Positions 1 through 64,000 of a stretch of 64,000 nt of DNA are shown here, piece after piece (the first letter of the stretch is position 1; every line of letters begins with the position of its first letter). The notes beneath the pieces were generated by a model. The model had not been told where the DNA came from, did no database searches, and saw only the letters and a list, made by a program, of their open reading frames with translations. The position numbers and the translations under genes were made by a program. Source of the DNA: Bolinopsis microptera (Eukaryota > Ctenophora > Tentaculata > Lobata > Bolinopsidae); NCBI RefSeq assembly GCF_026151205.1, contig NC_087075.1:11702303-11766302 (forward strand), read 5' to 3'.

Positions 1-110
1 ACTTTTAATTGAGACGGACAATTAAAGATGAACGCTATGACCTCCAGCTTCAATTAATGTCCGTTCAATAAGGTCCGTTAAGGTATTACCAAATAAGAAC
101 CAGTGTACAA
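1..110. repeat. Dispersed hairpin repeat, copy 1
   Basis: The block contains gacggaca, gatgaacgct, a short cctccag spacer, then ttcaattaatgtccgt and aataaggtccg. A longer, better preserved copy lies at 57198-57340. Both can fold on themselves because gacggacatt is followed by its complement aatgtccgtc. It has no coding potential. It is probably a small non-autonomous foldback element. Confidence 0.6.
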
Positions 111-2740
111 CACTAAATACACTCACCCTGTTTCCTAAAAACTCCCCCCCAACCTTCCCAGCCGTTTAAATAAAACCAGTTGCTTTTTGACCGGTGATTT
201 TACTAATTCCCCTCACAACACATTCTTATAGATTCTGGCGATATCGTCTTCAAAAATACCGGGGGGGCCGGTTTAGCCGGTTCTGCCGGAAATCGATCAG
301 GATGTTTTTTAATTTCAGGAATAAATTGATTTCGTTTATTCGAGTTAAACAATTCGCGTCGGGATTAGGATTTACTGGGAAATAAAACACAAAGCATTTA
401 TGACCTGACCATGCTGTTAAACTTCAATATTAAGAAAGTATACATCAAAACAATAAGATTTGAAACATTAAAATTATTTATGAGGACACTCACTTTTCGA
501 AAAAAATAAAATTATTCTTGTATTCGAAAATTTTGAAAATTTTGTGTGAGAATCATCACAGTTATACCCGAGATTTCAGTCGTTTTTAACGTTTTTTTGG
601 CTGATTTTTTTCCCTGACAGTACATTACAATCCGTACAATATTTTGACTACTTCTTAAGTTATCCATATTCACCAATCACCCTGGTCAGACCAGATATCG
701 CTTCAAAAATCTAGTGACAGTAGCTGAAGATCAAATCAAACTTTTTGGTTAACAGCATGGTCAGGATATAAAAACTTTTTGTTCATGTCCCCTATAAGGA
801 GGAGTGATACATGTGACACTGATAACGATATGTAATTAAGTCTGAACAGTGAAGCTGAAGCGCAATAAATTGGTACCTGAAACAATACAAAACTGGTCCT
901 AACGATCGGTCAGTTTTTCACCTGTACCCTGTACCTTCCACTTCAGTGAGAATATATTAGAGGTAAAGATTTAGGTAAAACTAGTTCCACTATTACATTA
1001 CAATCTTTTTACCCGCTTTAATGAGGAAACGAGATTCGAACTGATGTCGAAAGAGTGTCATTATTGTGTGTAAAGATCAGAGGTAGAAGAATGTGAGATG
1101 AAGTAGATAGTGGACCTACTGCAAATCGGTGGAGTTATATTATGTATAAAGTATTGGTTAATTAAGTATACCAGACTGAAGATATAATTATATAACAAAG
1201 TTTTTTAACGTATAAGTATTAAAGATAGCAGATTAATAAGAACATAAATAATGAATCACCTTGGAGGTGGATAAAATTGCAAACAAAAATTACTTCCTAA
1301 AAAGCAGAGCGGGTATATGAAATGTAAATGATAAACAAAATGTTTTGCTCTGATAATTTAAACCCAATCTAAATGTTTGGATCCAGTTTAAACAATGACA
1401 AATACTTCCAGTATAACCTGATGCTTCTTTACAGGCGGGAAAGAGCAGCACACGAGATAAGCTTCTAAAGAGAAGCCCCCCCCTAAGAGAAAGGGAAGGT
1501 GCCCACTCAGGAGATGTTCCGGACAGCGCAGTACTCAGCTTGGACTACCAGGGCTTTCCTACGCCTCTATGCAAAGGAGTCGAGGTGGGGGTTTGTTTAA
1601 TGTCCCAGCTGATGTTCAGTGGTGTTGCCTTTTATTTCGACAACGAAATAATGACTGATGATCGTTTATTTAATGGGGTCGTCCATCGTACAAATAAGAA
1701 ATATAATATATTTTTCTCAATTTATTGTTTGCCCCATCTGCAGCCCCCATAAGTTCAAAAACCCTCTGCAACCCAGGAAACCCAAATCACAACAGAATAA
1801 ACTTAAAGAAAACTCACACGCAGCTCAGGAAAAGCGCACAAAACTTACCTACAGCATACTCTGACATGGAGATCTAGATAGACACTATCTTTCACAACAC
1901 ACTGTAGATACCACAGGGAGACGTTCTGAGAGGAGCAATGAGAAATCCTGAACAATATTCATTTAATTGGCATCCTTAGACCACACTAATTTTTGTTTGA
2001 ACTGATTTATTCAAAAGTTTGGGAATGTTTGTAATGTGAATCTAACAATTTCATAGGTGTCCTTATAATACCACACTAATATTTTTTGACTTTTTGATTA
2101 AAAAAGTTGGAATATTTTCGAGTAAATACCATAAAAACATAATAAATTTTAAATGATTGAATCTGCTTTGTACTGTTGAAATGGATAACATTCTAGTTGG
2201 TTTTCTAATCGGGGAAATCATTTACAGCTTTTTGATGTTTTTACTTTTAGCTATGTTAGTTTCTGGAGCCCCACAAACAAACAAATAAGTATCTGAATTT
2301 TCTTGATGATTTGTTTTCGACTTAGTTATTTATGATCCTTAGAGCGTCAAAGTATTGTTTCATATTTTTCATCTCACGTCAAAATTGATCATATTGAACA
2401 TGCACTCTCACGACAGCCTAGCCAATTTACCTAGGATTCCTTTTTTTAATTCCCGTAATTCGTATTACGAATTACGTAAGGATATTCAAAAAAGAAATTT
2501 TAGGTATTGGGCTTTAAAAAGCCATAAATTTGTCTACTATACGTCCTGATCACAAATTTAAAAATCGAAATCGAATTTAATCCAAATGAGAATTGGGTTT
2601 TTAACCAAATTCATTATTAACAGGCTAAAAGTAAAGTAACTAAATACGATCAATCGTAACCATATCTCCTGGATACGTTCCTGGCGAAAAAACCCCTGAG
2701 TCATAGTACAAGTGCATACATTACGAGTTGAACAGAAACA
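111..2740. other. No gene recognised
   Basis: The sequence is AT-rich, with only short open frames that show no family resemblance and no convincing exon with paired splice sites. The frame at 1540-1752 has no recognisable motif. I see nothing supportable here beyond background. Confidence 0.4.
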
Positions 2741-2760
2741 TGCCCAAGTTATGCAACTAA

Positions 2761-2940
2761 CGGGGGTACCCCCCCCCCCCCCCCCCCCCTACTAACCATT
2801 GAACAATAAAACCAGTACAATAGATTCCATAAAGATGAAAATGTTTAAACAATTGAAAAAACAATGCACAATCAGGGGGTAGGGAAGCGAGGGGGGCAGA
2901 TGGGGGGCCATCGCCCCCCCCCCCCCCCCCCCCCCCATGA
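2761..2940. repeat. Two poly-C runs
   Basis: Homopolymeric C runs of about 20 nt lie near 2770-2789 and 2917-2936. Similar runs occur at 9251-9267, 19271-19287 and, as poly-G, 48978-49010. Such runs are prone to length error in assembly. Confidence 0.8.
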
Positions 2941-2975
2941 AATCTGGGCATGTAGGGCCAAAAATGGCCAAACAT

Positions 2976-3760
2976 TTTTAATTTATGTTTCTAAAAATTT
3001 TTGGGAAAAAAATGATTTACCCGAAAATTTTTCAAGTCAAAAATTTTGTAGTCGAAAATTTTATAATCAATAAATTTTCAAGTTTTTCTTGGAAACAACT
3101 TTTGTTCATGATTCATGCAACCCTGATCATTATGAGCCAAAAAATATTTTTTTCGTATTTCGAAGTCGATATGAACGATTTTAGTACTCGAAGGTTCTTC
3201 CTTTATTAATGCGATCTCGGAAGGCAGGCCTCCGCATTCGCAAAATGACCTCGGAAATCGGAGCTCTGCTTTCAGATGTACGTATCGAGAATGACTCGGA
3301 CCGAAAATTTTTTACGTCAAAAATTTTTCAAAGTTTACTGGAAACTACGTTTGTTTCATGTTTCATGCTACCCTTATCATTATGAGCCGAAAAATATTTT
3401 TTTTCGGTATTCGAAGTCCTACTTACCCCTTCGATATACGATTTTTTTTCGGTTTCGAAGTCGATATATGATTTTTGGACTCGAGGGTATCCCATTTGTA
3501 ATGCGATCTATCGGAAGCAGGCCTCCCCTTCGCAAAATGAGCTCTGAAGCGGGAACTCTGCTTCCAGAGGTACCGTATCGAGAACAACTCGGACCGAAAA
3601 ATTTTCGAAAAGGTCAAATTTTCAAAGTTTTTCTGGAAGTTACTTTTAGTTTCATGTTTCATGCTACCTTATCGTTTTGGGCCCGAAATAGATTTTTTTT
3701 GGTTTTTTATGAAGTCCGTACCTACATTCGTGAGGTTTGGATGTGATACTGATCGGTTTC
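2976..3760. repeat. Imperfect ~290-bp tandem duplication, about 2.5 copies
   Basis: Three successive blocks share the order: gaaaatttt tracts, a ttcatg...catgc...atcattatgagcc segment, a ttcgaagtcgatat segment, aatgcgatctcggaagcaggcctcc, gcaaaatga, and atcgagaa...actcggaccgaaaa. Block starts are near 3000, 3300 and 3600. The copies have diverged by substitutions and small gaps. No conserved coding frame survives, so this looks like decayed non-coding repeat DNA. Confidence 0.65.
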
Positions 3761-3959
3761 ATGTACTAATAATAGAAAAACGTAATATTATGGCCCACAG
3801 ATTTGAAGGAAAATACCGCAAAATTGGTCCTCAGATTTTTAAAGGAAAATCGCAAATTGCGCGAAGAACTGAAAAAATGCGATTTGTCGTGAGGGCCAGA
3901 TCTTTTTTATCCTTACCCTCGAAATTCCAGGCTTTGCGCGAACGCCAAAAAAAATAGAA

Positions 3960-5027
3960 TTTGTCCCCCCCATGAAAGAAAATCAATTCCTACACCCCTG
4001 TGCACAATGAATACATTTTGTAAGCTTTTTCATTGCATATTGATTTCCATCTTCAATACTAGTACAGGACAAGCTATCTACTCTTTGTGTCCAAATACTA
4101 TGTTAATAAGCGCCATGAGTTGCAACAGAATTTTTGTCCTCTGATTTTGATAAAATTGTGTAACCAAAAGTTGCCTCTATTTATGAATTGGAATAATGCA
4201 AATTTCATCAACCGTGTATCAAAATAACGTCGGAGCAAAATGAGGGCCTCCTGTGCATTAACAAGAATGTACAAAGGACGAAAAATGAAATTTAATGCTT
4301 AAAATGCATATACACCTAAAAAACTGAAATATAATGAAATAATTATTACAGTATCGAAATGAGCTTAGTCCAGACGCCAACTTTTGGTACACAAAATATA
4401 ATATTTGAAGCACCAAATTTTCAAAAATTTTGTTCAAAATTTCACACAAGGGGGAATTCCTATTTGTTCAGATTGAAAAATTTTGTAAAATAATTTTCCA
4501 TTAAATCTTAAATTATATATACTAAAATTTCGTCTCGCTGAGCTGATACGATACCATTATAATTACCCTATGTGATATAACTACAATTGAAAGTTATAGG
4601 CCAAAAACTAAAAATTTGCTGCAAAAACATCACGCGCGGCAACAAGCGCCGTGTAACATTTTACGAAAATTGCTACACGGTTGATTTATATTATTCACAA
4701 TTTTAAGACCAAATTTTGGGTACCAAATTTTAACGAAATCGGAGAAAAAAAGTTCCTGTCTCGCGCTTGGCGCTTATTACAACTGACTACCATCCCAAAC
4801 CGAGTGAGACAGAGAAACTATTTATAGAAAGCGACAATAAACAGAAACTGATACTGCCAAATATAGGCCCTGAAACAGAACTGATCTACTAAACTCATTG
4901 ATGCATGCCAGAATGCGCCAGCCGTCTCTTCGATCAAAACCGAGTTTAATGGTTTAAGTAAACTGCATCTGATATTTGCACTAAATGGTTGGCGAGGATT
5001 CTCCCCGGCCCTCGCAAAAGGTACCAA
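3960..5027. other. No gene recognised; 3' flank of the minus-strand gene
   Basis: AT-rich sequence downstream of the stop codon at 5028-5030. I saw no element with matched termini and no exon with paired splice sites. Confidence 0.4.
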
Positions 5028-8000
5028 TCAAATAATAAAGGAGTGGATGCGGTGCTCTCGTCTGAAACGGTGCTCAAGCTGATGAACGTTTTTGCCGGAT
5101 GTTGATAAATCACAGTGCGAGGGCTGATTATCACCAAGACCACTCATCTTTGGCGCTTCCTTCATCCTGCTCCGTGGGTCCACTGGTGTGACATTCTGGT
5201 CATCACTGAAATAAAATCCTCGTTAATTCAAATCCTTTGGTAATATTAAAGTGGGAAACAGAGATTGACAACATTTATTTCCTAGTAGACACGAGAAAGA
5301 TTTAATAATTGTGAGTCGGGAATTTAAATTGATAAAATTTACGCTAAACTTGATAAACTGTGTCCTCACTTAAACTTGAGTCCCGTTTCGTCGTCGAGAG
5401 CACTTGAGGGAAGAGTGGCTTGGTTCTCTGGAATAAAACGATTTAGAACTAATGGGAAATTTTGGACTAATTTATAAGCTAGCAATACTTAAATACAATG
5501 CAATGTAGGCAGTACAAGACCCGGAGGGTTATCATGGTGAAATTTCCCAATTTTTCTCGCCAGATTCATCATACAACTTTTTCATCAATTATCATCATGA
5601 AAAGTATAACCCTCCGGCACAGTCACACACACACACACACACACACCACACACACAGACACCCTTTCTTAAGTCACGTTTTGAAGTCTGGCCAATCGTCC
5701 AGTCAGGACATGGTTATCTGTCCCCCAGCTCGACCACTTTGTCCACCACATGTTCCACCTCTGTTCACTAGACGATCTAGTATTCTTTGCAGCACGTGAA
5801 TATCATCCTCCATTGCTGTCCATATCTCTGATAATATAAAGTGATCACAAAGGTTTGGAGATTTAGTGATGTACACGCTGAATAAATAATGCTTGTGTTT
5901 ACTAGTCCATTTTCAGACAAAACAGTGGTTAATCTATACATCCTTATTAATGGTTGATGAACAATTACATGAGCATTTGCGCAGCATTCACTGTTAAAAC
6001 GTCAATAAATTACCCTGTTTTATCTTAATTTTTTCGTTCCCATGGGAGACATTCTGCGATGCTTGCTCTTCAAAGTTCCTCTTCACAACCTTAAACTCTG
6101 AATTTGCTCGTACAGATTCATGATATGGACTTTTTAATATTTTGAACAGAATCAACAGAATGATCAAACCTTGAATGCAAATCTAAAAAAAGATAAGATC
6201 TAACTCCATACAATCTGTTAAAAACTGTAATTACCGGCGAAAGTTCGTCCCTGATTCCTCACTAGTATCATCAAACATGTCCCCTGTAGCTCGTCAAATT
6301 AAGATTTAATCCATATGAGTAAGCCTGAGTCTCTGGTGTATCAACTGACATCACCTACAGATGGAATTAGAAACGAGACAGTAAACCAATCAGCATTGGC
6401 TAAGAAGTCCTCAACAGACCATCTTAAATCCAATATGTTCCTGGAAACTACTTTTACCCTATGAACCGGAACACTATAGAGTCAAACTGAGATAACCCAC
6501 AAAGTGATAAAATTGTTGTCCAATATCAATTAAGAAATGCCGAAACCCCCCCCACTTACCATCCAGTAACGATCACCCCTCAGCCCCTCCAACTTTCCCT
6601 CAATCTCCCCAATCCTCAATGCCTGCTTCAGAGCTAGCTCCTTCTAGCTCTGGCTCTATGAGGAAACAGTGTGGTTCGCTCAACTGACTTAGTGAATGAA
6701 CTGGATTTCCTATCATCTTGTAAATGTACTGTATTTGTATTCTATCACTTAATCAAATATGGTAAATAAGACCATGTAATTTTAACTTACGTAAAAAATG
6801 ATTGTCATAAATAGTTGTTTAGCAATATGATTGGACAATATTTATGATCGTTGTTTAAGGAACGATATCACACTTACCGAAAACCCACTCAAGACTCTTT
6901 CATTTACAAAACCCTCAATAAAATTTTCAAACTGATTTACCCGCCAGTGACTGACAAGACTGACCACGTAACCCGGGTAGCCAGAGTGTCCACTTCCACC
7001 ACAACCTGAGCTCCATCTTCGTCTTTATCAATGATTGAACTCTTCGTTTTCAGCTAGAAACGTTTTATAAACGCAGCTGAAATTGGGATGCTTAGGTTAT
7101 CAGCAGATTCTTATAATTTAAACTATTTTTCTGAAAAGTTGAAAACAAGTTGGTGAACCTTATTTGTCGAACATCAACTTCTGATTATTTACTACATTTA
7201 AAAGTGGGCAGTTATGAGTTATAAAATATGACCGGTTCTATAAAAGAAAAAAGTCAAGAGACGTTCCTATTTTAATCGGAATATTTCAACTTACAGTCAA
7301 ACTTTGAATGCTTTGTCCGTCTCCCATTCGATCTCAAATTTATCGAGCATTATCTCGTTGTAGACTCCAATGGGAAATTCATTCTATGTGGCGTACCTCT
7401 TGTTCTTTAAGCAACACTGAATTCCTGGGTATAGAGTTACTAAAGTTGTACAAAAAAACAGAGTCCTTTTACAAAATCCAAATATTCCTATCTCATTCAT
7501 TATATTATTCCTAACCAATGAATGGCTTCATACTATTCTAGAAAAACCAAACGTAAATTCATTTACATCAAAAAATGCACATATCCATCTCGAATTTGAG
7601 ACATATGAAATTTTAAAATACGTTTGAACCACTTAACAGCTTCAAAACACATGCTGTACATTTGTACAACGGACTTACTTAAGGAGTACACAAAAAGAGG
7701 TAATTCTATGATTACTTTAACTGTTTGACTTCACTAATAGAAAGCATTCTCTCTCTATCACCGATCCCCTCGATTCTCCCAATGTTAGAATATCCTCGCC
7801 TCCAACTCATAAACAAAATAAGGTGACGGTTTATTAGATTTTCAGATCGAGTAAGAGCAGTATCCTGATCTATTCGGAAAAACCATGTTTCTGCTAACAT
7901 AGTGTAGTTTCACAATTACGTTAATCAAGCGTAGGGGGGGGTGGGGGGGGTTTCCGAATGTAAAACGCTAAGTGCTTATTGACACAATATCTAGTGTAAA

Positions 8001-9964
8001 ACTGATTACGTAAAGGGGGTGGGGTCATGATTACGTAATATATGAACGACCCATACTAAAACACAGCAATGAAGTCAGCAATTTATTATAAAGTGAGGTG
8101 TAAAGAAATTGCAGAGAACTAGACTATAAACACAGACCAAAACAATCATAAATGGAATAACCTTTTAAGAAGATTTCGATAGATATGCTGGGAAGAAGTG
8201 AAATAAAATTGAGGCTTGTGTTTTTTAAAATAATTAATTTGCAAAAAATTAAAAAAAATTGTAAAAAGGTATTCATTAAACAAAAAATGTGCTTTGGATG
8301 TTGACTTGTAGTTACAACTAGAAATGCTTGTAAAATTGTCAGGCTTTTCACTCCAGGTCAACAAAGAAGGGTTGTTTCGTATTCTTTCAGGAATCAAAAC
8401 CAGCGGATCAAAAGCCAAACCAAGAGCAAATATACATGTTTCTGAAACCTAAGTATTCGATACTTCTTCCATACGAAATTCACGACGCAAGGCCAAAATA
8501 TTTCCATGGTGTTCAAAAACCCACAAATAATTATCACCTCCGACAATCTCATCTTGGCTGAAATTGCTCTGGTTAATTCAACGACATCTTCTTCAAAGCA
8601 AAATACTCGGTCACATTACTGATAAAATCAGCTCTACCATTTTGGGCGCTGTTGTTGGAGTGGCCTTAATACGATTAATTTTTATATGACTATTGCGTTG
8701 AAATCAGTTTAACCGATTGTAACTTACAAATGGCAAAAGGCGACAAAAGAATTTTTACAGATTAAGGTTTTGGTTTAACGGATTTAAATCCCTTCTGGCA
8801 AAAGTTTATAATAAGATTCATTCTATGAACAAATAGAATATTAATCCTATACCCCAACTAAAACAACAAAGTCCCGGAGTAGTACCATAAGTTAACTAAT
8901 TTAGTTATTAGTAATTAATTAGTTTAATAAGGTAAATAATTATTAGTAATTAGTTATTAAGTTGAAAACATTAAAGTCATTTTTACCTGTAAGAACGTCC
9001 CTCTAATCTCCTTCAGCCTGTCCTCCTCCAGAATCCCAACAGGGCGTCCCCTCAACTCACCACTGTAAGTAATTCCTCACTGTCTCAAGCCCTAGGTTCG
9101 CATAAAATTGCCTTACTATGGGCTTTGGTGCTTATTATGTTCTTACATTAGGAATTATTTAAAGCACTCCTACATAAATTATAACCTTAAATCTTGCTAA
9201 CTGGAATTGTGTTTGCAAGGCTTTAACAGCTGAGAACCAGCTAAATCATACCCCCCCCCCCCCCCCCACACCAACCCTCGTTTTCAAGCGCAATGAACGT
9301 TGCTGCCAACCAAATTAAACCATCTAAAGATAATAGAAGGCATATTAATTTGCTGCAGCCCACTTGACCCTGGTCTAGATAACCAACACACATTACCTGC
9401 AGTTACAAGTATAGAGTTGAACTCTGGTTGTTACTGAATCATATCGTCTGAGCATCTGGACCTTTTCCACAGACTCACTGAGTATCCACATTCATCTACA
9501 CTCAGCCTGCACTGTTTGCATCTGCTCGTTTAGTCGGTCGTTACATCGAGTTGTAAATCTTGAATTCTCTGGTGTCATTTCTTCAGCTGTACCCTCATGG
9601 CCTACTCCAGCGAATAAGTTGGTACACACTACGATAGTAGCGAAATTCCGAACATCGTCAAATTCTTCTCGTGAATGCAAATTTAGTAAGATTAAGATCA
9701 AAGAGACCTCCGCTCTTTAAGTCGGCAAATTTGAGAAAATCAAAACAATGCAGATAACCCTCACACTTACATCAAAATATAGAAGATATCCAATACAGTT
9801 GTAAATTTAACCTGATATCCCACCATTATAACAGCATGCAGAGCACGGGGGTCTGCAGCATAAATGGGGTGAAAGAAGTCCTCCATAATGAGAACTCTTT
9901 CTTGGGGTCTGGGGAGGCGTACTCCGAGGTCGTGGAGATATTGGCTATCTTGAGGCGGTCTTAC
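5028..9964 (-). CDS. 3' part of an unrecognised gene with hydrophobic and coiled-coil segments (ten exons)
   Basis: I do not recognise the family. Exons in transcript order: 9964-9812, 9707-9502, 9062-8987, 7053-6941, 6896-6878, 6643-6560, 6182-6014, 5827-5759, 5427-5370, 5205-5028 (TGA). All are bounded by AG and GT, and each junction keeps phase. The best supported is 6182-6014, with acceptor ctttttttag. The protein begins mid-sequence with a segment around MEDFFHPIYAADPRALHAV, then a hydrophobic VSLILILLNL. A charged helical exon (KELALKQALRIGEIEGKL) leads into a probable transmembrane helix (ICIQGLIILLILFKIL). After that comes a second amphipathic stretch (MEDDIHVLQRILDRL) and a polar tail ending HSFII. 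The 5' exons and start codon were not found. The acceptor of exon 9707 (gcggag) and the 19-nt exon are weaker calls. Confidence 0.6.
5521..5620. repeat. Small inverted-repeat element
   Basis: The termini ccggagggttat (5522-5533) and ataaccctccgg (near 5607-5618) are inverted copies about 75 bp apart, in an intron of the minus-strand gene. Too short to code. It is compatible with a MITE remnant. Confidence 0.45.
5623..5660. repeat. CA dinucleotide microsatellite
   Basis: A run of about 18 CA units with small interruptions, intronic. Confidence 0.9.
7054..8986. other. Long intron of the minus-strand gene
   Basis: Apart from the MITE-like copy at 7915-8055, I see no supported exon. Two minus-strand stretches look mildly protein-like: 8562-8440 (a GGDNYLWVFEHHGN segment ending at a stop) and 7860-7712. 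Neither has splice phases that fit its neighbours, so I did not add them to the gene. Confidence 0.35.
7915..8055. mobile_element. MITE-like copy, diverged
   Basis: The right end reads gattacgtaatatatgaacgaccc, matching the terminal repeat of the better copy at 12580-12750. A G-rich subterminal tract and tgtaaaactgattacgtaa inside are shared. The left terminus is eroded. It lies in the long intron between the exons at 8987 and 7053. Confidence 0.5.
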
Positions 9965-12579
9965 CTGAGTGTGTGTAGTCATTATTTTACATTCAATTAC
10001 CAAAACGCAAAATAACTAATTCAAATATTAACCGTAATCATTTTACTTTAATAACTTGATAAATTTCGGAAGAGTTACCGTAAAATAAAATTGGCTTCCA
10101 AGAGTTAGGGTAAATCAGATAATTAAAGTTAAATTTTAACAGAATTCAACATATATAATTTACTTGTAAAAAGTTGAACGTTTAACGTAACCCGATCATT
10201 GGGACTCCCCTTTTTACGGGAATTGACATTATCAACCTAGCATGAGCTAGTCTATCATTGCTAAATCGTTCTACTCTAAAATAAATTAGTCCCTTGATAG
10301 TGAGTCACTAAATGTCCAGTAATTAAAGTATTATAAATCTGACAAAAGGGCTAGAAATGGGGTCGCTCACCAAATCACGTTATCACTGAGGGGAGGTGTT
10401 TTCTAAATAATTACGCTAGTGTATTTTTAGCACAATAGCTTATGTGTAAAACTGATTTACCGGATGGGAAAAAGGGAGGTTATGTATTGACTGAAAAGGT
10501 GATACGCATACAATATTGTGAACAAATCCAAGGCTAATCACAAACAACTGGAACAGTGGTAACCACTCAACTGAAAAGAGTAACACAATTTGAAAAATAA
10601 TGGTTTATAAAAGATGTCAGTGTAACTGTAAAAAGTAAGTTTTTAGATACTCTAAAAGCAGGTATAGTGAGGGACAAAGCCTCACGACTCAAAAAACCTT
10701 CTAAACAGGTAACGCAAGTTTTCAAGGTTCAGGCAGTTACAACGAGGAGTCATGTATCTCTAAAAATGAAACTAACCAATTAACTATAACTCCTTTCTCC
10801 AACGGAGCACTCCATAAATGAACAAAGCCGATACATGAGAAAGAGAAAACTGGAGGTTGTATAATAAAAACTCTAGACGATGCGAGCCCATCCCAACTTA
10901 CTCAAAAATTAAGTTTAAAAGCCAAACAGTCTCTCATCCGCCTAATTTTATTTGTTCCATACAACGTAAAGAAAGCTTTCGATTTAGCGCTATCAGGCAA
11001 ATCAAACGGGGAAAAAACAAATCCTACTTAGATGAAATTCATGCCTCATACATCACATGTACGGATCACTGCTCACAAATTTAACATCAAGCAGCAAAGA
11101 AAGGAACTGGAAATACGTTGTCAACGCTGTGTGCAATGCACACTGATCACACATTAGCCGAATCTACCACCATAACAGAGAATGTAGGGAGAGGTGTACC
11201 TGACTTAATAGATCAACAGCAAGAATACAATCCCCACACAATTGGTGTGGCGTGCACAATAGACAAAGAATTGGCTGGCTTTGTACCTGTTTGTATTTGT
11301 GAGCAGTGTAATACGTAGATTCGTACGAGATCAAAATCTATCATGAAATTAGTGCAATGGAGAGAACTTGTGTGCAATGTCGCGCAGAGTCTGCAAGAAG
11401 AAAGGGAAGACCTGGTGCCTGACTAAGTGTGTTAAGTTATGGTATTGTGTCGAGGAGAAACATTACAATTACACAAACCCTGAACCTCCTCTCCTATCAC
11501 CGGACATTTTACTCAGGTACTAGATAGTTATACCAATGGCAATACTCTAGTTTAACTAACAAAAACTTTAAACGCAAACGTGAAAATTTCTACCAAAAAT
11601 CATAATACATTATACAACCAATGGCAGTAAACTAAAATTTAAAATTTTGGTATTGATCGGTCCGAGTTGAAGAGGCCACCAGTCAAAACAAAGTATTTTC
11701 ACTCAATTCGTCAGTCAATACTTCATTATACCCGGGTAACCGGTAACGTATAACTTCATACCTCAGCTAGTTTGGAAGAGCAGTGACAGAGTGGGCTGCG
11801 CTGTGAGTCACGGCAGCAGTAAAACCTATGTTGTGTGTCACTACTCCTGGAGAGGTAATATTAAAGATTAGTTTTTTAAGGTGTTTCTGTAAGAGTTAGA
11901 ATGAGACTTGTGCTTAAATGGGTCAATGTGATTTTTCAATTTTCTTCGGGATTTTGACTTCCAGTACCTCAATTTGGTTTCATACCATCATCAATTAACT
12001 GAATAGTTGGTCTCTGGGCATTGGGCAAAAAGTCCATCCAAACTATCAAATTTGTGTTCAGAAATTTTCATATTTGAAAATGGGATCGGGACAGAAATTG
12101 TAAAATATGAATTTTCGTTTTGTTAAGCTTTGTGCTGTGAGCTTCCTCCGACCGATATATAACAAAATTTCGTTTTGTTATATTATACAAGATGTGTTAA
12201 TGTTGGGAACTATAGGCCGTCATAGGTGCATTTACAATGCCGACCGCAGCTATCAGCCGGCTGTTACGGTAATGGTATGCACCATGGATACGCCGCGCCA
12301 CCAAAATATGTGAAGGACGCACACTTAAGTTTAACAGCCGGTCGGAATTGTACTTATTTGTCAAAGTTATTGTTAGAAAACTATATCAAATAAACATCGC
12401 AGGTAACATACCCAGAACCTTCAAAGCTAACGTTGCGATGAAGAAGTTGAATGCCCAGCCTAAATACGACTCTTACTGTTAATTCAATAACTGTGAATAC
12501 TCGATACAGATTAAACCATATTTTAATATTGGGCTCTGAATGATGCCGGTTTCTCCATTATCTATTACTATTAGTATTA
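9965..12579. other. Interval without a confirmed gene; possible decayed ORF remnants
   Basis: This should contain the 5' end of the minus-strand gene, but I could not place it. One weak candidate exon on the minus strand ends with donor GAG/gtatga near 11760 and would be in phase with the exon at 9964. On the plus strand, broken frames at 10857-11084, 11118-11318 and 11373-11500 include a Cys-rich stretch (VCKKKGKTWCLTKCVKLWYC). They could be a decayed transposase tail, but I cannot name it. A diverged MITE-like block lies near 10350-10500. Confidence 0.3.
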
Positions 12580-12750
12580 GGGGTCGTTCACATATTACGT
12601 AATCCCTTTTTGGCCCATTTTTAACCCCCTCCCCCCTCGGTAATCAATTTTGCACATAGCTTTTGTGTCGAAATTACACTAGCGTTATCATTTAGAAACT
12701 GGCCAGTGGCCCTCCCCCCTCGGCTGATTACATAATATGTGAACGACCCC
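12580..12750. mobile_element. MITE with ~24-bp terminal inverted repeats
   Basis: The left end ggggtcgttcacatattacg is mirrored at the right end by ataatatgtgaacgacccc with one mismatch. The 171-bp body has C-rich and A-rich stretches and no coding capacity. The flanks read tta on the left and tca on the right, so a 3-bp target duplication is not exact. Related ends occur at 7915-8055 and, more weakly, 10350-10500, so this is a small family within the window. Confidence 0.75.
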
Positions 12751-13957
12751 TCACTGTCTTTGTGGTTTATGAATATTTCGATTATTTGTGAGCAAGATGA
12801 TTCGTTTTATCTGGCTTGTCTTAGAATTTGGAAAATAGAAATTAAACTCGGTTTTAAGTTTTGTACTGCTAAAATACCTTAACAATAACAAATAGAAATT
12901 TCAATCAATACAATATAATCTTAAGCACAGAGGTAGACTATATAAAGTCTTTATTAAACACAAATTCGAAATGTGAAAAGTGAATCTAATTACATAATAT
13001 GAGTTCCTTACAAGTATACATGGGGCGGTCATTTTAAGTTTCATTTCGGGAAATTTGCAGAAATATGTCCCTCTTATTCGATAGAGCGTGAGATTAGTTA
13101 TGTCAAGATATAGGCAAACTTTTAGATACATCTTTATCAAATATCAAATTATTATTATTATTAATTTTATTGTTTTAAATAAGTAAATACTAACTCAGAA
13201 ATCAATCAGATTTTAACCTTCGTCAGAAAAATACATCATAAAATTTTAAATATGAGTCAATTCAAAGCAAAGGTAAAAACAAGATTGTAAACGAAATATT
13301 AAGATAATGACACGTTCTAAATCCAAGTCAAGAAATTATTAAATTGAAATGCCTTTCTCAGTATTTTAATGGGGTAACCTACCTAATTGGGGGACTTTTG
13401 ATAATTCTGTCATATCAATGTTTCGCCGGGCATTCAAATGTCGCTTACGGTAAGCCAACTAATTCATTAAATATTTGATTCATTAATTAATTGAACGTAA
13501 AACCATATTTTTGTCAGATACAATAGACTAAAATTCATTAACCAATTTTAATCGAATCGAAACGAAACAAATATTGAAACTCTCACATTTCAAAAGCACA
13601 ATCCTCAATAAAACCACTCAATAAACTCTCGTAGTTCCCGAATATCGTTCCATACTAACCCAAACTAATATGGTTAAATCTACCACAACCTTATATCAGC
13701 GGTTATTTGGGCTTCATTCTAACGGACAAATTGCACTTCATCCATACGTCCTAAGTACTACACTAACAAAGTTCATTCCTCCAAACAACTAATTTATAAC
13801 CACAAACATAAACAACCACAAAGGTAAACAAACCTAATCATTCACATATACATTTTCAGCAAAATGAAACATCATGGTCTTCAATTCCAAACTCATAAAC
13901 TGCACTTCAACTTCTAACGAAACAATCAAAAACAGTCCTCCTTATCTAGGCTTTGTA
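12751..13957. other. No gene recognised; MADD downstream region
   Basis: AT-rich DNA 3' of the MADD stop codon. The open frame 12901-13140 on the minus strand has no recognisable motif and no splice support. It may include distal 3' UTR, but I saw no decisive end. Confidence 0.35.
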
Positions 13958-14197
13958 AGGAGTCCGGACTCTACGGTGCGAGACTCTACAGCGGCAGATT
14001 TTTTGGCACAAAAAAGTTAGGGTTAGGGTTGAGGTTTATGGGTTAGCATTTTGGTTATGATATGGTTAGGGTTTAAAGTTAGAGTTAGGGTTAGGGTTTG
14101 GGAATGAGAATTTTATCTCAACCTAAACCTAACCCTAGTTTTTGCACCGTCAAATTTCCCACCGTCAAGTCTAAGGCCGTAGAGTCCCGGACCCCTT
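13958..14197. mobile_element. Foldback element with internal TTAGGG-type repeats
   Basis: The left arm (agtccggactctacggtg...gcacaaaaaagttagggttaggg) is complemented by the right arm (aacctaaccctagtttttgcaccgtc...ccgtagagtcccggacccc). Between the arms are several ttaggg and gttaggg units. The whole is about 240 bp with imperfect arms of roughly 70 bp. A second, unrelated inverted-repeat unit carrying the same telomere-like core lies at 35855-35985. Confidence 0.65.
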
Positions 14198-14389
14198 TCT
14201 GAGCCCAGTGTTTTGAAAACAAACCGCTAAGTAGGGGGTTGGGGGAGAGTACCCCTAAGAAGTAACTTAAGTCTACAAATACGGGCACAAAAATGTTATC
14301 AGTTTGTAATGACGTATCAGAGAACCAGCTCGTAGTTTATATCATGTTTAGTGACGTCATAGTTCGGTTGATGACGTCATAGGTATTGC

Positions 14390-15937
14390 TCAAATTCCTT
14401 CCTCGTCGTCACTAGACATGAACTGATACTCAGGGCTGGAGAGACAAATACTGCTCTCCTCATCAGACGTAACTGAGCTGTCACGTGAGCCTGTCGGAAA
14501 ATGTCGATTAAAATAAATTAAAGTTCAATAACATAATTAATTAACTGACTAATTGATGATGATCAACTGACTAATTAATTCACTGATCTTATGGGTATTT
14601 GCTATTTAGAAATTAGAATCATCAATTTCATGAATGTCTCAGTTGCGGAAATAAAAGTAAGAATATTACAAACCAGGTCGAAGGTGTTTCTTAGGTTTAT
14701 GCAGCGACATCCGCTCAAAGGAGGTTAGGATTCTGTCACAGATTGAGGACCCTTGACTCGTCTTGAAAACGTACGGCTTCACCTGCAACATTAGATATAA
14801 TATTTTAGATTAACATGTACATTGTACATATACATGTTGATTTCTTGATTCTTAAAAAAGAAATAAATGGATATGTTTTAAAATTGTATTTTGGAATAAG
14901 ATGGTCTTCACAAAAAAAAATGATTTTAAAGATATTTTATATTTTAACTAAAAATAAAAGATGTAATGTTGAGTTTCAATGACTTGGTTACTGAAAGAAG
15001 TGACTTGGTTACTGAAAGAAGTGACTTGGTTACTGAAAGAAGTGACTTGGTTACTGAAAGAAGTGACTTGGTTACTGAAAGAAGTGACTTGGTTACTGAA
15101 AGAAGTGACGTGGTTACTGAAAGAAGTGACTTGGTTACTGAAAGAAGTGACGTGGTTACTGAAAGAAGTGACTTGGTTACTGAAAGTAGTGACTTGGTTA
15201 CTGAAAGAAGTGACTTGGTTACTGAAAGTAGTGACTTGGTTACTGAAAGAAGTGACTTGGTTACTGAAAGAAGTGACGTGGTTACTGAAAGAAGTGACGT
15301 GGTTACTGAAAGAAGTGACTGTTACCTGTCCATTAGCTACTAGAGCATCCAGAGAGATAGAGTCTTTATTTCGTGTTACTCGGAATATCTGACTAACCGG
15401 GATCAGATTCTGAAAATTACCTAATCAATTACAAACTTATATAATTAACTTACATATAATTAACTTACATAATACATAATCAACACATTAACACACACAC
15501 ATCCTCTCAACATACTCATTAAAAAGATGATACAAATTTATTTAAAAGTAAAACTTTATTCAAAAATATTACAAAATATTACCGTCTCAGTCGGGAATTT
15601 GAGTTTGACATAATCTTGCGTAATCTCAAGGTAGACTGTAACCTCAGTATTATTGAATACTTGTACTTCAAACTCAGCTGACGAGTCCTGAAAAATTATT
15701 AGTCGTTACATTCTGATAATCTAATTGATGTTATCGAGCTATTAATTAATTATTCTACCTTGGAAGGATATATATGATGGTTTCTCAGAGAAGAAGTTGA
15801 CTTACAAATTAAAGTAAAGTGGTCCAGGATTACCATATTATTGAGCTCAAATTCACATTTACCTTTTTCGAAACAGTGGAATCAGTCTTCTTTATCCTCT
15901 TGAAACTTTCTTTGATCTTGTTGTAGGCTTCTGCGCT
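14390..15937 (-). CDS. MADD: MADD exons 31-35 (C-terminus)
   Basis: Exons 15937-15863, 15687-15583, 15388-15326, 14782-14674 and 14490-14390. The first three are in phase 0 (25, 35 and 21 codons). The fourth ends with one extra base that is completed by the last exon, which runs to TGA at 14390. The content follows the MADD C-terminal region: a helical SAEAYNKIKESFKRIKK, a beta-like EFEVQVFNNTEVTVYLEI, then VKPYVFKTSQGSSICDRIL, and an acidic Ser-rich tail. The donor of exon 33 (CAG/gtaaca) abuts the 21-bp tandem array. Confidence 0.9.
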
Positions 15938-18900
15938 CTGAGTGGGGAAAAACCTGAATATCTCAGATATTTGAAGAAATGATTGCAGCAATTATTTTTT
16001 GTACTCTTCATCAATACAAGACATAAGGAGTAAAAAGAAGTGCAGTATATGCTACCTTAAATATATATTAAATCCTACTATATCTGTACGTTTGGACTAC
16101 AGAATTGTATCTGAGGACTGAGTGACAGGAGATTATTGATCATCGAATTACATTTACGTATGCAACTCAACAAAATAGCGTACTTCAAACTTGAACCTCT
16201 CTGTAAACTTTGCATAAGATTTCAGTATCATCATGAGTCTGAGTCACGAGGCTTATCGTAAAACTCAGCGCCTTGGTTGAATTACTTTGAAAATTTTTGC
16301 CCACACCTCCCTCACTAAATTTGGGGACAAAGGACCACGAGACACAAAATTTCCTCATAGAATCCCATCAAAGTCTGTTGAGTAGCAACATTTATTTGAA
16401 AAACTTTGCAAGGTTAACTTGTTATTAATATTATTTGTATTATTATATGCATAGTTGTAAGTTAACTTTACAAAAGATTTGTTGACCTCATACAATACAG
16501 TGCTTTTTCTAATTTGTTCAATTTAAATTTTTGTTCAATTCAAATCCATTTATTTAATATCTATCGTTTTTCATAGTAAGGATTGTCCACAATACTATTT
16601 TACCCAGTTCATAGCTTTGCAAGAATGCGATACAGAATAATAACATATTTGTGTTGTTGAGCAGCCTGCCAACACATATAAATAAATTAAAAATACATTA
16701 AATTCGCTGCACCTTAAGTAATTATGTCATCATGTGATTATGGGTTACTTTTCCTATATATATATATATGGTCCAAGACAACATTGAACGTACAAGGCCA
16801 ATAAGCAAGACGTAATTCTGTTCGACATCCTTTCCTCGTTAAAATAATTGTAATATTTTCCATAGTTATGGGCGTATCGATTTTATTTTTGCACGCAGTA
16901 TACCTAGTATAAAAATCTCCTAACAGTCACAGTACAAAAATAAATACCTTACTCGGGATTATTACGACGGGTTTATTAACGACCGGTTAAAATATGGTTC
17001 GGGAAAAATATGGCGAAATTGCTCAAAACCCACCACATTTTCCCGGTCGCCATTTTACCGGTGTCCAACCTTTCAATTTTAGATTCAAAAATTTTGTCTC
17101 AGATGTAAATTTCCTTATTAGAGATAAGCAAGTTTAGAAATTTTCGCATTGCTAAAACTTGTGAAACAAGTCGAATTATCAATAATTGTTGAAAGTAGAC
17201 AGAAATAATGACCCGTGGTTAATGAAACTAGATGGAAAATAATTTTTAACATTTGAAGCGTAACAACCAGATCGATATTAAGATAAAGGGAGAGCTGTTT
17301 AGTCTTCCAATAAGTTGTAATCATCTTCGTTATCTTCATCTGGATCATCCCTTTCATCAGTTTTAATTAATTCAAGTTTTAATTTAACTGTTACTTTTAC
17401 TTTGAGTCCTATTTCATTATGTAGAGATAGTCAATACCTAAGAAATTAAAAATTGGCCTATTTAAATCAAATTTGACAATAAGGATATATGACAAGAATT
17501 GGGCAAAAAGGTGAATTTTTTGCAATTTTAGCCAAATGAAGTCGAAAAACCTACAACAAGTGTCCCAATAGTCTTCTTTAATGAATATAAGACAACGATT
17601 AAAATATGAGCACCCATACCCCTTGGGAACCCTAAAAGCTGAGTAGGCGGGTTTATTAACGACCGGTGAAAATGTGGTTCGGGAAAAATATGGCGAAATT
17701 ACCCTAAACCCACCACTTTATCCCGGTCATAATAATCCCGAGTAAGGTATGCAGAATTGCGCGAGGAATTTGATATCTAACGATTCAATTTGATTAATAC
17801 AGACAAGCCAATCGAGTGATGATGTGTGTTGTGGCTGATCTTTACTATAGATATTTGATGAACCCTCATCTCCCAGATGATGATGATGACAACACTGACC
17901 AGCTTGATCCTGATGGTGCTCTGTTTCTCAGTAAACCCAGCTGCGGCATGTGAAGATGGTAACAGTCTGTGTGGTGATGGGAAAACGTGTGTCTACACCA
18001 TGTACATGTGTGATGCCTACAAGGACGATTGCCCAGATAACTCCGATGAAGACGCTGATTTCTGCAAGAAATTTGAATGTCCAAAAGGAAATTCAAAATG
18101 TACGGATGGTGTCACATGCGTAGAAGGTGGTAAGCCTGAATTATGTCCTAAAACACCTATTTTAAATGAGTGCACTGCTCAGGAAAAAGTTAAGTGCCCT
18201 AATGGCACCTGTGATTGGGATATGGACTGGTGTTTCTTTAGTGACAATGATTGGGATGAGTCAGAAAATTGGGACTCATTCCAATAATCTGATACTAATG
18301 ATGTTGGGAAGTGAAATGACTTAATATACACCTAACTCCTCCTAACTCCTCCTAACTCCTCCTAACTCCTCCTAACTCCTCCTGACTCCTCCTAACTCCT
18401 CCTGACTCCTCCTAACTCCTCCTGACTCCTCCTAACTCCTCCTGACTCCTCCTAACTCCTCCTGACTCCTCCTAACTCCTCCTGACTCCTCCTAACTCCT
18501 CCTAACTCCTCCTAACTCCTCCTAACTCCTCCTAACTCCTCCTGACTCCTCCCCGCTTCTCGCCCCTCTGTCGAACATGGACCTTGGATCGAAAATCCGG
18601 ATATGGAAGATGCAACAATTGGAAATTATTCTCTATTATTTATATATTCTGACGTATATATATCTGATTGGCATGATGAAAATAAATGGACTCAAATGGT
18701 CAAAATAGAGCATCAAAGCGTTTAAATTTTATCTTAGACTTAACTATAAATCTATGCAGTATACTATATCACGTGATAATTTTTTAATGATCAAGCATGC
18801 AATGGCTCTGTTTTTTACTTCGTCAAAAGAGATCAATTTTGTAGTAAAATTCCTTTTCGACGATGATTTTTTGCTGGGCTAGTAGTAGTAGACTGAACAT

Positions 18901-21900
18901 AAATACCGTGACACTGCTCAATAATAATTATTGTATCAGTATCGATATGAATTTAAACAAAATCTGTGAATATGATTTATTAATTTGACCAAAGATGCGG
19001 TTGTTTTTTGTCAACATATTGCCAAATCCTAGTCAGATATAGACTCAAGTTGAAATCTTCAAGTCTTACAATCTTGAATCTTTGAAAGATACAATTTAGA
19101 AAATTTGCATTTTGCAATTATAAATTACGACGAGTATGACATACTCAGTGGGGTATAGGATACAAGGGCGGTACTTTCCTTAAAGAGTGGACACGAGGGC
19201 GGGAATTTTCTATGGAGAAAATGGGAGAAAATGGAAAAACCCTTGACTTATTCTCCATTTATGCCATTGGCCCCCCCCCCCCCCCCCATCTGAGGACTGA
19301 GTCACAGGGGATAACTGTTGTATATCCTACCTTCTGAGAATCTTAGGGCAGTTTATCCTACTTTATATATATACTAGAAAGCCCATGGTCACAGGGAGGA
19401 AGCTAATAGTATTTTTTGTTAGTAAGTTTAAATTGAGTCAAAAAATATCACTAAACACAACTAAATGTAATATCAACAAAACCAATAAAAATGCCGTTTT
19501 AACAATCTTTGCACGTGCACGTGCGTGTAAGAACCCTCGTTACCATGGTTACTTTGCAACTACTTATTTCTCGTCTAATTTGCACGTGGGCGGTCGTACA
19601 GTGTACATACAACAAAAAGAATTTTCTGAATTATAGTAGAGACTAGAAAGCCCGTGGTAACAGGGACGAAGCTAGTAGTATTCTTTGAAAGAAAGTTTTA
19701 ATCGCAACAAAAAATATCCATCCCAACCGAAGATACAGCCGATTTAAATATAAAACACTTTAAACACAACATAATAACAACAAAACCGATCAAAATGACG
19801 TTAAAACAATCATTGCACGTGCACGTGCGCATCAAAACACCGTTGCTATGGAACGTTTTGGTTGTTACCTAAATTCCTATTTTTCATCAAATTTGCACGT
19901 GGGCGGCCGCGGTCGTACATACATACATTCTACAAAAAGAATCTTTTGAATTATAGTAGAGATTATATCCTATTATATATATATATATATATCCTACTTT
20001 ATCCTACTATATTCTACTATATCCTACTATATCCTACCTTACATAATACATCCTACTTTATATATATATCCTAGTGATCCTACTAGGCTACTATATCCTA
20101 CTATATCCTACTATATCCTACTCTATCCTACTATATCCTACTATATCCTACCTTTTGACTACAGAACTGTATCTGAGTGACAGGAGACTGCTGGGCACCC
20201 GTCAGAACCCACAGGGACATTATCTTGTACTTCTTACTGAAGGAGACTCGTCTCACGTCCTCCAGGAAATACCGGTCTTTTATCGTCATGTTGCTCGGAG
20301 ATCGGATAAAAATCGCTTCCGCTGATATCTGAAGAAGTTCTTTGGTTAAACGTGATCATTAAAATTAATACGAAGTTTAAGTTTTAAATCAAATACCTAT
20401 TAGAATTCACTGCTTTAGTTGATTATAATTCTACTCATGTTTTAACGTTCAGCAAGCGTCGTAATCGATCAAATGCCGCCTAAAGGACTATGTACAATAA
20501 CGACCCAAATCGGCAAATCGGTATGATAATTTGTACAGTATACATCCCAGCTTAGTCTTCTTCAATTAATGGCAACCGACGAGATTGGGGAGGGTAAAGA
20601 ATAGACGAATAATCGATCGATAAAAAGGACCCAAGACAACTATTTGGTACGGTATTTTGTTTAAATCTAAAACTTTTATTTTAATGAAATTTTATTAGCA
20701 TTGCTAACCTATCAACGAACTAGCTGAATAAGAACAATCTACAAACGAACATGTTTGGACATCTTCTACTCTGGTTTTTCGTGGACCTTGGAGGTAACTA
20801 AACGTATTAAATCTAAAAAAGATATTCAACTACTTCTTTATCTGATGGCAAAAAGTGTTAATACAATTGTTGACATTTAATTAACTCATTAAATATTTTA
20901 TATCATATACTGCCAGTATCTAATTTAAATAATCACAGAACTTATAAATTGAAATATCAATGACACAAATTATTGCCTAATTAATTAATAAACCTCAGAT
21001 GGGGCAAAGCTTTCGGAATGTCACTCTCATATGGGATGTTGGAAGGATAAAATTATTCGAGCTATAGACGGCTACAAGTTCGCATCAACCAACCCAATAG
21101 AAGATTGTTACCAGTTCGCTAAATTGAGCGGTTGGTCGGTGTTTGCCGTACAAAATAGGAAGCAATGTTATACAGCGGTGGATGCGGGAGAAACATATCA
21201 GAAATATAGAGAGTCTACAGTTCTACAAATTGCAAGGAAGGTGGGAAAGGTGGCTACTGGGGGATGGATGTTTACCTTATAGTTCCTGACTGCGACGATA
21301 AAGGTTAATATTTGAATATTTATAATCCAATCACAATACGATAGAGCATATGCCATATTATATATAAACCTTTTTGAAAACAACTATTCTGTTATTTCCG
21401 GGAACCTTTTAGTTTTAAAAAGAAAAAAAGATTCAATCAGTCAGATCTTGTATCTCATTACTTAATTAATCCAAATCTTACACCAAATTAAATTAGCAAG
21501 CACGATTTATAAACCGACTATGTCAGATGAAGAAAAAGTCCTCGAATGTCGCATTAATCTTGGATGGGTAGTGAGAGTAACCGAGCTATAGCAGACAAAA
21601 CGAGCTTGAAATCAGATAGACCAATTGAGGACTGCTACAACTTCGCCAAAGAGAGGAAATGGTGGGTATTTGGAATTGAGGGCCAGGCTGGTGATCAGTG
21701 TTACACGTCGGCAGACGCAGGGAGATATTATCAGAAAAATGGAAAGTCTACAAATTGCAAGGCGGGCGGTAGAGGGGGCCACTGGGCGATGAATGTTTAT
21801 TGTATTATTCCGGATTGCTCAGATCCAGGTAAATTTGTAGCCTACTTTTACCCTATTGCTTCATTACTTTGGAATATTTCATTACTTTGGAATATTTCAT

Positions 21901-24900
21901 CCCTGGAAGCAGTGATCGATTAGGGCATCTGCTAAAACCTTAGAGATTAGCCAGGTCTAGCATTTCAATATAAGATTTAATAAATGACTAATAATTATTA
22001 TTCAAATTTGAAATGTTCTTGTAGTTTGTAATATTCGCCATACTCTGTCTAAGCATCTGATTGACACGAACATCTTAAATATTAAAGATACACCGAAATT
22101 AAATTAGCTATACGGCCTAAGATGAGAAATACGTACGGTACGTACCTTTAAAAATATCTGTACGGTACGTACTTTTAAACTTGGGCTGAAAGGTACAGTG
22201 CTTGCAATTGCAATGGCGCTTTGAACTATGTTGGTTGAAAAAGCTGGCAGATGTTGTTTACGCGATTTTTAGCGCATCCTCATTGTGTGAAACAAACTTT
22301 AGAGACTACAATATCTTATGAATAAAGGAAGGCTGAAGCCTCAGATTGCTGAAAAACTAGTGTCTATTTACTCCAATAAGCACATTAAAATGCGATACTG
22401 ATTTTATCTGTCACTGCTCATTTTCATCTCTCATTGTTAATTTATTATCCTAATAAATAATTTTTCTCTTCGACTGCTACCTCAAATAAAATTATGATAA
22501 TACTAAATAGGAACATTGCGACATTAAAAGGAACATTGCAAGTACTCCACTGACTTTGAAAAAAGTTACATTTTTTCCAAAAAAGGCTGTACCCTATAGG
22601 GCCTGTACGTTACGTACCTTTAAAAGTTGCTGTACCGTACGTACTTTAAGCCCAGTACCGTACGTACTTCTCATTATAGGGTATACCGATGAATAAATTA
22701 AACAATGCCAGATGAGGAAAAGCTATTAGAAGGCCGCACTGATCTTGGATGCTGGAAGGATAGTGAGGATAGAATTATAGCAGACAAAACGAGCTTGATA
22801 TCAGATAGACCAATTGAGGACTGTTACAACTTCGCCAAAGTGAGAAAATGGTCGGTGTTTGGGATTCTGGCTGGTGACCAGTGTTTCACATCAGCAGATG
22901 CAGGGGAAACATATCAGAAACATGGGGAGTCAACAGATTGTTTGGAGGGAGGAAAGGGAGGCTCTTGGGCGATGAATGTTTATCGTGTTACTTCTTCTTC
23001 AATTGGTAAATATACCATATATAAATATAATATATCACCCGCGCGGCGCGCGTCGCACACGCTCTAAGTAAGTAAGCAGGCCCACTCTAATCCCATTCAT
23101 GACAAACTCAACTAGCTTTAACGCCGCTTAACTCAGATATCCAATTAATACCCTGCCAGTGCCATCCAATAAGATTAGCTATTTAAGTCGCACTTTCGAA
23201 GTTTCCCTTTTATTCGTCAAACTCAATTCTTCATGGCTCTTAAGTACTCTCACAACGAAAGGGTCACGTGGTCCAAAAGGACCATATCCGAACAACCTGT
23301 TCATGTTACCATAACCCGTTACCATAACAACCCGTTACCATAACAACCCGTTACCATAACAACCCGTTACCATATATGGTCTGATTACGGAGCCAGGGGA
23401 CATCATCTCGGCGATTTTTGTTGTTGTTGTTGTAGTTGTTGTTGTTGTTGGGAACCCAAAATGATAAAAGTTTACGCTTTAAAATGCCCGGGGAAATTGA
23501 GTGGATTATTATATTCACTATAGTAGAGTTCCTGGGTAATTTGTAATTATGCTATTATCCTGCAAAGTATTAGATATCAGGAAAAGATCTGTTGAGAGGC
23601 ATTTTAATTGCTTAATTGTATTATAATCACATTTTTAAAATTATATAATCACATCGGGAAGAAGGAGATCTGACCAGTACCATATTAATGTAGACACTTA
23701 GCTTGCTATTTCGTTTGTCCTCTTTGCGTTAAAACTGGCAAAGTTCCAGCATTACGGAAAGGAATATTTTTCCTCTGGTACCTCTTCTACCGGTCGACTA
23801 ACGTCGACTTCTCTTTTTTTCTCTGGATTATGATCCAGCTTGAAAAGTTGCCAAGATTTACCCTCTTTTGTTTTTTTTATCAAATATCGATAGTATTCAA
23901 ATTCATTGCTAAGTTGTCATCTGATAATAATAGTAAAGAAATTGTTCTACATATGCTTTTCTTGATTCTTAAAAGTTAGTCTACTTTCCGAAGCTTTTGT
24001 TGTTACGTCATAAAAAAACGTTTGATCCTTACCACAATCTTTTCGATTGTCGATCTAACCTCATGGTGCACAGCGATACAAAGTATAAGTTCACAAATCT
24101 GATAGAAAAAAAAATGTTATATCTTCGAGGAAGAGGCGACGGATGGAAGAAATACTCTAAAAAATGTGTTTTTTTATGACTTTATTTTTCTGATTTAAGA
24201 TTGTCTTTTGTTTATGGGTTTGTCAATATATAATACTTCAGTTACTGATTGCAGATCACCGTTCATTTCTAGCTAATCCTAGATGAATGCGAATCTAGAT
24301 TTCCTAATTATTCTTTGGAGTGCTCTCCTACACCTGTCAAATGCAGCGGGTAGGTCAAAAGATTAATAATAACTATGATACAAAATTGTTTCCTTATTAT
24401 AATACTTAACTATAATTAAATAAAAATTAAACTAAACATGGTCATGGAAAAGAAAAAGCATCACCCACTAGTGTAACATCACTGTCAAATTGAACAAATT
24501 GACTAACAAATAACAATAAATTTTGAAAACTTTACGGCCAAACAATGATCACCGCCTTGGTATCACCGCACCCTTAAACAGGTACTCTATAAGGAGACTA
24601 CGTATTAGTATTAGTACTAATTAATATTATAATTAGTACTAGATAGTAGTAGTTACAAATAATTAATTACTATTAGTACTTAATAATAGCAAACCCTTAA
24701 ACAATAAACAGGCACTCTAGGAGACTGCACACTAGAAAGGGAACATCTAGGGTGCTGGGCAGACAGATCCAGTAGAGCTATAAGTATAGTCAGACTTACC
24801 TCTAATAATTCTATAGAGGACTGTCAGGTAAGAATTTATTTATTTATATATTATTTATTATCAATATCTAAGATTGTTTTTTGTAATCAATTAAAAGTGT

Positions 24901-27900
24901 AATGTAAATTGTTATGTTTATTGTTAACAGATATTTCGTTGATAAAAACGGTAGTGTAATTAGAACATAATTTCCTCTTCAAGTTTATTGTTCCTGAAAG
25001 GCGACTTTTTGAAAATTTGTAACGGGCACCATAACCAAGATAGTGATTAGTGAAGGCATTTAAATTATATTCTTTGTCTCTTAGGTTTAATCTGTATGTT
25101 GTTAAGAAAGTTTTATTAACGTCTTGTATTATACATACTATAAAGTAGTGGAATGTATAAATATAATTACTGGGTCTGTGAACCTAGAATTTTAATCCAA
25201 TCTTTAAATTTTTTTAGAAATATTTATGATGACGTGTGATGATTTTGGTGTCATAATTATTTGATTTAATTTTATTTGATCTCTTTTGCTCAGAAATATG
25301 CAGCAGACAAGGGGTGGGTAATATTTGCGGTTCAATTCAGCAGCGAGTGTTTCACCGCTGCAGACGCGGCAGACACATACCAGAAATACGGGGCTTCCAC
25401 CGAATGTAATTCTAACGGGAGGGGCGGAGATTGGGCCCAGAATGTTTATCGTATCTCTTGTAAATCAGGTGACATATTAAATCGACCATAGTCAACATGG
25501 TGATGTCATAAGGTTTGATACTAGACAACTACTAGTTTATAGATCTGTGGATTGTGGTGGGGTGTAATAAACCAATAAGCTTCCACTATAATTGATCAAT
25601 TAAACCCCAGAATCACTGTAACGCGTAAAAATAAACCTAACCTCCCCACCAGAATCCACATCTATCATAATTATGATGAATATCCGAACTTGCACAAAGC
25701 ACACCATAATATATAATAGACATTTCAAAAACTTGCTGAAAATCACACATTTCGGACAGGTAATAAAAAGTCCCATTTTCCATACTATACTTTCAAATTC
25801 CTTATTCCATCCTCAGAAAAAGAGATAAAAGTGCTCCCGCCAACAGTGATAACAATATTGGCTATAATTAGCGCTGGTTTCCTCTGCTTTGTAGGATATC
25901 GTATCTACCGGCGGTCACAACATACACTGCTCCCTACAAGCACACCCCATTTGAGGAGCAGTGTTGTGATGAGTAACGAACAGCACGCCACGCCCGACTC
26001 ATCAATAAACCCACCAACCACCACACGTGTAACTACACACGTGACCACCACGCGTGTAACTACACACGTGACCACCACACGTGTAACTACACACGTGACC
26101 ACAACGCACGTGACCACACTTGTCACCGCATACGTGATGGACTCACCGCCCTCATACGATGACATTACTAAAAGTATTTGCGGTAAATATAGGGTTCCTA
26201 GCTACGAAGAGACAATAGCTAACAGTAACAGTGTTACTCGAAACGAATGAGGTGGATTTTAAAACAATTTTTGTTATTTTTCAAAACTTTTAGTCTCGGA
26301 CTTAATACCTATTTGCACCATTCCATTCAACACCAGCAACATAAAAATATAACAAGAACAACTCAAACCTCGAGAAGAAGAGTCTCGCCGGAGAGAGTGG
26401 TCCCCTGGTGAACTAGATAAGAAGTGCGCGGTAGCTGGGACCGCAGCGGTTTCAGGGTCAGCTGGTTCTTGGTTAGGTGCGGTAAATGTTCCTTGATTAG
26501 TCGTAAACGAGGGTTGAACTTTAGGCCGATGTGAGTTTTACCTGGGAAGAAAATTGTGCTGTCATAATATGTTTTTGTGCTAATTTATCATTTATTTTTG
26601 AATAAACAGTAGCAAACTTTTTTGCGAGATTTTACAATTTGAACTGTTAAAAAAATAGATTATCTACTAATTTCGTTCATTGCATGTGTATTTTTTATGA
26701 TGTTATGAAGTAAATATTATCGTAATGATCGTTAAATTAGAACCAAGAATGTTATTATTATTATGTTAAATTAAATGTTATAATTATGTCAAAATCACTA
26801 CCTTCCAATCTGGAGATTAACTTCATGATAGTTTTAGTTTCCACCTCCAGGGCCACCATGAACCCCACTATGTTCTTTATACACCCATACAATAGCTCGT
26901 CTTCATCCGTCTCTATTCGCTGTCTTCCTCGTTTGGAGTGCTTCGTGTATCTGAAATTTGGCTTTTTAAATCATAGTATTCAAAAATTATTATATAATTT
27001 ATATGTGACCGGTAACCGTAAAACCAAATCCAATATATAGGCTTGCCGTATGAACCGTGGAGCAGAAATGACTGAAATTTTTACTACGAACACTTTTATG
27101 TGCAAGTAATCGATGTACTATTATCATGATCATAATCATAATAACACGAAAGATTTGTTTTAATTCTAAGTAAAATACTCGAATAGATCCTAACCTGTCT
27201 TGCATTTCGTGAGGATATCGGTTCATGCCGAGTATTTCCCGTTCCGTGTGTACAGCATCGTAAAACATGCCCTCCCACGTGTCCTCCTTCTCCCACACAC
27301 TCGACCTGGTATACCACGACATCACAACAAAGTGACGTCATCAAATAGTGATGTCATCAAATTCAAATGGTTAATAATTGAAACAAACAATCACAAACAA
27401 TTAGTACAACCTAAAAATAATTCTGCTTACCGAACTTTGCCCAAAATTTCTTCGTACAGATACTTCCGATGTATGTCAGTATCAGGCGGCATGGTGCCAG
27501 ATGCCAGCAGAGATGTTGCTAAGTTCATTATTGAACTCGACTCTTCTGTCGGGGGTGATCCTGACTCGGGTGTTCCTGTTCATTATTTAAAGTTAATATA
27601 ATTAACTTAATAAACTTAATAAATATATATTTTCAAGGTTAAGTGGTCGCGTCAAATTTTGTGTCGGGAATCTTCATTGTTCATGTCAGATATAGTAGCA
27701 AACTATTTTACAGATGAGGCAAGAAGATATCATTATAACGTAGAATTATCTAATTATCTAATTATCTAATTGTGCACTCAATTAACGTCTAAAGAAAATA
27801 ACCAGGAGGGTTGGGACTCCGTTGAAGAGTAGTTTGCTTATCAGTACTGGGATATTGGAACTGAGTGGCCTCTGTCTCCGTGTCCGGTGTAGGAGGACAC

Positions 27901-30900
27901 ACTGAGGGCGTCAGGGTAGGTTGGGGAGTGGTGAGGGTTGCTGGAGAGGGTGGGGACCAGTCTGGGTCACGCGGTGAGCCTAGCTTCTGAACAAAGGGAG
28001 ATTTTAGATGAGAGAAAAAAGAAATAGTTCATACTTTCTCTCTAATTTAAGATCTAGGTTTCTAACTCGACTGTATAGTAGGTTGCTAGGAGTATGAGTA
28101 ATACTAAAATATTACTTTTTTAGTATTATTGATAGTCTGAGAAATCTACAGTTGAGTCGACTTAGAAACCTAAATATATATCCAAATTATGTATGTAAGA
28201 TCAGATTTCTAAAGACTAGAATCATTCCAAGGGTTATGATCTAGTAAAGGCTCTGGAGGAAGGACCCTGTTTTGGTTACCTCTGAGGAAGTAGAGGCTGC
28301 AGCCTGTGAGGACACAGGCCGGTTGTTGAGATCTTCACACCCGTTTAGTATCTGCTTTATCTCGTTCACTGCTGGTGACTCTGTAGTTGGAGTTGATGTG
28401 GTTACTAGTGGTTACTAATGGTTACTAGTGGTTAACAATACTTTGTACTGGTTACCAGTGGCACAACAGAACTCTCTAAATTTCTATTTAACAATGTTAA
28501 CTTCTCTTAGTACCTGAGGTGCTTGAAACTGACGATGTTTTCTTTTTCTTCTGGTCGGTTGTCTTGTTTATTTCAACTGAAGCGAGTTATATGTCAGACG
28601 GCTCATTTATTATTATAAACTATATCAAAGTTCAAAATATCTGAAAACAGCGATCCTAAGAACTTTATTGGTAGCTGTCTCAAAACATAAGAAGGTCCTC
28701 AAAAGATAAAACTAAATTTTCTCAAAAAATAACTTCCTGACGGCTCAACACTTTCAAAATCAACAATTTGCCATTTCAACAAAATTCCAGTATATAATAA
28801 TTAAATTAAGTGATGGTGAAGTGATTAGACAACAGATAATTATAAATTAGAGGAAAATTATGATTATTTACTATAACATCTAATAATTATTTACCATACA
28901 TGATCTTATAAAAACTAGAAAATGCTTGCTCACCATAAGCGCCCATATGGCGGGTGTAAGCCACCTCAAGAAGGGTAAAGATAGAGCCTATTCCAGAAGT
29001 GTTAGCTCCATCTCCCACCTGATCTATACCCTTTACTGCGTGTTTTAACAGCGATGCCAAACCTTTGAACACATCCGGTGATATTTGCTGCAATGAAACA
29101 TTAGTTAAATACTCAATCAATAAAACACTCAATTAACTTCGTTGTAAAAATAATAAATCATAATTATTTAAAATGAAATTTCCTTGGTTTTACAGTGATT
29201 TGTAAACGAGTGATAAAGAATCAGCTATCAGAGTAACCATTTAACCGTATTTATGTTTACCTCGTGCTGTATGACGTCACGATGTTGTCTCTTAGTAGTC
29301 GTACCACTGAGTATCCTATTAGCTACCAACAACCTAATAATATCATTGGTCACTGTAATCACCCAATCAGCGAGTTTGTTAATAATTAATTATAAGATAT
29401 GAATTTATTCATAATTAGAGAATTAGTGTGTTTACACGTGATTACGGTAATTAGCTAATTAATTAATTACCTGATGTTCTCGTCCTGCATGACAGTTGCT
29501 AAACGTTTGTTCTGGTACCAGGGTATACCCACACCATCCAACACATTGTTCACTATCTTACTACAGGATAATAACAATTAGATATTATGAATCAAATAAT
29601 TAAATTTAATTGTAATTAAGTACATGATTAATAAGTTTTTAGACGATTTACTAGGTTGGAATCATTAGTAATGACTACCCACCCTAATCAATAATGTAAA
29701 ACTCATTTGACACAATAATTACAGATACCTCAAGATCTGCACGACAAAGCAGCAGTAATGGAGCGGTAATTGAGCGGTAATTGAGTGGTAATTGAGTTGG
29801 TACCTGATGAAAGCAATGTCTTCAGAGGAGCTGCGAGGAGCAGTGTTGGTCATCTCCCCATTAGACCTGGTCCTGGTCTCACCAAGAAGTCTCCTCTGGA
29901 GAATGGGGCTGGAGGTGTTGCTGGTGGCGGGGGAAGTGTAGCCTGGGGAGGGGACAAGTTAAAGGGATTTACAGATTTTAATCCTAATCTAGAATGTTTG
30001 GATCAGAAAACTTAGAAGACCACACCTTTTCATGAGTTCAAATTCCGAAATTTGGCCTGTACATAATAATCAGCCGCACACTCTGTGTGATTTAATGAAC
30101 CTACCAGAGGAATGAGCAGATCTAGGTTTAGTGAGCCGGGAGTTGTCGGTATCGTCTCCTAGGTCTATCGATAGGAGGGAGTATCCTCTGGCAAACCCAA
30201 ACCTGTCCTGGTAAATATTGTTTGTTAATTATTTTACATCAGGTAGTATATTAGTAATATATTTCTGGCTTCACGTTACATTTTGGGTTCACAGTTGTAA
30301 ATAAGATTTTCGCATGTCTGCCAATTTTAGTATTTCTGGGGGAATTGATATTTCCTCTTCTGAGACTTTGGAATCATGGATCGTTTTGGACCAAGTCAGA
30401 TAGATATCTTATCTGGTTCTTATGGGTTATAATAAACTATATAACCACAATTAAAAAACGAGGAATGTCACTCTCTAAAGTTTAGAGTTTAGAGTCTAAA
30501 CTTTAAAATCATGCACAATACAAAATATAATAGAACTTTGTAAATGATCAATATACTTTAAATTGACTGGAAAACAACAAATAGCAAAGTGGTAGCTGAA
30601 GTAAATAGGATATGTTTTATAACACGAACGATAAATTACATGCGATTTCAGACTGCATCTAAAGAAATTGTGTGGCTGAAAAAGTAATCTTGTCAGCTGG
30701 CAGTCAGCTCAAAGGTTAAGCAACTGAATAGTTCCAAAACGTTTTGAGGGGACTATTAAAATTAAATCAGTAGCAGAAACTATGCTTCACTTGACGTTTA
30801 GCTAAAAGAAGTATCGTCGGTGTAGGTGGTTTCCAATTTGGTCTGGTCCAATAAGCGTGAGTGTTTGGGAGTGATAGTCGAGATGTTTCGTTTATCGATC

Positions 30901-33900
30901 TCTTGAGTCGGTCGATCATGATAGATTACTAGTGAAGAAATGAGAGTCTCCACTATTTCGTCTCTCATTTCGTCCCCAGTAATCTATCATGATAGTCGAG
31001 AGTGTTAGATCAGTGAAAGAGTATTCTGCACCACAAACAAACACGCACGTGCACAAACACGCGCGTGCACAAACACGCACGTGCACACTAAAAACATAGC
31101 GCACTACACATGATCCGTACTGGAACTCGAAGACGCTCGAAGCCTCGCTGGTCCTGCGGCTGCTGGTCTCTGACCGGAGTGCTGCAGAAGGGGGTCTGAT
31201 TGATAGAGCGTTGATAGCCGGTTCCATAGAGCATTCCGCGGTGCAGGGTAGACTTTGGGTCGATCCAGACGGGGACCATTGTTCAGTTAGTATGGCTAAG
31301 TTTTTTTTAATGAGAGGTAGGGATTTTTGTGCGACTGTCTTTTGCGTTTTGGCGGCTTCTTCGAGGCTGATTGCTCTAAGAGTCAAGAGAAATTAGGTAT
31401 AAATTTTGAACAGATTGGAAATGAAACTGCACATTTGAGGATACCATAGCGAGCTGCCATTCGCGTCACTGTTCGTCTGTTGACAAGCTATTAATATACT
31501 GACAGAGGTTAAAGCTCATGTCAGAAGCTGTGCATAGAAGAAACGGATAAATTAATATAAACGTGTTCAAAGCATGATTAGTTGAAATCAATCGGATTCC
31601 AAAACGGCAATCAAATATCCTGGCCTAAAAAAACGTTCATATCGTAGACTCAATTATGGATTGTCTGGAATTAAATCAACCCAAGCTCCAACAGAAATAT
31701 AAAATGCATTAATACCGTACCTATACGGGTTGAAATCATCTACCAGCGGATTGCACGGAGTGATGTGGAAGGAGGTGTCCGTGGGTTCTAGGGCAATGTC
31801 ACTGATGTGGGACGTGTCCACTGTTACTCCGGGTTGGACTGCTAATCGGGCTATCTCCATCAGAGTCTTACCTGGGTGATGTGGTTGGGATATTGAATCT
31901 AGGGGGAATTATGTACGGAGGATTAACGGAGGATTGTTTTTTACACTTAAAAAAAGTAACTATAAGATTTATCTTAATTATTCAAGAACTTTCAAACGTC
32001 ATAAAATTAGTATAAGTCTCAAAAGATCCGTCCGAACACAAGCTCTCTAACTTTACCCTGAATGTTAACAGACTTGGCAGTCTCTGGCTCTCCTACCACA
32101 CCACTTCCTGGATCACTCTCCGCAATTGAGGAGGTACTCCGTGATTTGGTGCCCGTGTGGGGAAGCATCTCAATACCTAGTGTGTTACCTGCCGGACAGA
32201 TGCTGTGTTCTATAAACTCTACCTGTGGGTTGTTAGCTTGTTATTGTGGGGAAGCATCTCAATACCTAGTGTGTTACCTGCCGGACAGATGCTGTGTTCT
32301 ATAAACTCTACCTGTGGGTTGTTAGCTTGTTATTGTGGGGAAGCATCTCAATACCTAGTGTGTTACCTGCCGGACAGATGCTGTGTTCTATAAACTGTAC
32401 CTGTGGGTTGTTAGCTTGTTATTGTGGGGGAGCATCTCAATACCTAGTGTGTTACCTGCCGGACAGATGCTGTGTTCTATAAACTCTACCTGTGGGTTGT
32501 TAGCTTGTTATTGTGGGGAAGCATTTCAATACCTAGTGTGTTACCTGCCGGACAGATGCTGTGTTCTATAAACTCTACCTGTGGGTTGTTAGCTTGTTAT
32601 TGTGGGGGAGCATCTCAATACCTAGTGTGTTACCTGCCGGACAGATGCTGTGTTCTATAAACTCTACCTGTGGGTTGTTAGCTTGTTATTGTGGGGGAGC
32701 ATCTCAATACCTAGTGTGTTACCTGCCGGACAGATGCTGTGTTCTATAAACTCTACCTGTGGGTTGTTAGCTTGTTATTGTGGGGAAGCATCTCAATACC
32801 TAGTGTGTTACCTGCCGGACAGATGCTGTGTTCTATAAACTCTACCTGTGGGTTGTTAGCTTGTTATTGTGGGGAAGCATCTCAATACCTAGTGTGTTAC
32901 CTGCCGGACAGATGCTGTGTTCTATAAACTCTACCTGTGGGTTGTTAGCTTGTTATTGTGGGGAAGCATCTCAATACCTAGTGTGTTACCTGCCGGACAG
33001 ATGCTGTGTTCTATAAACTCTACCTGTGGGTTGTTAGCTTGTTATTGTGGGGAAGCATCTCAATACCTAGTGTGTTACCTGCCGGACAGATGCTGTGTTC
33101 TATAAACTCTACCTGTGGGTTGTTAGCTTGTTATTGTGGGGAAGCATTTCAATACCTAGTGTGTTACCTGCCGGACAGATGCTGTGTTCTATAAACTCTA
33201 CCTGTGAGTTGTTAGCTTGTTATTGTGGGGAAGCATTTCAATACCTAGTGTGTTACCTGCCGGACAGATGCTGTGTTCTATAAACTCTACCTGTGGGTTG
33301 TTAGCTTGTTATTGTGGGGAAGCATCTCAATACCTAGTGTGTTACCTGCCGGACAGATGCTGTGTTCTATAAACTCTACCTGTGGGTTGTTAGCTTGTTA
33401 TTGTGGGGGAGCATCTCAATACCTAGTGTGTTACCTGCCGGACAGATGCTGTGTTCTATAAACTCTACCTGTGAGTTGTTAGCTTGTTGTTAAATAATGT
33501 TAGCTTGTTATTGTTAACCAATATAACAGTGTAACAATGCTAAATATGTACGAGTCGTCTCGATGAGATGATAAATCAGCATTTATACGAGTAAGCATTT
33601 TAGCTTTTAAGACAGACCTGATCACTAAACCATATCAGCTTGTCTCCGATCAGTGTTTGATCGGAATTCCCGGATACTATTCTATGTACGACTGTGTTGA
33701 GGGGGCAAACTTCACTTTCACCAAACGCTTGAAGACACTGCAAAAAGGTGAAACATTAATAAAGGAACGAAATGGGAAAACTGATAAAGGCACTTTCAAC
33801 ACGAATCTGCATGCAATGAGTCCAATATTCTCATTACAAATAATCTTAAAATTTGCCACTTGATTATCAGATAGAATAGTGAATGTCTACTCACGCTAGT

Positions 33901-36900
33901 CTCTGACAGTCTCTGAAGGAACAAGGAGGGTTTTCCGGTGGAGCAATTTCGGAGGAAAGCGTTCCTCTGTAGGTATGTGATGGGACGTGGGAACAGTTTC
34001 ACTATCTCAGATGATGCTTAAACTTGCCTGTGGGTGGTATGGCTTGTTATTTAGGCTGTACAAATTGTTTGATGTGATTTTCCATGATATTTTTGTCTCC
34101 AAAGCTAGAACAAAATATTTTAGCTGTTAGCGGTTAAACACATAATTCAGGACTGGAGTTATAAAGTTTAACAAAATACAGTAAGCACGAACTATCAACA
34201 GTTTAATCATTGATAAATCCATCGGCCTAAATCTGACCTAGAACATTGGCAGACATGAAGAACTTTATCATAGCCACTCTGATCTCAACATCAATCGTAT
34301 TGAGGTCACGTGATCCTCCAGGTAAACATTCCCTGGGGTTTCTCCGAGAGTACAATAGTTGCAAACACTGAAATTTGGTTTGTTAAATAAGGGATCATGT
34401 TCTAAATTGAACGGATAACTCGTTTAGTCGAATTTACACAGTCTAACATTCTGTTGTACGCAAAGTTGTTTCTGTTTTGATGAACGACCTGTGTCTGCTG
34501 ATTAGCTCATTACTCCAAACGTACACCAATGTGATGTTTGAGAAATTGGTAAAATAGTACAGGGAAATCCGTCTGAAAAAATCGATCTGCTGACACACGA
34601 AGCTTACAAAGGATTTTTGACGTTTTTGAGTCCTAATAGGTGCCCTCTATGGCTGACCAACTTTTCCAAACTTTTCCACGTGGCTTAAGGCCACTTTTTG
34701 CCACTTTACCACTTTTTACCACCTTTCTTGTTTGTCGAATATCTTTAGTTGTGAACATCGTAAAAGGTTGCGAATCAATCGAGTGTGTTCATATTATCAG
34801 GAAGAAAAACTTTTGTTCTAACAATTTTTACGTCAGATAATAAGTTAATTGGATAATTCTCAATTAACCAATTAGCAAAATTCTAAAAAATTTTTATTGG
34901 CTAAAAATGATCGGAATAGCTTAAAACACGGAGAAAAGTAGTTTTTAGAAAAAATTTGAAAATTTTTCACTTACATTTTTTTTTCGAGACTTCGAAAAAT
35001 TTCGAAAATTCAAAATATTTTTTTCCGCCAAAAGTGATCAAATTGCATGAAACGCGGAGAAAAATGATTTTCAAAAAAAACTTAGTCAATTTTTCGTTTC
35101 AAGAATACTTAAATCACCAATATTTGTAGTTGGAGTTTAGTAAATCTCGGCAGATTTTAGTAATAATCAGGAATTACTAACTCTAAGTGGAAAGGTCTGA
35201 AACCTTAATACATATCGAGCTTAATACATATCGAGCTATATTCAATCACAATACGACACAGTACGTGTATATTATATGGCTCTTAATGAGGTTTATGAAA
35301 CGCTTTATACCGTGAGAAACCCGGTATAGAGAGATTTTACAGTTTATCACGAAAACGTCTACTTGGTCTCATGGCCCATTTACAGTTCGAAGAAGGGCAA
35401 GAACAGATCAGGGAAACTGAGGAACAGCCAGGTCCAGGAAGCAAGTGTAAATACACCTTCCAACGTCTACTGTAACTGTTTTGTATTGTACTGCATACCG
35501 CTTCATTTGCGGGATACCTCAAATCACCCCCATATGTCAGGGTCGGCTAAAAGTAAAATCAACAAGGGTAACATACGGGAAAGGGTAAGATTTAGATACG
35601 AGTACAGTGTCGGGCAAGGGGTAGTAAAGAACCGGTAATAATTAATTCAGTGAAATGTTCCACGAGAGTCAGGATATTTTGGAAATTGCTAATAGAGACA
35701 GATCCTGATCAGGAAGGATTGTTAATGTTATTGAGGATGTTGATTTGAAATCCGGACGTCCGCGTCGTGAAGTAAAAATACAGGTTCTTCCCGCAGGATA
35801 TTCGGGGCCCATGATGATCAGCTCGGGATTAATGTGGGACAGATCGAAGACTGACAACTGAACCCAATTGAACCTAGTTCCCACTAACCAATCAGCTTAA
35901 TTGGTTAGGGTTAAGGTTAGGGTTAGGGTTAGGGTTAGAGTTAGGGTTAATCTAAATGTCTAAATTGGGTTCAGTTGTCCGGTAGCCCGCTCTTGCGAGT
36001 TGACATTCTAAGCTTTTTGGTCTTTTCTTGCCTTCTTTGAGCTGTCAAAGAGCCATGAGACCAAGTAGACATTTTCGTGATAAAATGTAAAACCTCTCCA
36101 TATCGGGCCTCTCACGGGAGAAACGAGAAGTGTACGGTATAGAATATTTCATATACCTCATTAAGGGCCATAATATAATATACACGTGTTGCATTGTGTC
36201 GTATTGTGATTGAATATAGCTCGATATGTATTACTACTTAGTTTACATCACCCACCAAATGCAATATGAACAACTCGGTTTGATTGTTGAGGAAAAGAAG
36301 AGGTCTGGTAATACAGGTAGGCCGGTTTAGATTAGCACAATTGACGGTACAGAGAGGTTTCATTTATTACAAATCTTAACCCCACTGATTCATCATTGAA
36401 ATCAATAAAATGACAGTACAGCAGGCTATCGTTTCTATCTTGACTGTGCCATTGGTGCAGTTTCTGTGAAAATCGATAAGGCTGTATTGTAATTAGTTAT
36501 GAAACTCTTATATCGCGATCGTATGGTTAAACTTAACGTTTTTCAGTTTCAGACCTTTCCACTTAGAGTTAGTAATTCCTGATTATTACTAAAATCTGCC
36601 GAGATTTACTAAACTCCAACTACAAATATTGGTGATTTAAGTATTCTTGAAACGAAAAATTGACTAAGTTTTTTTTGAAAATCATTTTTCTCCGCGTTTC
36701 ATGCAATTTGATCACTTTTGGCGGAAAAAAATATTTTGAATTTTCGAAATTTTTCGAAGTCTCGAAAAAAAAATGTAAGTGAAAAATTTTCAAATTTTTT
36801 CTAAAAACTACTTTTCTCCGTGTTTTAAGCTATTCCGATCATTTTTAGCCAATAAAAATTTTTTAGAATTTTGCTAATTGGTTAATTGAGAATTATCCAA

Positions 36901-39900
36901 TTAACTTATTATCTGACGTAAAAATTGTTAGAACAAAAGTTTTTCTTCCTGATAATATGAACACACTCGATTGATTCGCAACCTTTTACGATGTTCACAA
37001 CTAAAGATATTCGACAAACAAGAAAGGTGGTAAAAAGTGGTAAAGTGGCAAAAAGTGGCCTTAAGCCACGTGGAAAAGTTTGGAAAAGTTGGTCAGCCAT
37101 AGAGGGCACCTATTAGGACTCAAAAACGTCAAAAATCCTTTGTAAGCTTCGTGTGTCAGCAGATCGATTTTTTCAGACGGATTTCCCTGTACTAAAATAG
37201 ATAATCGAGACATTCAAATGGGGTAAAATTAGCTGCTAAATCGATCGGCAAAAAGTGCGCGGCTCAGATTGATGTTTCGGAAAATGGTGCCGCGAAAAAC
37301 TTTTCTAGTAATTTTGTCCTTGCGCGTTACCTAAATCAAATGCTTAGAGAGGTTCTGTCAGATTGAAATTATTCTGTCTTCTTCTCACTGCTCATCGTAG
37401 CTAATTTAAGCATAATCATACCAACTATTGAACAGAAAATACAAAGATTGGCTACCTTTCTGAGCTCCTGACTAATTTCAGAGCCTTGCGGTTCAGGGAA
37501 GGTTGGCATGGGCGTTCTCCTCAGGATCTGAAAGAAAGTAGGTAGCATTAGCGACGGCAGGTAATGTTTATAATCTATAATGCGTGGTCAGACTTCGTGT
37601 GCTTATAACTAACAGGCGAATAAAGATTATGATCGAGGTGGCATTTCTCTACAGTTTAAAACTTACTCCAATTACTTAATATTTGATACATAACATTTGT
37701 ACGATTTAATGTAACTAAGATATAATGTAAATGGAGGTTACCATACTATTAACTATTACCTTTCCTGTGTCAATATTTACGAATACAACGTCTTCCGGAA
37801 CTTCCATTTTGTTTACTATGAAGAATGTCGAGGGAACCCCAAAGAGAAATGGCATCGGTGACCTCAATATCTGAAGTTAATTTATTAAGTCTTCAGTCAG
37901 TTAATAAATTCTATAGATATGTTAACAGATGGTGTTGTATTGTTAATAGGTTCAATAGGTAGGTAGGTTCTGATAAGATCAAGATCAATCTGAAACTTAT
38001 CTAATTGCCATAATATCAGTCTTCAATTGTGGTACAAACAACTTTAGTTTCTGTATTGCTACTCTTTTTTAGATGGTCCGTTCGAGTAATGTCAGCGGTG
38101 GAGACGGTGGTGACGCCAACTCCAACATATTTAACCCGAAGAAGAAATCATTTGTATCAACAACCATTGCATTAATGATCAGCTTCGCCACATTTAACAT
38201 CCGTGGGCTCGGTGTTCAGCAAGATGATAGCCTACATAGTAAACGTGAGTTACTAGGATTAGACTGTGAAAAGTACAATGTCGACATCTGCGCTCTGCAG
38301 GAAACTAAAGTCACCGAATCAGACAGCCTTGTTTTGCGCAACGGTTTTAACTTGTTTCTGTTCGAGCAGTTGGAAAGTCGCCATGGAGGCTTGGGTTTTA
38401 TAATCAGTCCTCGCATGATGAACTATGTGGTTTGCTGGAAGTACATCAGTGACCGGGTATGCTATGTCGATATTTGCATCCCCTCACGTAGCGGTACACC
38501 CCTACGTTGCAGGGTGATCAATGCCTACTGTCCACATCAGGGGCTAGTCCGTAAAAATCCAGTTGTTTTGGATAACTTTTATGGGCAGCTAAGAGAGGCT
38601 AAGAATGTACCCTCTAATGTGGAGTTGCAATTTCTGGGTGACTTTAATTCAAAACTGGGTAAATTATCCCCTTCTGATATTGAACAGGGTTTTGGTAGAT
38701 ATATGAGGAAATACGGAATGGGAGTAAGGAACGAAAATGGTTCTAGATTACTGGATTTTATCTCAGAAAATAATCTGTTTGCTGTGAACACTAGTTTTAT
38801 ACAACCTAGCAGACGTGTTACATCATTTACTGGTTGGCGGAAGGATTGGTCGGCTGGTCGGTACAGTAAGAAGACACTGCCTGTATACTCTCAAATAGAT
38901 TACATACTATGCCGAAATAGATCTAAGTGTCTTTTGACTCAATCAAGAACTTATGCTGGTACTAAAACATTTTCAGATCATAGACTTGTCATTGCTCGCA
39001 TCAATTTCAGCAACATTCATCTTTGTTTCAAACCTAAACAACGTCGTGTTCCTTCTTATAATATATCAGAACTTGTAAGCAACAAAGATATGCAACATAA
39101 ATATCACTTGGCCCTTGAAGGCAAGTTCTCAAATTTTGTGACCAGCAACGATCCAAATGCCGACCTTCAAAATCTTATGTCTCATATTCGTGATGCTGCC
39201 AATGTTTCCATCGGCCCAAAACCTAAAGCTCGCTTGAAACATCACAGCAGTGATGACACTCTCAAAGAGCTTGTTGAAAAGCATCACGATCTCCGACAGC
39301 TACTTAACAATAATCAATCTCTTGATCGAACTACATTGAGGTCATCCATCAACCACCTCACTAATAGTATCCAGAAAAGATTAGTTGAAGTGAGGTCTGC
39401 TCAAGCTGATCAGACCTATAGTGATATTACTAACACAAACGATTCAAGGAAAATGTTTGAAGCAGTAAGACATCTTCAGAAAAGTAAACCACCTAATAAC
39501 TCGATTGGTGTTCATGATGAAAATGGCTGTTTGATTGCATCTGACGACATGAAAGCTTCTGTTGTTAGAGACTATCTCGAAAAACAGCTGACTCGCAATG
39601 AGCAACCTCTCGAGCCTTTTGAGGGACTACCACGTGCTCTCAATGTCCCTTTTACTGGAGTTGAAATACATGCAGCCACCTCTAGCTTGAAAAATGGGAG
39701 GGCAAATGGTCCCGATGGAATACCCAACGAGCTAATTAAGTACTCTAATAGTACAGTCCATGAACATTATGCTGGAATCATCAACAGTTGTTTCGAGACA
39801 CATACTTTCCCCATTTCCATTGGAGAGGCTACTATAACACCCTTACAGAAGCCAAAAAAACCTATTGGTCCTCTGAAGAATTTACGTCCACTCACCTTGT

Positions 39901-42900
39901 CCAATGCAGCCAGAAAAATTCTGTCTATGGCTACTCTTAAAAGGATAGAAGAAAAAGTGAACGCCTTCACTGGTCCATGGCAGTGCGCATATAAACGCGC
40001 TCGTTCTTGTGCTGATATTGTTTGGTGTCAGCGAGTTCTACTGTCAGTTGTCCAAAGAAAGAAATGGGAGTATCATCGCATGGGCATTGATATGTCTAGT
40101 GCATTTGACACGATCAAACGCACTACGATTCTTGAACTCCTGAAACTGTGTGGCTGTACTGAGGATGAGCTGAGGATTGTCCGGTTGTTGTTGTCCAACA
40201 CAAAGCTACCGGTGAAAGTAAATGGAGTTCTTTCAGCCGAGTTTTTAAGTCTCCTTGGAGCTTTCCAAGGTGACTGTCTATCCGGCTGTCTGTTCACCCT
40301 TGTCTTGGCTGGTGCTTTGAATGAACTTAGATGGACTATAACAATCAGTTTAGATAGGCCGATCCCCCCGATTACTATTGCTGGCCTTCCACTTGACACT
40401 GAATATGCTGATGATGTTGACTTCAATGATGAAGAGGAAGACAACTTGAGAGCTATTTTGCCCCAGGCAACAGCTATACTCGAGAAATGGAACCTCTTTG
40501 TCAATGAAGACAAAACGGACTTCACTCATGTTTATTTAGCTAGTACGGGTGAAGTCGACAGTGATGGAAAATTAGTGTCGGGGAATGAAGCATGGAGGAA
40601 AAGTATCACTCTAGGGTCCGTCTTGTGTAGCAAAGCTGATATTCAGCGTCGCATAAACCTGGGATATGCTGCCTTTAACAATTACAAGAAGGCCTGGAGT
40701 GATAAACTGCCCCTAAACAAACGTATAATACTGTATAATGCTTTAGTCGTATCGGTTCTTATGTACAACTCATCCTGTTGGGCCGTCCCCAAAATATTCC
40801 TTGAAAAACTAGATGTTGTTCACCGCAGACATCTTCGCACTATTTTGAATATAAAGTACCCAGGAGTCATCTCCAACAAAAACTTGTATAAACGCTGCAA
40901 TGCTGAACCATTGTCAGAAAAAGTGGCCCGTAGTCGGTGGAGAATGTTAGGACATGTTTTGCGGGGTCCTATTGACGGACCAGCGTTTTCTTCCCTCATT
41001 TTTGCCATCAATACACTGGACTTACCAGGGAGAAGAGGAAGACCCCAAAGCAATCTATTCTCGCTGATTGTGCATGATTTATGTAAAAGAAATCTTTATT
41101 TAAATAATATCTTTGACCTGCATTATCTCCGTAATTTGAGTTATGACAAGAGATATTGGCGGAAATTGCAATGAAGTTTTTAATTTTTAGTTTTTGTTTT
41201 AGGGAAAGATTAGACTTGGGCGTTGTTTTTTAAACTATCCCTTGTTTAGAACTTTGATTTAATAATTGCTACTCTATAATATATCGTATAAATTAATGCA
41301 ACAAAATCGCAGATAAATATAACCTTGTAGAGCATTAAATGGTAACAACATATTCTCAATTTCATGCAACTTTATAAAATTGTGTTTGACAAACCTCTCC
41401 AGTGCTAGCTCCAGGCATGCTGACAGGCAATACAGGTATAACATTGTAGATGTACTCCAGAGGGTATAACAGGGCGATCAGAGCAAACACACATGTAGTA
41501 AGGTGAGAATAGTTCTCACTCGTCAAAACCACCTGAGGTAATTATCTGATTAGGTAATTAGTTAGTTAATTATAACGAGGTCTGATCGTCATCTTCTTAC
41601 AGCGTTTGATGTCTGTGTGAAGGTAAAATGGTGACATCCTCTGGATCAGGCAGAGGTCGAGTTGTATCGGGATTACTTCTGTAGTAGTTGTACACTGTAC
41701 AGCAATACTACCTTACAGCAATATTTTTATATTACCTTAGTATTGCTGTACAACTACTACAGTTAGTTAATTAGTTAATAATCTAACTGTTTCTTGGTTA
41801 GTTAATGGTGTAAAAATACACGCATTGTGTAGTGATGGGAAAGTTATTTTCGCTTTAAAAACAGACTGAAAAGGCGTGGCTTAACAAAATCCCGCTATTT
41901 CCGCGTTTACCTACAAATCATAATGCGAATTACGACATGATATTATTATTTAGTACAAAGCTTTGTTGTTCCGTAAAAAAATCTATAAGCTAATAAAATA
42001 CTGGTTGATATTTGATGGAATATTTAGCATGGCTACAATTTATTCAGTTACTACTACAGGTACGAACAGTTAAAACTACTGTAAGATTGCGAAACAACCA
42101 CTTTAAACTTCCGGCAACTATTTTACAACATCTTACTCCGGGAAGTACCATCATTTCCTTGATCTCCGCACCACTTACAAACCACTAATCTGACAGATAG
42201 TGGTGCTCCCTTCCCCCTGACAACTGCTACCTTGACGATTCTGTGTCAGACTAAGCATGATCCTGTAGACTTATTTAATCAGTCTGCTTGCTTCACCCGA
42301 AATGCAGTTTATATCCCAATTACTTGCAGTAGCTGCATCAAGTAGCGTTGCTTCACCCGAAATGCAGTTTATATCCCAATTACTTGCAGTAGCTGCATCA
42401 AGTAGCGTTGCTTCACCCGAAATGCAGTTTATATCCCAATTACTTGCAGTAGCTGCATCAAGTAGCGTTGCTTCACCCGAAATGCAGTTTATATCCCAAT
42501 TACTTGCAGAAGCTGCATCAAGTAGCGTTGGTGCACACAGCATTGCTTGATTTGCGTCATAAGCTACTTACCCCGCCCTTCCCTGGCTTGCTTGTTATCC
42601 TACTAGCCTACTATCCAGTCCTTAAGTGATGTTTAAATCTTTACAATGCCTTAGATTACGCTAACGTACCATGTTAAATGTGGGAGGTTTGAAGGGGTGG
42701 TAATGAGGGGTGGTAATGAGGGGTGGTATGAGGGGTTGTAATGAGGGGTGGTAATGAGGGGTGGTAATGAGGGGTGGTAATGAGGGGTGGTAATGAGGGG
42801 TGGTAATGAGGGGTGGTAATGAGGGGTGGTAATGAGGGGTGGTAATGAGGGGTGGTAATGAGGGGTGGTAATATAATGAGGGGTGGTAATGAGGGGTGGT

Positions 42901-45900
42901 AATGAGGGGTGGTAATGAGGGGTGGTAATGAGGGGTGGTAATGAGGGGTGGTAATATAATGAGGGGTGGTAATGAGGGGTGGTAATGAGGGGTGGTAATG
43001 AGGGGTGGTAATGAGGGGTGATAATGAAGGGTGGTATGAGGTACTGAGCTTCCGGTAAGATGGCGTGATAGGTACAGAATAATAAGTGCTTACTGCTCAT
43101 TAACATGATGCTCATTTAAATAACTACACAAATCATTTATAAAGGGTTTTCAATACACGTACATACTAGTCACTTGGTGTAAGTGTTCCTTTACATTTAG
43201 TTCCAGAACTGTACGAAAATAATATCATCTTCAGTAAGTTCTAGATTGTTTGATTTACAAAACAAAGAACACCCAATCCCTGGAGCTGCTGTCGATAGTC
43301 TGTATGGTGCTAGAGAGTAAGTCTGTAGACCTCTGTATTTAACAGACACGTACTAATTGTCTTGTTGTCGTAGCTCTGATAGGTTACCAGTACCTAGGTA
43401 AGTATAGCGCTTTGTTGTTTACAGAACCAGGCAGATACCTTATAACCGTATTATATACTACATACCAGATACTACATAGTTAGTACAATAGTACATACCT
43501 TATATAGTATATACTACAATCGAACCTCTATGTACCGCGCCTCTCTATAATACTGGATACCTCGACATACCGCGCCGGGCCTCTTCTATTCCAAAAACTT
43601 TTAGCTAATTAGCTCTTTTTTTGCAAGAAATATAATATATTCTCTTTATTATAGCTCTTATCGCATCGCATTTGGTGATGATTTAAGTACATGTCGAGCT
43701 GTATTATATGACAATGCGACGCAGTACGTGAATATAAGGCCCTAATGAGTAATGACTAATGGGGTATGTGACTGTGAGACACTTGACAGGTTATTTGAGA
43801 GGCTACAGACAATGGGGATTGGGATCATGTGAACCCCGGTATTGAGTTTTGACCGTAACAACCTTTTATTACCTTAAATATACTTCATACCAGATACCTT
43901 TTATATTACGTGCTAGATATTTGTGCTTAGTAGTGCAACATTTACAACGTGTTCAGTGTTCATCACAACCACCACAACCACCACTACAACCACCACCACC
44001 ACCACCACCACCACCACCACAACCACCACAACCACCACCACAACCACCACCACCACAACCACCACAACCACCACCACCACAACCACCACAACCACCACCA
44101 CCACCACCACAACAACCACCACCACCACCACAACCACCACCACAACCACCACAACCACCACAACCACCACCACAACCACCACCACCACCACCACCACCAC
44201 CACCACAACCACCACCACCACAACCACCACAACCACCACCACCACCACCACAACAATCACCACCACCACCACAACCACCACCACAACCACCACAACCACC
44301 ACAAATACCACCACAACCACCACCACCACCACCACGACCACCACAACCACCACCACAACCACCACCACCACCACAACTACCACCACAACCACCACTACAA
44401 CCACAACCACAACCACAACCACCACCACACATTGTTAATTAACATTAATTACAATTTATCATGATCAGATATACTCCCTTATTATCAACTGCCTCAACTC
44501 CTAACACAATATCTAATTTTACAGTAAGAATTACAATAGAACCTATCTACCCTCCCACAGCTTCCTAATCAACCGTCATTAAATCCACCAGCAGAAAATA
44601 TACACTAATCAAACCCAAGATTACAACACTGCTTCCTGATTGGTTGGCTGGACCACGTGATCAGGAGATCTGGCCGCTGATTGGTGGAAACCCACGTGGA
44701 GTGTGGCGAACAAATGGAACATTGCTTTTGTCTGATTCTGGGTGTAGTATGTTGTATCCAGGTTAAGATACATTGTATTTTATACATTGTATTTATACAT
44801 TGCACAGTGTACACACACTACTAGTATCAATTACTCAGTTTTATACACTAGTTACTGTACTATATAGTTCAAGGGGGCTATATTTATGAGTCGCATTTGA
44901 AACTGATTTCTCTTGGAGAATTTCTCTTTACACTCTTAACTTGCGAACAAATTGAAGCAGCAGACTTTAGGCTAGAAACTTTATTGAATAGAAATAATCA
45001 TTCCACGTAACAACGTCTTCTTCAGTTCTGTAATAAAATTGTTAAACATGTGTAAAATTAACGACGGAAAGAAATTTAAAATTTTTTTTTTTTTCAACAG
45101 TTTGTAATAAGATTCGCAACTACATCAAATCTAACAAACTCCCCATCAGAGTTATTTTTACACCTGGTAAGAAGTTACAGGACATCTTCTGCCGCTCTCG
45201 TCCACTGGATAAGAAGACTTGTGACCTTGGTAACCCTAACAATTGTGAGATCTGCCCTAGACTCACAGGAACAACATGCTCAACAAAAGGAGCTGTTTAC
45301 TTAGTTACTTGCGAGTTATGTGGTAAGAGATACTGTGGGGAAACTGAGAGAAGCCTCCATGCTCGTCTTATGGAGCACAGACAGGCTGCTAGGAATCCTA
45401 GAGCACATCCAGAGAATGGGGTTGGACAGCACTACGCATCTCTACATCCTAACCGAACCCCAGTTTTATCTTTTAAGTTACTTGATTTACAGAGTAAAAC
45501 TGTTCGTAGAAAGATTGTAGAAGCGATGTATATATTGAGATTAAGTCCTGAAATGAATGATCGTTCTGAGTTGAGTTATTTATACAAATATTTAGTCGAT
45601 ATTTAACTAGTAAGTAATGTATTGATAGGATTATCTTGGATAGTAACCATGACAACCGAGTTATCGTTGCTATAGTGCTTAGTTTTATCAATAGTTTTTG
45701 CACATGAATTGTGAATTCTGAACAACCAGTTTTACGTTTACTAATTAGTATAGTATCATGAGTAGTACAGTATTTAGTTGTTTTAGCTTACATTTCTTCT
45801 TGTCGTATTTTTTGTTGTTTTGAATTTTTTGCAATTACATTTTTTGGGTCATATTTCGTAAATTTTATTTTTCTGTTTTTGTTTTAATGTTATTTTAAAT

Positions 45901-48900
45901 TTCTTTCCGTCGTTAATTTTACACATGTTTAACAATTTTATTACAGAACTGAAGAAGACGTTGTTACGTGGAATGATTATTTCTATTCAATAAAGTTTCT
46001 AGCCTAAAGTCTGCTGCTTCAATTTGTTCGCAAGTTAAGAGTGTAAAGAGAAATTCTCCAAGAGAAATCAGTTACTGTACTGATAAGTTAGTTGGTACAT
46101 GAGAGGAATACAAGAGTAAACTGTTACTGTATAACGTAGCTTAGCTTCACTAGATGTAAATAATAATAATAATACACTTCTAATACAAGGAATAAGTATT
46201 TAAGTTTGAGTAGAAATTATGAGTAGAAATTATGAGTAGAAATTATGCTATTACATATATGTAAATGAGCAATCATGTATACATTAATTATTGTAGAGTT
46301 AAAGTAACATGATCATTTCAACATTGAACTCAATCGGAATGTTTAAATTCTCCGGGGAATGTGGGATGTACATTCTTCAGTGTAGGAATTTGCCCGCTCA
46401 ACAGTTAGTATTATCAGATGGCCTGCTAATTCGAATTCTCAAGGGAAAAGCTAGGTCACGCAAGGCTACTGTACATTTTTTTTGTATCGGGCTGCTTAAT
46501 TAAAAGTATTTATACTGGATATCCCGGCCCACATAACATGTGCATGAGGCAACATTTAAAGAATTTGTTAGGTTTTCGAAAAATTACTCAAGAGATTAGA
46601 TTTTACACTAAGGAAGGAAATATTGATTTTTTGGCTGAAATGCCATTATTTCAGACTAGTTTAGAAGTGTAGTTTAATATAAACTAGTGCAGTTTTTGAG
46701 TAGCCAACATTTTGAGTATCCTGATAATCATCAACTAATTCCCAATAAAGGTTAAATCTCAACAACACCACGTGACTATTACAACACCACGTGACTATGA
46801 CAACACCACGTGACTATTACAACACCACGTGACTATGACAACACCACGTGACTATGACAACACCACGTGACTATGACAACACCACGTGACTATTACAACA
46901 CCACGTGACTATTACAACACCACGTAACTATTACAACACCACGTGACTATGACAACACCACGTGACTATGACAACACCACGTGACTATTACAACACCACG
47001 TGACTATGACAACACCACGTGACTATTACAACACCACGTGACTATTACAACACCACGTGACTATTACAACACCACGTGACTATGACAACACCACGTGACT
47101 ATGACAACACCACGTGACTATGACAACACCACGTGACTATTACAACACCACGTGACTATTACAACACCACGTGACTATTACAACACCACGTGATTATTAC
47201 AACACCACGTGACTATGACAACACCACGTGACTATGACAACACCACGTGACTATGACAACACCACGTGACTATGACAACACCACGTGACTATTACAACAC
47301 CACGTGACCACCTGAAAATAAGTAAATTACCCGCTGCTCCAGAAGTAGACATGTGATGACCTCCAACGTTCCCTCCACTCCCAGTAACTCTAACGGTAAG
47401 TGGACACAGTACTCCGCGAAGGGGAGCCGCGCGGTGTCCGGGTAACAGAAGTTTATGATGGGTGACACCACGTAACATTTGTTGAACAGTCGTAGACAGA
47501 GCCTCTCTCCCTGGGATATATAACACATAACATAGGGAAATAGTTTTAAAGGTAATCCGTAACACAAGGAAATAGTTTAAAACATAACACAAGTCCGTTT
47601 GTTGATCCGGATGCAAATTAGAGTAAAAATAGAGATGTAATTATAGCACAGGTAATGATGTAATTATAGCACACAAACACAAGCTACACCCCATGGAATG
47701 TCCAACCAGACAGTTCCATTGTAACACTAAAACAGAACAATATTTTGCACAGCAGTTCACACTCTACAACACACTTTTATTTAGACTACGTGTATTAACC
47801 CAACCCGCTGAGCTCTACCTGTTGGTACACACTCAAAGGGGCTCATATTACATGGAGGGGGCAAGACACAGTGCAATACAGGTCTAGGTACTGAAGTAGG
47901 TCAACCCCAGCCCCAGCCCCTAGCCCCACATATAACTTAATGATGAATCTGTAAACATTTCAATAATTAAGCTTGGGGAGCCGCTCATCACATATTATAG
48001 GAAGGTGTACTGGCCCCCAACAGATAATATGATGAAATGAGCGCACTTAGTAGAGTAACCCCCTTCTGATATGGTAATCATCTCCACCCCACCCCCCCCC
48101 CCCACCCCACCTCAAGTCTTGAGAGAATTTTAATGAGCATGCAAGTTGCAACATAACATTTTGTGCAGTTAGGATTTAAGTCGCGGTAAAACATTTAGTG
48201 TCACCTATTCCGTAAAAAAGTTGAAGCATTCTGACAAAATTTGATTGGCTGAAGGATATCAATCGCAACAATATTTTGAGGATTTGCCTAGAAGAAATTT
48301 GGCAATAAGGATCATTTTCAAACACAGTTTTAAGAACGATTAAAATAATGCGATATTTTGAATGCATATCATGGCGTGTCAGCAGCTCTTGTTATATAAG
48401 TGTGGTCCAAAAAATATGCTTTTAGAAAAGTTTAATGAGCATGCAGTTGCGGTAAAACAGTTAGTGTCACTTATTCCTATAAAAAAGTTGAATCATCCTG
48501 TCAAAATTCGATTGGCTGAAGGATATCAATGGCAAGAATATTTTGAGGATTTTACTCGTGCCCAAGGCCTAGAAGCAATTTGGCAATAGATATCACAGTT
48601 TAAAAACCAATTCAAATGCGTTTTGAGTTTTTAAATGCATATTATATGCTGGCAGGCCCCAATATATTAGTCAGTAGCGTTTGCGGAATAAGTGTCGTCC
48701 CGAAAAAGAGATGTTTATTACAATATCACAGAAAAATTCAGGAAATTTGCTTTCAGAGTTGAAATCTAGGAATGAGAAACGATAAATCTAGCAAAATTGT
48801 ATTGTGTCCATTTAGGGATCAGGGGGCAAAGATCCGAAAATGTTGATTAGATAAACTTACCTCTGTCGAGGGAGCTGGACTGTTCATGAGGTTAACAAGC

Positions 48901-48977
48901 CACTCCTTTAGTTCAGGTGCAATATCTAGGCTTGTACACGCTTCTATATCAAACCCTGTAATGTTTAAATTTGTGAA

Positions 48978-49010
<33 letters not shown>

Positions 49011-52000
49011 CGGGGTGATATATCTTTTGGTTGTAAAAGGCTTAAGGGCAATTCCACCGTGACGGACACCACGATTTTGCTGTTTTTTAAAGTTCAAACG
49101 AATGTTGTACTCGAGATATTGTTTATTTATCAGTTCCAACTGTTTATTAGTCCACATTTAACCTTTCTACAGGTTGTGTGAAAATTTCAGACCCCTACCA
49201 TTATTACTTTCTGAGATAGCACCCCTGTGACGGACGCGACTTAAATATGACACTTTTTTTGGGTGTCTACTCAGAAGGTACCCAAATTTATCTCAAAAAG
49301 TTATCTATTGTCTCTAATTTGGAATTACAATGATAGAAGAAGGTTTAGGGATTTCTGAGATGCCATTTTCGCGGAGATTGCTCAATTTTTGTTTGCGTGG
49401 CGCCATTTTCAAATTGTGACAGACGCGACTGTGACGGACACACGTTTTTTTCCAATTTTTCCAAATCTTCCACTTGACACTTTTATCTTGTTCAGTGACA
49501 TCTACTCTGTATTCATGCCAATTTTTAGGCCTCAAATACCCCCAAGAGGTCTGCAATAGCCAAAATTGTCCATTTTGGGCATACGCTAGGGTATCAGTCT
49601 AGGGGCATCAACTATTTCTCTTCTTGAACAAATTTATAACTCTGGTAAAACATTCATCACTGTTCAATGCATCATACTGTTGAGACCATCTTCTAAAAGG
49701 TTCATTACTTTAGTGTATAAGATGTGGAAGATATTGAATTTTTACTTCAAAAATATGCGAAAATAGGGTAAAGTCCTTTTTTTGTGCCTTTTACCTCTGA
49801 AAAAGTTGTAAGCAAATAAAATGCCAAAAACTCAGTAAATTTAATTATTGAATTGCATATGATGTTATTTGATAGTCTAGTCAACATAGTCAACACAATC
49901 CAACCTTATTTGACTTCTACTTGTCTTGGTTTTAGTCAAAATAATGGAAATATGGATAAAAATGGCTAAAAGTGAGCCGTACGCCCATATATGGGCATAT
50001 ACAAAATTATACATAACTCGGCCATTTTCTGTCCAATTTTCGATTTGACGACATAGTTTTGTTGAGGACGGTCTCAGCTTTAAGAAAAATGCATTTAAAG
50101 TCTGTTTAAAGATTTTTTGGAGCATTTTCAAAAAAATGTGACAGACGCGACAAGTTGGGACCCCCCTTCCAAAATTTTTTTCTTAAAAGATACAAGCCTG
50201 ATAATTTCTACGGTACTCCCTTACCTTCAGAAGAGATATGTTACAGTGGTTTTTTGAATATAAATAGCACTATGTGGCTCTGAAAAAACTTTTTTGCTTA
50301 ATTTTGTGACGGACGCGACACCATCTTTGTGGAAATTTTTTAGAAAAAGTATTTGAGTAACGGTTTTGAAACTTTGCATAGCTCTCATTCTTATGCCTAT
50401 GCCTAAGTGTATGGAATTTCATAGAGAAATATTGCTGCATACCCAAACTATGGCCCTTTGAAAATTTGAATGATTTTTTTCATTTCCGAGTAGTGTTCCT
50501 TTGAATGAGAAAAATCAAAAGTTAACGCAATATGAAACAAAAAACTTTTGTTGACCTGTAAGGTTAAGAGTCTAATGAACATGTTTTAACCAAAATTAGG
50601 TGCCTATCTTAACATTTTTCATTTTCACCAAGTGGAACCTTACCGTGGAATTGCCCTCAAACAACACTAAGCAGTATTAGTCTGATAATAAACTAAACCT
50701 CATGGCCGTAAGATGGCATTTCTCTTGTTTAATATACGAATACTAGGATGATCATGAATACAATTTAGCCAATTATTCCAATTTTTTAAATGTTATGATC
50801 ACGATGTGTATCATGGTCGATGATATGATCATCATTTTTTAACAAGTGATACTGGGTTGTTAAAATATTGATGTAACGAATATCTTTTATCCAGATATGT
50901 ACTAGGCATTTCCATTGTAGTCTTAGAACAATATATTGTCAACAACAAATGTCGATGAGGTATTCGCCTCTCATCCGACAAGTGGAAGTGGCCACTTATA
51001 ACGAATATAATATCTGCGCTAATAGTGAATTTTGCATAAATTATGTCCAGATTATAAAGTTATCATATAGATTATAAAGTTATCATATCAGACTAGATGA
51101 TGACTTTTATTTGTTGAAAGTTCCTCCTGCTCCTCATTTCAGACGAACGGATGCTGCATTTATGTTTTGTGGACCAAAAATTTGGAATGAACTACCCTAC
51201 TCAGTGAGATCATTATCATCTGTAGAATGTTTTAAAAATGCGCTAAAGACGTTTTATTTCCACCTAGCTTTTGATAATATTTCTAATATTTGTCCACAAA
51301 GTCTGAACTGATATGAAAGTGCATAATTTTGGGAACTTCATACAAATATTTGTTCATAAAATGTGAACTGATAAAAAGTCCATAATCTTGGTATTTCATC
51401 ACTAAGTCTCGCTTGAATGACTTAAATGTACATCTTTGTTGGGTATATTTTAATGTCGAAGCGTGTAATAAATGTTAGTATTTATTTATTTATTTATATA
51501 ATCTGTAATTTGTTTACCAGTTGGATGAAAATCAGCAGGATAAAAAGAGAAGGACCAAGGTATGGAGTTCCTGAACAGTTCTTTCTCGTTTACTGCTGCT
51601 CCCATTTGCTGAAATATTCAAAATATAACTTCCTTATTTCTGTCATTAGAAATAATAATATTTACTAGAATCGTAAACTTAATAATACATTATTACCATA
51701 AATTATAAATTACTTAAAATATACGAATTTACTAGAATCAGTCAGTAAGTAAATCTTCTCGGTTCAGAGATCCTTTTAAATAAAATAGTAGAAGGACTAC
51801 AGGAAGGAATTCCTATTTTAAACACTGTTCAAATATGGTTTCAGACATGGTTTCAGACATGGTTTCAGACATGGTTTCAGACATGGTTTCAGACATGGTT
51901 TCAGACATGGTTTCAGACATGGTTTCAGACATGGTTTCAGATATAGTTTCAGATATAGTTTCAGACATGGTTTCAGTGGTGTAGCTAGGCGGACACTGTA

Positions 52001-53502
52001 CGTACTAATTAATGAGCTCCCTCAATAAGATCTCTGGTACTAAGTACAAAGTTATGACAGCATCCCAGAAATTGATAGTAACCCTTACACGTACACACAT
52101 GGTGACGGCATCGTAAAAATAGTCACAAAGTTTCAAACAAAATTAAATCTTGGAGTACAACTATAATTTGAAATTATGCGCAAACATTTCTCTTCTCTAA
52201 TTCCACATAAAAAATAAATATTTAAAACATTATAATTGTACATTATTAATCCAAATTTACAGACAGTATTCTATTCCATACCTTCATGAACATGAGTTTA
52301 AAGGCATGTATACACTCTTTAGTTGAGTTAAAGAAGGTATGGTGGGTTATGATGCAGAAAGTGGTTAGCATGAAGGCGACTACAGGCTTCTCAACATTCT
52401 CCTTAACTTTCTGTTTAGCTAGGATAGGACGGTAGAATTGTACACAAACTCCAAACCTGAGCGGGTCAATTAGGTTGTTAAATATATTTAAATAATAATT
52501 AAATATGTCATATAACATGATTACATTTTATATCTTCAAATTACAACAAAACAACATACTTTTATTTTTTAAAGCAACAGTTGCTTTAAACTGTAACTCT
52601 GTAATGAACCTCACAAGTTTAATACAGTTCTGAAGCATTTTCCGGTTGATTAATTGGTCAGCTTGTTGAATCAAAAGAATAACATAACCTTTAATTTAGT
52701 ACACAATTAGGAACAATCTAGGAAATTCAATAATAATAAAAGTAAATCTGTACCTTTTGACGTTATTCTTAACATCAGTAAGCATAAACACAAAACTGAC
52801 AGATTCTTTCGGCAGGGTTTCTAAAGGACTCAACACTGTACATCCTTCCGGTTGAGCAAAGAATTCGACATCTGAAAATGGCAGTTTTAAATTTATCTAT
52901 GGATCTATTTGAATTAAAGATTCCTCTGAATAAAAGTACTAGAGAGCATGCCCCTTAACTATTACAAAAAACCACTAGGAAATTAAATGCAACAGGTAAC
53001 TGTTTCAGTAGATCTTTGAAAGATCTTTGTTCAAGAGAGTTCGAAATAACTTTATCACATAAATATAACTTGAAGTAAATAAAAAATCTGAGTTAGCCAC
53101 GTTGTGAGAAGTTGCAAAATGTTTTAGTAATTGACAAGATCACAAAACGAACCTTGAGGCAGAGGATAATCCTCGTGGTTTGTAGCTGGGTATCTGTCGA
53201 CAACATGAGGTCTTACTGTCTCTCCGTTATCTGTGAGGGTAGGAGCATCTCCACTTACCTGGACAAACAGGTTATTTTAACCAAGCCCTGTTACATTATC
53301 AGAGGCTCTTATCTGTAAATTTTTAGCAGCTGAGAGTTTCAAAACGTAGAGATTTATCAAATCAAGACTGATGGTAAAGTTAATCATTCTCTTTTTTTGG
53401 TAAATACTGTTCTAAAAAAGGAGGATTTAGACAATCCAAGCATCAACAACTTACTATGATAAAGTAGTCAAAAAGGCGAGGGCTGTGTATCGATGGTAAC
53501 AT
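14390..53502 (-). CDS. MADD: MADD: DENN-domain Rab3/Rab27 guanine exchange factor (35 coding exons)
   Basis: MADD family proteins activate Rab3 and Rab27 in vesicle traffic through an N-terminal tripartite DENN module; the vertebrate form also binds TNF receptor 1. Here 35 exons concatenate to about 4,126 nt, roughly 1,374 codons, against about 1,600 in vertebrates. Colinear blocks match the family: PRLFDYFIIV at the start, FFAQPEGC and SFVFMLTD plus FGVCVQFYRP (uDENN), HLPLELLGVEGTLEVITCLL and YPLEYIYNVIPVLP (cDENN), FGVPSTFF, KLFPRP, LIGDKLIWFSDQ, KIVNNVLDG, GSIFTLLEVAYT, VWEKEDTWEGMFYDAVHTER, ETDEDELLYG, GKTHIGLKF. The C-terminus ends EYQFMSSDDEEGI. The start ATG (53502-53500) aligns with the family N-terminus, though an acceptor-like AG lies just upstream. 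Phase agrees at every junction except exon 20 to 21. Two other genes and several transposons sit in its introns. Confidence 0.93.
14979..15318. repeat. 21-bp tandem array, ~16 copies, at the 5' end of MADD intron 33
   Basis: The plus-strand unit is gacttggttactgaaagaagt with a few g/t variants (gacgtgg, gaaagtagt). On the MADD sense strand each unit reads gtaaccaagtcacttctttca, so donor-like gtaacc and acceptor-like ttctttcag recur every 21 nt. The array starts within a few bases of the exon 33 donor. All six frames are open or nearly so because 21 is a multiple of three. I do not treat those frames as genes. Confidence 0.9.
16943..17753. mobile_element. Non-autonomous inverted-repeat element with internal direct repeats
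   Basis: The ends ataccttactcgggattatta (left) and taataatcccgagtaaggta (right) are inverted copies. Just inside both ends lies a direct copy of gggtttattaacgaccgg, then ggttcgggaaaaatatggcg. A minus-strand open tail (17392-17290) encodes an acidic end, DERDDPDEDNEDDYNLLED, before a stop. It has no start or workable acceptor, so it is probably captured or chance sequence. Confidence 0.6.
17877..18287 (+). CDS. Secreted cysteine-rich protein with LDLa-type repeat
   Basis: A single-exon frame of 136 codons inside MADD intron 30, on the opposite strand to MADD. An N-terminal signal peptide (about residues 5-24, TLTSLILMVLCFSVNPAAA) is followed by an LDL-receptor class A pattern: CGDGKTCV, CDAYKDDCPDNSDE, with the acidic Ca-binding DNSDE end. 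A second, less regular Cys-rich segment (FECPKGNSKCTDGVTCV) comes next, then a third ending CDWDMDWC. The tail is acidic and aromatic (DNDWDESENWDSF). The start is reached directly after ctcatctcccag, so it could be a spliced or trans-spliced acceptor. A possible polyadenylation hexamer aataaa lies near 18680. It is likely secreted; the ligand is unknown. Confidence 0.75.
   Translation: MMMMTTLTSLILMVLCFSVNPAAACEDGNSLCGDGKTCVYTMYMCDAYKDDCPDNSDEDADFCKKFECPKGNSKCTDGVTCVEGGKPELCPKTPILNECTAQEKVKCPNGTCDWDMDWCFFSDNDWDESENWDSFQ
18329..18553. repeat. 10-bp tandem array (tcctaactcc), ~22 copies
   Basis: Repeats of ctcctaactc and ctcctgactc alternate in the 3' flank of the LDLa gene, about 40 bp after its stop codon. 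If the transcript extends that far, the array lies in its 3' UTR. Confidence 0.9.
19372..19962. repeat. Two tandem diverged copies of a ~270-320-bp repeat
   Basis: Both copies begin ctagaaagccc[ag]tggt and share a gcacgtgcacgtgcg palindrome, ttgcacgtgggcggtcgtac, caaaaagaat and gaattatagtagaga. Copy 1 is 19372-19641, copy 2 is 19642-19962. Divergence is substantial. No coding frame is conserved. Confidence 0.75.
19963..20150. repeat. 10-bp array (tatatcctac) running up to MADD exon 30
   Basis: Degenerate tatatcctac units end at the donor of MADD exon 30 (AAAAG/gtagga). The intron begins inside the array. Confidence 0.8.
20152..20328 (-). CDS. MADD: MADD exon 30
   Basis: A 59-codon phase-0 exon with acceptor tcttcag and donor AAG/gtagga. 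It encodes the block around IFIRSPSNMTIKDRYFLEDV and KIMSLWVLTGAQQSPVTQIQ, colinear with the MADD region following the GKxHIGL motif. It is separated from exon 29 by 6 kb containing the antisense receptor gene. Confidence 0.9.
20751..26250 (+). CDS. Type I membrane receptor with four repeated cysteine domains; two domains carry frame breaks
   Basis: Exons: 20751-20793, 20999-21303, 21527-21828, 22712-22995, 24712-24827, 25294-25468, 25817-26250. Exon 1 encodes a signal peptide (MFGHLLLWFFVDLG). Exons 2, 3 and 4 each hold one domain; exons 5 and 6 share the fourth across a phase-0 intron. Elsewhere junctions are phase 1, the pattern expected for shuffled extracellular modules. The domain reads GCW.D..R.I, then PIEDCY.FAK, W.VF, QC.T.ADA..TYQK, C..GG.GG.WA.NVYR. 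Exon 7 gives a transmembrane helix (VITILAIISAGFLCFVGY), basic RRS, a 24-nt-repeat Thr/Val tail, and a cytoplasmic PPSY motif of the kind that binds WW domains. An 8-bp duplication breaks domain 1, and a 7-bp deletion removes CWKD in domain 2. Similar lineage-expanded domains occur in cnidarians and placozoans; I cannot name the ligand. A short Cys-bearing candidate exon at 24284-24350 does not fit phase. Confidence 0.75.
22115..22685. mobile_element. Foldback element rich in gtacgtac palindromes
   Basis: The left end gatgagaaatacgtacggta is mirrored at the right by taccgtacgtacttctcatt. Each arm carries two or three acgtacggtacgtac units. The middle (22200-22590) is AT-rich and non-coding. 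It sits in the intron between receptor domains 2 and 3. Confidence 0.65.
23305..23390. repeat. 16-bp tandem array (ccgttaccataacaac), ~4 copies, plus nearby gtt tract
   Basis: Short array in a receptor intron, followed at 23410-23450 by a gttgtt microsatellite. Confidence 0.8.
26025..26125. repeat. 24-nt in-frame repeat coding for the receptor tail
   Basis: Units of accaccacacgtgtaactacacacgtg encode TTTRVTTHV-type repeats in the cytoplasmic tail. The length is a multiple of three and the frame is kept. Both strands remain open across it. Confidence 0.85.
26369..28576 (-). CDS. MADD: MADD exons 23-29
   Basis: Exons 28576-28514, 28380-28280, 27986-27803, 27575-27431, 27305-27195, 26950-26802 and 26541-26369, all GT-AG with consistent phase. 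Exon 23 gives the basic KKKKTSS stretch. Exons 24-26 are low-complexity Ser/Pro/Thr linkers ending KYLYEEILGKV. Exons 27-29 hold the conserved C-terminal region: SSVWEKEDTWEGMFYDAVHT, RQRIETDEDELLYGCI, and GKTHIGLKFNPRL followed by YLVHQGTTLSGETLLLE. Exon 29 lies only 118 bp from the stop codon of the convergent receptor gene, so the two genes meet tail to intron. Confidence 0.92.
28934..31871 (-). CDS. MADD: MADD exons 16-22
   Basis: Exons 31871-31721, 31375-31121, 30202-30105, 29942-29804, 29560-29471, 29352-29261 and 29087-28934. The first four encode a poorly conserved linker (KTLMEIARLAVQPG, a Ser-rich region, then FGFARGYSLLSIDLGDDTD). Exon 20 gives KIVNNVLDGVGIPWYQNK and exon 21 NDIIRLLVANRILSG, matching the conserved helical block after the DENN module. 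Exon 22 gives ISPDVFKGLASLLKHAVKGI and GIGSIFTLLEVAY. Exon 20 ends two bases into a codon whereas exon 21 needs one carried base, so the frame fails there by one nucleotide as read. Confidence 0.9.
31010..31100. repeat. Short acgcacgtgcacaaac repeat in MADD intron 17
   Basis: Three to four units of acacgcacgtgcacaa or acacgcgcgtgcacaa lie just beyond the donor of exon 17 (CCA/gtacgg at 31121). Non-coding. Confidence 0.7.
32057..32107 (-). CDS. MADD: MADD exon 15
   Basis: A 51-nt exon with acceptor gtgatccag and donor CAGG/gtaaag, encoding GSGVVGEPETAKSVNIQ and continuing in phase into exon 16. Alternative acceptors upstream (gcggag at about 32122, cggag at about 32137) would fit different numbers of upstream microexons, so its true 5' boundary needs transcript data. 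The intron before it shares its first ~29 bases with the intron unit of the microexon array. Confidence 0.6.
32132..33480 (-). repeat. MADD: Fifteen-copy tandem array of a 34-nt MADD microexon (89-bp unit)
   Basis: On the MADD sense strand each 89-bp unit contains acceptor ctaacaacccacag, a 34-nt exon beginning GTAGAGTTTATAG and ending CCGGCAG, and donor gtaaca. A 55-nt intron (gtaacacactagg...cccacag) joins neighbouring copies. Exon copies (plus coordinates) start at 32189 and recur every 89 bp to 33435-33468, fifteen in all. All exon copies are identical except one substitution in the copy at 32367-32400. Introns vary at four or so positions. A ctaac branch-like motif precedes each acceptor. 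One copy reads VEFIEHSICPAG and links exon 13 (phase 0) to exon 15 (phase 1). Two copies shift phase; a third reads AGG TAG and stops. Confidence 0.9.
33618..34367 (-). CDS. MADD: MADD exons 11-13 (end of DENN module)
   Basis: Exons 34367-34238, 34016-33895 and 33737-33618. Exon 11 encodes IDVEIRVAMIKFFMSANVL, exon 12 KLFPRPITYLQRNAFL, exon 13 ends TLIGDKLIWFSDQ. These match the dDENN part of MADD proteins in order and spacing. The acceptor of exon 12 (tttaag) is weaker than the cacccacag site a few bases upstream, but only the former keeps the frame. Confidence 0.9.
35204..36235. repeat. Nested diverged inverted repeats inside the foldback element
   Basis: Between the long arms, 35215-35370 (atatcgagctatattcaatc, then acgacacagtacgtgtat) is matched in inverse by 36055-36235. 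A related single copy lies near 43690-43760 (catgtcgagctgtattat, gacgcagtacgtgaatat). The element therefore contains an older inverted-repeat element. Confidence 0.65.
35855..35985. repeat. Inverted repeat flanking TTAGGG telomere-like units
   Basis: caactgaacccaatt (about 35857-35871) and aattgggttcagttg (about 35963-35977) are inverted copies. Between them lie five or more ttaggg units in one orientation (35905-35948). This resembles, in plan, the element at 13958-14197. Confidence 0.7.
37456..37870 (-). CDS. MADD: MADD exons 9-10
   Basis: Exons 37870-37760 (37 codons) and 37527-37456 (24 codons), both phase 0. Exon 9 encodes MPFLFGVPSTFFIVNKMEVP followed by DVVFVNIDTG, the family block with GVPxSFF and a D-x-D strand. 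Exon 10 encodes TPMPTFPEPQGSEISQELRK, matching the LPEPE segment. Confidence 0.92.
38066..41264 (+). mobile_element. Full-length RTE-like non-LTR retrotransposon
   Basis: A 3.2-kb insertion bounded by the direct repeat attgctactct at 38055-38065 and 41265-41275, an 11-bp target duplication. It has a very short 5' leader (7 nt before the ATG) and a ~90-bp 3' tail without long poly-A. The size, single ORF and short tail suit the RTE clade, though I cannot build a tree. It is inserted in MADD intron 8, antisense to MADD. The perfect duplication and unbroken ORF point to recent insertion. Confidence 0.85.
38073..41174 (+). CDS. Endonuclease/reverse transcriptase polyprotein of the LINE
   Basis: 1033 codons with no interruption. 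The N-terminal apurinic-type endonuclease shows TFNIRGLG (about residue 40), DICALQETK (about 73), LGDFNSKLG (about 190) and SDHRLV (about 300). The central reverse transcriptase shows NGRANGPDGIPNEL, PLKNLRPLTLSNAARKIL, motif A MGIDMSSAFDTIKR, motif B GAFQGDCLSGCLFTL and the catalytic EYADDVDF. A C-terminal region with RSRWRMLGHVLR is typical of RTE-like and related LINEs. It nicks target DNA and copies its RNA in place. All key residues I can check are present, so it may be competent. Confidence 0.92.
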   Translation: MVRSSNVSGGDGGDANSNIFNPKKKSFVSTTIALMISFATFNIRGLGVQQDDSLHSKRELLGLDCEKYNVDICALQETKVTESDSLVLRNGFNLFLFEQLESRHGGLGFIISPRMMNYVVCWKYISDRVCYVDICIPSRSGTPLRCRVINAYCPHQGLVRKNPVVLDNFYGQLREAKNVPSNVELQFLGDFNSKLGKLSPSDIEQGFGRYMRKYGMGVRNENGSRLLDFISENNLFAVNTSFIQPSRRVTSFTGWRKDWSAGRYSKKTLPVYSQIDYILCRNRSKCLLTQSRTYAGTKTFSDHRLVIARINFSNIHLCFKPKQRRVPSYNISELVSNKDMQHKYHLALEGKFSNFVTSNDPNADLQNLMSHIRDAANVSIGPKPKARLKHHSSDDTLKELVEKHHDLRQLLNNNQSLDRTTLRSSINHLTNSIQKRLVEVRSAQADQTYSDITNTNDSRKMFEAVRHLQKSKPPNNSIGVHDENGCLIASDDMKASVVRDYLEKQLTRNEQPLEPFEGLPRALNVPFTGVEIHAATSSLKNGRANGPDGIPNELIKYSNSTVHEHYAGIINSCFETHTFPISIGEATITPLQKPKKPIGPLKNLRPLTLSNAARKILSMATLKRIEEKVNAFTGPWQCAYKRARSCADIVWCQRVLLSVVQRKKWEYHRMGIDMSSAFDTIKRTTILELLKLCGCTEDELRIVRLLLSNTKLPVKVNGVLSAEFLSLLGAFQGDCLSGCLFTLVLAGALNELRWTITISLDRPIPPITIAGLPLDTEYADDVDFNDEEEDNLRAILPQATAILEKWNLFVNEDKTDFTHVYLASTGEVDSDGKLVSGNEAWRKSITLGSVLCSKADIQRRINLGYAAFNNYKKAWSDKLPLNKRIILYNALVVSVLMYNSSCWAVPKIFLEKLDVVHRRHLRTILNIKYPGVISNKNLYKRCNAEPLSEKVARSRWRMLGHVLRGPIDGPAFSSLIFAINTLDLPGRRGRPQSNLFSLIVHDLCKRNLYLNNIFDLHYLRNLSYDKRYWRKLQ
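41395..41532 (-). CDS. MADD: MADD exon 8
   Basis: 46 codons in phase 0, acceptor attacctcag and donor GAG/gtttgt. Encodes VVLTSENYSHLT then ALIALLYPLEYIYNVIPVLP, the cDENN core strand and helix that in the family reads VVLxSxxYxxLS...YPLEYMFPVIPLLP. Adjacent on the plus strand is the LINE insertion. Confidence 0.94.
41533..42280. other. MADD intron 7, proximal part: nothing recognised
   Basis: AT-rich intronic sequence. A short inverted pair (gtagtagttgtac...gtacaactactac) lies near 41681-41761. No coding or element ends identified. Confidence 0.45.
42284..42531. repeat. 60-bp tandem array, four copies
   Basis: The unit gcttcacccgaaatgcagtt...ctgcatcaagtagcgtt is repeated exactly apart from one change in the last copy. 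Because 60 is a multiple of three, frames stay open on both strands. It is intronic to MADD. Confidence 0.9.
42694..43030. repeat. 13-bp minisatellite (gaggggtggtaat), ~24 copies
   Basis: Nearly perfect gaggggtggtaat units with occasional ataat insertions or one-base losses. Strong purine/pyrimidine strand bias. Confidence 0.93.
43955..44430. repeat. (CCA)n / CCACAA microsatellite, ~475 bp
   Basis: Long CCA/ACC trinucleotide tract with CAA interruptions. It generates spurious Pro/Gln, Thr, His, Gly and Val open frames, none of which I regard as genes. Confidence 0.95.
44862..46069 (+). mobile_element. 5'-truncated Penelope-like element with inverted terminal repeats
   Basis: Arms starting aactgatttctcttggagaa (44901 inward) and the inverted copy ending at 46073 run about 180 bp each, through the gacggaaagaaatttaaa motif. 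The direct repeat agttactgtact lies at 44850-44861 and 46070-46081, a 12-bp target duplication. A 39-bp extension (44862-44900) precedes the left arm only. Between the arms is the 3' part of a Penelope polyprotein. Inverted, partly duplicated terminal repeats and 5' loss are established features of this class. It is in MADD intron 7. Confidence 0.85.
45082..45606 (+). CDS. Penelope-like polyprotein fragment: linker plus GIY-YIG endonuclease
   Basis: An open frame of about 175 codons, without its own start, ending TAA at 45606. The linker reads NKIRNYIKSNKLPIRVIFTP then LQDIFCRSRPLD, followed by paired cysteines (CEICP, C). The endonuclease shows GAVYLVTCELCGKRYCGETE and RSLHARLMEHR. This is the GIY-YIG-type signature of Penelope elements, with the Cys pair, Arg and Glu-His in the expected order. 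Here the first motif is VYLV...RYCG. The reverse transcriptase half is absent, so this copy cannot move by itself. Confidence 0.88.
   Translation, partial: FFFFSTVCNKIRNYIKSNKLPIRVIFTPGKKLQDIFCRSRPLDKKTCDLGNPNNCEICPRLTGTTCSTKGAVYLVTCELCGKRYCGETERSLHARLMEHRQAARNPRAHPENGVGQHYASLHPNRTPVLSFKLLDLQSKTVRRKIVEAMYILRLSPEMNDRSELSYLYKYLVDI
46082..46760. other. MADD intron 7: nothing recognised
   Basis: AT-rich with short taa and gagtagaaattat repeats. The small frame 46309-46503 has no family resemblance. Confidence 0.4.
46763..47309. repeat. 19-bp array (acaacaccacgtgactatt), ~28 copies
   Basis: Each unit carries the E-box palindrome CACGTG and ends in either tatt or tatg. One unit has CACGTA. It stops about 20 bp short of the donor of MADD exon 7, in intron 7. 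Confidence 0.93.
47331..47510 (-). CDS. MADD: MADD exon 7
   Basis: 60 codons in phase 0, acceptor atatatcccag and donor CGG/gtaatt. Encodes NFCYPDTARLPFAEYCVHLP then LELLGVEGTLEVITCLLLEQ, the hallmark start of the cDENN domain (PLHLPLELLGV...LEVLTCILLE in the family). Confidence 0.95.
47511..48115. other. MADD intron 6, part: nothing recognised
   Basis: Non-coding sequence with C-rich tracts at 47905-47930 and 48090-48110. The plus-strand frame 47693-47887 has no support. Confidence 0.4.
48130..48600 (+). pseudogene. Tandem gene-fragment duplicate: decayed copy then open copy
   Basis: The block 48130-48310 (aatgagcatgcaagttgc...gattggctgaaggatatcaa...ttttgaggatttgcc...gaaatttggcaata) is repeated at 48432-48590 in better order. 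The second copy is an open frame (48362-48589) with a plausible protein, KLNHPVKIRLAEGYQWQEYF then EDFTRAQGLEAIW, ending TAG. The first copy has frame breaks. I do not recognise the family. It could be a captured exon or a domain of a transposon. Confidence 0.45.
48861..48955 (-). CDS. MADD: MADD exon 6
   Basis: 95 nt, one carried base then 31 codons, acceptor aaacattacag and donor GAG/gtaagt. Encodes FDIEACTSLDIAPELKEWLV then LMNSPAPSTE, matching the family helix that leads into the cDENN (E.EAWIYRLLRSPVP). A 33-nt poly-G run (poly-C on the sense strand) lies about 23 nt upstream of its acceptor. Confidence 0.9.
48978..49010. repeat. Poly-G run of 33 nt
   Basis: Uninterrupted G run; on the MADD transcript it is a poly-C tract just upstream of the exon 6 acceptor, where it might act as an extended pyrimidine tract. 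Confidence 0.9.
49044..50660. mobile_element. 1.6-kb inverted-repeat element with dispersed gtgacggacgcgac motifs
   Basis: The left end agggcaattccaccgt and the right end acggtggaattgccct-type (ccgtggaattgccct) are inverted copies. Inside, gtgac[ga]gacgcgac or close variants occur at about 49059, 49227, 49416, 49430, 50138 and 50306. The rest is AT-rich and non-coding on both strands. It is in MADD intron 5. The class is unknown. Confidence 0.65.
50661..51075. other. MADD intron 5: nothing recognised
   Basis: AT-rich, with a short inverted atgatcac/gtgatcat-like stretch near 50795-50830. Confidence 0.4.
51082..51311 (+). mobile_element. 3' fragment of a CR1/L2/Jockey-like LINE
   Basis: The open frame reads PPAPHFRRTDAAFMFCGPKI then WNELPYSVRSLSSVECFKNA and LKTFYFHLAF before a stop. 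This R.T....F...IWN.LP..IR...S...FK..LK..LF pattern is the conserved end of many LINE ORF2 proteins. Everything upstream is lost, typical of 5' truncation. It lies in MADD intron 5, antisense to the gene. Confidence 0.75.
51518..53502 (-). CDS. MADD: MADD exons 1-5 (N-terminus and uDENN)
   Basis: Exons 53502-53455 (ATG), 53258-53153, 52871-52754, 52456-52282 and 51608-51518, all GT-AG and in phase. They encode MLPSIHSPRLFDYFII, RYPATNHEDYPLPQDVEFFA and QPEGC, then VSFVFMLTD and RFGVCVQFYRPILAK, then FCIITHHTFFNSTKECIHAF. These are the ordered uDENN signatures of MADD-type exchange factors. Exon 5 (EKELFRNSIPWSF) is less conserved but has strong splice sites and links phases exactly. The ATG lies 7 nt after an acceptor-like tttgcag, so a 5' UTR intron or trans-splice site is possible. 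Confidence 0.93.
51836..51978. repeat. 12-bp array (atggtttcagac), ~12 copies
   Basis: Tandem atggtttcagac units with two degenerate atatag copies, in MADD intron 4. Confidence 0.9.
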
Positions 53503-53940
53503 GTCATATCTGCAAAGTTTTCATTAGGTTTTGCAGAACATCTTAACTCGTATTGGAACTAAATTACTTGTCATTTCTAAATAAAAAACTAGACTAATAA
53601 TATTCGAAAGTTATGTTATTACCCACAGAGCAGTATGTAAATTATAAACGCAAGAAGCTAAAGAATCATCACTGAAATACTTATGTATTGCAACCTTGGG
53701 TTGTAATATACAAAAACAAATAACACTCTAGAGAATTTGATAAAAAATAAATATTATTTACTATTAAAAAAGAAAATTTATTATCATGTTAGGATTCTTT
53801 CATTTTAAATGAATTTATTGGAACTAGTGAACATTGACCAATATCATTCAACAAAAAAGAAACTCTTCAGTTCCATCATTTGAATGAAATACCTTAAGGA
53901 TATTTTCGTCTTTTCTGTTTATTTTGCAACACAGTTGAAC

Positions 53941-54472
53941 TCAATCATAATCATCTGAATCAAGGCATTCAGTTTCAGATTTTGAATCATCACTATCAAA
54001 CTCATTGTGATTAACTGGTTCCCTGTATTTGTTCTTGTCAACAACAACCAAATTGTCACCTCCCACTGTGATCTGGCAAGCTTTAAGGGCCTCCTGTGAC
54101 TCTTCAAATGATAGAATTTGTAATACTGGAATCTTTGCAGATTGTTTGGTTTCATTCAAAGAAAACTGCCTCTTTCCACATACAGGAAACTTTGATTCAT
54201 TAATATTCATCTTTCCAAACTCCTCAGCAAATGAGTATTGAGAATCTTTCCTTTTTATCAGAATGTCCTGTCCATCTTTAATTGCTTTCTCCAATTTCAC
54301 TCCTTTGTCGGGGAGCAAGTCTTTCTTGAGGAGTAACCTTTTTTGCTTTCCAAGAAGGTATTCAATGGAAGCATCATCCATTTCGTCCAAGTTTGATACA
54401 TGATCTCGACTGAATTTCTGTGTTGGTAAACCAAGAGATTGACTAGTTACTTTCATTGAACAACGGCTTGGA
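53941..54472 (-). CDS. Acidic C-terminal exon of unknown protein
   Basis: An open frame of 171 codons from an internal ATG (54456), extended to an acceptor-like tcacaatctccag at 54473. It ends TGA at 53941. The product is charged: a helix-forming stretch (EYLLGKQKRLLLKKDLLPDK), a central FAEEFGKMNINESKF, a small hydrophobic ITVGGDNLVVVDKNKY, and a strongly acidic end (DSDDSKSETECLDSDDYD). No domain is recognised. It may be the last exon of the coiled-coil gene at 57996-61718, on the same strand, but the phases (two bases needed here, one carried there) require another exon between. It ends 438 bp before the MADD start. Confidence 0.55.
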
Positions 54473-55560
54473 CTGGAGATTGTGATGGAACAGTTCTACA
54501 TCAACTCAGCAGGACTATCTTCATGAACAGCTGGAAAATTATGTCAATTCAGTATAATAGGTAACATCACACTGTAGTCTATATATGAACACGTTCATAA
54601 AAAGGTGGCACTAGAGATTGATTTTTCACTGCCAAAATTGTGTGAAGCATTTAAAAATACTTGTATCTCAAGGAGTATGCTATGAAAGTTAACCAAATTT
54701 TAATATGTGGTCCAAAAGGATTCAAATGTCACATAATTAAGTCATTCATCTCTTTATATCTGTTAATTGTGCAGATATGAGCCAGAAATCACAAAATATT
54801 CATTTCTTGCACCTCTAATGATGAATTTACATTCTGTGAGTGTGTCCTGCTTCTCAATGTGATTATTGAACCTTTCTGAGATAGTTGAGTGTTAAAAGTG
54901 CAAAGAGTCACCGGTTAAATGTGGAGTTACGATGCAATTATCACACACATTACAGGGTTAATTCTGACTAAGTATCTCGGCCAGCACATTATTTCGGAAA
55001 CAATCAAAAAGTTATAATACTTCCCATATAACAATTTTGTTGAAATTTGGTCAGCTTACGTAAACACTTATGTTCTACTGAACCTAAATTAGTTTGAGCA
55101 ATTTCGATGGTCAAATGTCAATGGTCATATTTCGATGGTCATATGTCAGAATTTGAGTTATCAACGGATTTATACCTATTTTGTCATTTTAGACCTCTTA
55201 ATCAAGGCCAATCTCTCCCAACTAAATTAGGTTCTGTAGTTAAGTATGATTAGGAGGTTCTGACAAATTTTCAGCATGATTCATGTTCAGGAACCGAAAA
55301 TATGATAGAATAATACGACAAAAATCAACGAATTTCGTCAAATTACGCGACTTTTACACCTAATTTTGCTCCAAAAGCCGCGCACCATCAAATATGGCAC
55401 CTAGGCCATAGGCGAAACTCACCGATCATTCCAAAAAGGTATGACAAATTTGGTACTGTAAAAATTCTCACAGTCTCTAGAAAACAATGGTACAAAAATT
55501 TTGAAAATACGAGCAAGTTTATTTTTATCGTGCACCCCCTAGATACACCATACACGTCAC
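54473..55560. other. No gene recognised
   Basis: AT-rich intergenic or intronic DNA with a few short repeats such as cgatggtcatat near 55110-55145. Confidence 0.4.
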
Positions 55561-55566
55561 TGCTTA

Positions 55567-56397
55567 ACGAGTGATACTCGTATAATATCTGTTCCATATA
55601 TTAGGACCGTCGACGAGTCCAACTCGATCGGCGCGCGTCTTCATGGTAGGTTGTAAACCTACAACTTAATTATTGCAGCCTTGTATGGGGGTTTTGCTGC
55701 CAAGTTTTGCTTCGTCAATTACTGGTACAAGGACGGTACCCCCAGCGGCAAGTACCAAGTCTGGCTTTTATTCACATAAAATATTGACAGTATACAGTAT
55801 CATTGTAAAGAACGCACTGTACTCATTTTAATGCATAAATTGAAAAACTTTCCTAATCTATAGTACCTTGTAGCGCGATGCATTGCTACACGTTGTATAC
55901 CTCTCGTGCACGCGAAGCGTGCACGCCGGCCGGCCGGCTGGCCGCGCGCGATCAAAAGGGGTTGCAGCGTGTGTCAAGCGATGCACTACTGGGTCGCGCC
56001 GCGCATCAAATAATTCTTCTCGCAACCACTGTGCCTCACCGAGCTGCGAAGGATTGACATCGTGAATCAAATAGTACCATGCGCACGTACACGTGTTAGT
56101 GTGTTACAATCTGAATAGTGAATTCATCCATGGTGTCATTCAGAGATAACCACATAGACAATCACATTAATTTGCAAAATTATAAAGCTGTGACCTTTTA
56201 TTCGGCCATTGACCGCGGAACCATTATCAATGGTCTGGCCCGGTGCGCGCTACTTTGTAGCACTTGCCATCGGGCCATTTCGAGAAGAAAGCGTTGTACG
56301 TAGGTTTATAACCTACCAAGCCGACGCGCGCCAAGTTGGACTCGTCGACGGTCCTGCTATTTGGAACAAATATTTTACGAGTATCACTTACTGGGCG
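55567..56397. mobile_element. Inverted-repeat element with ~100-bp arms in a CpG-rich island
   Basis: The left arm (55567-55665: agtgatactcgt, ggaccgtcgacgagtccaac, ggcgcgcgtc, ggtaggttgtaaacc) is mirrored by 56298-56397 with moderate divergence. The interior is rich in CpG and palindromes (gcgcgcgatc, ggccggccggc), unlike its AT-rich surroundings. A further inverted pair, gcgcgcgatcaaaagggg at 55944 and its complement near 56848, spans the right arm, so two elements may be nested. Confidence 0.65.
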
Positions 56398-57197
56398 CAC
56401 CGCGCTCAGCCTGTCATTCCGCCTAATCTCTATTCGGCGGAACATTATAGCCTGGGGTCCCCAGGTAAGAGTATCACCCGTTAAAGAAAGCGGCGCGCGC
56501 AACTTCGAAGAAATTTAAACAAGTAACATCCAAACATACCCAGGAAACCTTACTATACCGGTAGGGGCCTAACTTCGAAAATAAAAGAGATAGAAACGTC
56601 TAGTTTTCAACAAAATGTTCGCCTTGTAAAAATAACGTTACCTCCCCAGGAGGAAAATTAGGGACATTATAGATTTTGAATTATCGCGAAAAGTCTTATT
56701 TTGGGCCTTATAAAAGTGCGCAGCTTTAACTTTGCGGATTCTTGTTCTCTGAAATTGGCTGAATCGTATCACGTGGTACGTTGTGAAATTGCATTCTTGG
56801 AATAATTGAAGCGTACAAACGCAATAAACATTAAACTTGACACATAACCCCTTTTGATCGCGCGCGATCTAATTTGCTCTAACCAGAGCCCTCTCGCTTG
56901 CAGTAGCGCGCGACCGCCGAAGGCGGCAAAGGATATATATTCAACTTGTGAAACAAGCGCGTCACGCAGTACGCGTATACACATGGCTATGTGAACGATC
57001 TAATATCTAGAGGCTAGACAAGTTTGTCATGTTGGCGAGGATTTGCTCATAAACTAGCTGTCAAAATTTATAAAACTCATGTGTTTTCATTGATTCAACG
57101 ATATAGTTTAGTTTAATGATAGCTATTGAAATCGACTGAAATTAAAAAGTTGTCACATTCTGGACAAAAAGTTCGAAATGGAAAAATTTTTGAAAAA
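56398..57197. other. CpG-rich repeat flank; no gene
   Basis: Includes the second copy of the ccccttttgatcgcgcgcg segment (56848-56868) and cgaccgccgaaggcggc. Composition returns to AT-rich by about 57000. Short frames here overlap on both strands and I reject them. Confidence 0.4.
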
Positions 57198-57340
57198 AAT
57201 TCAACGGACTTGGACGGACCTATAAATAAACGGACCTTAAATGAACGGACTTTATTTGGACGGACATTAAGATGAACGCTAGGGCCTCCAGCGTTCAATT
57301 AATGTCCGTCCAAATAAGGTCCGATAAGGTATATGTTATA
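57198..57340. repeat. Dispersed hairpin repeat, copy 2
   Basis: cggactttatttggacggac with attaagatgaacgct, a short spacer, then agcgttcaattaatgtccgt with ccaaataaggtccg form a long near-perfect hairpin. The same family occurs at 1-110. Confidence 0.75.
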
Positions 57341-57995
57341 ATAGTGCGCGCATTAAGTTCAACAAATAAAACTGAAAATTCTTGAAGTTATCAATAAAAT
57401 TGCCATACAATAGCAAGGTATCATTTAAAAACAGAATATGTCGTGATCACGCATTAGTATAAATACAACTCAAAAATAAAGGTTATGTTAAAATATAAAA
57501 TAAAGCAGAAAATCTCAAAATCGATTTCCTTAAGAAATAATTTACAAACTCTGGATATTGTCCTGACCAAGCAGTTTAACATGCATAAATAATTAATACC
57601 AAACTTAACATGCAATATGCATAAATACCTATAATCTCATTAAAACTGCGCTTGTTCATGCAACTATATACATTCTAGATTTCACATTTTGCGACTATAA
57701 CTGAAAGGTTTTTTTCTTATCACAAATTTAATTCATATCTGTACACGATGAAGAATTGTCAAAATATAAAAAAAAGATGTGAACTAAGAAAGAAGTATCA
57801 AAAAAAGATCATCATTTAAACTTTGAAAATCACATGACATAATAATTCCCTTTCATTATCCGTTCATGAAAATTCCGTTGTAATAACTATAAGAATCTTA
57901 CAAACATTCAATTTCGTCAGATCCGCCATTTAATCAGATGAGTTGATTATCAGTCCCTTCTAAACAAACAGTGCTGACACTAGCTAGTGACTCAC
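57341..57995. other. No exon recognised
   Basis: AT-rich sequence below the last recognised exon of the coiled-coil gene. The next exon should begin with one carried base. I could not identify it. Confidence 0.4.
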
Positions 57996-60900
57996 CGTCA
58001 GGAGGGTAGAAAGAAGACTGAGCCAAGTCAACTCCTAATTGATCCGCCATGTTAAACAGCTGTGACCTGCAGAACGGAGAGTTTACAAGTTTCTCGATCA
58101 AATTCTTTGGGAAACATTCCCCAAGTTACTTTCTTCATTCTTGAGGGAATTTAGTTACACTTACAATAAAAAGATAAAGCAAATCTTCAATTAACTGCGA
58201 ACTAAATTTAGCAAATTATTATTATTTTTACTACAAGATGCAACTGAAAGCAAATAAATACCTTTGAATCTCAAGTTGGTCTTGAAGCTCACACATTCGC
58301 TCACCCTTAACATCCCCACTCCTGAAGTAACGAACTTTAATGTATACATAATAGGTACTCCCAATGCAAATAATGTCACAGAATTGAGTTCACAAGTATC
58401 AAAATAGGGCTCGTAAGAGAGTTTTAATCTTCCAATTGTAGAATGTCGAAGAGAACTCAGAGCTGCGCGATACAAAATGGAAATTAATTAAATTTAATAA
58501 GGTTTCATAATCTTGACAGCTATAATTTATACTGTAAGTAAAAATTAAAATAAGGGATAAATTGATATAAGTATAGACTATAGCTATGTTAACTTCAGGG
58601 TAACCTGTCGATGTAGCTTTTAAGAATTCGCACTGAACTCCTCAGAGCGTCCGACATTTCGTGAGCTTTATTCTGCTCTGAATCGTGAGTATCTTGTAGG
58701 ATCTTATACCTGGGAGATACAGTCATTAAAATACGGAAGGAAGTGTTATTATACCATGTTATATATAGTGTTATTATGTTCGTATACATAGTGTTATTAT
58801 GTTCGTATACATAGTGTTATTATACGAGCTTTATAGTCATGTTTATTAGTGCTAACTGGTAGACGCAAACTCTCCATTAATTTGAATCTCAAGTTTTTTG
58901 AGAAATAACAACAAACCTCTCTTTCAAATCTTTAAGCTCAATATCCAAAGTCTTGCACCTCTCAGCGAGACACAATGTCTCTACATTAGAAATTTGAGAC
59001 GTTGCCATGGACACACGACTCTGTGAGGCGAGACTTGGCATGGAGGCTCGACTCTCGACAGCAAGACGCCGAGGATCGTTGTCAGATCGGATGGGTTCCA
59101 GCTCATCGGATACGTCCATCAAGCTCTGCAAATAAATGGTTTAGAGCATTCCTCTAATCTTACTATATATAAAGCGAGACGATATATATATATTTATCCG
59201 TGCCATTTTACTGACACCATGGCATCAACTTTAACGCGAATTTCTGCAAAAACCGTAAAAAATATACAACTAAAACTTTTTTGACTGGGTCAAATGCTTT
59301 AATGGCCTCCAAATCAGCATGAAAAAATAAAAAATTGGCCAAGAAATAGGAATTTTAGAGCCCGAAATTTGGACCCCCAAGTGGTGTCAAAAACGCGAAT
59401 TAAATAGGTAATAATTATTTAGTCTCTTGAGTCTTGACACCATCTTAGGGTTATACGGGTTCCTGCTAGTTCCTCTAATTCCTCAGCTTGCTCAATGTCG
59501 ATCTACTAGCTGCAGGCTAACACATGGTTTCTAAGTGTTCTTATTAGTAAAACATAAGAAACTAGAAGTTTATGAAGAAGTGAACTTACCCTGTTGCTCC
59601 GAGAGTGGTTCGGCGTGGACGCCAAGAACTGATCTCGACTTTCCTCCAAGTCTCTTATTTTGTCCTGAAACGAATGATAAGCTTAACTTGATGGGCAAGT
59701 AAAAAGAACACATCCCTCTGATTTTATGTCGATTGGTTACCAAAATTAAATATTTAATTGATTGATAACGAATCGATGATGCATGAACGATGTGCCAGTC
59801 ATTTATGCGCCATATAACGCATAATATCAAGTGCGCGCTATTAATTAATTTAATTTGCATGCATGCTACAAGGTATCCTGGATTTAACTTGAAGAGTAAG
59901 TTACAAGTTATCCTGAAGTTGACTTATAGAGTACTACAAGGTATCCTAGAGTTAACTCAAAAAGTACTACAAGGTAACCTGAAGTTAACTTGAAGAGTAC
60001 TACAAGGTATCCTGAAGTTAACTTGAAGAGTACTACAAGGTATCCTGAAGTTAACTCAAAAAGTACTACAAGGTAACCTGAAGTTAACTTGAAGAGTACT
60101 ACAAGGTATCCTGGATTTAACTTGAAGAGTACTACAAGGTTATATCCTGAAGTTAACTTGAAGAGTACTACAAGGTATCCTGAACTTAACTTGAAGAGTA
60201 CTACAAGTTATCCTGGAGTTAACTCAAAAATTACTACAACGTATCCTGAAGTTAACTTGAAGAGTACTACAAGGTATCCTGAAGTTAACTTGAAGAGTAC
60301 TACAAGGTATCCTAGAGTTAACTCTTATAGAGAACTACAAGTTAGCTTCAAGTTATCATTTATCTACTTAATTTAACCTAAACAACCTCCATGTTGCTGT
60401 AGCCTGCAGGCAACCGTGGATCAACTTAAGATAAAGCGATGATATGATCCTGAAGTTAACTGACAGAAAGCATGAAGTTTCAACCTACAGTTAGATATGC
60501 GTCGTCTTCTAATTATATCGGTCCTGATATTCGAAATTTTATCGCCTCTCGGATTTGCTCTCGGATCCTATAGGAATTGAGTATCCTATCGGGTCCGAGA
60601 GCAAATCCTATCGGCACTCGGAATTGTTAAATCCTATCTCCGCTAGGATTAGCGCTCGGATCCGATAGGTTATTAATTTCCTATCGGGTCCGAGAGCAAA
60701 TCCTATCGCCTCTCGGAACTTACACATCCTATCGCCGCTCGGCGATAGGAATTCATCGGAGGTATCCTGGGGGGACTGGATCGGCGTTAGGATTGATAAA
60801 ATCCGAGGTATCTCGGACGCGCTAGGATAAATCCTAGGGTAATCCTATCTAATTAGAATCGCAGAAATCGACGTTTTGAACAGCCGTGCATGATATTATG

Positions 60901-61718
60901 TCTTTGAAAAGGCATCACGATTTCTCACTTCAACAGTAAAATGTTTTCGCGCGCTACGTACTACAACGCCGCGCGTTGGCAGTTAAAATAAATATGGCAC
61001 AAATATTATATTGTCCGGATAAAGAAAATTTGGTTCATACCTTCAGCATAACGTTTGCGTCTTTGCTTGTATCCAGCTTCTGTTTCAACGAATTAATCAT
61101 CTTTTTAAAATGGGAGTTCTCTTTTTCTAGTTCGTCTTTCATCTCATTAGAATCGTTCAAGTTTATCTGAAGCGTTATTTCTTAAACAAATTAGATCACC
61201 CAACTGTAATGATTAGAACTTTAAAGCAATTAAAGACATAATTCTTGACTAGAATGTAAGTCACCATTTTGTTTACTCATTTGGCATACATTTTACGAAT
61301 ACAATGATCACGTACCAGTTGATCCTCCTTGTCCCTCAGCATTTCCTTCATCTTCCGAACTTTATTCTTCAGAATGGTGTTGTCGTGCTCTAGCTTGTCA
61401 AGCCTACGAAAAAAGAATATCTCAAGTAAAATATGAGGAATTTTACCCATTTTAATCGAGATCGTGATAAAGGAAGTTTTCTGCAAATAATAAATTTGAA
61501 GTTGTAAACCATCGCAAGTAGGAGTATTAACTAAAACTAATAGTTTTAATTAAAATTTAATTACAATTTACACGCCATAAAAGTACCTATTAGAGCGTGT
61601 AGACATGCCGTCCAACTGAGCTTGTAACATTTGATTGTGAGCCAGGAGCTCATTAGACACTTCACCGTCTTTAGACAAGTCTATCAAACTGTTATCTAGC
61701 TGGTCTTTAAACTCGTTC
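57996..61718 (-). CDS. Long coiled-coil protein, eight internal exons
   Basis: Exons 61718-61587, 61403-61316, 61166-61041, 59664-59590, 59125-58917, 58709-58605, 58321-58262 and 58066-57996, all GT-AG with matching phases. The product is rich in E, K, Q, L and N with heptad-like spacing: NRLDKLEHDNTILKNKVRKM, EMLRDKEDQL, FKKMINSLKQKLDTSKDANV. A Ser-rich loop (SRASMPSLASQSRVSMATSQ) breaks the coil in exon 5. More helix follows (LKERYKILQDTHDSEQNKAH), ending SSFYPPDG. The N-terminus lies beyond the tandem array to the right and the 3' end is not placed. It could be a scaffold of centrosome, Golgi or cytoskeleton, but I cannot choose a family. Confidence 0.8.
59868..60335. repeat. 33-bp array (agtactacaaggtatcctgaagttaacttgaag), ~13 copies
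   Basis: Diverged 33-bp units in the intron between coiled-coil exons 3 and 4. The unit length is a multiple of three, giving a KSTTRYPEVNL-type open frame on the plus strand that I do not believe is expressed. Confidence 0.9.
60535..60850. repeat. Multiply palindromic cluster (ctcggatcctatagg family)
   Basis: Repeated forms of tcctatcgggtccgagagca and its inverse tgctctcggatcc[gt]ata occur at least six times in alternating orientation. Several stable hairpins are possible. Non-coding and intronic. Confidence 0.7.
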
Positions 61719-61845
61719 CTGTGGTCACGTGACGTCAAGTGTGTGAAACGACGAATTAAACTTTATAATGTTGCAAATTTATTATGAAGGAGCATTGTAA
61801 ACAAGTCTATAAGTATAAGCATTACATGAACATATTCCTTATTAC

Positions 61846-64000
61846 GCTCTAAGTTATTAATTAAAGAACCTCTCAGTCTCACCCTCTCAGATTTTCAACG
61901 CTCCGTTCATTTTTATAGCTTTATTATTTTTATCTTTTTACTACACTTACTAACACGTGCTTTACAAAGGAGCAATAGTTTGCGGAGGCATTCTAGAACG
62001 GTATATATTTTAGCTTTCAGTTTCTGTTTCATTATCTTAAAATTTATTCCGCTTTTATTTTTATTTCCACTCTCGATTCCTTGCTAGCAGTCCGGTTAAT
62101 TTAGTACCTTTAGTGGGTCTCATTTTATCATTAGCTCTAATTAAAGAACCTCTCACCCTCTCAGAAAACTCCGTTTGGAGATATTCATATTCCTTATTAC
62201 GCTCTAAGTTATTAATTAAAGAACCTCTCAGTCTCACCCTCTCAGATTTTCAACGCTCCGTTCATTTTTATAGCTTTATTATTTTTATCTTTTTACTACA
62301 CTTACTAACACGTGCTTTACAAAGGAGCAATAGTTTGCGGAGGCATTCTAGAACGGTATATATTTTAGCTTTCAGTTTCTGTTTCATTATCTTAAAATTT
62401 ATTCCGCTTTTATTTTTATTTCCACTCTCGATTCCTTGCTAGCAGTCCGGTTAATTTAGTACCTTTAGTGGGTCTCATTTTATCATTAGCTCTAATTAAA
62501 GAACCTCTCACCCTCTCAGATTTTCAACGCTCCGTTCATTTTTATAGCTTTATTATTTTTATCTTTTTACTACACTTACTAACACGTGCTTTACAAAGGA
62601 GCAATAGTTTGCGGAGGCATTCTAGAACGGTATATATTTTAGCTTTCAGTTTCTGTTTCATTATCTTAAAATTTATTCCGCTTTTATTTTTATTTCCACT
62701 CTCGATTCCTTGCTAGCAGTCCGGTTAATTTAGTACCTTTAGTGGGTCTCATTTTATCATTAGCTCTAATTAAAGAACCTCTCACCCTCTCAGAAAACTC
62801 CGTTTGGAGATATTCATATTCCTTATTACGCTCTAAGTTATTAATTAAAGAACCTCTCAGTCTCACCCTCTCAGATTTTCAACGCTCCGTTCATTTTTAT
62901 AGCTTTATTATTTTTATCTTTTTACTACACTTACTAACACGTGCTTTACAAAGGAGCAATAGTTTGCGGAGGCATTCTAGAACGGTATATATTTTAGCTT
63001 TCAGTTTCTGTTTCATTATCTTAAAATTTATTCCGCTTTTATTTTTATTTCCACTCTCGATTCCTTGCTAGCAGTCCGGTTAATTTAGTACCTTTAGTGG
63101 GTCTCATTTTATCATTAGCTCTAATTAAAGAACCTCTCACCCTCTCAGATTTTCAACGCTCCGTTCATTTTTATAGCTTTATTATTTTTATCTTTTTACT
63201 ACACTTACTAACACGTGCTTTACAAAGGAGCAATAGTTTGCGGAGGCATTCTAGAACGGTATATATTTTAGCTTTCAGTTTCTGTTTCATTATCTTAAAA
63301 TTTATTCCGCTTTTATTTTTATTTCCACTCTCGATTCCTTGCTAGCAGTCCGGTTAATTTAGTACCTTTAGTGGGTCTCATTTTATCATTAGCTCTAATT
63401 AAAGAACCTCTCACCCTCTCTAAGTTATTAATTAAAGAACCTCTCAGTCTCACCCTCTCAGATTTTCAACGCTCCGTTCATTTTTATAGCTTTATTACTT
63501 TTATCTTTTTACTACACTTACTAACACGTGCTTTACAAAGGAGCAATAGTTTGCGGAGGCATTCTAGAACGGTATATATTTTAGCTTTCAGTTTCTGTTT
63601 CATTATCTTAAAATTTATTCCGCTTTTATTTTTATTTCCACTCTCGATTCCTTGCTAGCAGTCCGGTTAATTTAGTACCTTTAGTGGGTCTCATTTTATC
63701 ATTAGCTCTAATTAAAGAACCTCTCACCCTCTCAGATTTTCAACGCTCCGTTCATTTTTATAGCTTTATTATTTTTATCTTTTTACTACACTTACTAACA
63801 CGTGCTTTACAAAGGAGCAATAGTTTGCGGAGGCATTCTAGAACGGTATATATTTTAGCTTTCAGTTTCTGTTTCATTATCTTAAAATTTATTCCGCTTT
63901 TATTTTTATTTCCACTCTCGATTCCTTGCTAGCAGTCCGGTTAATTTAGTACCTTTAGTGGGTCTCATTTTATCATTAGCTCTAATTAAAGAACCTCTCA
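61846..64000. repeat. Higher-order tandem array of ~274/355/313-bp units, continuing past the window
   Basis: Units begin gtgggtctcattttatcatt and end ggttaatttagtacctttag. Starts at 62113, 62468, 62742, 63097, 63371, 63684 and 63958 give lengths 355, 274, 355, 274, 313, 274. The long form contains an extra 81-bp block (aaaactccgtttggagatat...), the medium form 39 bp of it. Copies are otherwise almost identical, so homogenisation is recent. A partial unit starts at 61846. The plus-strand frames (82-109 codons ending IPC) arise from repetition. Confidence 0.93.

Follow-up and report, generated by a model that had tools for sequence, protein, structure and literature searches.

The window, a 64,000-nucleotide stretch of the Bolinopsis microptera genome, contains on its minus strand a MADD gene (14390..53502) with 33 coding exons and a predicted product of 1,317 aa. 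Pfam recognises uDENN (1.1e-11), DENN (1.1e-22) and Death_MADD (1.2e-7) domains on the joined exons. A full-length orthologue is found in the Mnemiopsis leidyi MADD protein P0002 (1,318 aa), which BLASTP aligns with the 33-exon product over 1323 columns, 1223 of them identical (92.4%). The gene thus carries the uDENN, DENN and MADD death domains of the Rab3 GEF MADD and has a full-length counterpart, which confirms the gene name given in the first-pass annotation of this DNA. P0002 was retrieved with a longer query, while the protein query assembled from the window exons had a single match at E <= 0.001, the NCBI Bolinopsis microptera 'MADD-like isoform X1' (P0001, 764 aa). P0002 is itself a predicted protein and cannot tell whether the Mnemiopsis intron also holds extra copies of the repeat described below; an RNA-seq-aided annotation of M. 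leidyi, which may be the source of P0002, is outlined in PMC12221973.

Exon 12 (33895..34016, minus strand like all MADD features, the LFPRP... exon) uses an acceptor at 34016 that is in frame, whereas the one at 34027 is not. This exon had been numbered 13 and placed directly before the repeat. However, tblastn of P0002 against the window reveals an overlooked 120-nt exon between the two (33618..33737; CLQAFGESEV...WFSDQ, CLQAFGESEVCPLNTVVHRIVSGNSDQTLIGDKLIWFSDQ), which is confirmed by translation and frame, ends at the donor CAG|gtctgt and is exon 13 of the present numbering. Exon 14, as most likely used, has 166 nt (32057..32222), encodes VEFIEHSICPAGNTLGIEMLPHTGTKSRSTSSIAESDPGSGVVGEPETAKSVNIQ-G and aligns with P0002 residues 506-558. 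It starts with GTAGAG...CCCCACACGGGCACC and consists of the last repeat copy, copy 15, with its unique continuation. Exon 15 (31721..31871, 151 nt, GKTLMEIARLAV...) is placed by tblastn of P0002, by frame and by the 33-exon reading. Intron 13 comprises an unrepeated part of 149 nt (33469..33617), between the donor of exon 13 and the first acceptor, and measures 1,395 nt when taken to the last acceptor, that of copy 15. The shortest of the 32 MADD introns has 125 nt.

Two MADD exons, at 34027-33998 and 30207-30160, are one base short in comparison with the Mnemiopsis protein. In both, ...GATAG stands opposite Arg-Ile of Mnemiopsis; the upstream frames (GKFKHHLR and TGLGLPEDTPSYR) end in TAG, the conserved downstream frame begins with ATA, and the frame is preserved with acceptors that lie 11 and 5 nt downstream. 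The open 33-exon frame requires these acceptors, 34016 and 30202. The missing bases may reflect true deletions, errors in the sequence or another cause. P0001 does not begin until 31375-31121, on the downstream side of the array, and uses a different frame of that segment. The segment 31375-31121 is an optional 255-nt exon, a multiple of three and frame-compatible, that is not present in Mnemiopsis P0002. The late start of P0001 was considered as a sign of the array and rejected, because the frame break lies at 30207-30160, though the array could add to it. Protein searches found no public Bolinopsis protein covering the array, and for a Bolinopsis N-terminal fragment they returned one oomycete DENN protein only.

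The 89-bp tandem array extends over 32156..33490 on the minus strand and contains 15 copies of a unit that combines the 22-nt end of intron 13 with the 67-nt start of exon 14. At 32156-33488, TRF reports a period of 89 bp with 15.0 copies, 98% matches and a score of 2596, and all 15 copies were located head to tail on the minus strand, in line with the period and copy number first proposed. In copy 1, the exonic part starts at 33468, 22 nt after the array limit at 33490. The copies have a mean pairwise identity of 98.6% (lowest value 95.5%), with five variable sites in total that follow a non-periodic pattern; as a series of near-identical head-to-tail units, the array belongs to the minisatellites (VNTRs). 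The two exonic variable sites outside the 34-nt stretch discussed below, at unit positions 54 and 60, change no amino acid when read in the frame of exon 14 (GAG/GAA and CTT/CTC). When a 269-base array query was compared with the genome from which the window comes, six matches were obtained among the best-scored candidates, all inside the MADD array. No known structured RNA was matched at Rfam gathering scores in 31400-34500. On the plus strand, each unit contains a 70-aa ORF; these ORFs were rejected as genes, as the repeat must give such ORFs and nothing supports them. The acceptor regions of exon 12 (34060-34016) and of the array exon (33500-33456) are alike (AATAACAAGC..A.ACCACCCACAGG), and this pair has the second-highest score among the acceptors compared.

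The first-pass annotation had described each unit as a complete splicing cassette, in which a 34-nt microexon is followed by a 55-nt intron. The motifs on which this description relied, ctaac, cccacag and CAG/gtaaca, are indeed present, with ctcacag in place of cccacag in copies 1 and 4, and the 34-nt stretch is changed in just one of the 15 copies (copy 13, G to C). The claim that these 34 nt show stronger conservation than the remaining 55 nt is not sustained, as the variable sites number 1/34 and 4/55, respectively (Fisher p = 0.65). The sequence of P0002, ...FSDQ-VEFVEHSICPAGNTLGIEMLPHTGTKSRS...KSVNIQ-GKTLM..., codes across the supposed donor. In Mnemiopsis, the array peptide VEFIEHSICPAG is followed by NTLGIEMLPHTGTKSRS...KSVNIQ-GKTLM, and Bolinopsis has the same order after copy 15 with no splice, the letters CAG/gtaaca encoding ...PAGN.... 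The repeated acceptor stands as a true MADD exon acceptor, while the proposed donor is read as coding sequence. The real exon (32222-32057) continues in copy 15 for 132 nt past the supposed donor. Because P0002 codes through CAG/gtaaca, the unit is divided into 22 nt of intron end and 67 nt of exon start. Consistent with this division, only copy 15 aligns over P0002 506-558 in the tblastn rows, whereas the others end at 528-529, with the exception of one weak non-copy-15 row that reaches residue 539 (71%). By comparison with P0002, the 34 nt are not a whole exon bounded by a used 3' and a used 5' splice site. The 34-nt cassette was rejected, as Mnemiopsis codes through its donor and its 55-nt intron would look too short, at less than half the length of the shortest intron of this one gene.

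Splice sites were scored with matrices built from 30 donors and 29 acceptors of MADD itself. The array acceptor reaches 8.71 bits, which is above 9 of the 29 MADD acceptors and is attained by 2.2% of the 3,736 AGs on the same strand of the window. The internal donor CAG|GTAACA (CAGGTAACA) scores 9.26 bits; 26 of the 30 MADD donors are lower and one is letter-identical. Every copy reads cacag|GTAGAG, with AG|GT in the identical position in 15/15 copies. As exon 13 ends in CAG, joining it to a copy would create the junction CAG|GTAGAG, which scores 7.8 bits as a donor and exceeds 14 of the 30 MADD donors. For comparison, the actual exon 13 donor CAG|GTCTGT has 6.82 bits and the true exon 14 donor 6.74 bits. 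By score, the array site lies within the MADD range both as donor and as acceptor, and it has the arrangement of a recursive site, an acceptor followed by GT with the donor rebuilt on joining. The scores suggest that each copy has a usable acceptor, and they caution against a hasty dismissal of the internal donor. Introns of 55 nt and single steps of 89 nt look too short for MADD, given the 125-nt minimum in this gene alone.

Read to the true exon 14 donor, the copy 15 acceptor is the only one of the 15 that is open into exon 15, and its use joins 33 exons in one stop-free frame of 1,317 aa. The acceptors of copies 1-14, read to the same donor, define exons of 255-1,412 nt and meet a stop 30 residues into the exon in 14/14 cases (33 residues for copy 12). 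When a single 34-nt piece is placed directly onto exon 15, the frame is maintained (copies 1, 8 and 15 translated), because the internal and the true donor share the same phase. Two, three or four 34-nt pieces, a 34-nt piece followed by the full exon 14, or skipping all give a stop. The expectations that one 34-nt copy joins the next exon in frame, and that extra units break the frame, are thus borne out, the latter for multiple 34-nt pieces as well as for earlier acceptors. Reading through a second unit (89 nt) also leads to a stop, and no in-frame complete protein repeat, as encoded in UBC, is obtained.

On the basis of the DNA and its protein comparison, the best reading of the array is that of a minisatellite which would have multiplied a 3' splice site. 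Copies 1-14 are probably intronic and would be removed with the intron when exon 13 is joined to copy 15. Copy 15 alone is continuous with the rest of exon 14, and in such a scheme copies 1-14 would now reside inside intron 13. Final joining of exon 13 to the copy 15 acceptor would then discard the 14 other copies together with the 1,395-nt intron. The choice of copy 15 is likely to depend on exon definition, since it is the only copy that makes a normal-sized exon of 166 nt with the real donor. An earlier copy that is joined and read to the true donor would produce a stop after about 30 residues, and the transcript would be a predicted target of nonsense-mediated decay. However, the choice of an early copy could still be corrected: with CAG at the end of exon 13 and GTAGAG after the AG of each copy, the junction would again read CAG|GTAGAG, from which a second step could take out two or more units. 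The off switch through nonsense-mediated decay suggested in the first-pass annotation survives by another route, namely the choice of a wrong acceptor, and RNA decay might allow array copy number to tune MADD, with a presumed effect on dose. Against this reading, the CAG|GTAACA within the unit has a higher score than the true exon 14 donor (9.26 vs 6.74 bits), which speaks for some use of a short form.

A second reading, unlikely but to be taken seriously, turns the array into a recursive or dual-specific ladder. Any copy joined to exon 13 would rebuild CAG|GTAGAG, and splicing would excise one or more 89-nt units up to copy 15, so that the array removes itself whichever acceptor is taken first. 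The invariant position of AG|GT in 15/15 copies is consistent with this scheme, as are the rebuilt donor of 7.8 bits, stronger than 14/30 donors and than the actual exon 13 donor (6.82), and the fact that whole-unit introns restore the frame by construction. Comparable sites are described for the tandem repeats of UBC and VCX3A in PMC10809524. However, one unit of 89 nt is shorter than the shortest MADD intron (125 nt), and only steps of at least two units look feasible.

Slightly less probable is an alternative-donor isoform, minor or regulated, in which one 34-nt piece is spliced straight to exon 15 and 44 residues of a serine-rich linker are dropped. The frame is open for copies 1, 8 and 15 and the internal donor scores above the true exon 14 donor, but P0002 has the long form only and the part that would be dropped is conserved with Mnemiopsis in two blocks. 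The array could also be mainly a burden or a dose regulator, a reading that we likewise regard as rather improbable. Most transcripts would stop at early copies and be degraded, and the number of copies would vary between animals and set the level of MADD. That 14 of the 15 acceptors lead to a stop and are nearly the same in sequence agrees with this suggestion. Near-identical tandem units usually differ in number between individuals, which agrees with it as well. On the other hand, MADD is strongly conserved along its length, which implies that enough correct mRNA must be made.

A true array of 34-nt microexons and 55-nt introns, with the number of joined copies as a counter, is very hard to maintain: its donor is strong by score and letter-identical to one real MADD donor, and one copy joins exon 15 in frame while more copies give a stop, but in Mnemiopsis that donor corresponds to conserved coding sequence, none of the 32 MADD introns is shorter than 125 nt, far more than the 55 nt proposed, the 34 nt show no excess conservation (p = 0.65), and exon 13 was overlooked when the microexon was proposed. 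An assembly artefact, with a true copy number of one or another value, is equally hard to credit, for although the copy number rests on one assembly, the five variable sites among the copies form a non-periodic pattern and an array of 1.3 kb is well within the span of long reads.

Recursive splice sites are known as single sites in very long introns, whereas MADD has 15 identical sites spaced 89 nt apart within a 1.4-kb intron. The resemblance between the two consists in an AG|GT at which splicing would rebuild a donor at the exon end, a process cited in PMC10809524. That report describes dual-specific splice sites in UBC and VCX3A, in which AG|GT serves as both 5' and 3' site in genes with tandem repeats. 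As in these genes, the MADD array has AG|GT at one place per unit, introns of whole units are possible and extra units could be removed by splicing. In UBC, as outlined there, the units are in-frame coding monomers and splicing alters the number of monomers. The MADD array is unlike UBC in that its unit, at 89 nt, cannot be divided by three, spans an intron-exon boundary, brings its own intron end and cannot be coded in extra copies.

The boundary-spanning unit finds a parallel in a potato RdRp gene, in which a tandem duplication across an intron-exon boundary was accompanied by intron gain shown by RNA-seq, according to the account of this gene in PMC4974935. The MADD unit likewise holds an intron end and an exon start (22 + 67 nt). 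In the potato gene, as that account has it, a GT that used to be exonic can serve as donor for a newly gained intron, and the MADD analogue of this GT would be CAG|GTAACA. Unlike the potato case, a new MADD intron starting at CAG|GTAACA would be 55 nt long, and the remaining 34 nt would disrupt the frame. The two also differ in scale and in evidence, as potato RdRp has, in the same account, two copies and an intron shown by RNA-seq, whereas MADD has 15 copies seen in DNA. A further comparison is offered by ABCA7, for which an intronic VNTR that alters splicing is reported in outline in PMC5954066. Both loci suggest that a minisatellite adjoining exons may affect splicing; the ABCA7 repeat is described there as intronic, while the MADD unit includes a splice site and coding sequence. 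The MADD locus combines UBC-type and potato-type features but is set apart by its 15 copies, a unit length not divisible by three and a single productive outcome. A prior report of a 3' splice-site array was not found at the level of titles and abstracts in the open-licence literature, which is not proof of absence.

A conserved Rab3-GEF gene that works with 15 near-identical copies of one acceptor constitutes a natural test of how the spliceosome chooses among equal sites, for which distance, transcription order, exon definition and stepwise correction are candidate rules. Owing to the five variable sites, RNA reads could partly tell which copy was used. If splice-site arrays are common in this genome, they would provide a direct view of intron growth and of the material from which tandem duplication may create introns. 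Should the array simply be carried in the intron, it would be an instructive near-miss, in which the look of a cassette-exon array derived from sequence alone was undone by one orthologous protein.

Other tandem arrays of the gene also lie close to splice sites. A second MADD array (14980..15320, minus strand, 21 bp x 16.2) starts within the donor region of exon 31, which ends at 15326 (CAG|gtaacagtcacttcttt), and a third (19988..20151, minus strand, 10 bp x 17, GTAGGATATA) starts precisely at the exon 28 donor, the exon ending at 20152 (AAG|gtaggatata). With the main 89-bp array left out, 7 of the 27 other merged MADD arrays are located <=25 nt from an exon end (14980-15320, 19988-20151, 29751-29796, 28398-28434, 46762-47308, 15415-15483 and 48978-49015), compared with 1.22 expected from random intron placement (P = 0.0004), a result that concerns one gene, picked because it held an array. 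Within 6 nt of an exon end there are three of the 27, with 0.4 expected (P = 0.006), and among arrays with at least 3 copies and a period of at least 6, 5 of 16 are near exon ends, with 0.66 expected (P = 0.0002). In 200 kb beside the window, which contain 89 arrays, the array lies to the intron side of a donor- or acceptor-like site at 22 edges and to the exon side at 12 (p = 0.12), a comparison that is partly confounded, as some units hold donor-like words. A broader conjecture, which we consider unlikely, is that minisatellites of this ctenophore are seeded at splice sites and persist because each unit, with its own AG|GT or donor, would be spliced away at any copy number; arrays would then grow at exon edges and lengthen introns, the MADD ladder being removed stepwise and its copy number setting the fraction of productive mRNA.

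Several further elements were noted in the window. MADD intron 8 contains, on the plus strand at 38073-41174, a 1,033-aa ORF that by eye resembles a non-LTR retrotransposon with endonuclease and reverse transcriptase, and MADD intron 7 contains, on the plus strand at 45046-45606, a 186-aa ORF that by eye is like the GIY-YIG endonuclease of Penelope-like elements. Plus-strand exons at 20992-25491 with a repeated Cys-rich module (GCWKD...CYQFAK...) appear, by eye, to belong to a gene nested in MADD intron 27. At 61831-64000, a satellite-like array, in which periods of about 274, 313 and 355 bp are interleaved, runs past the end of the window.
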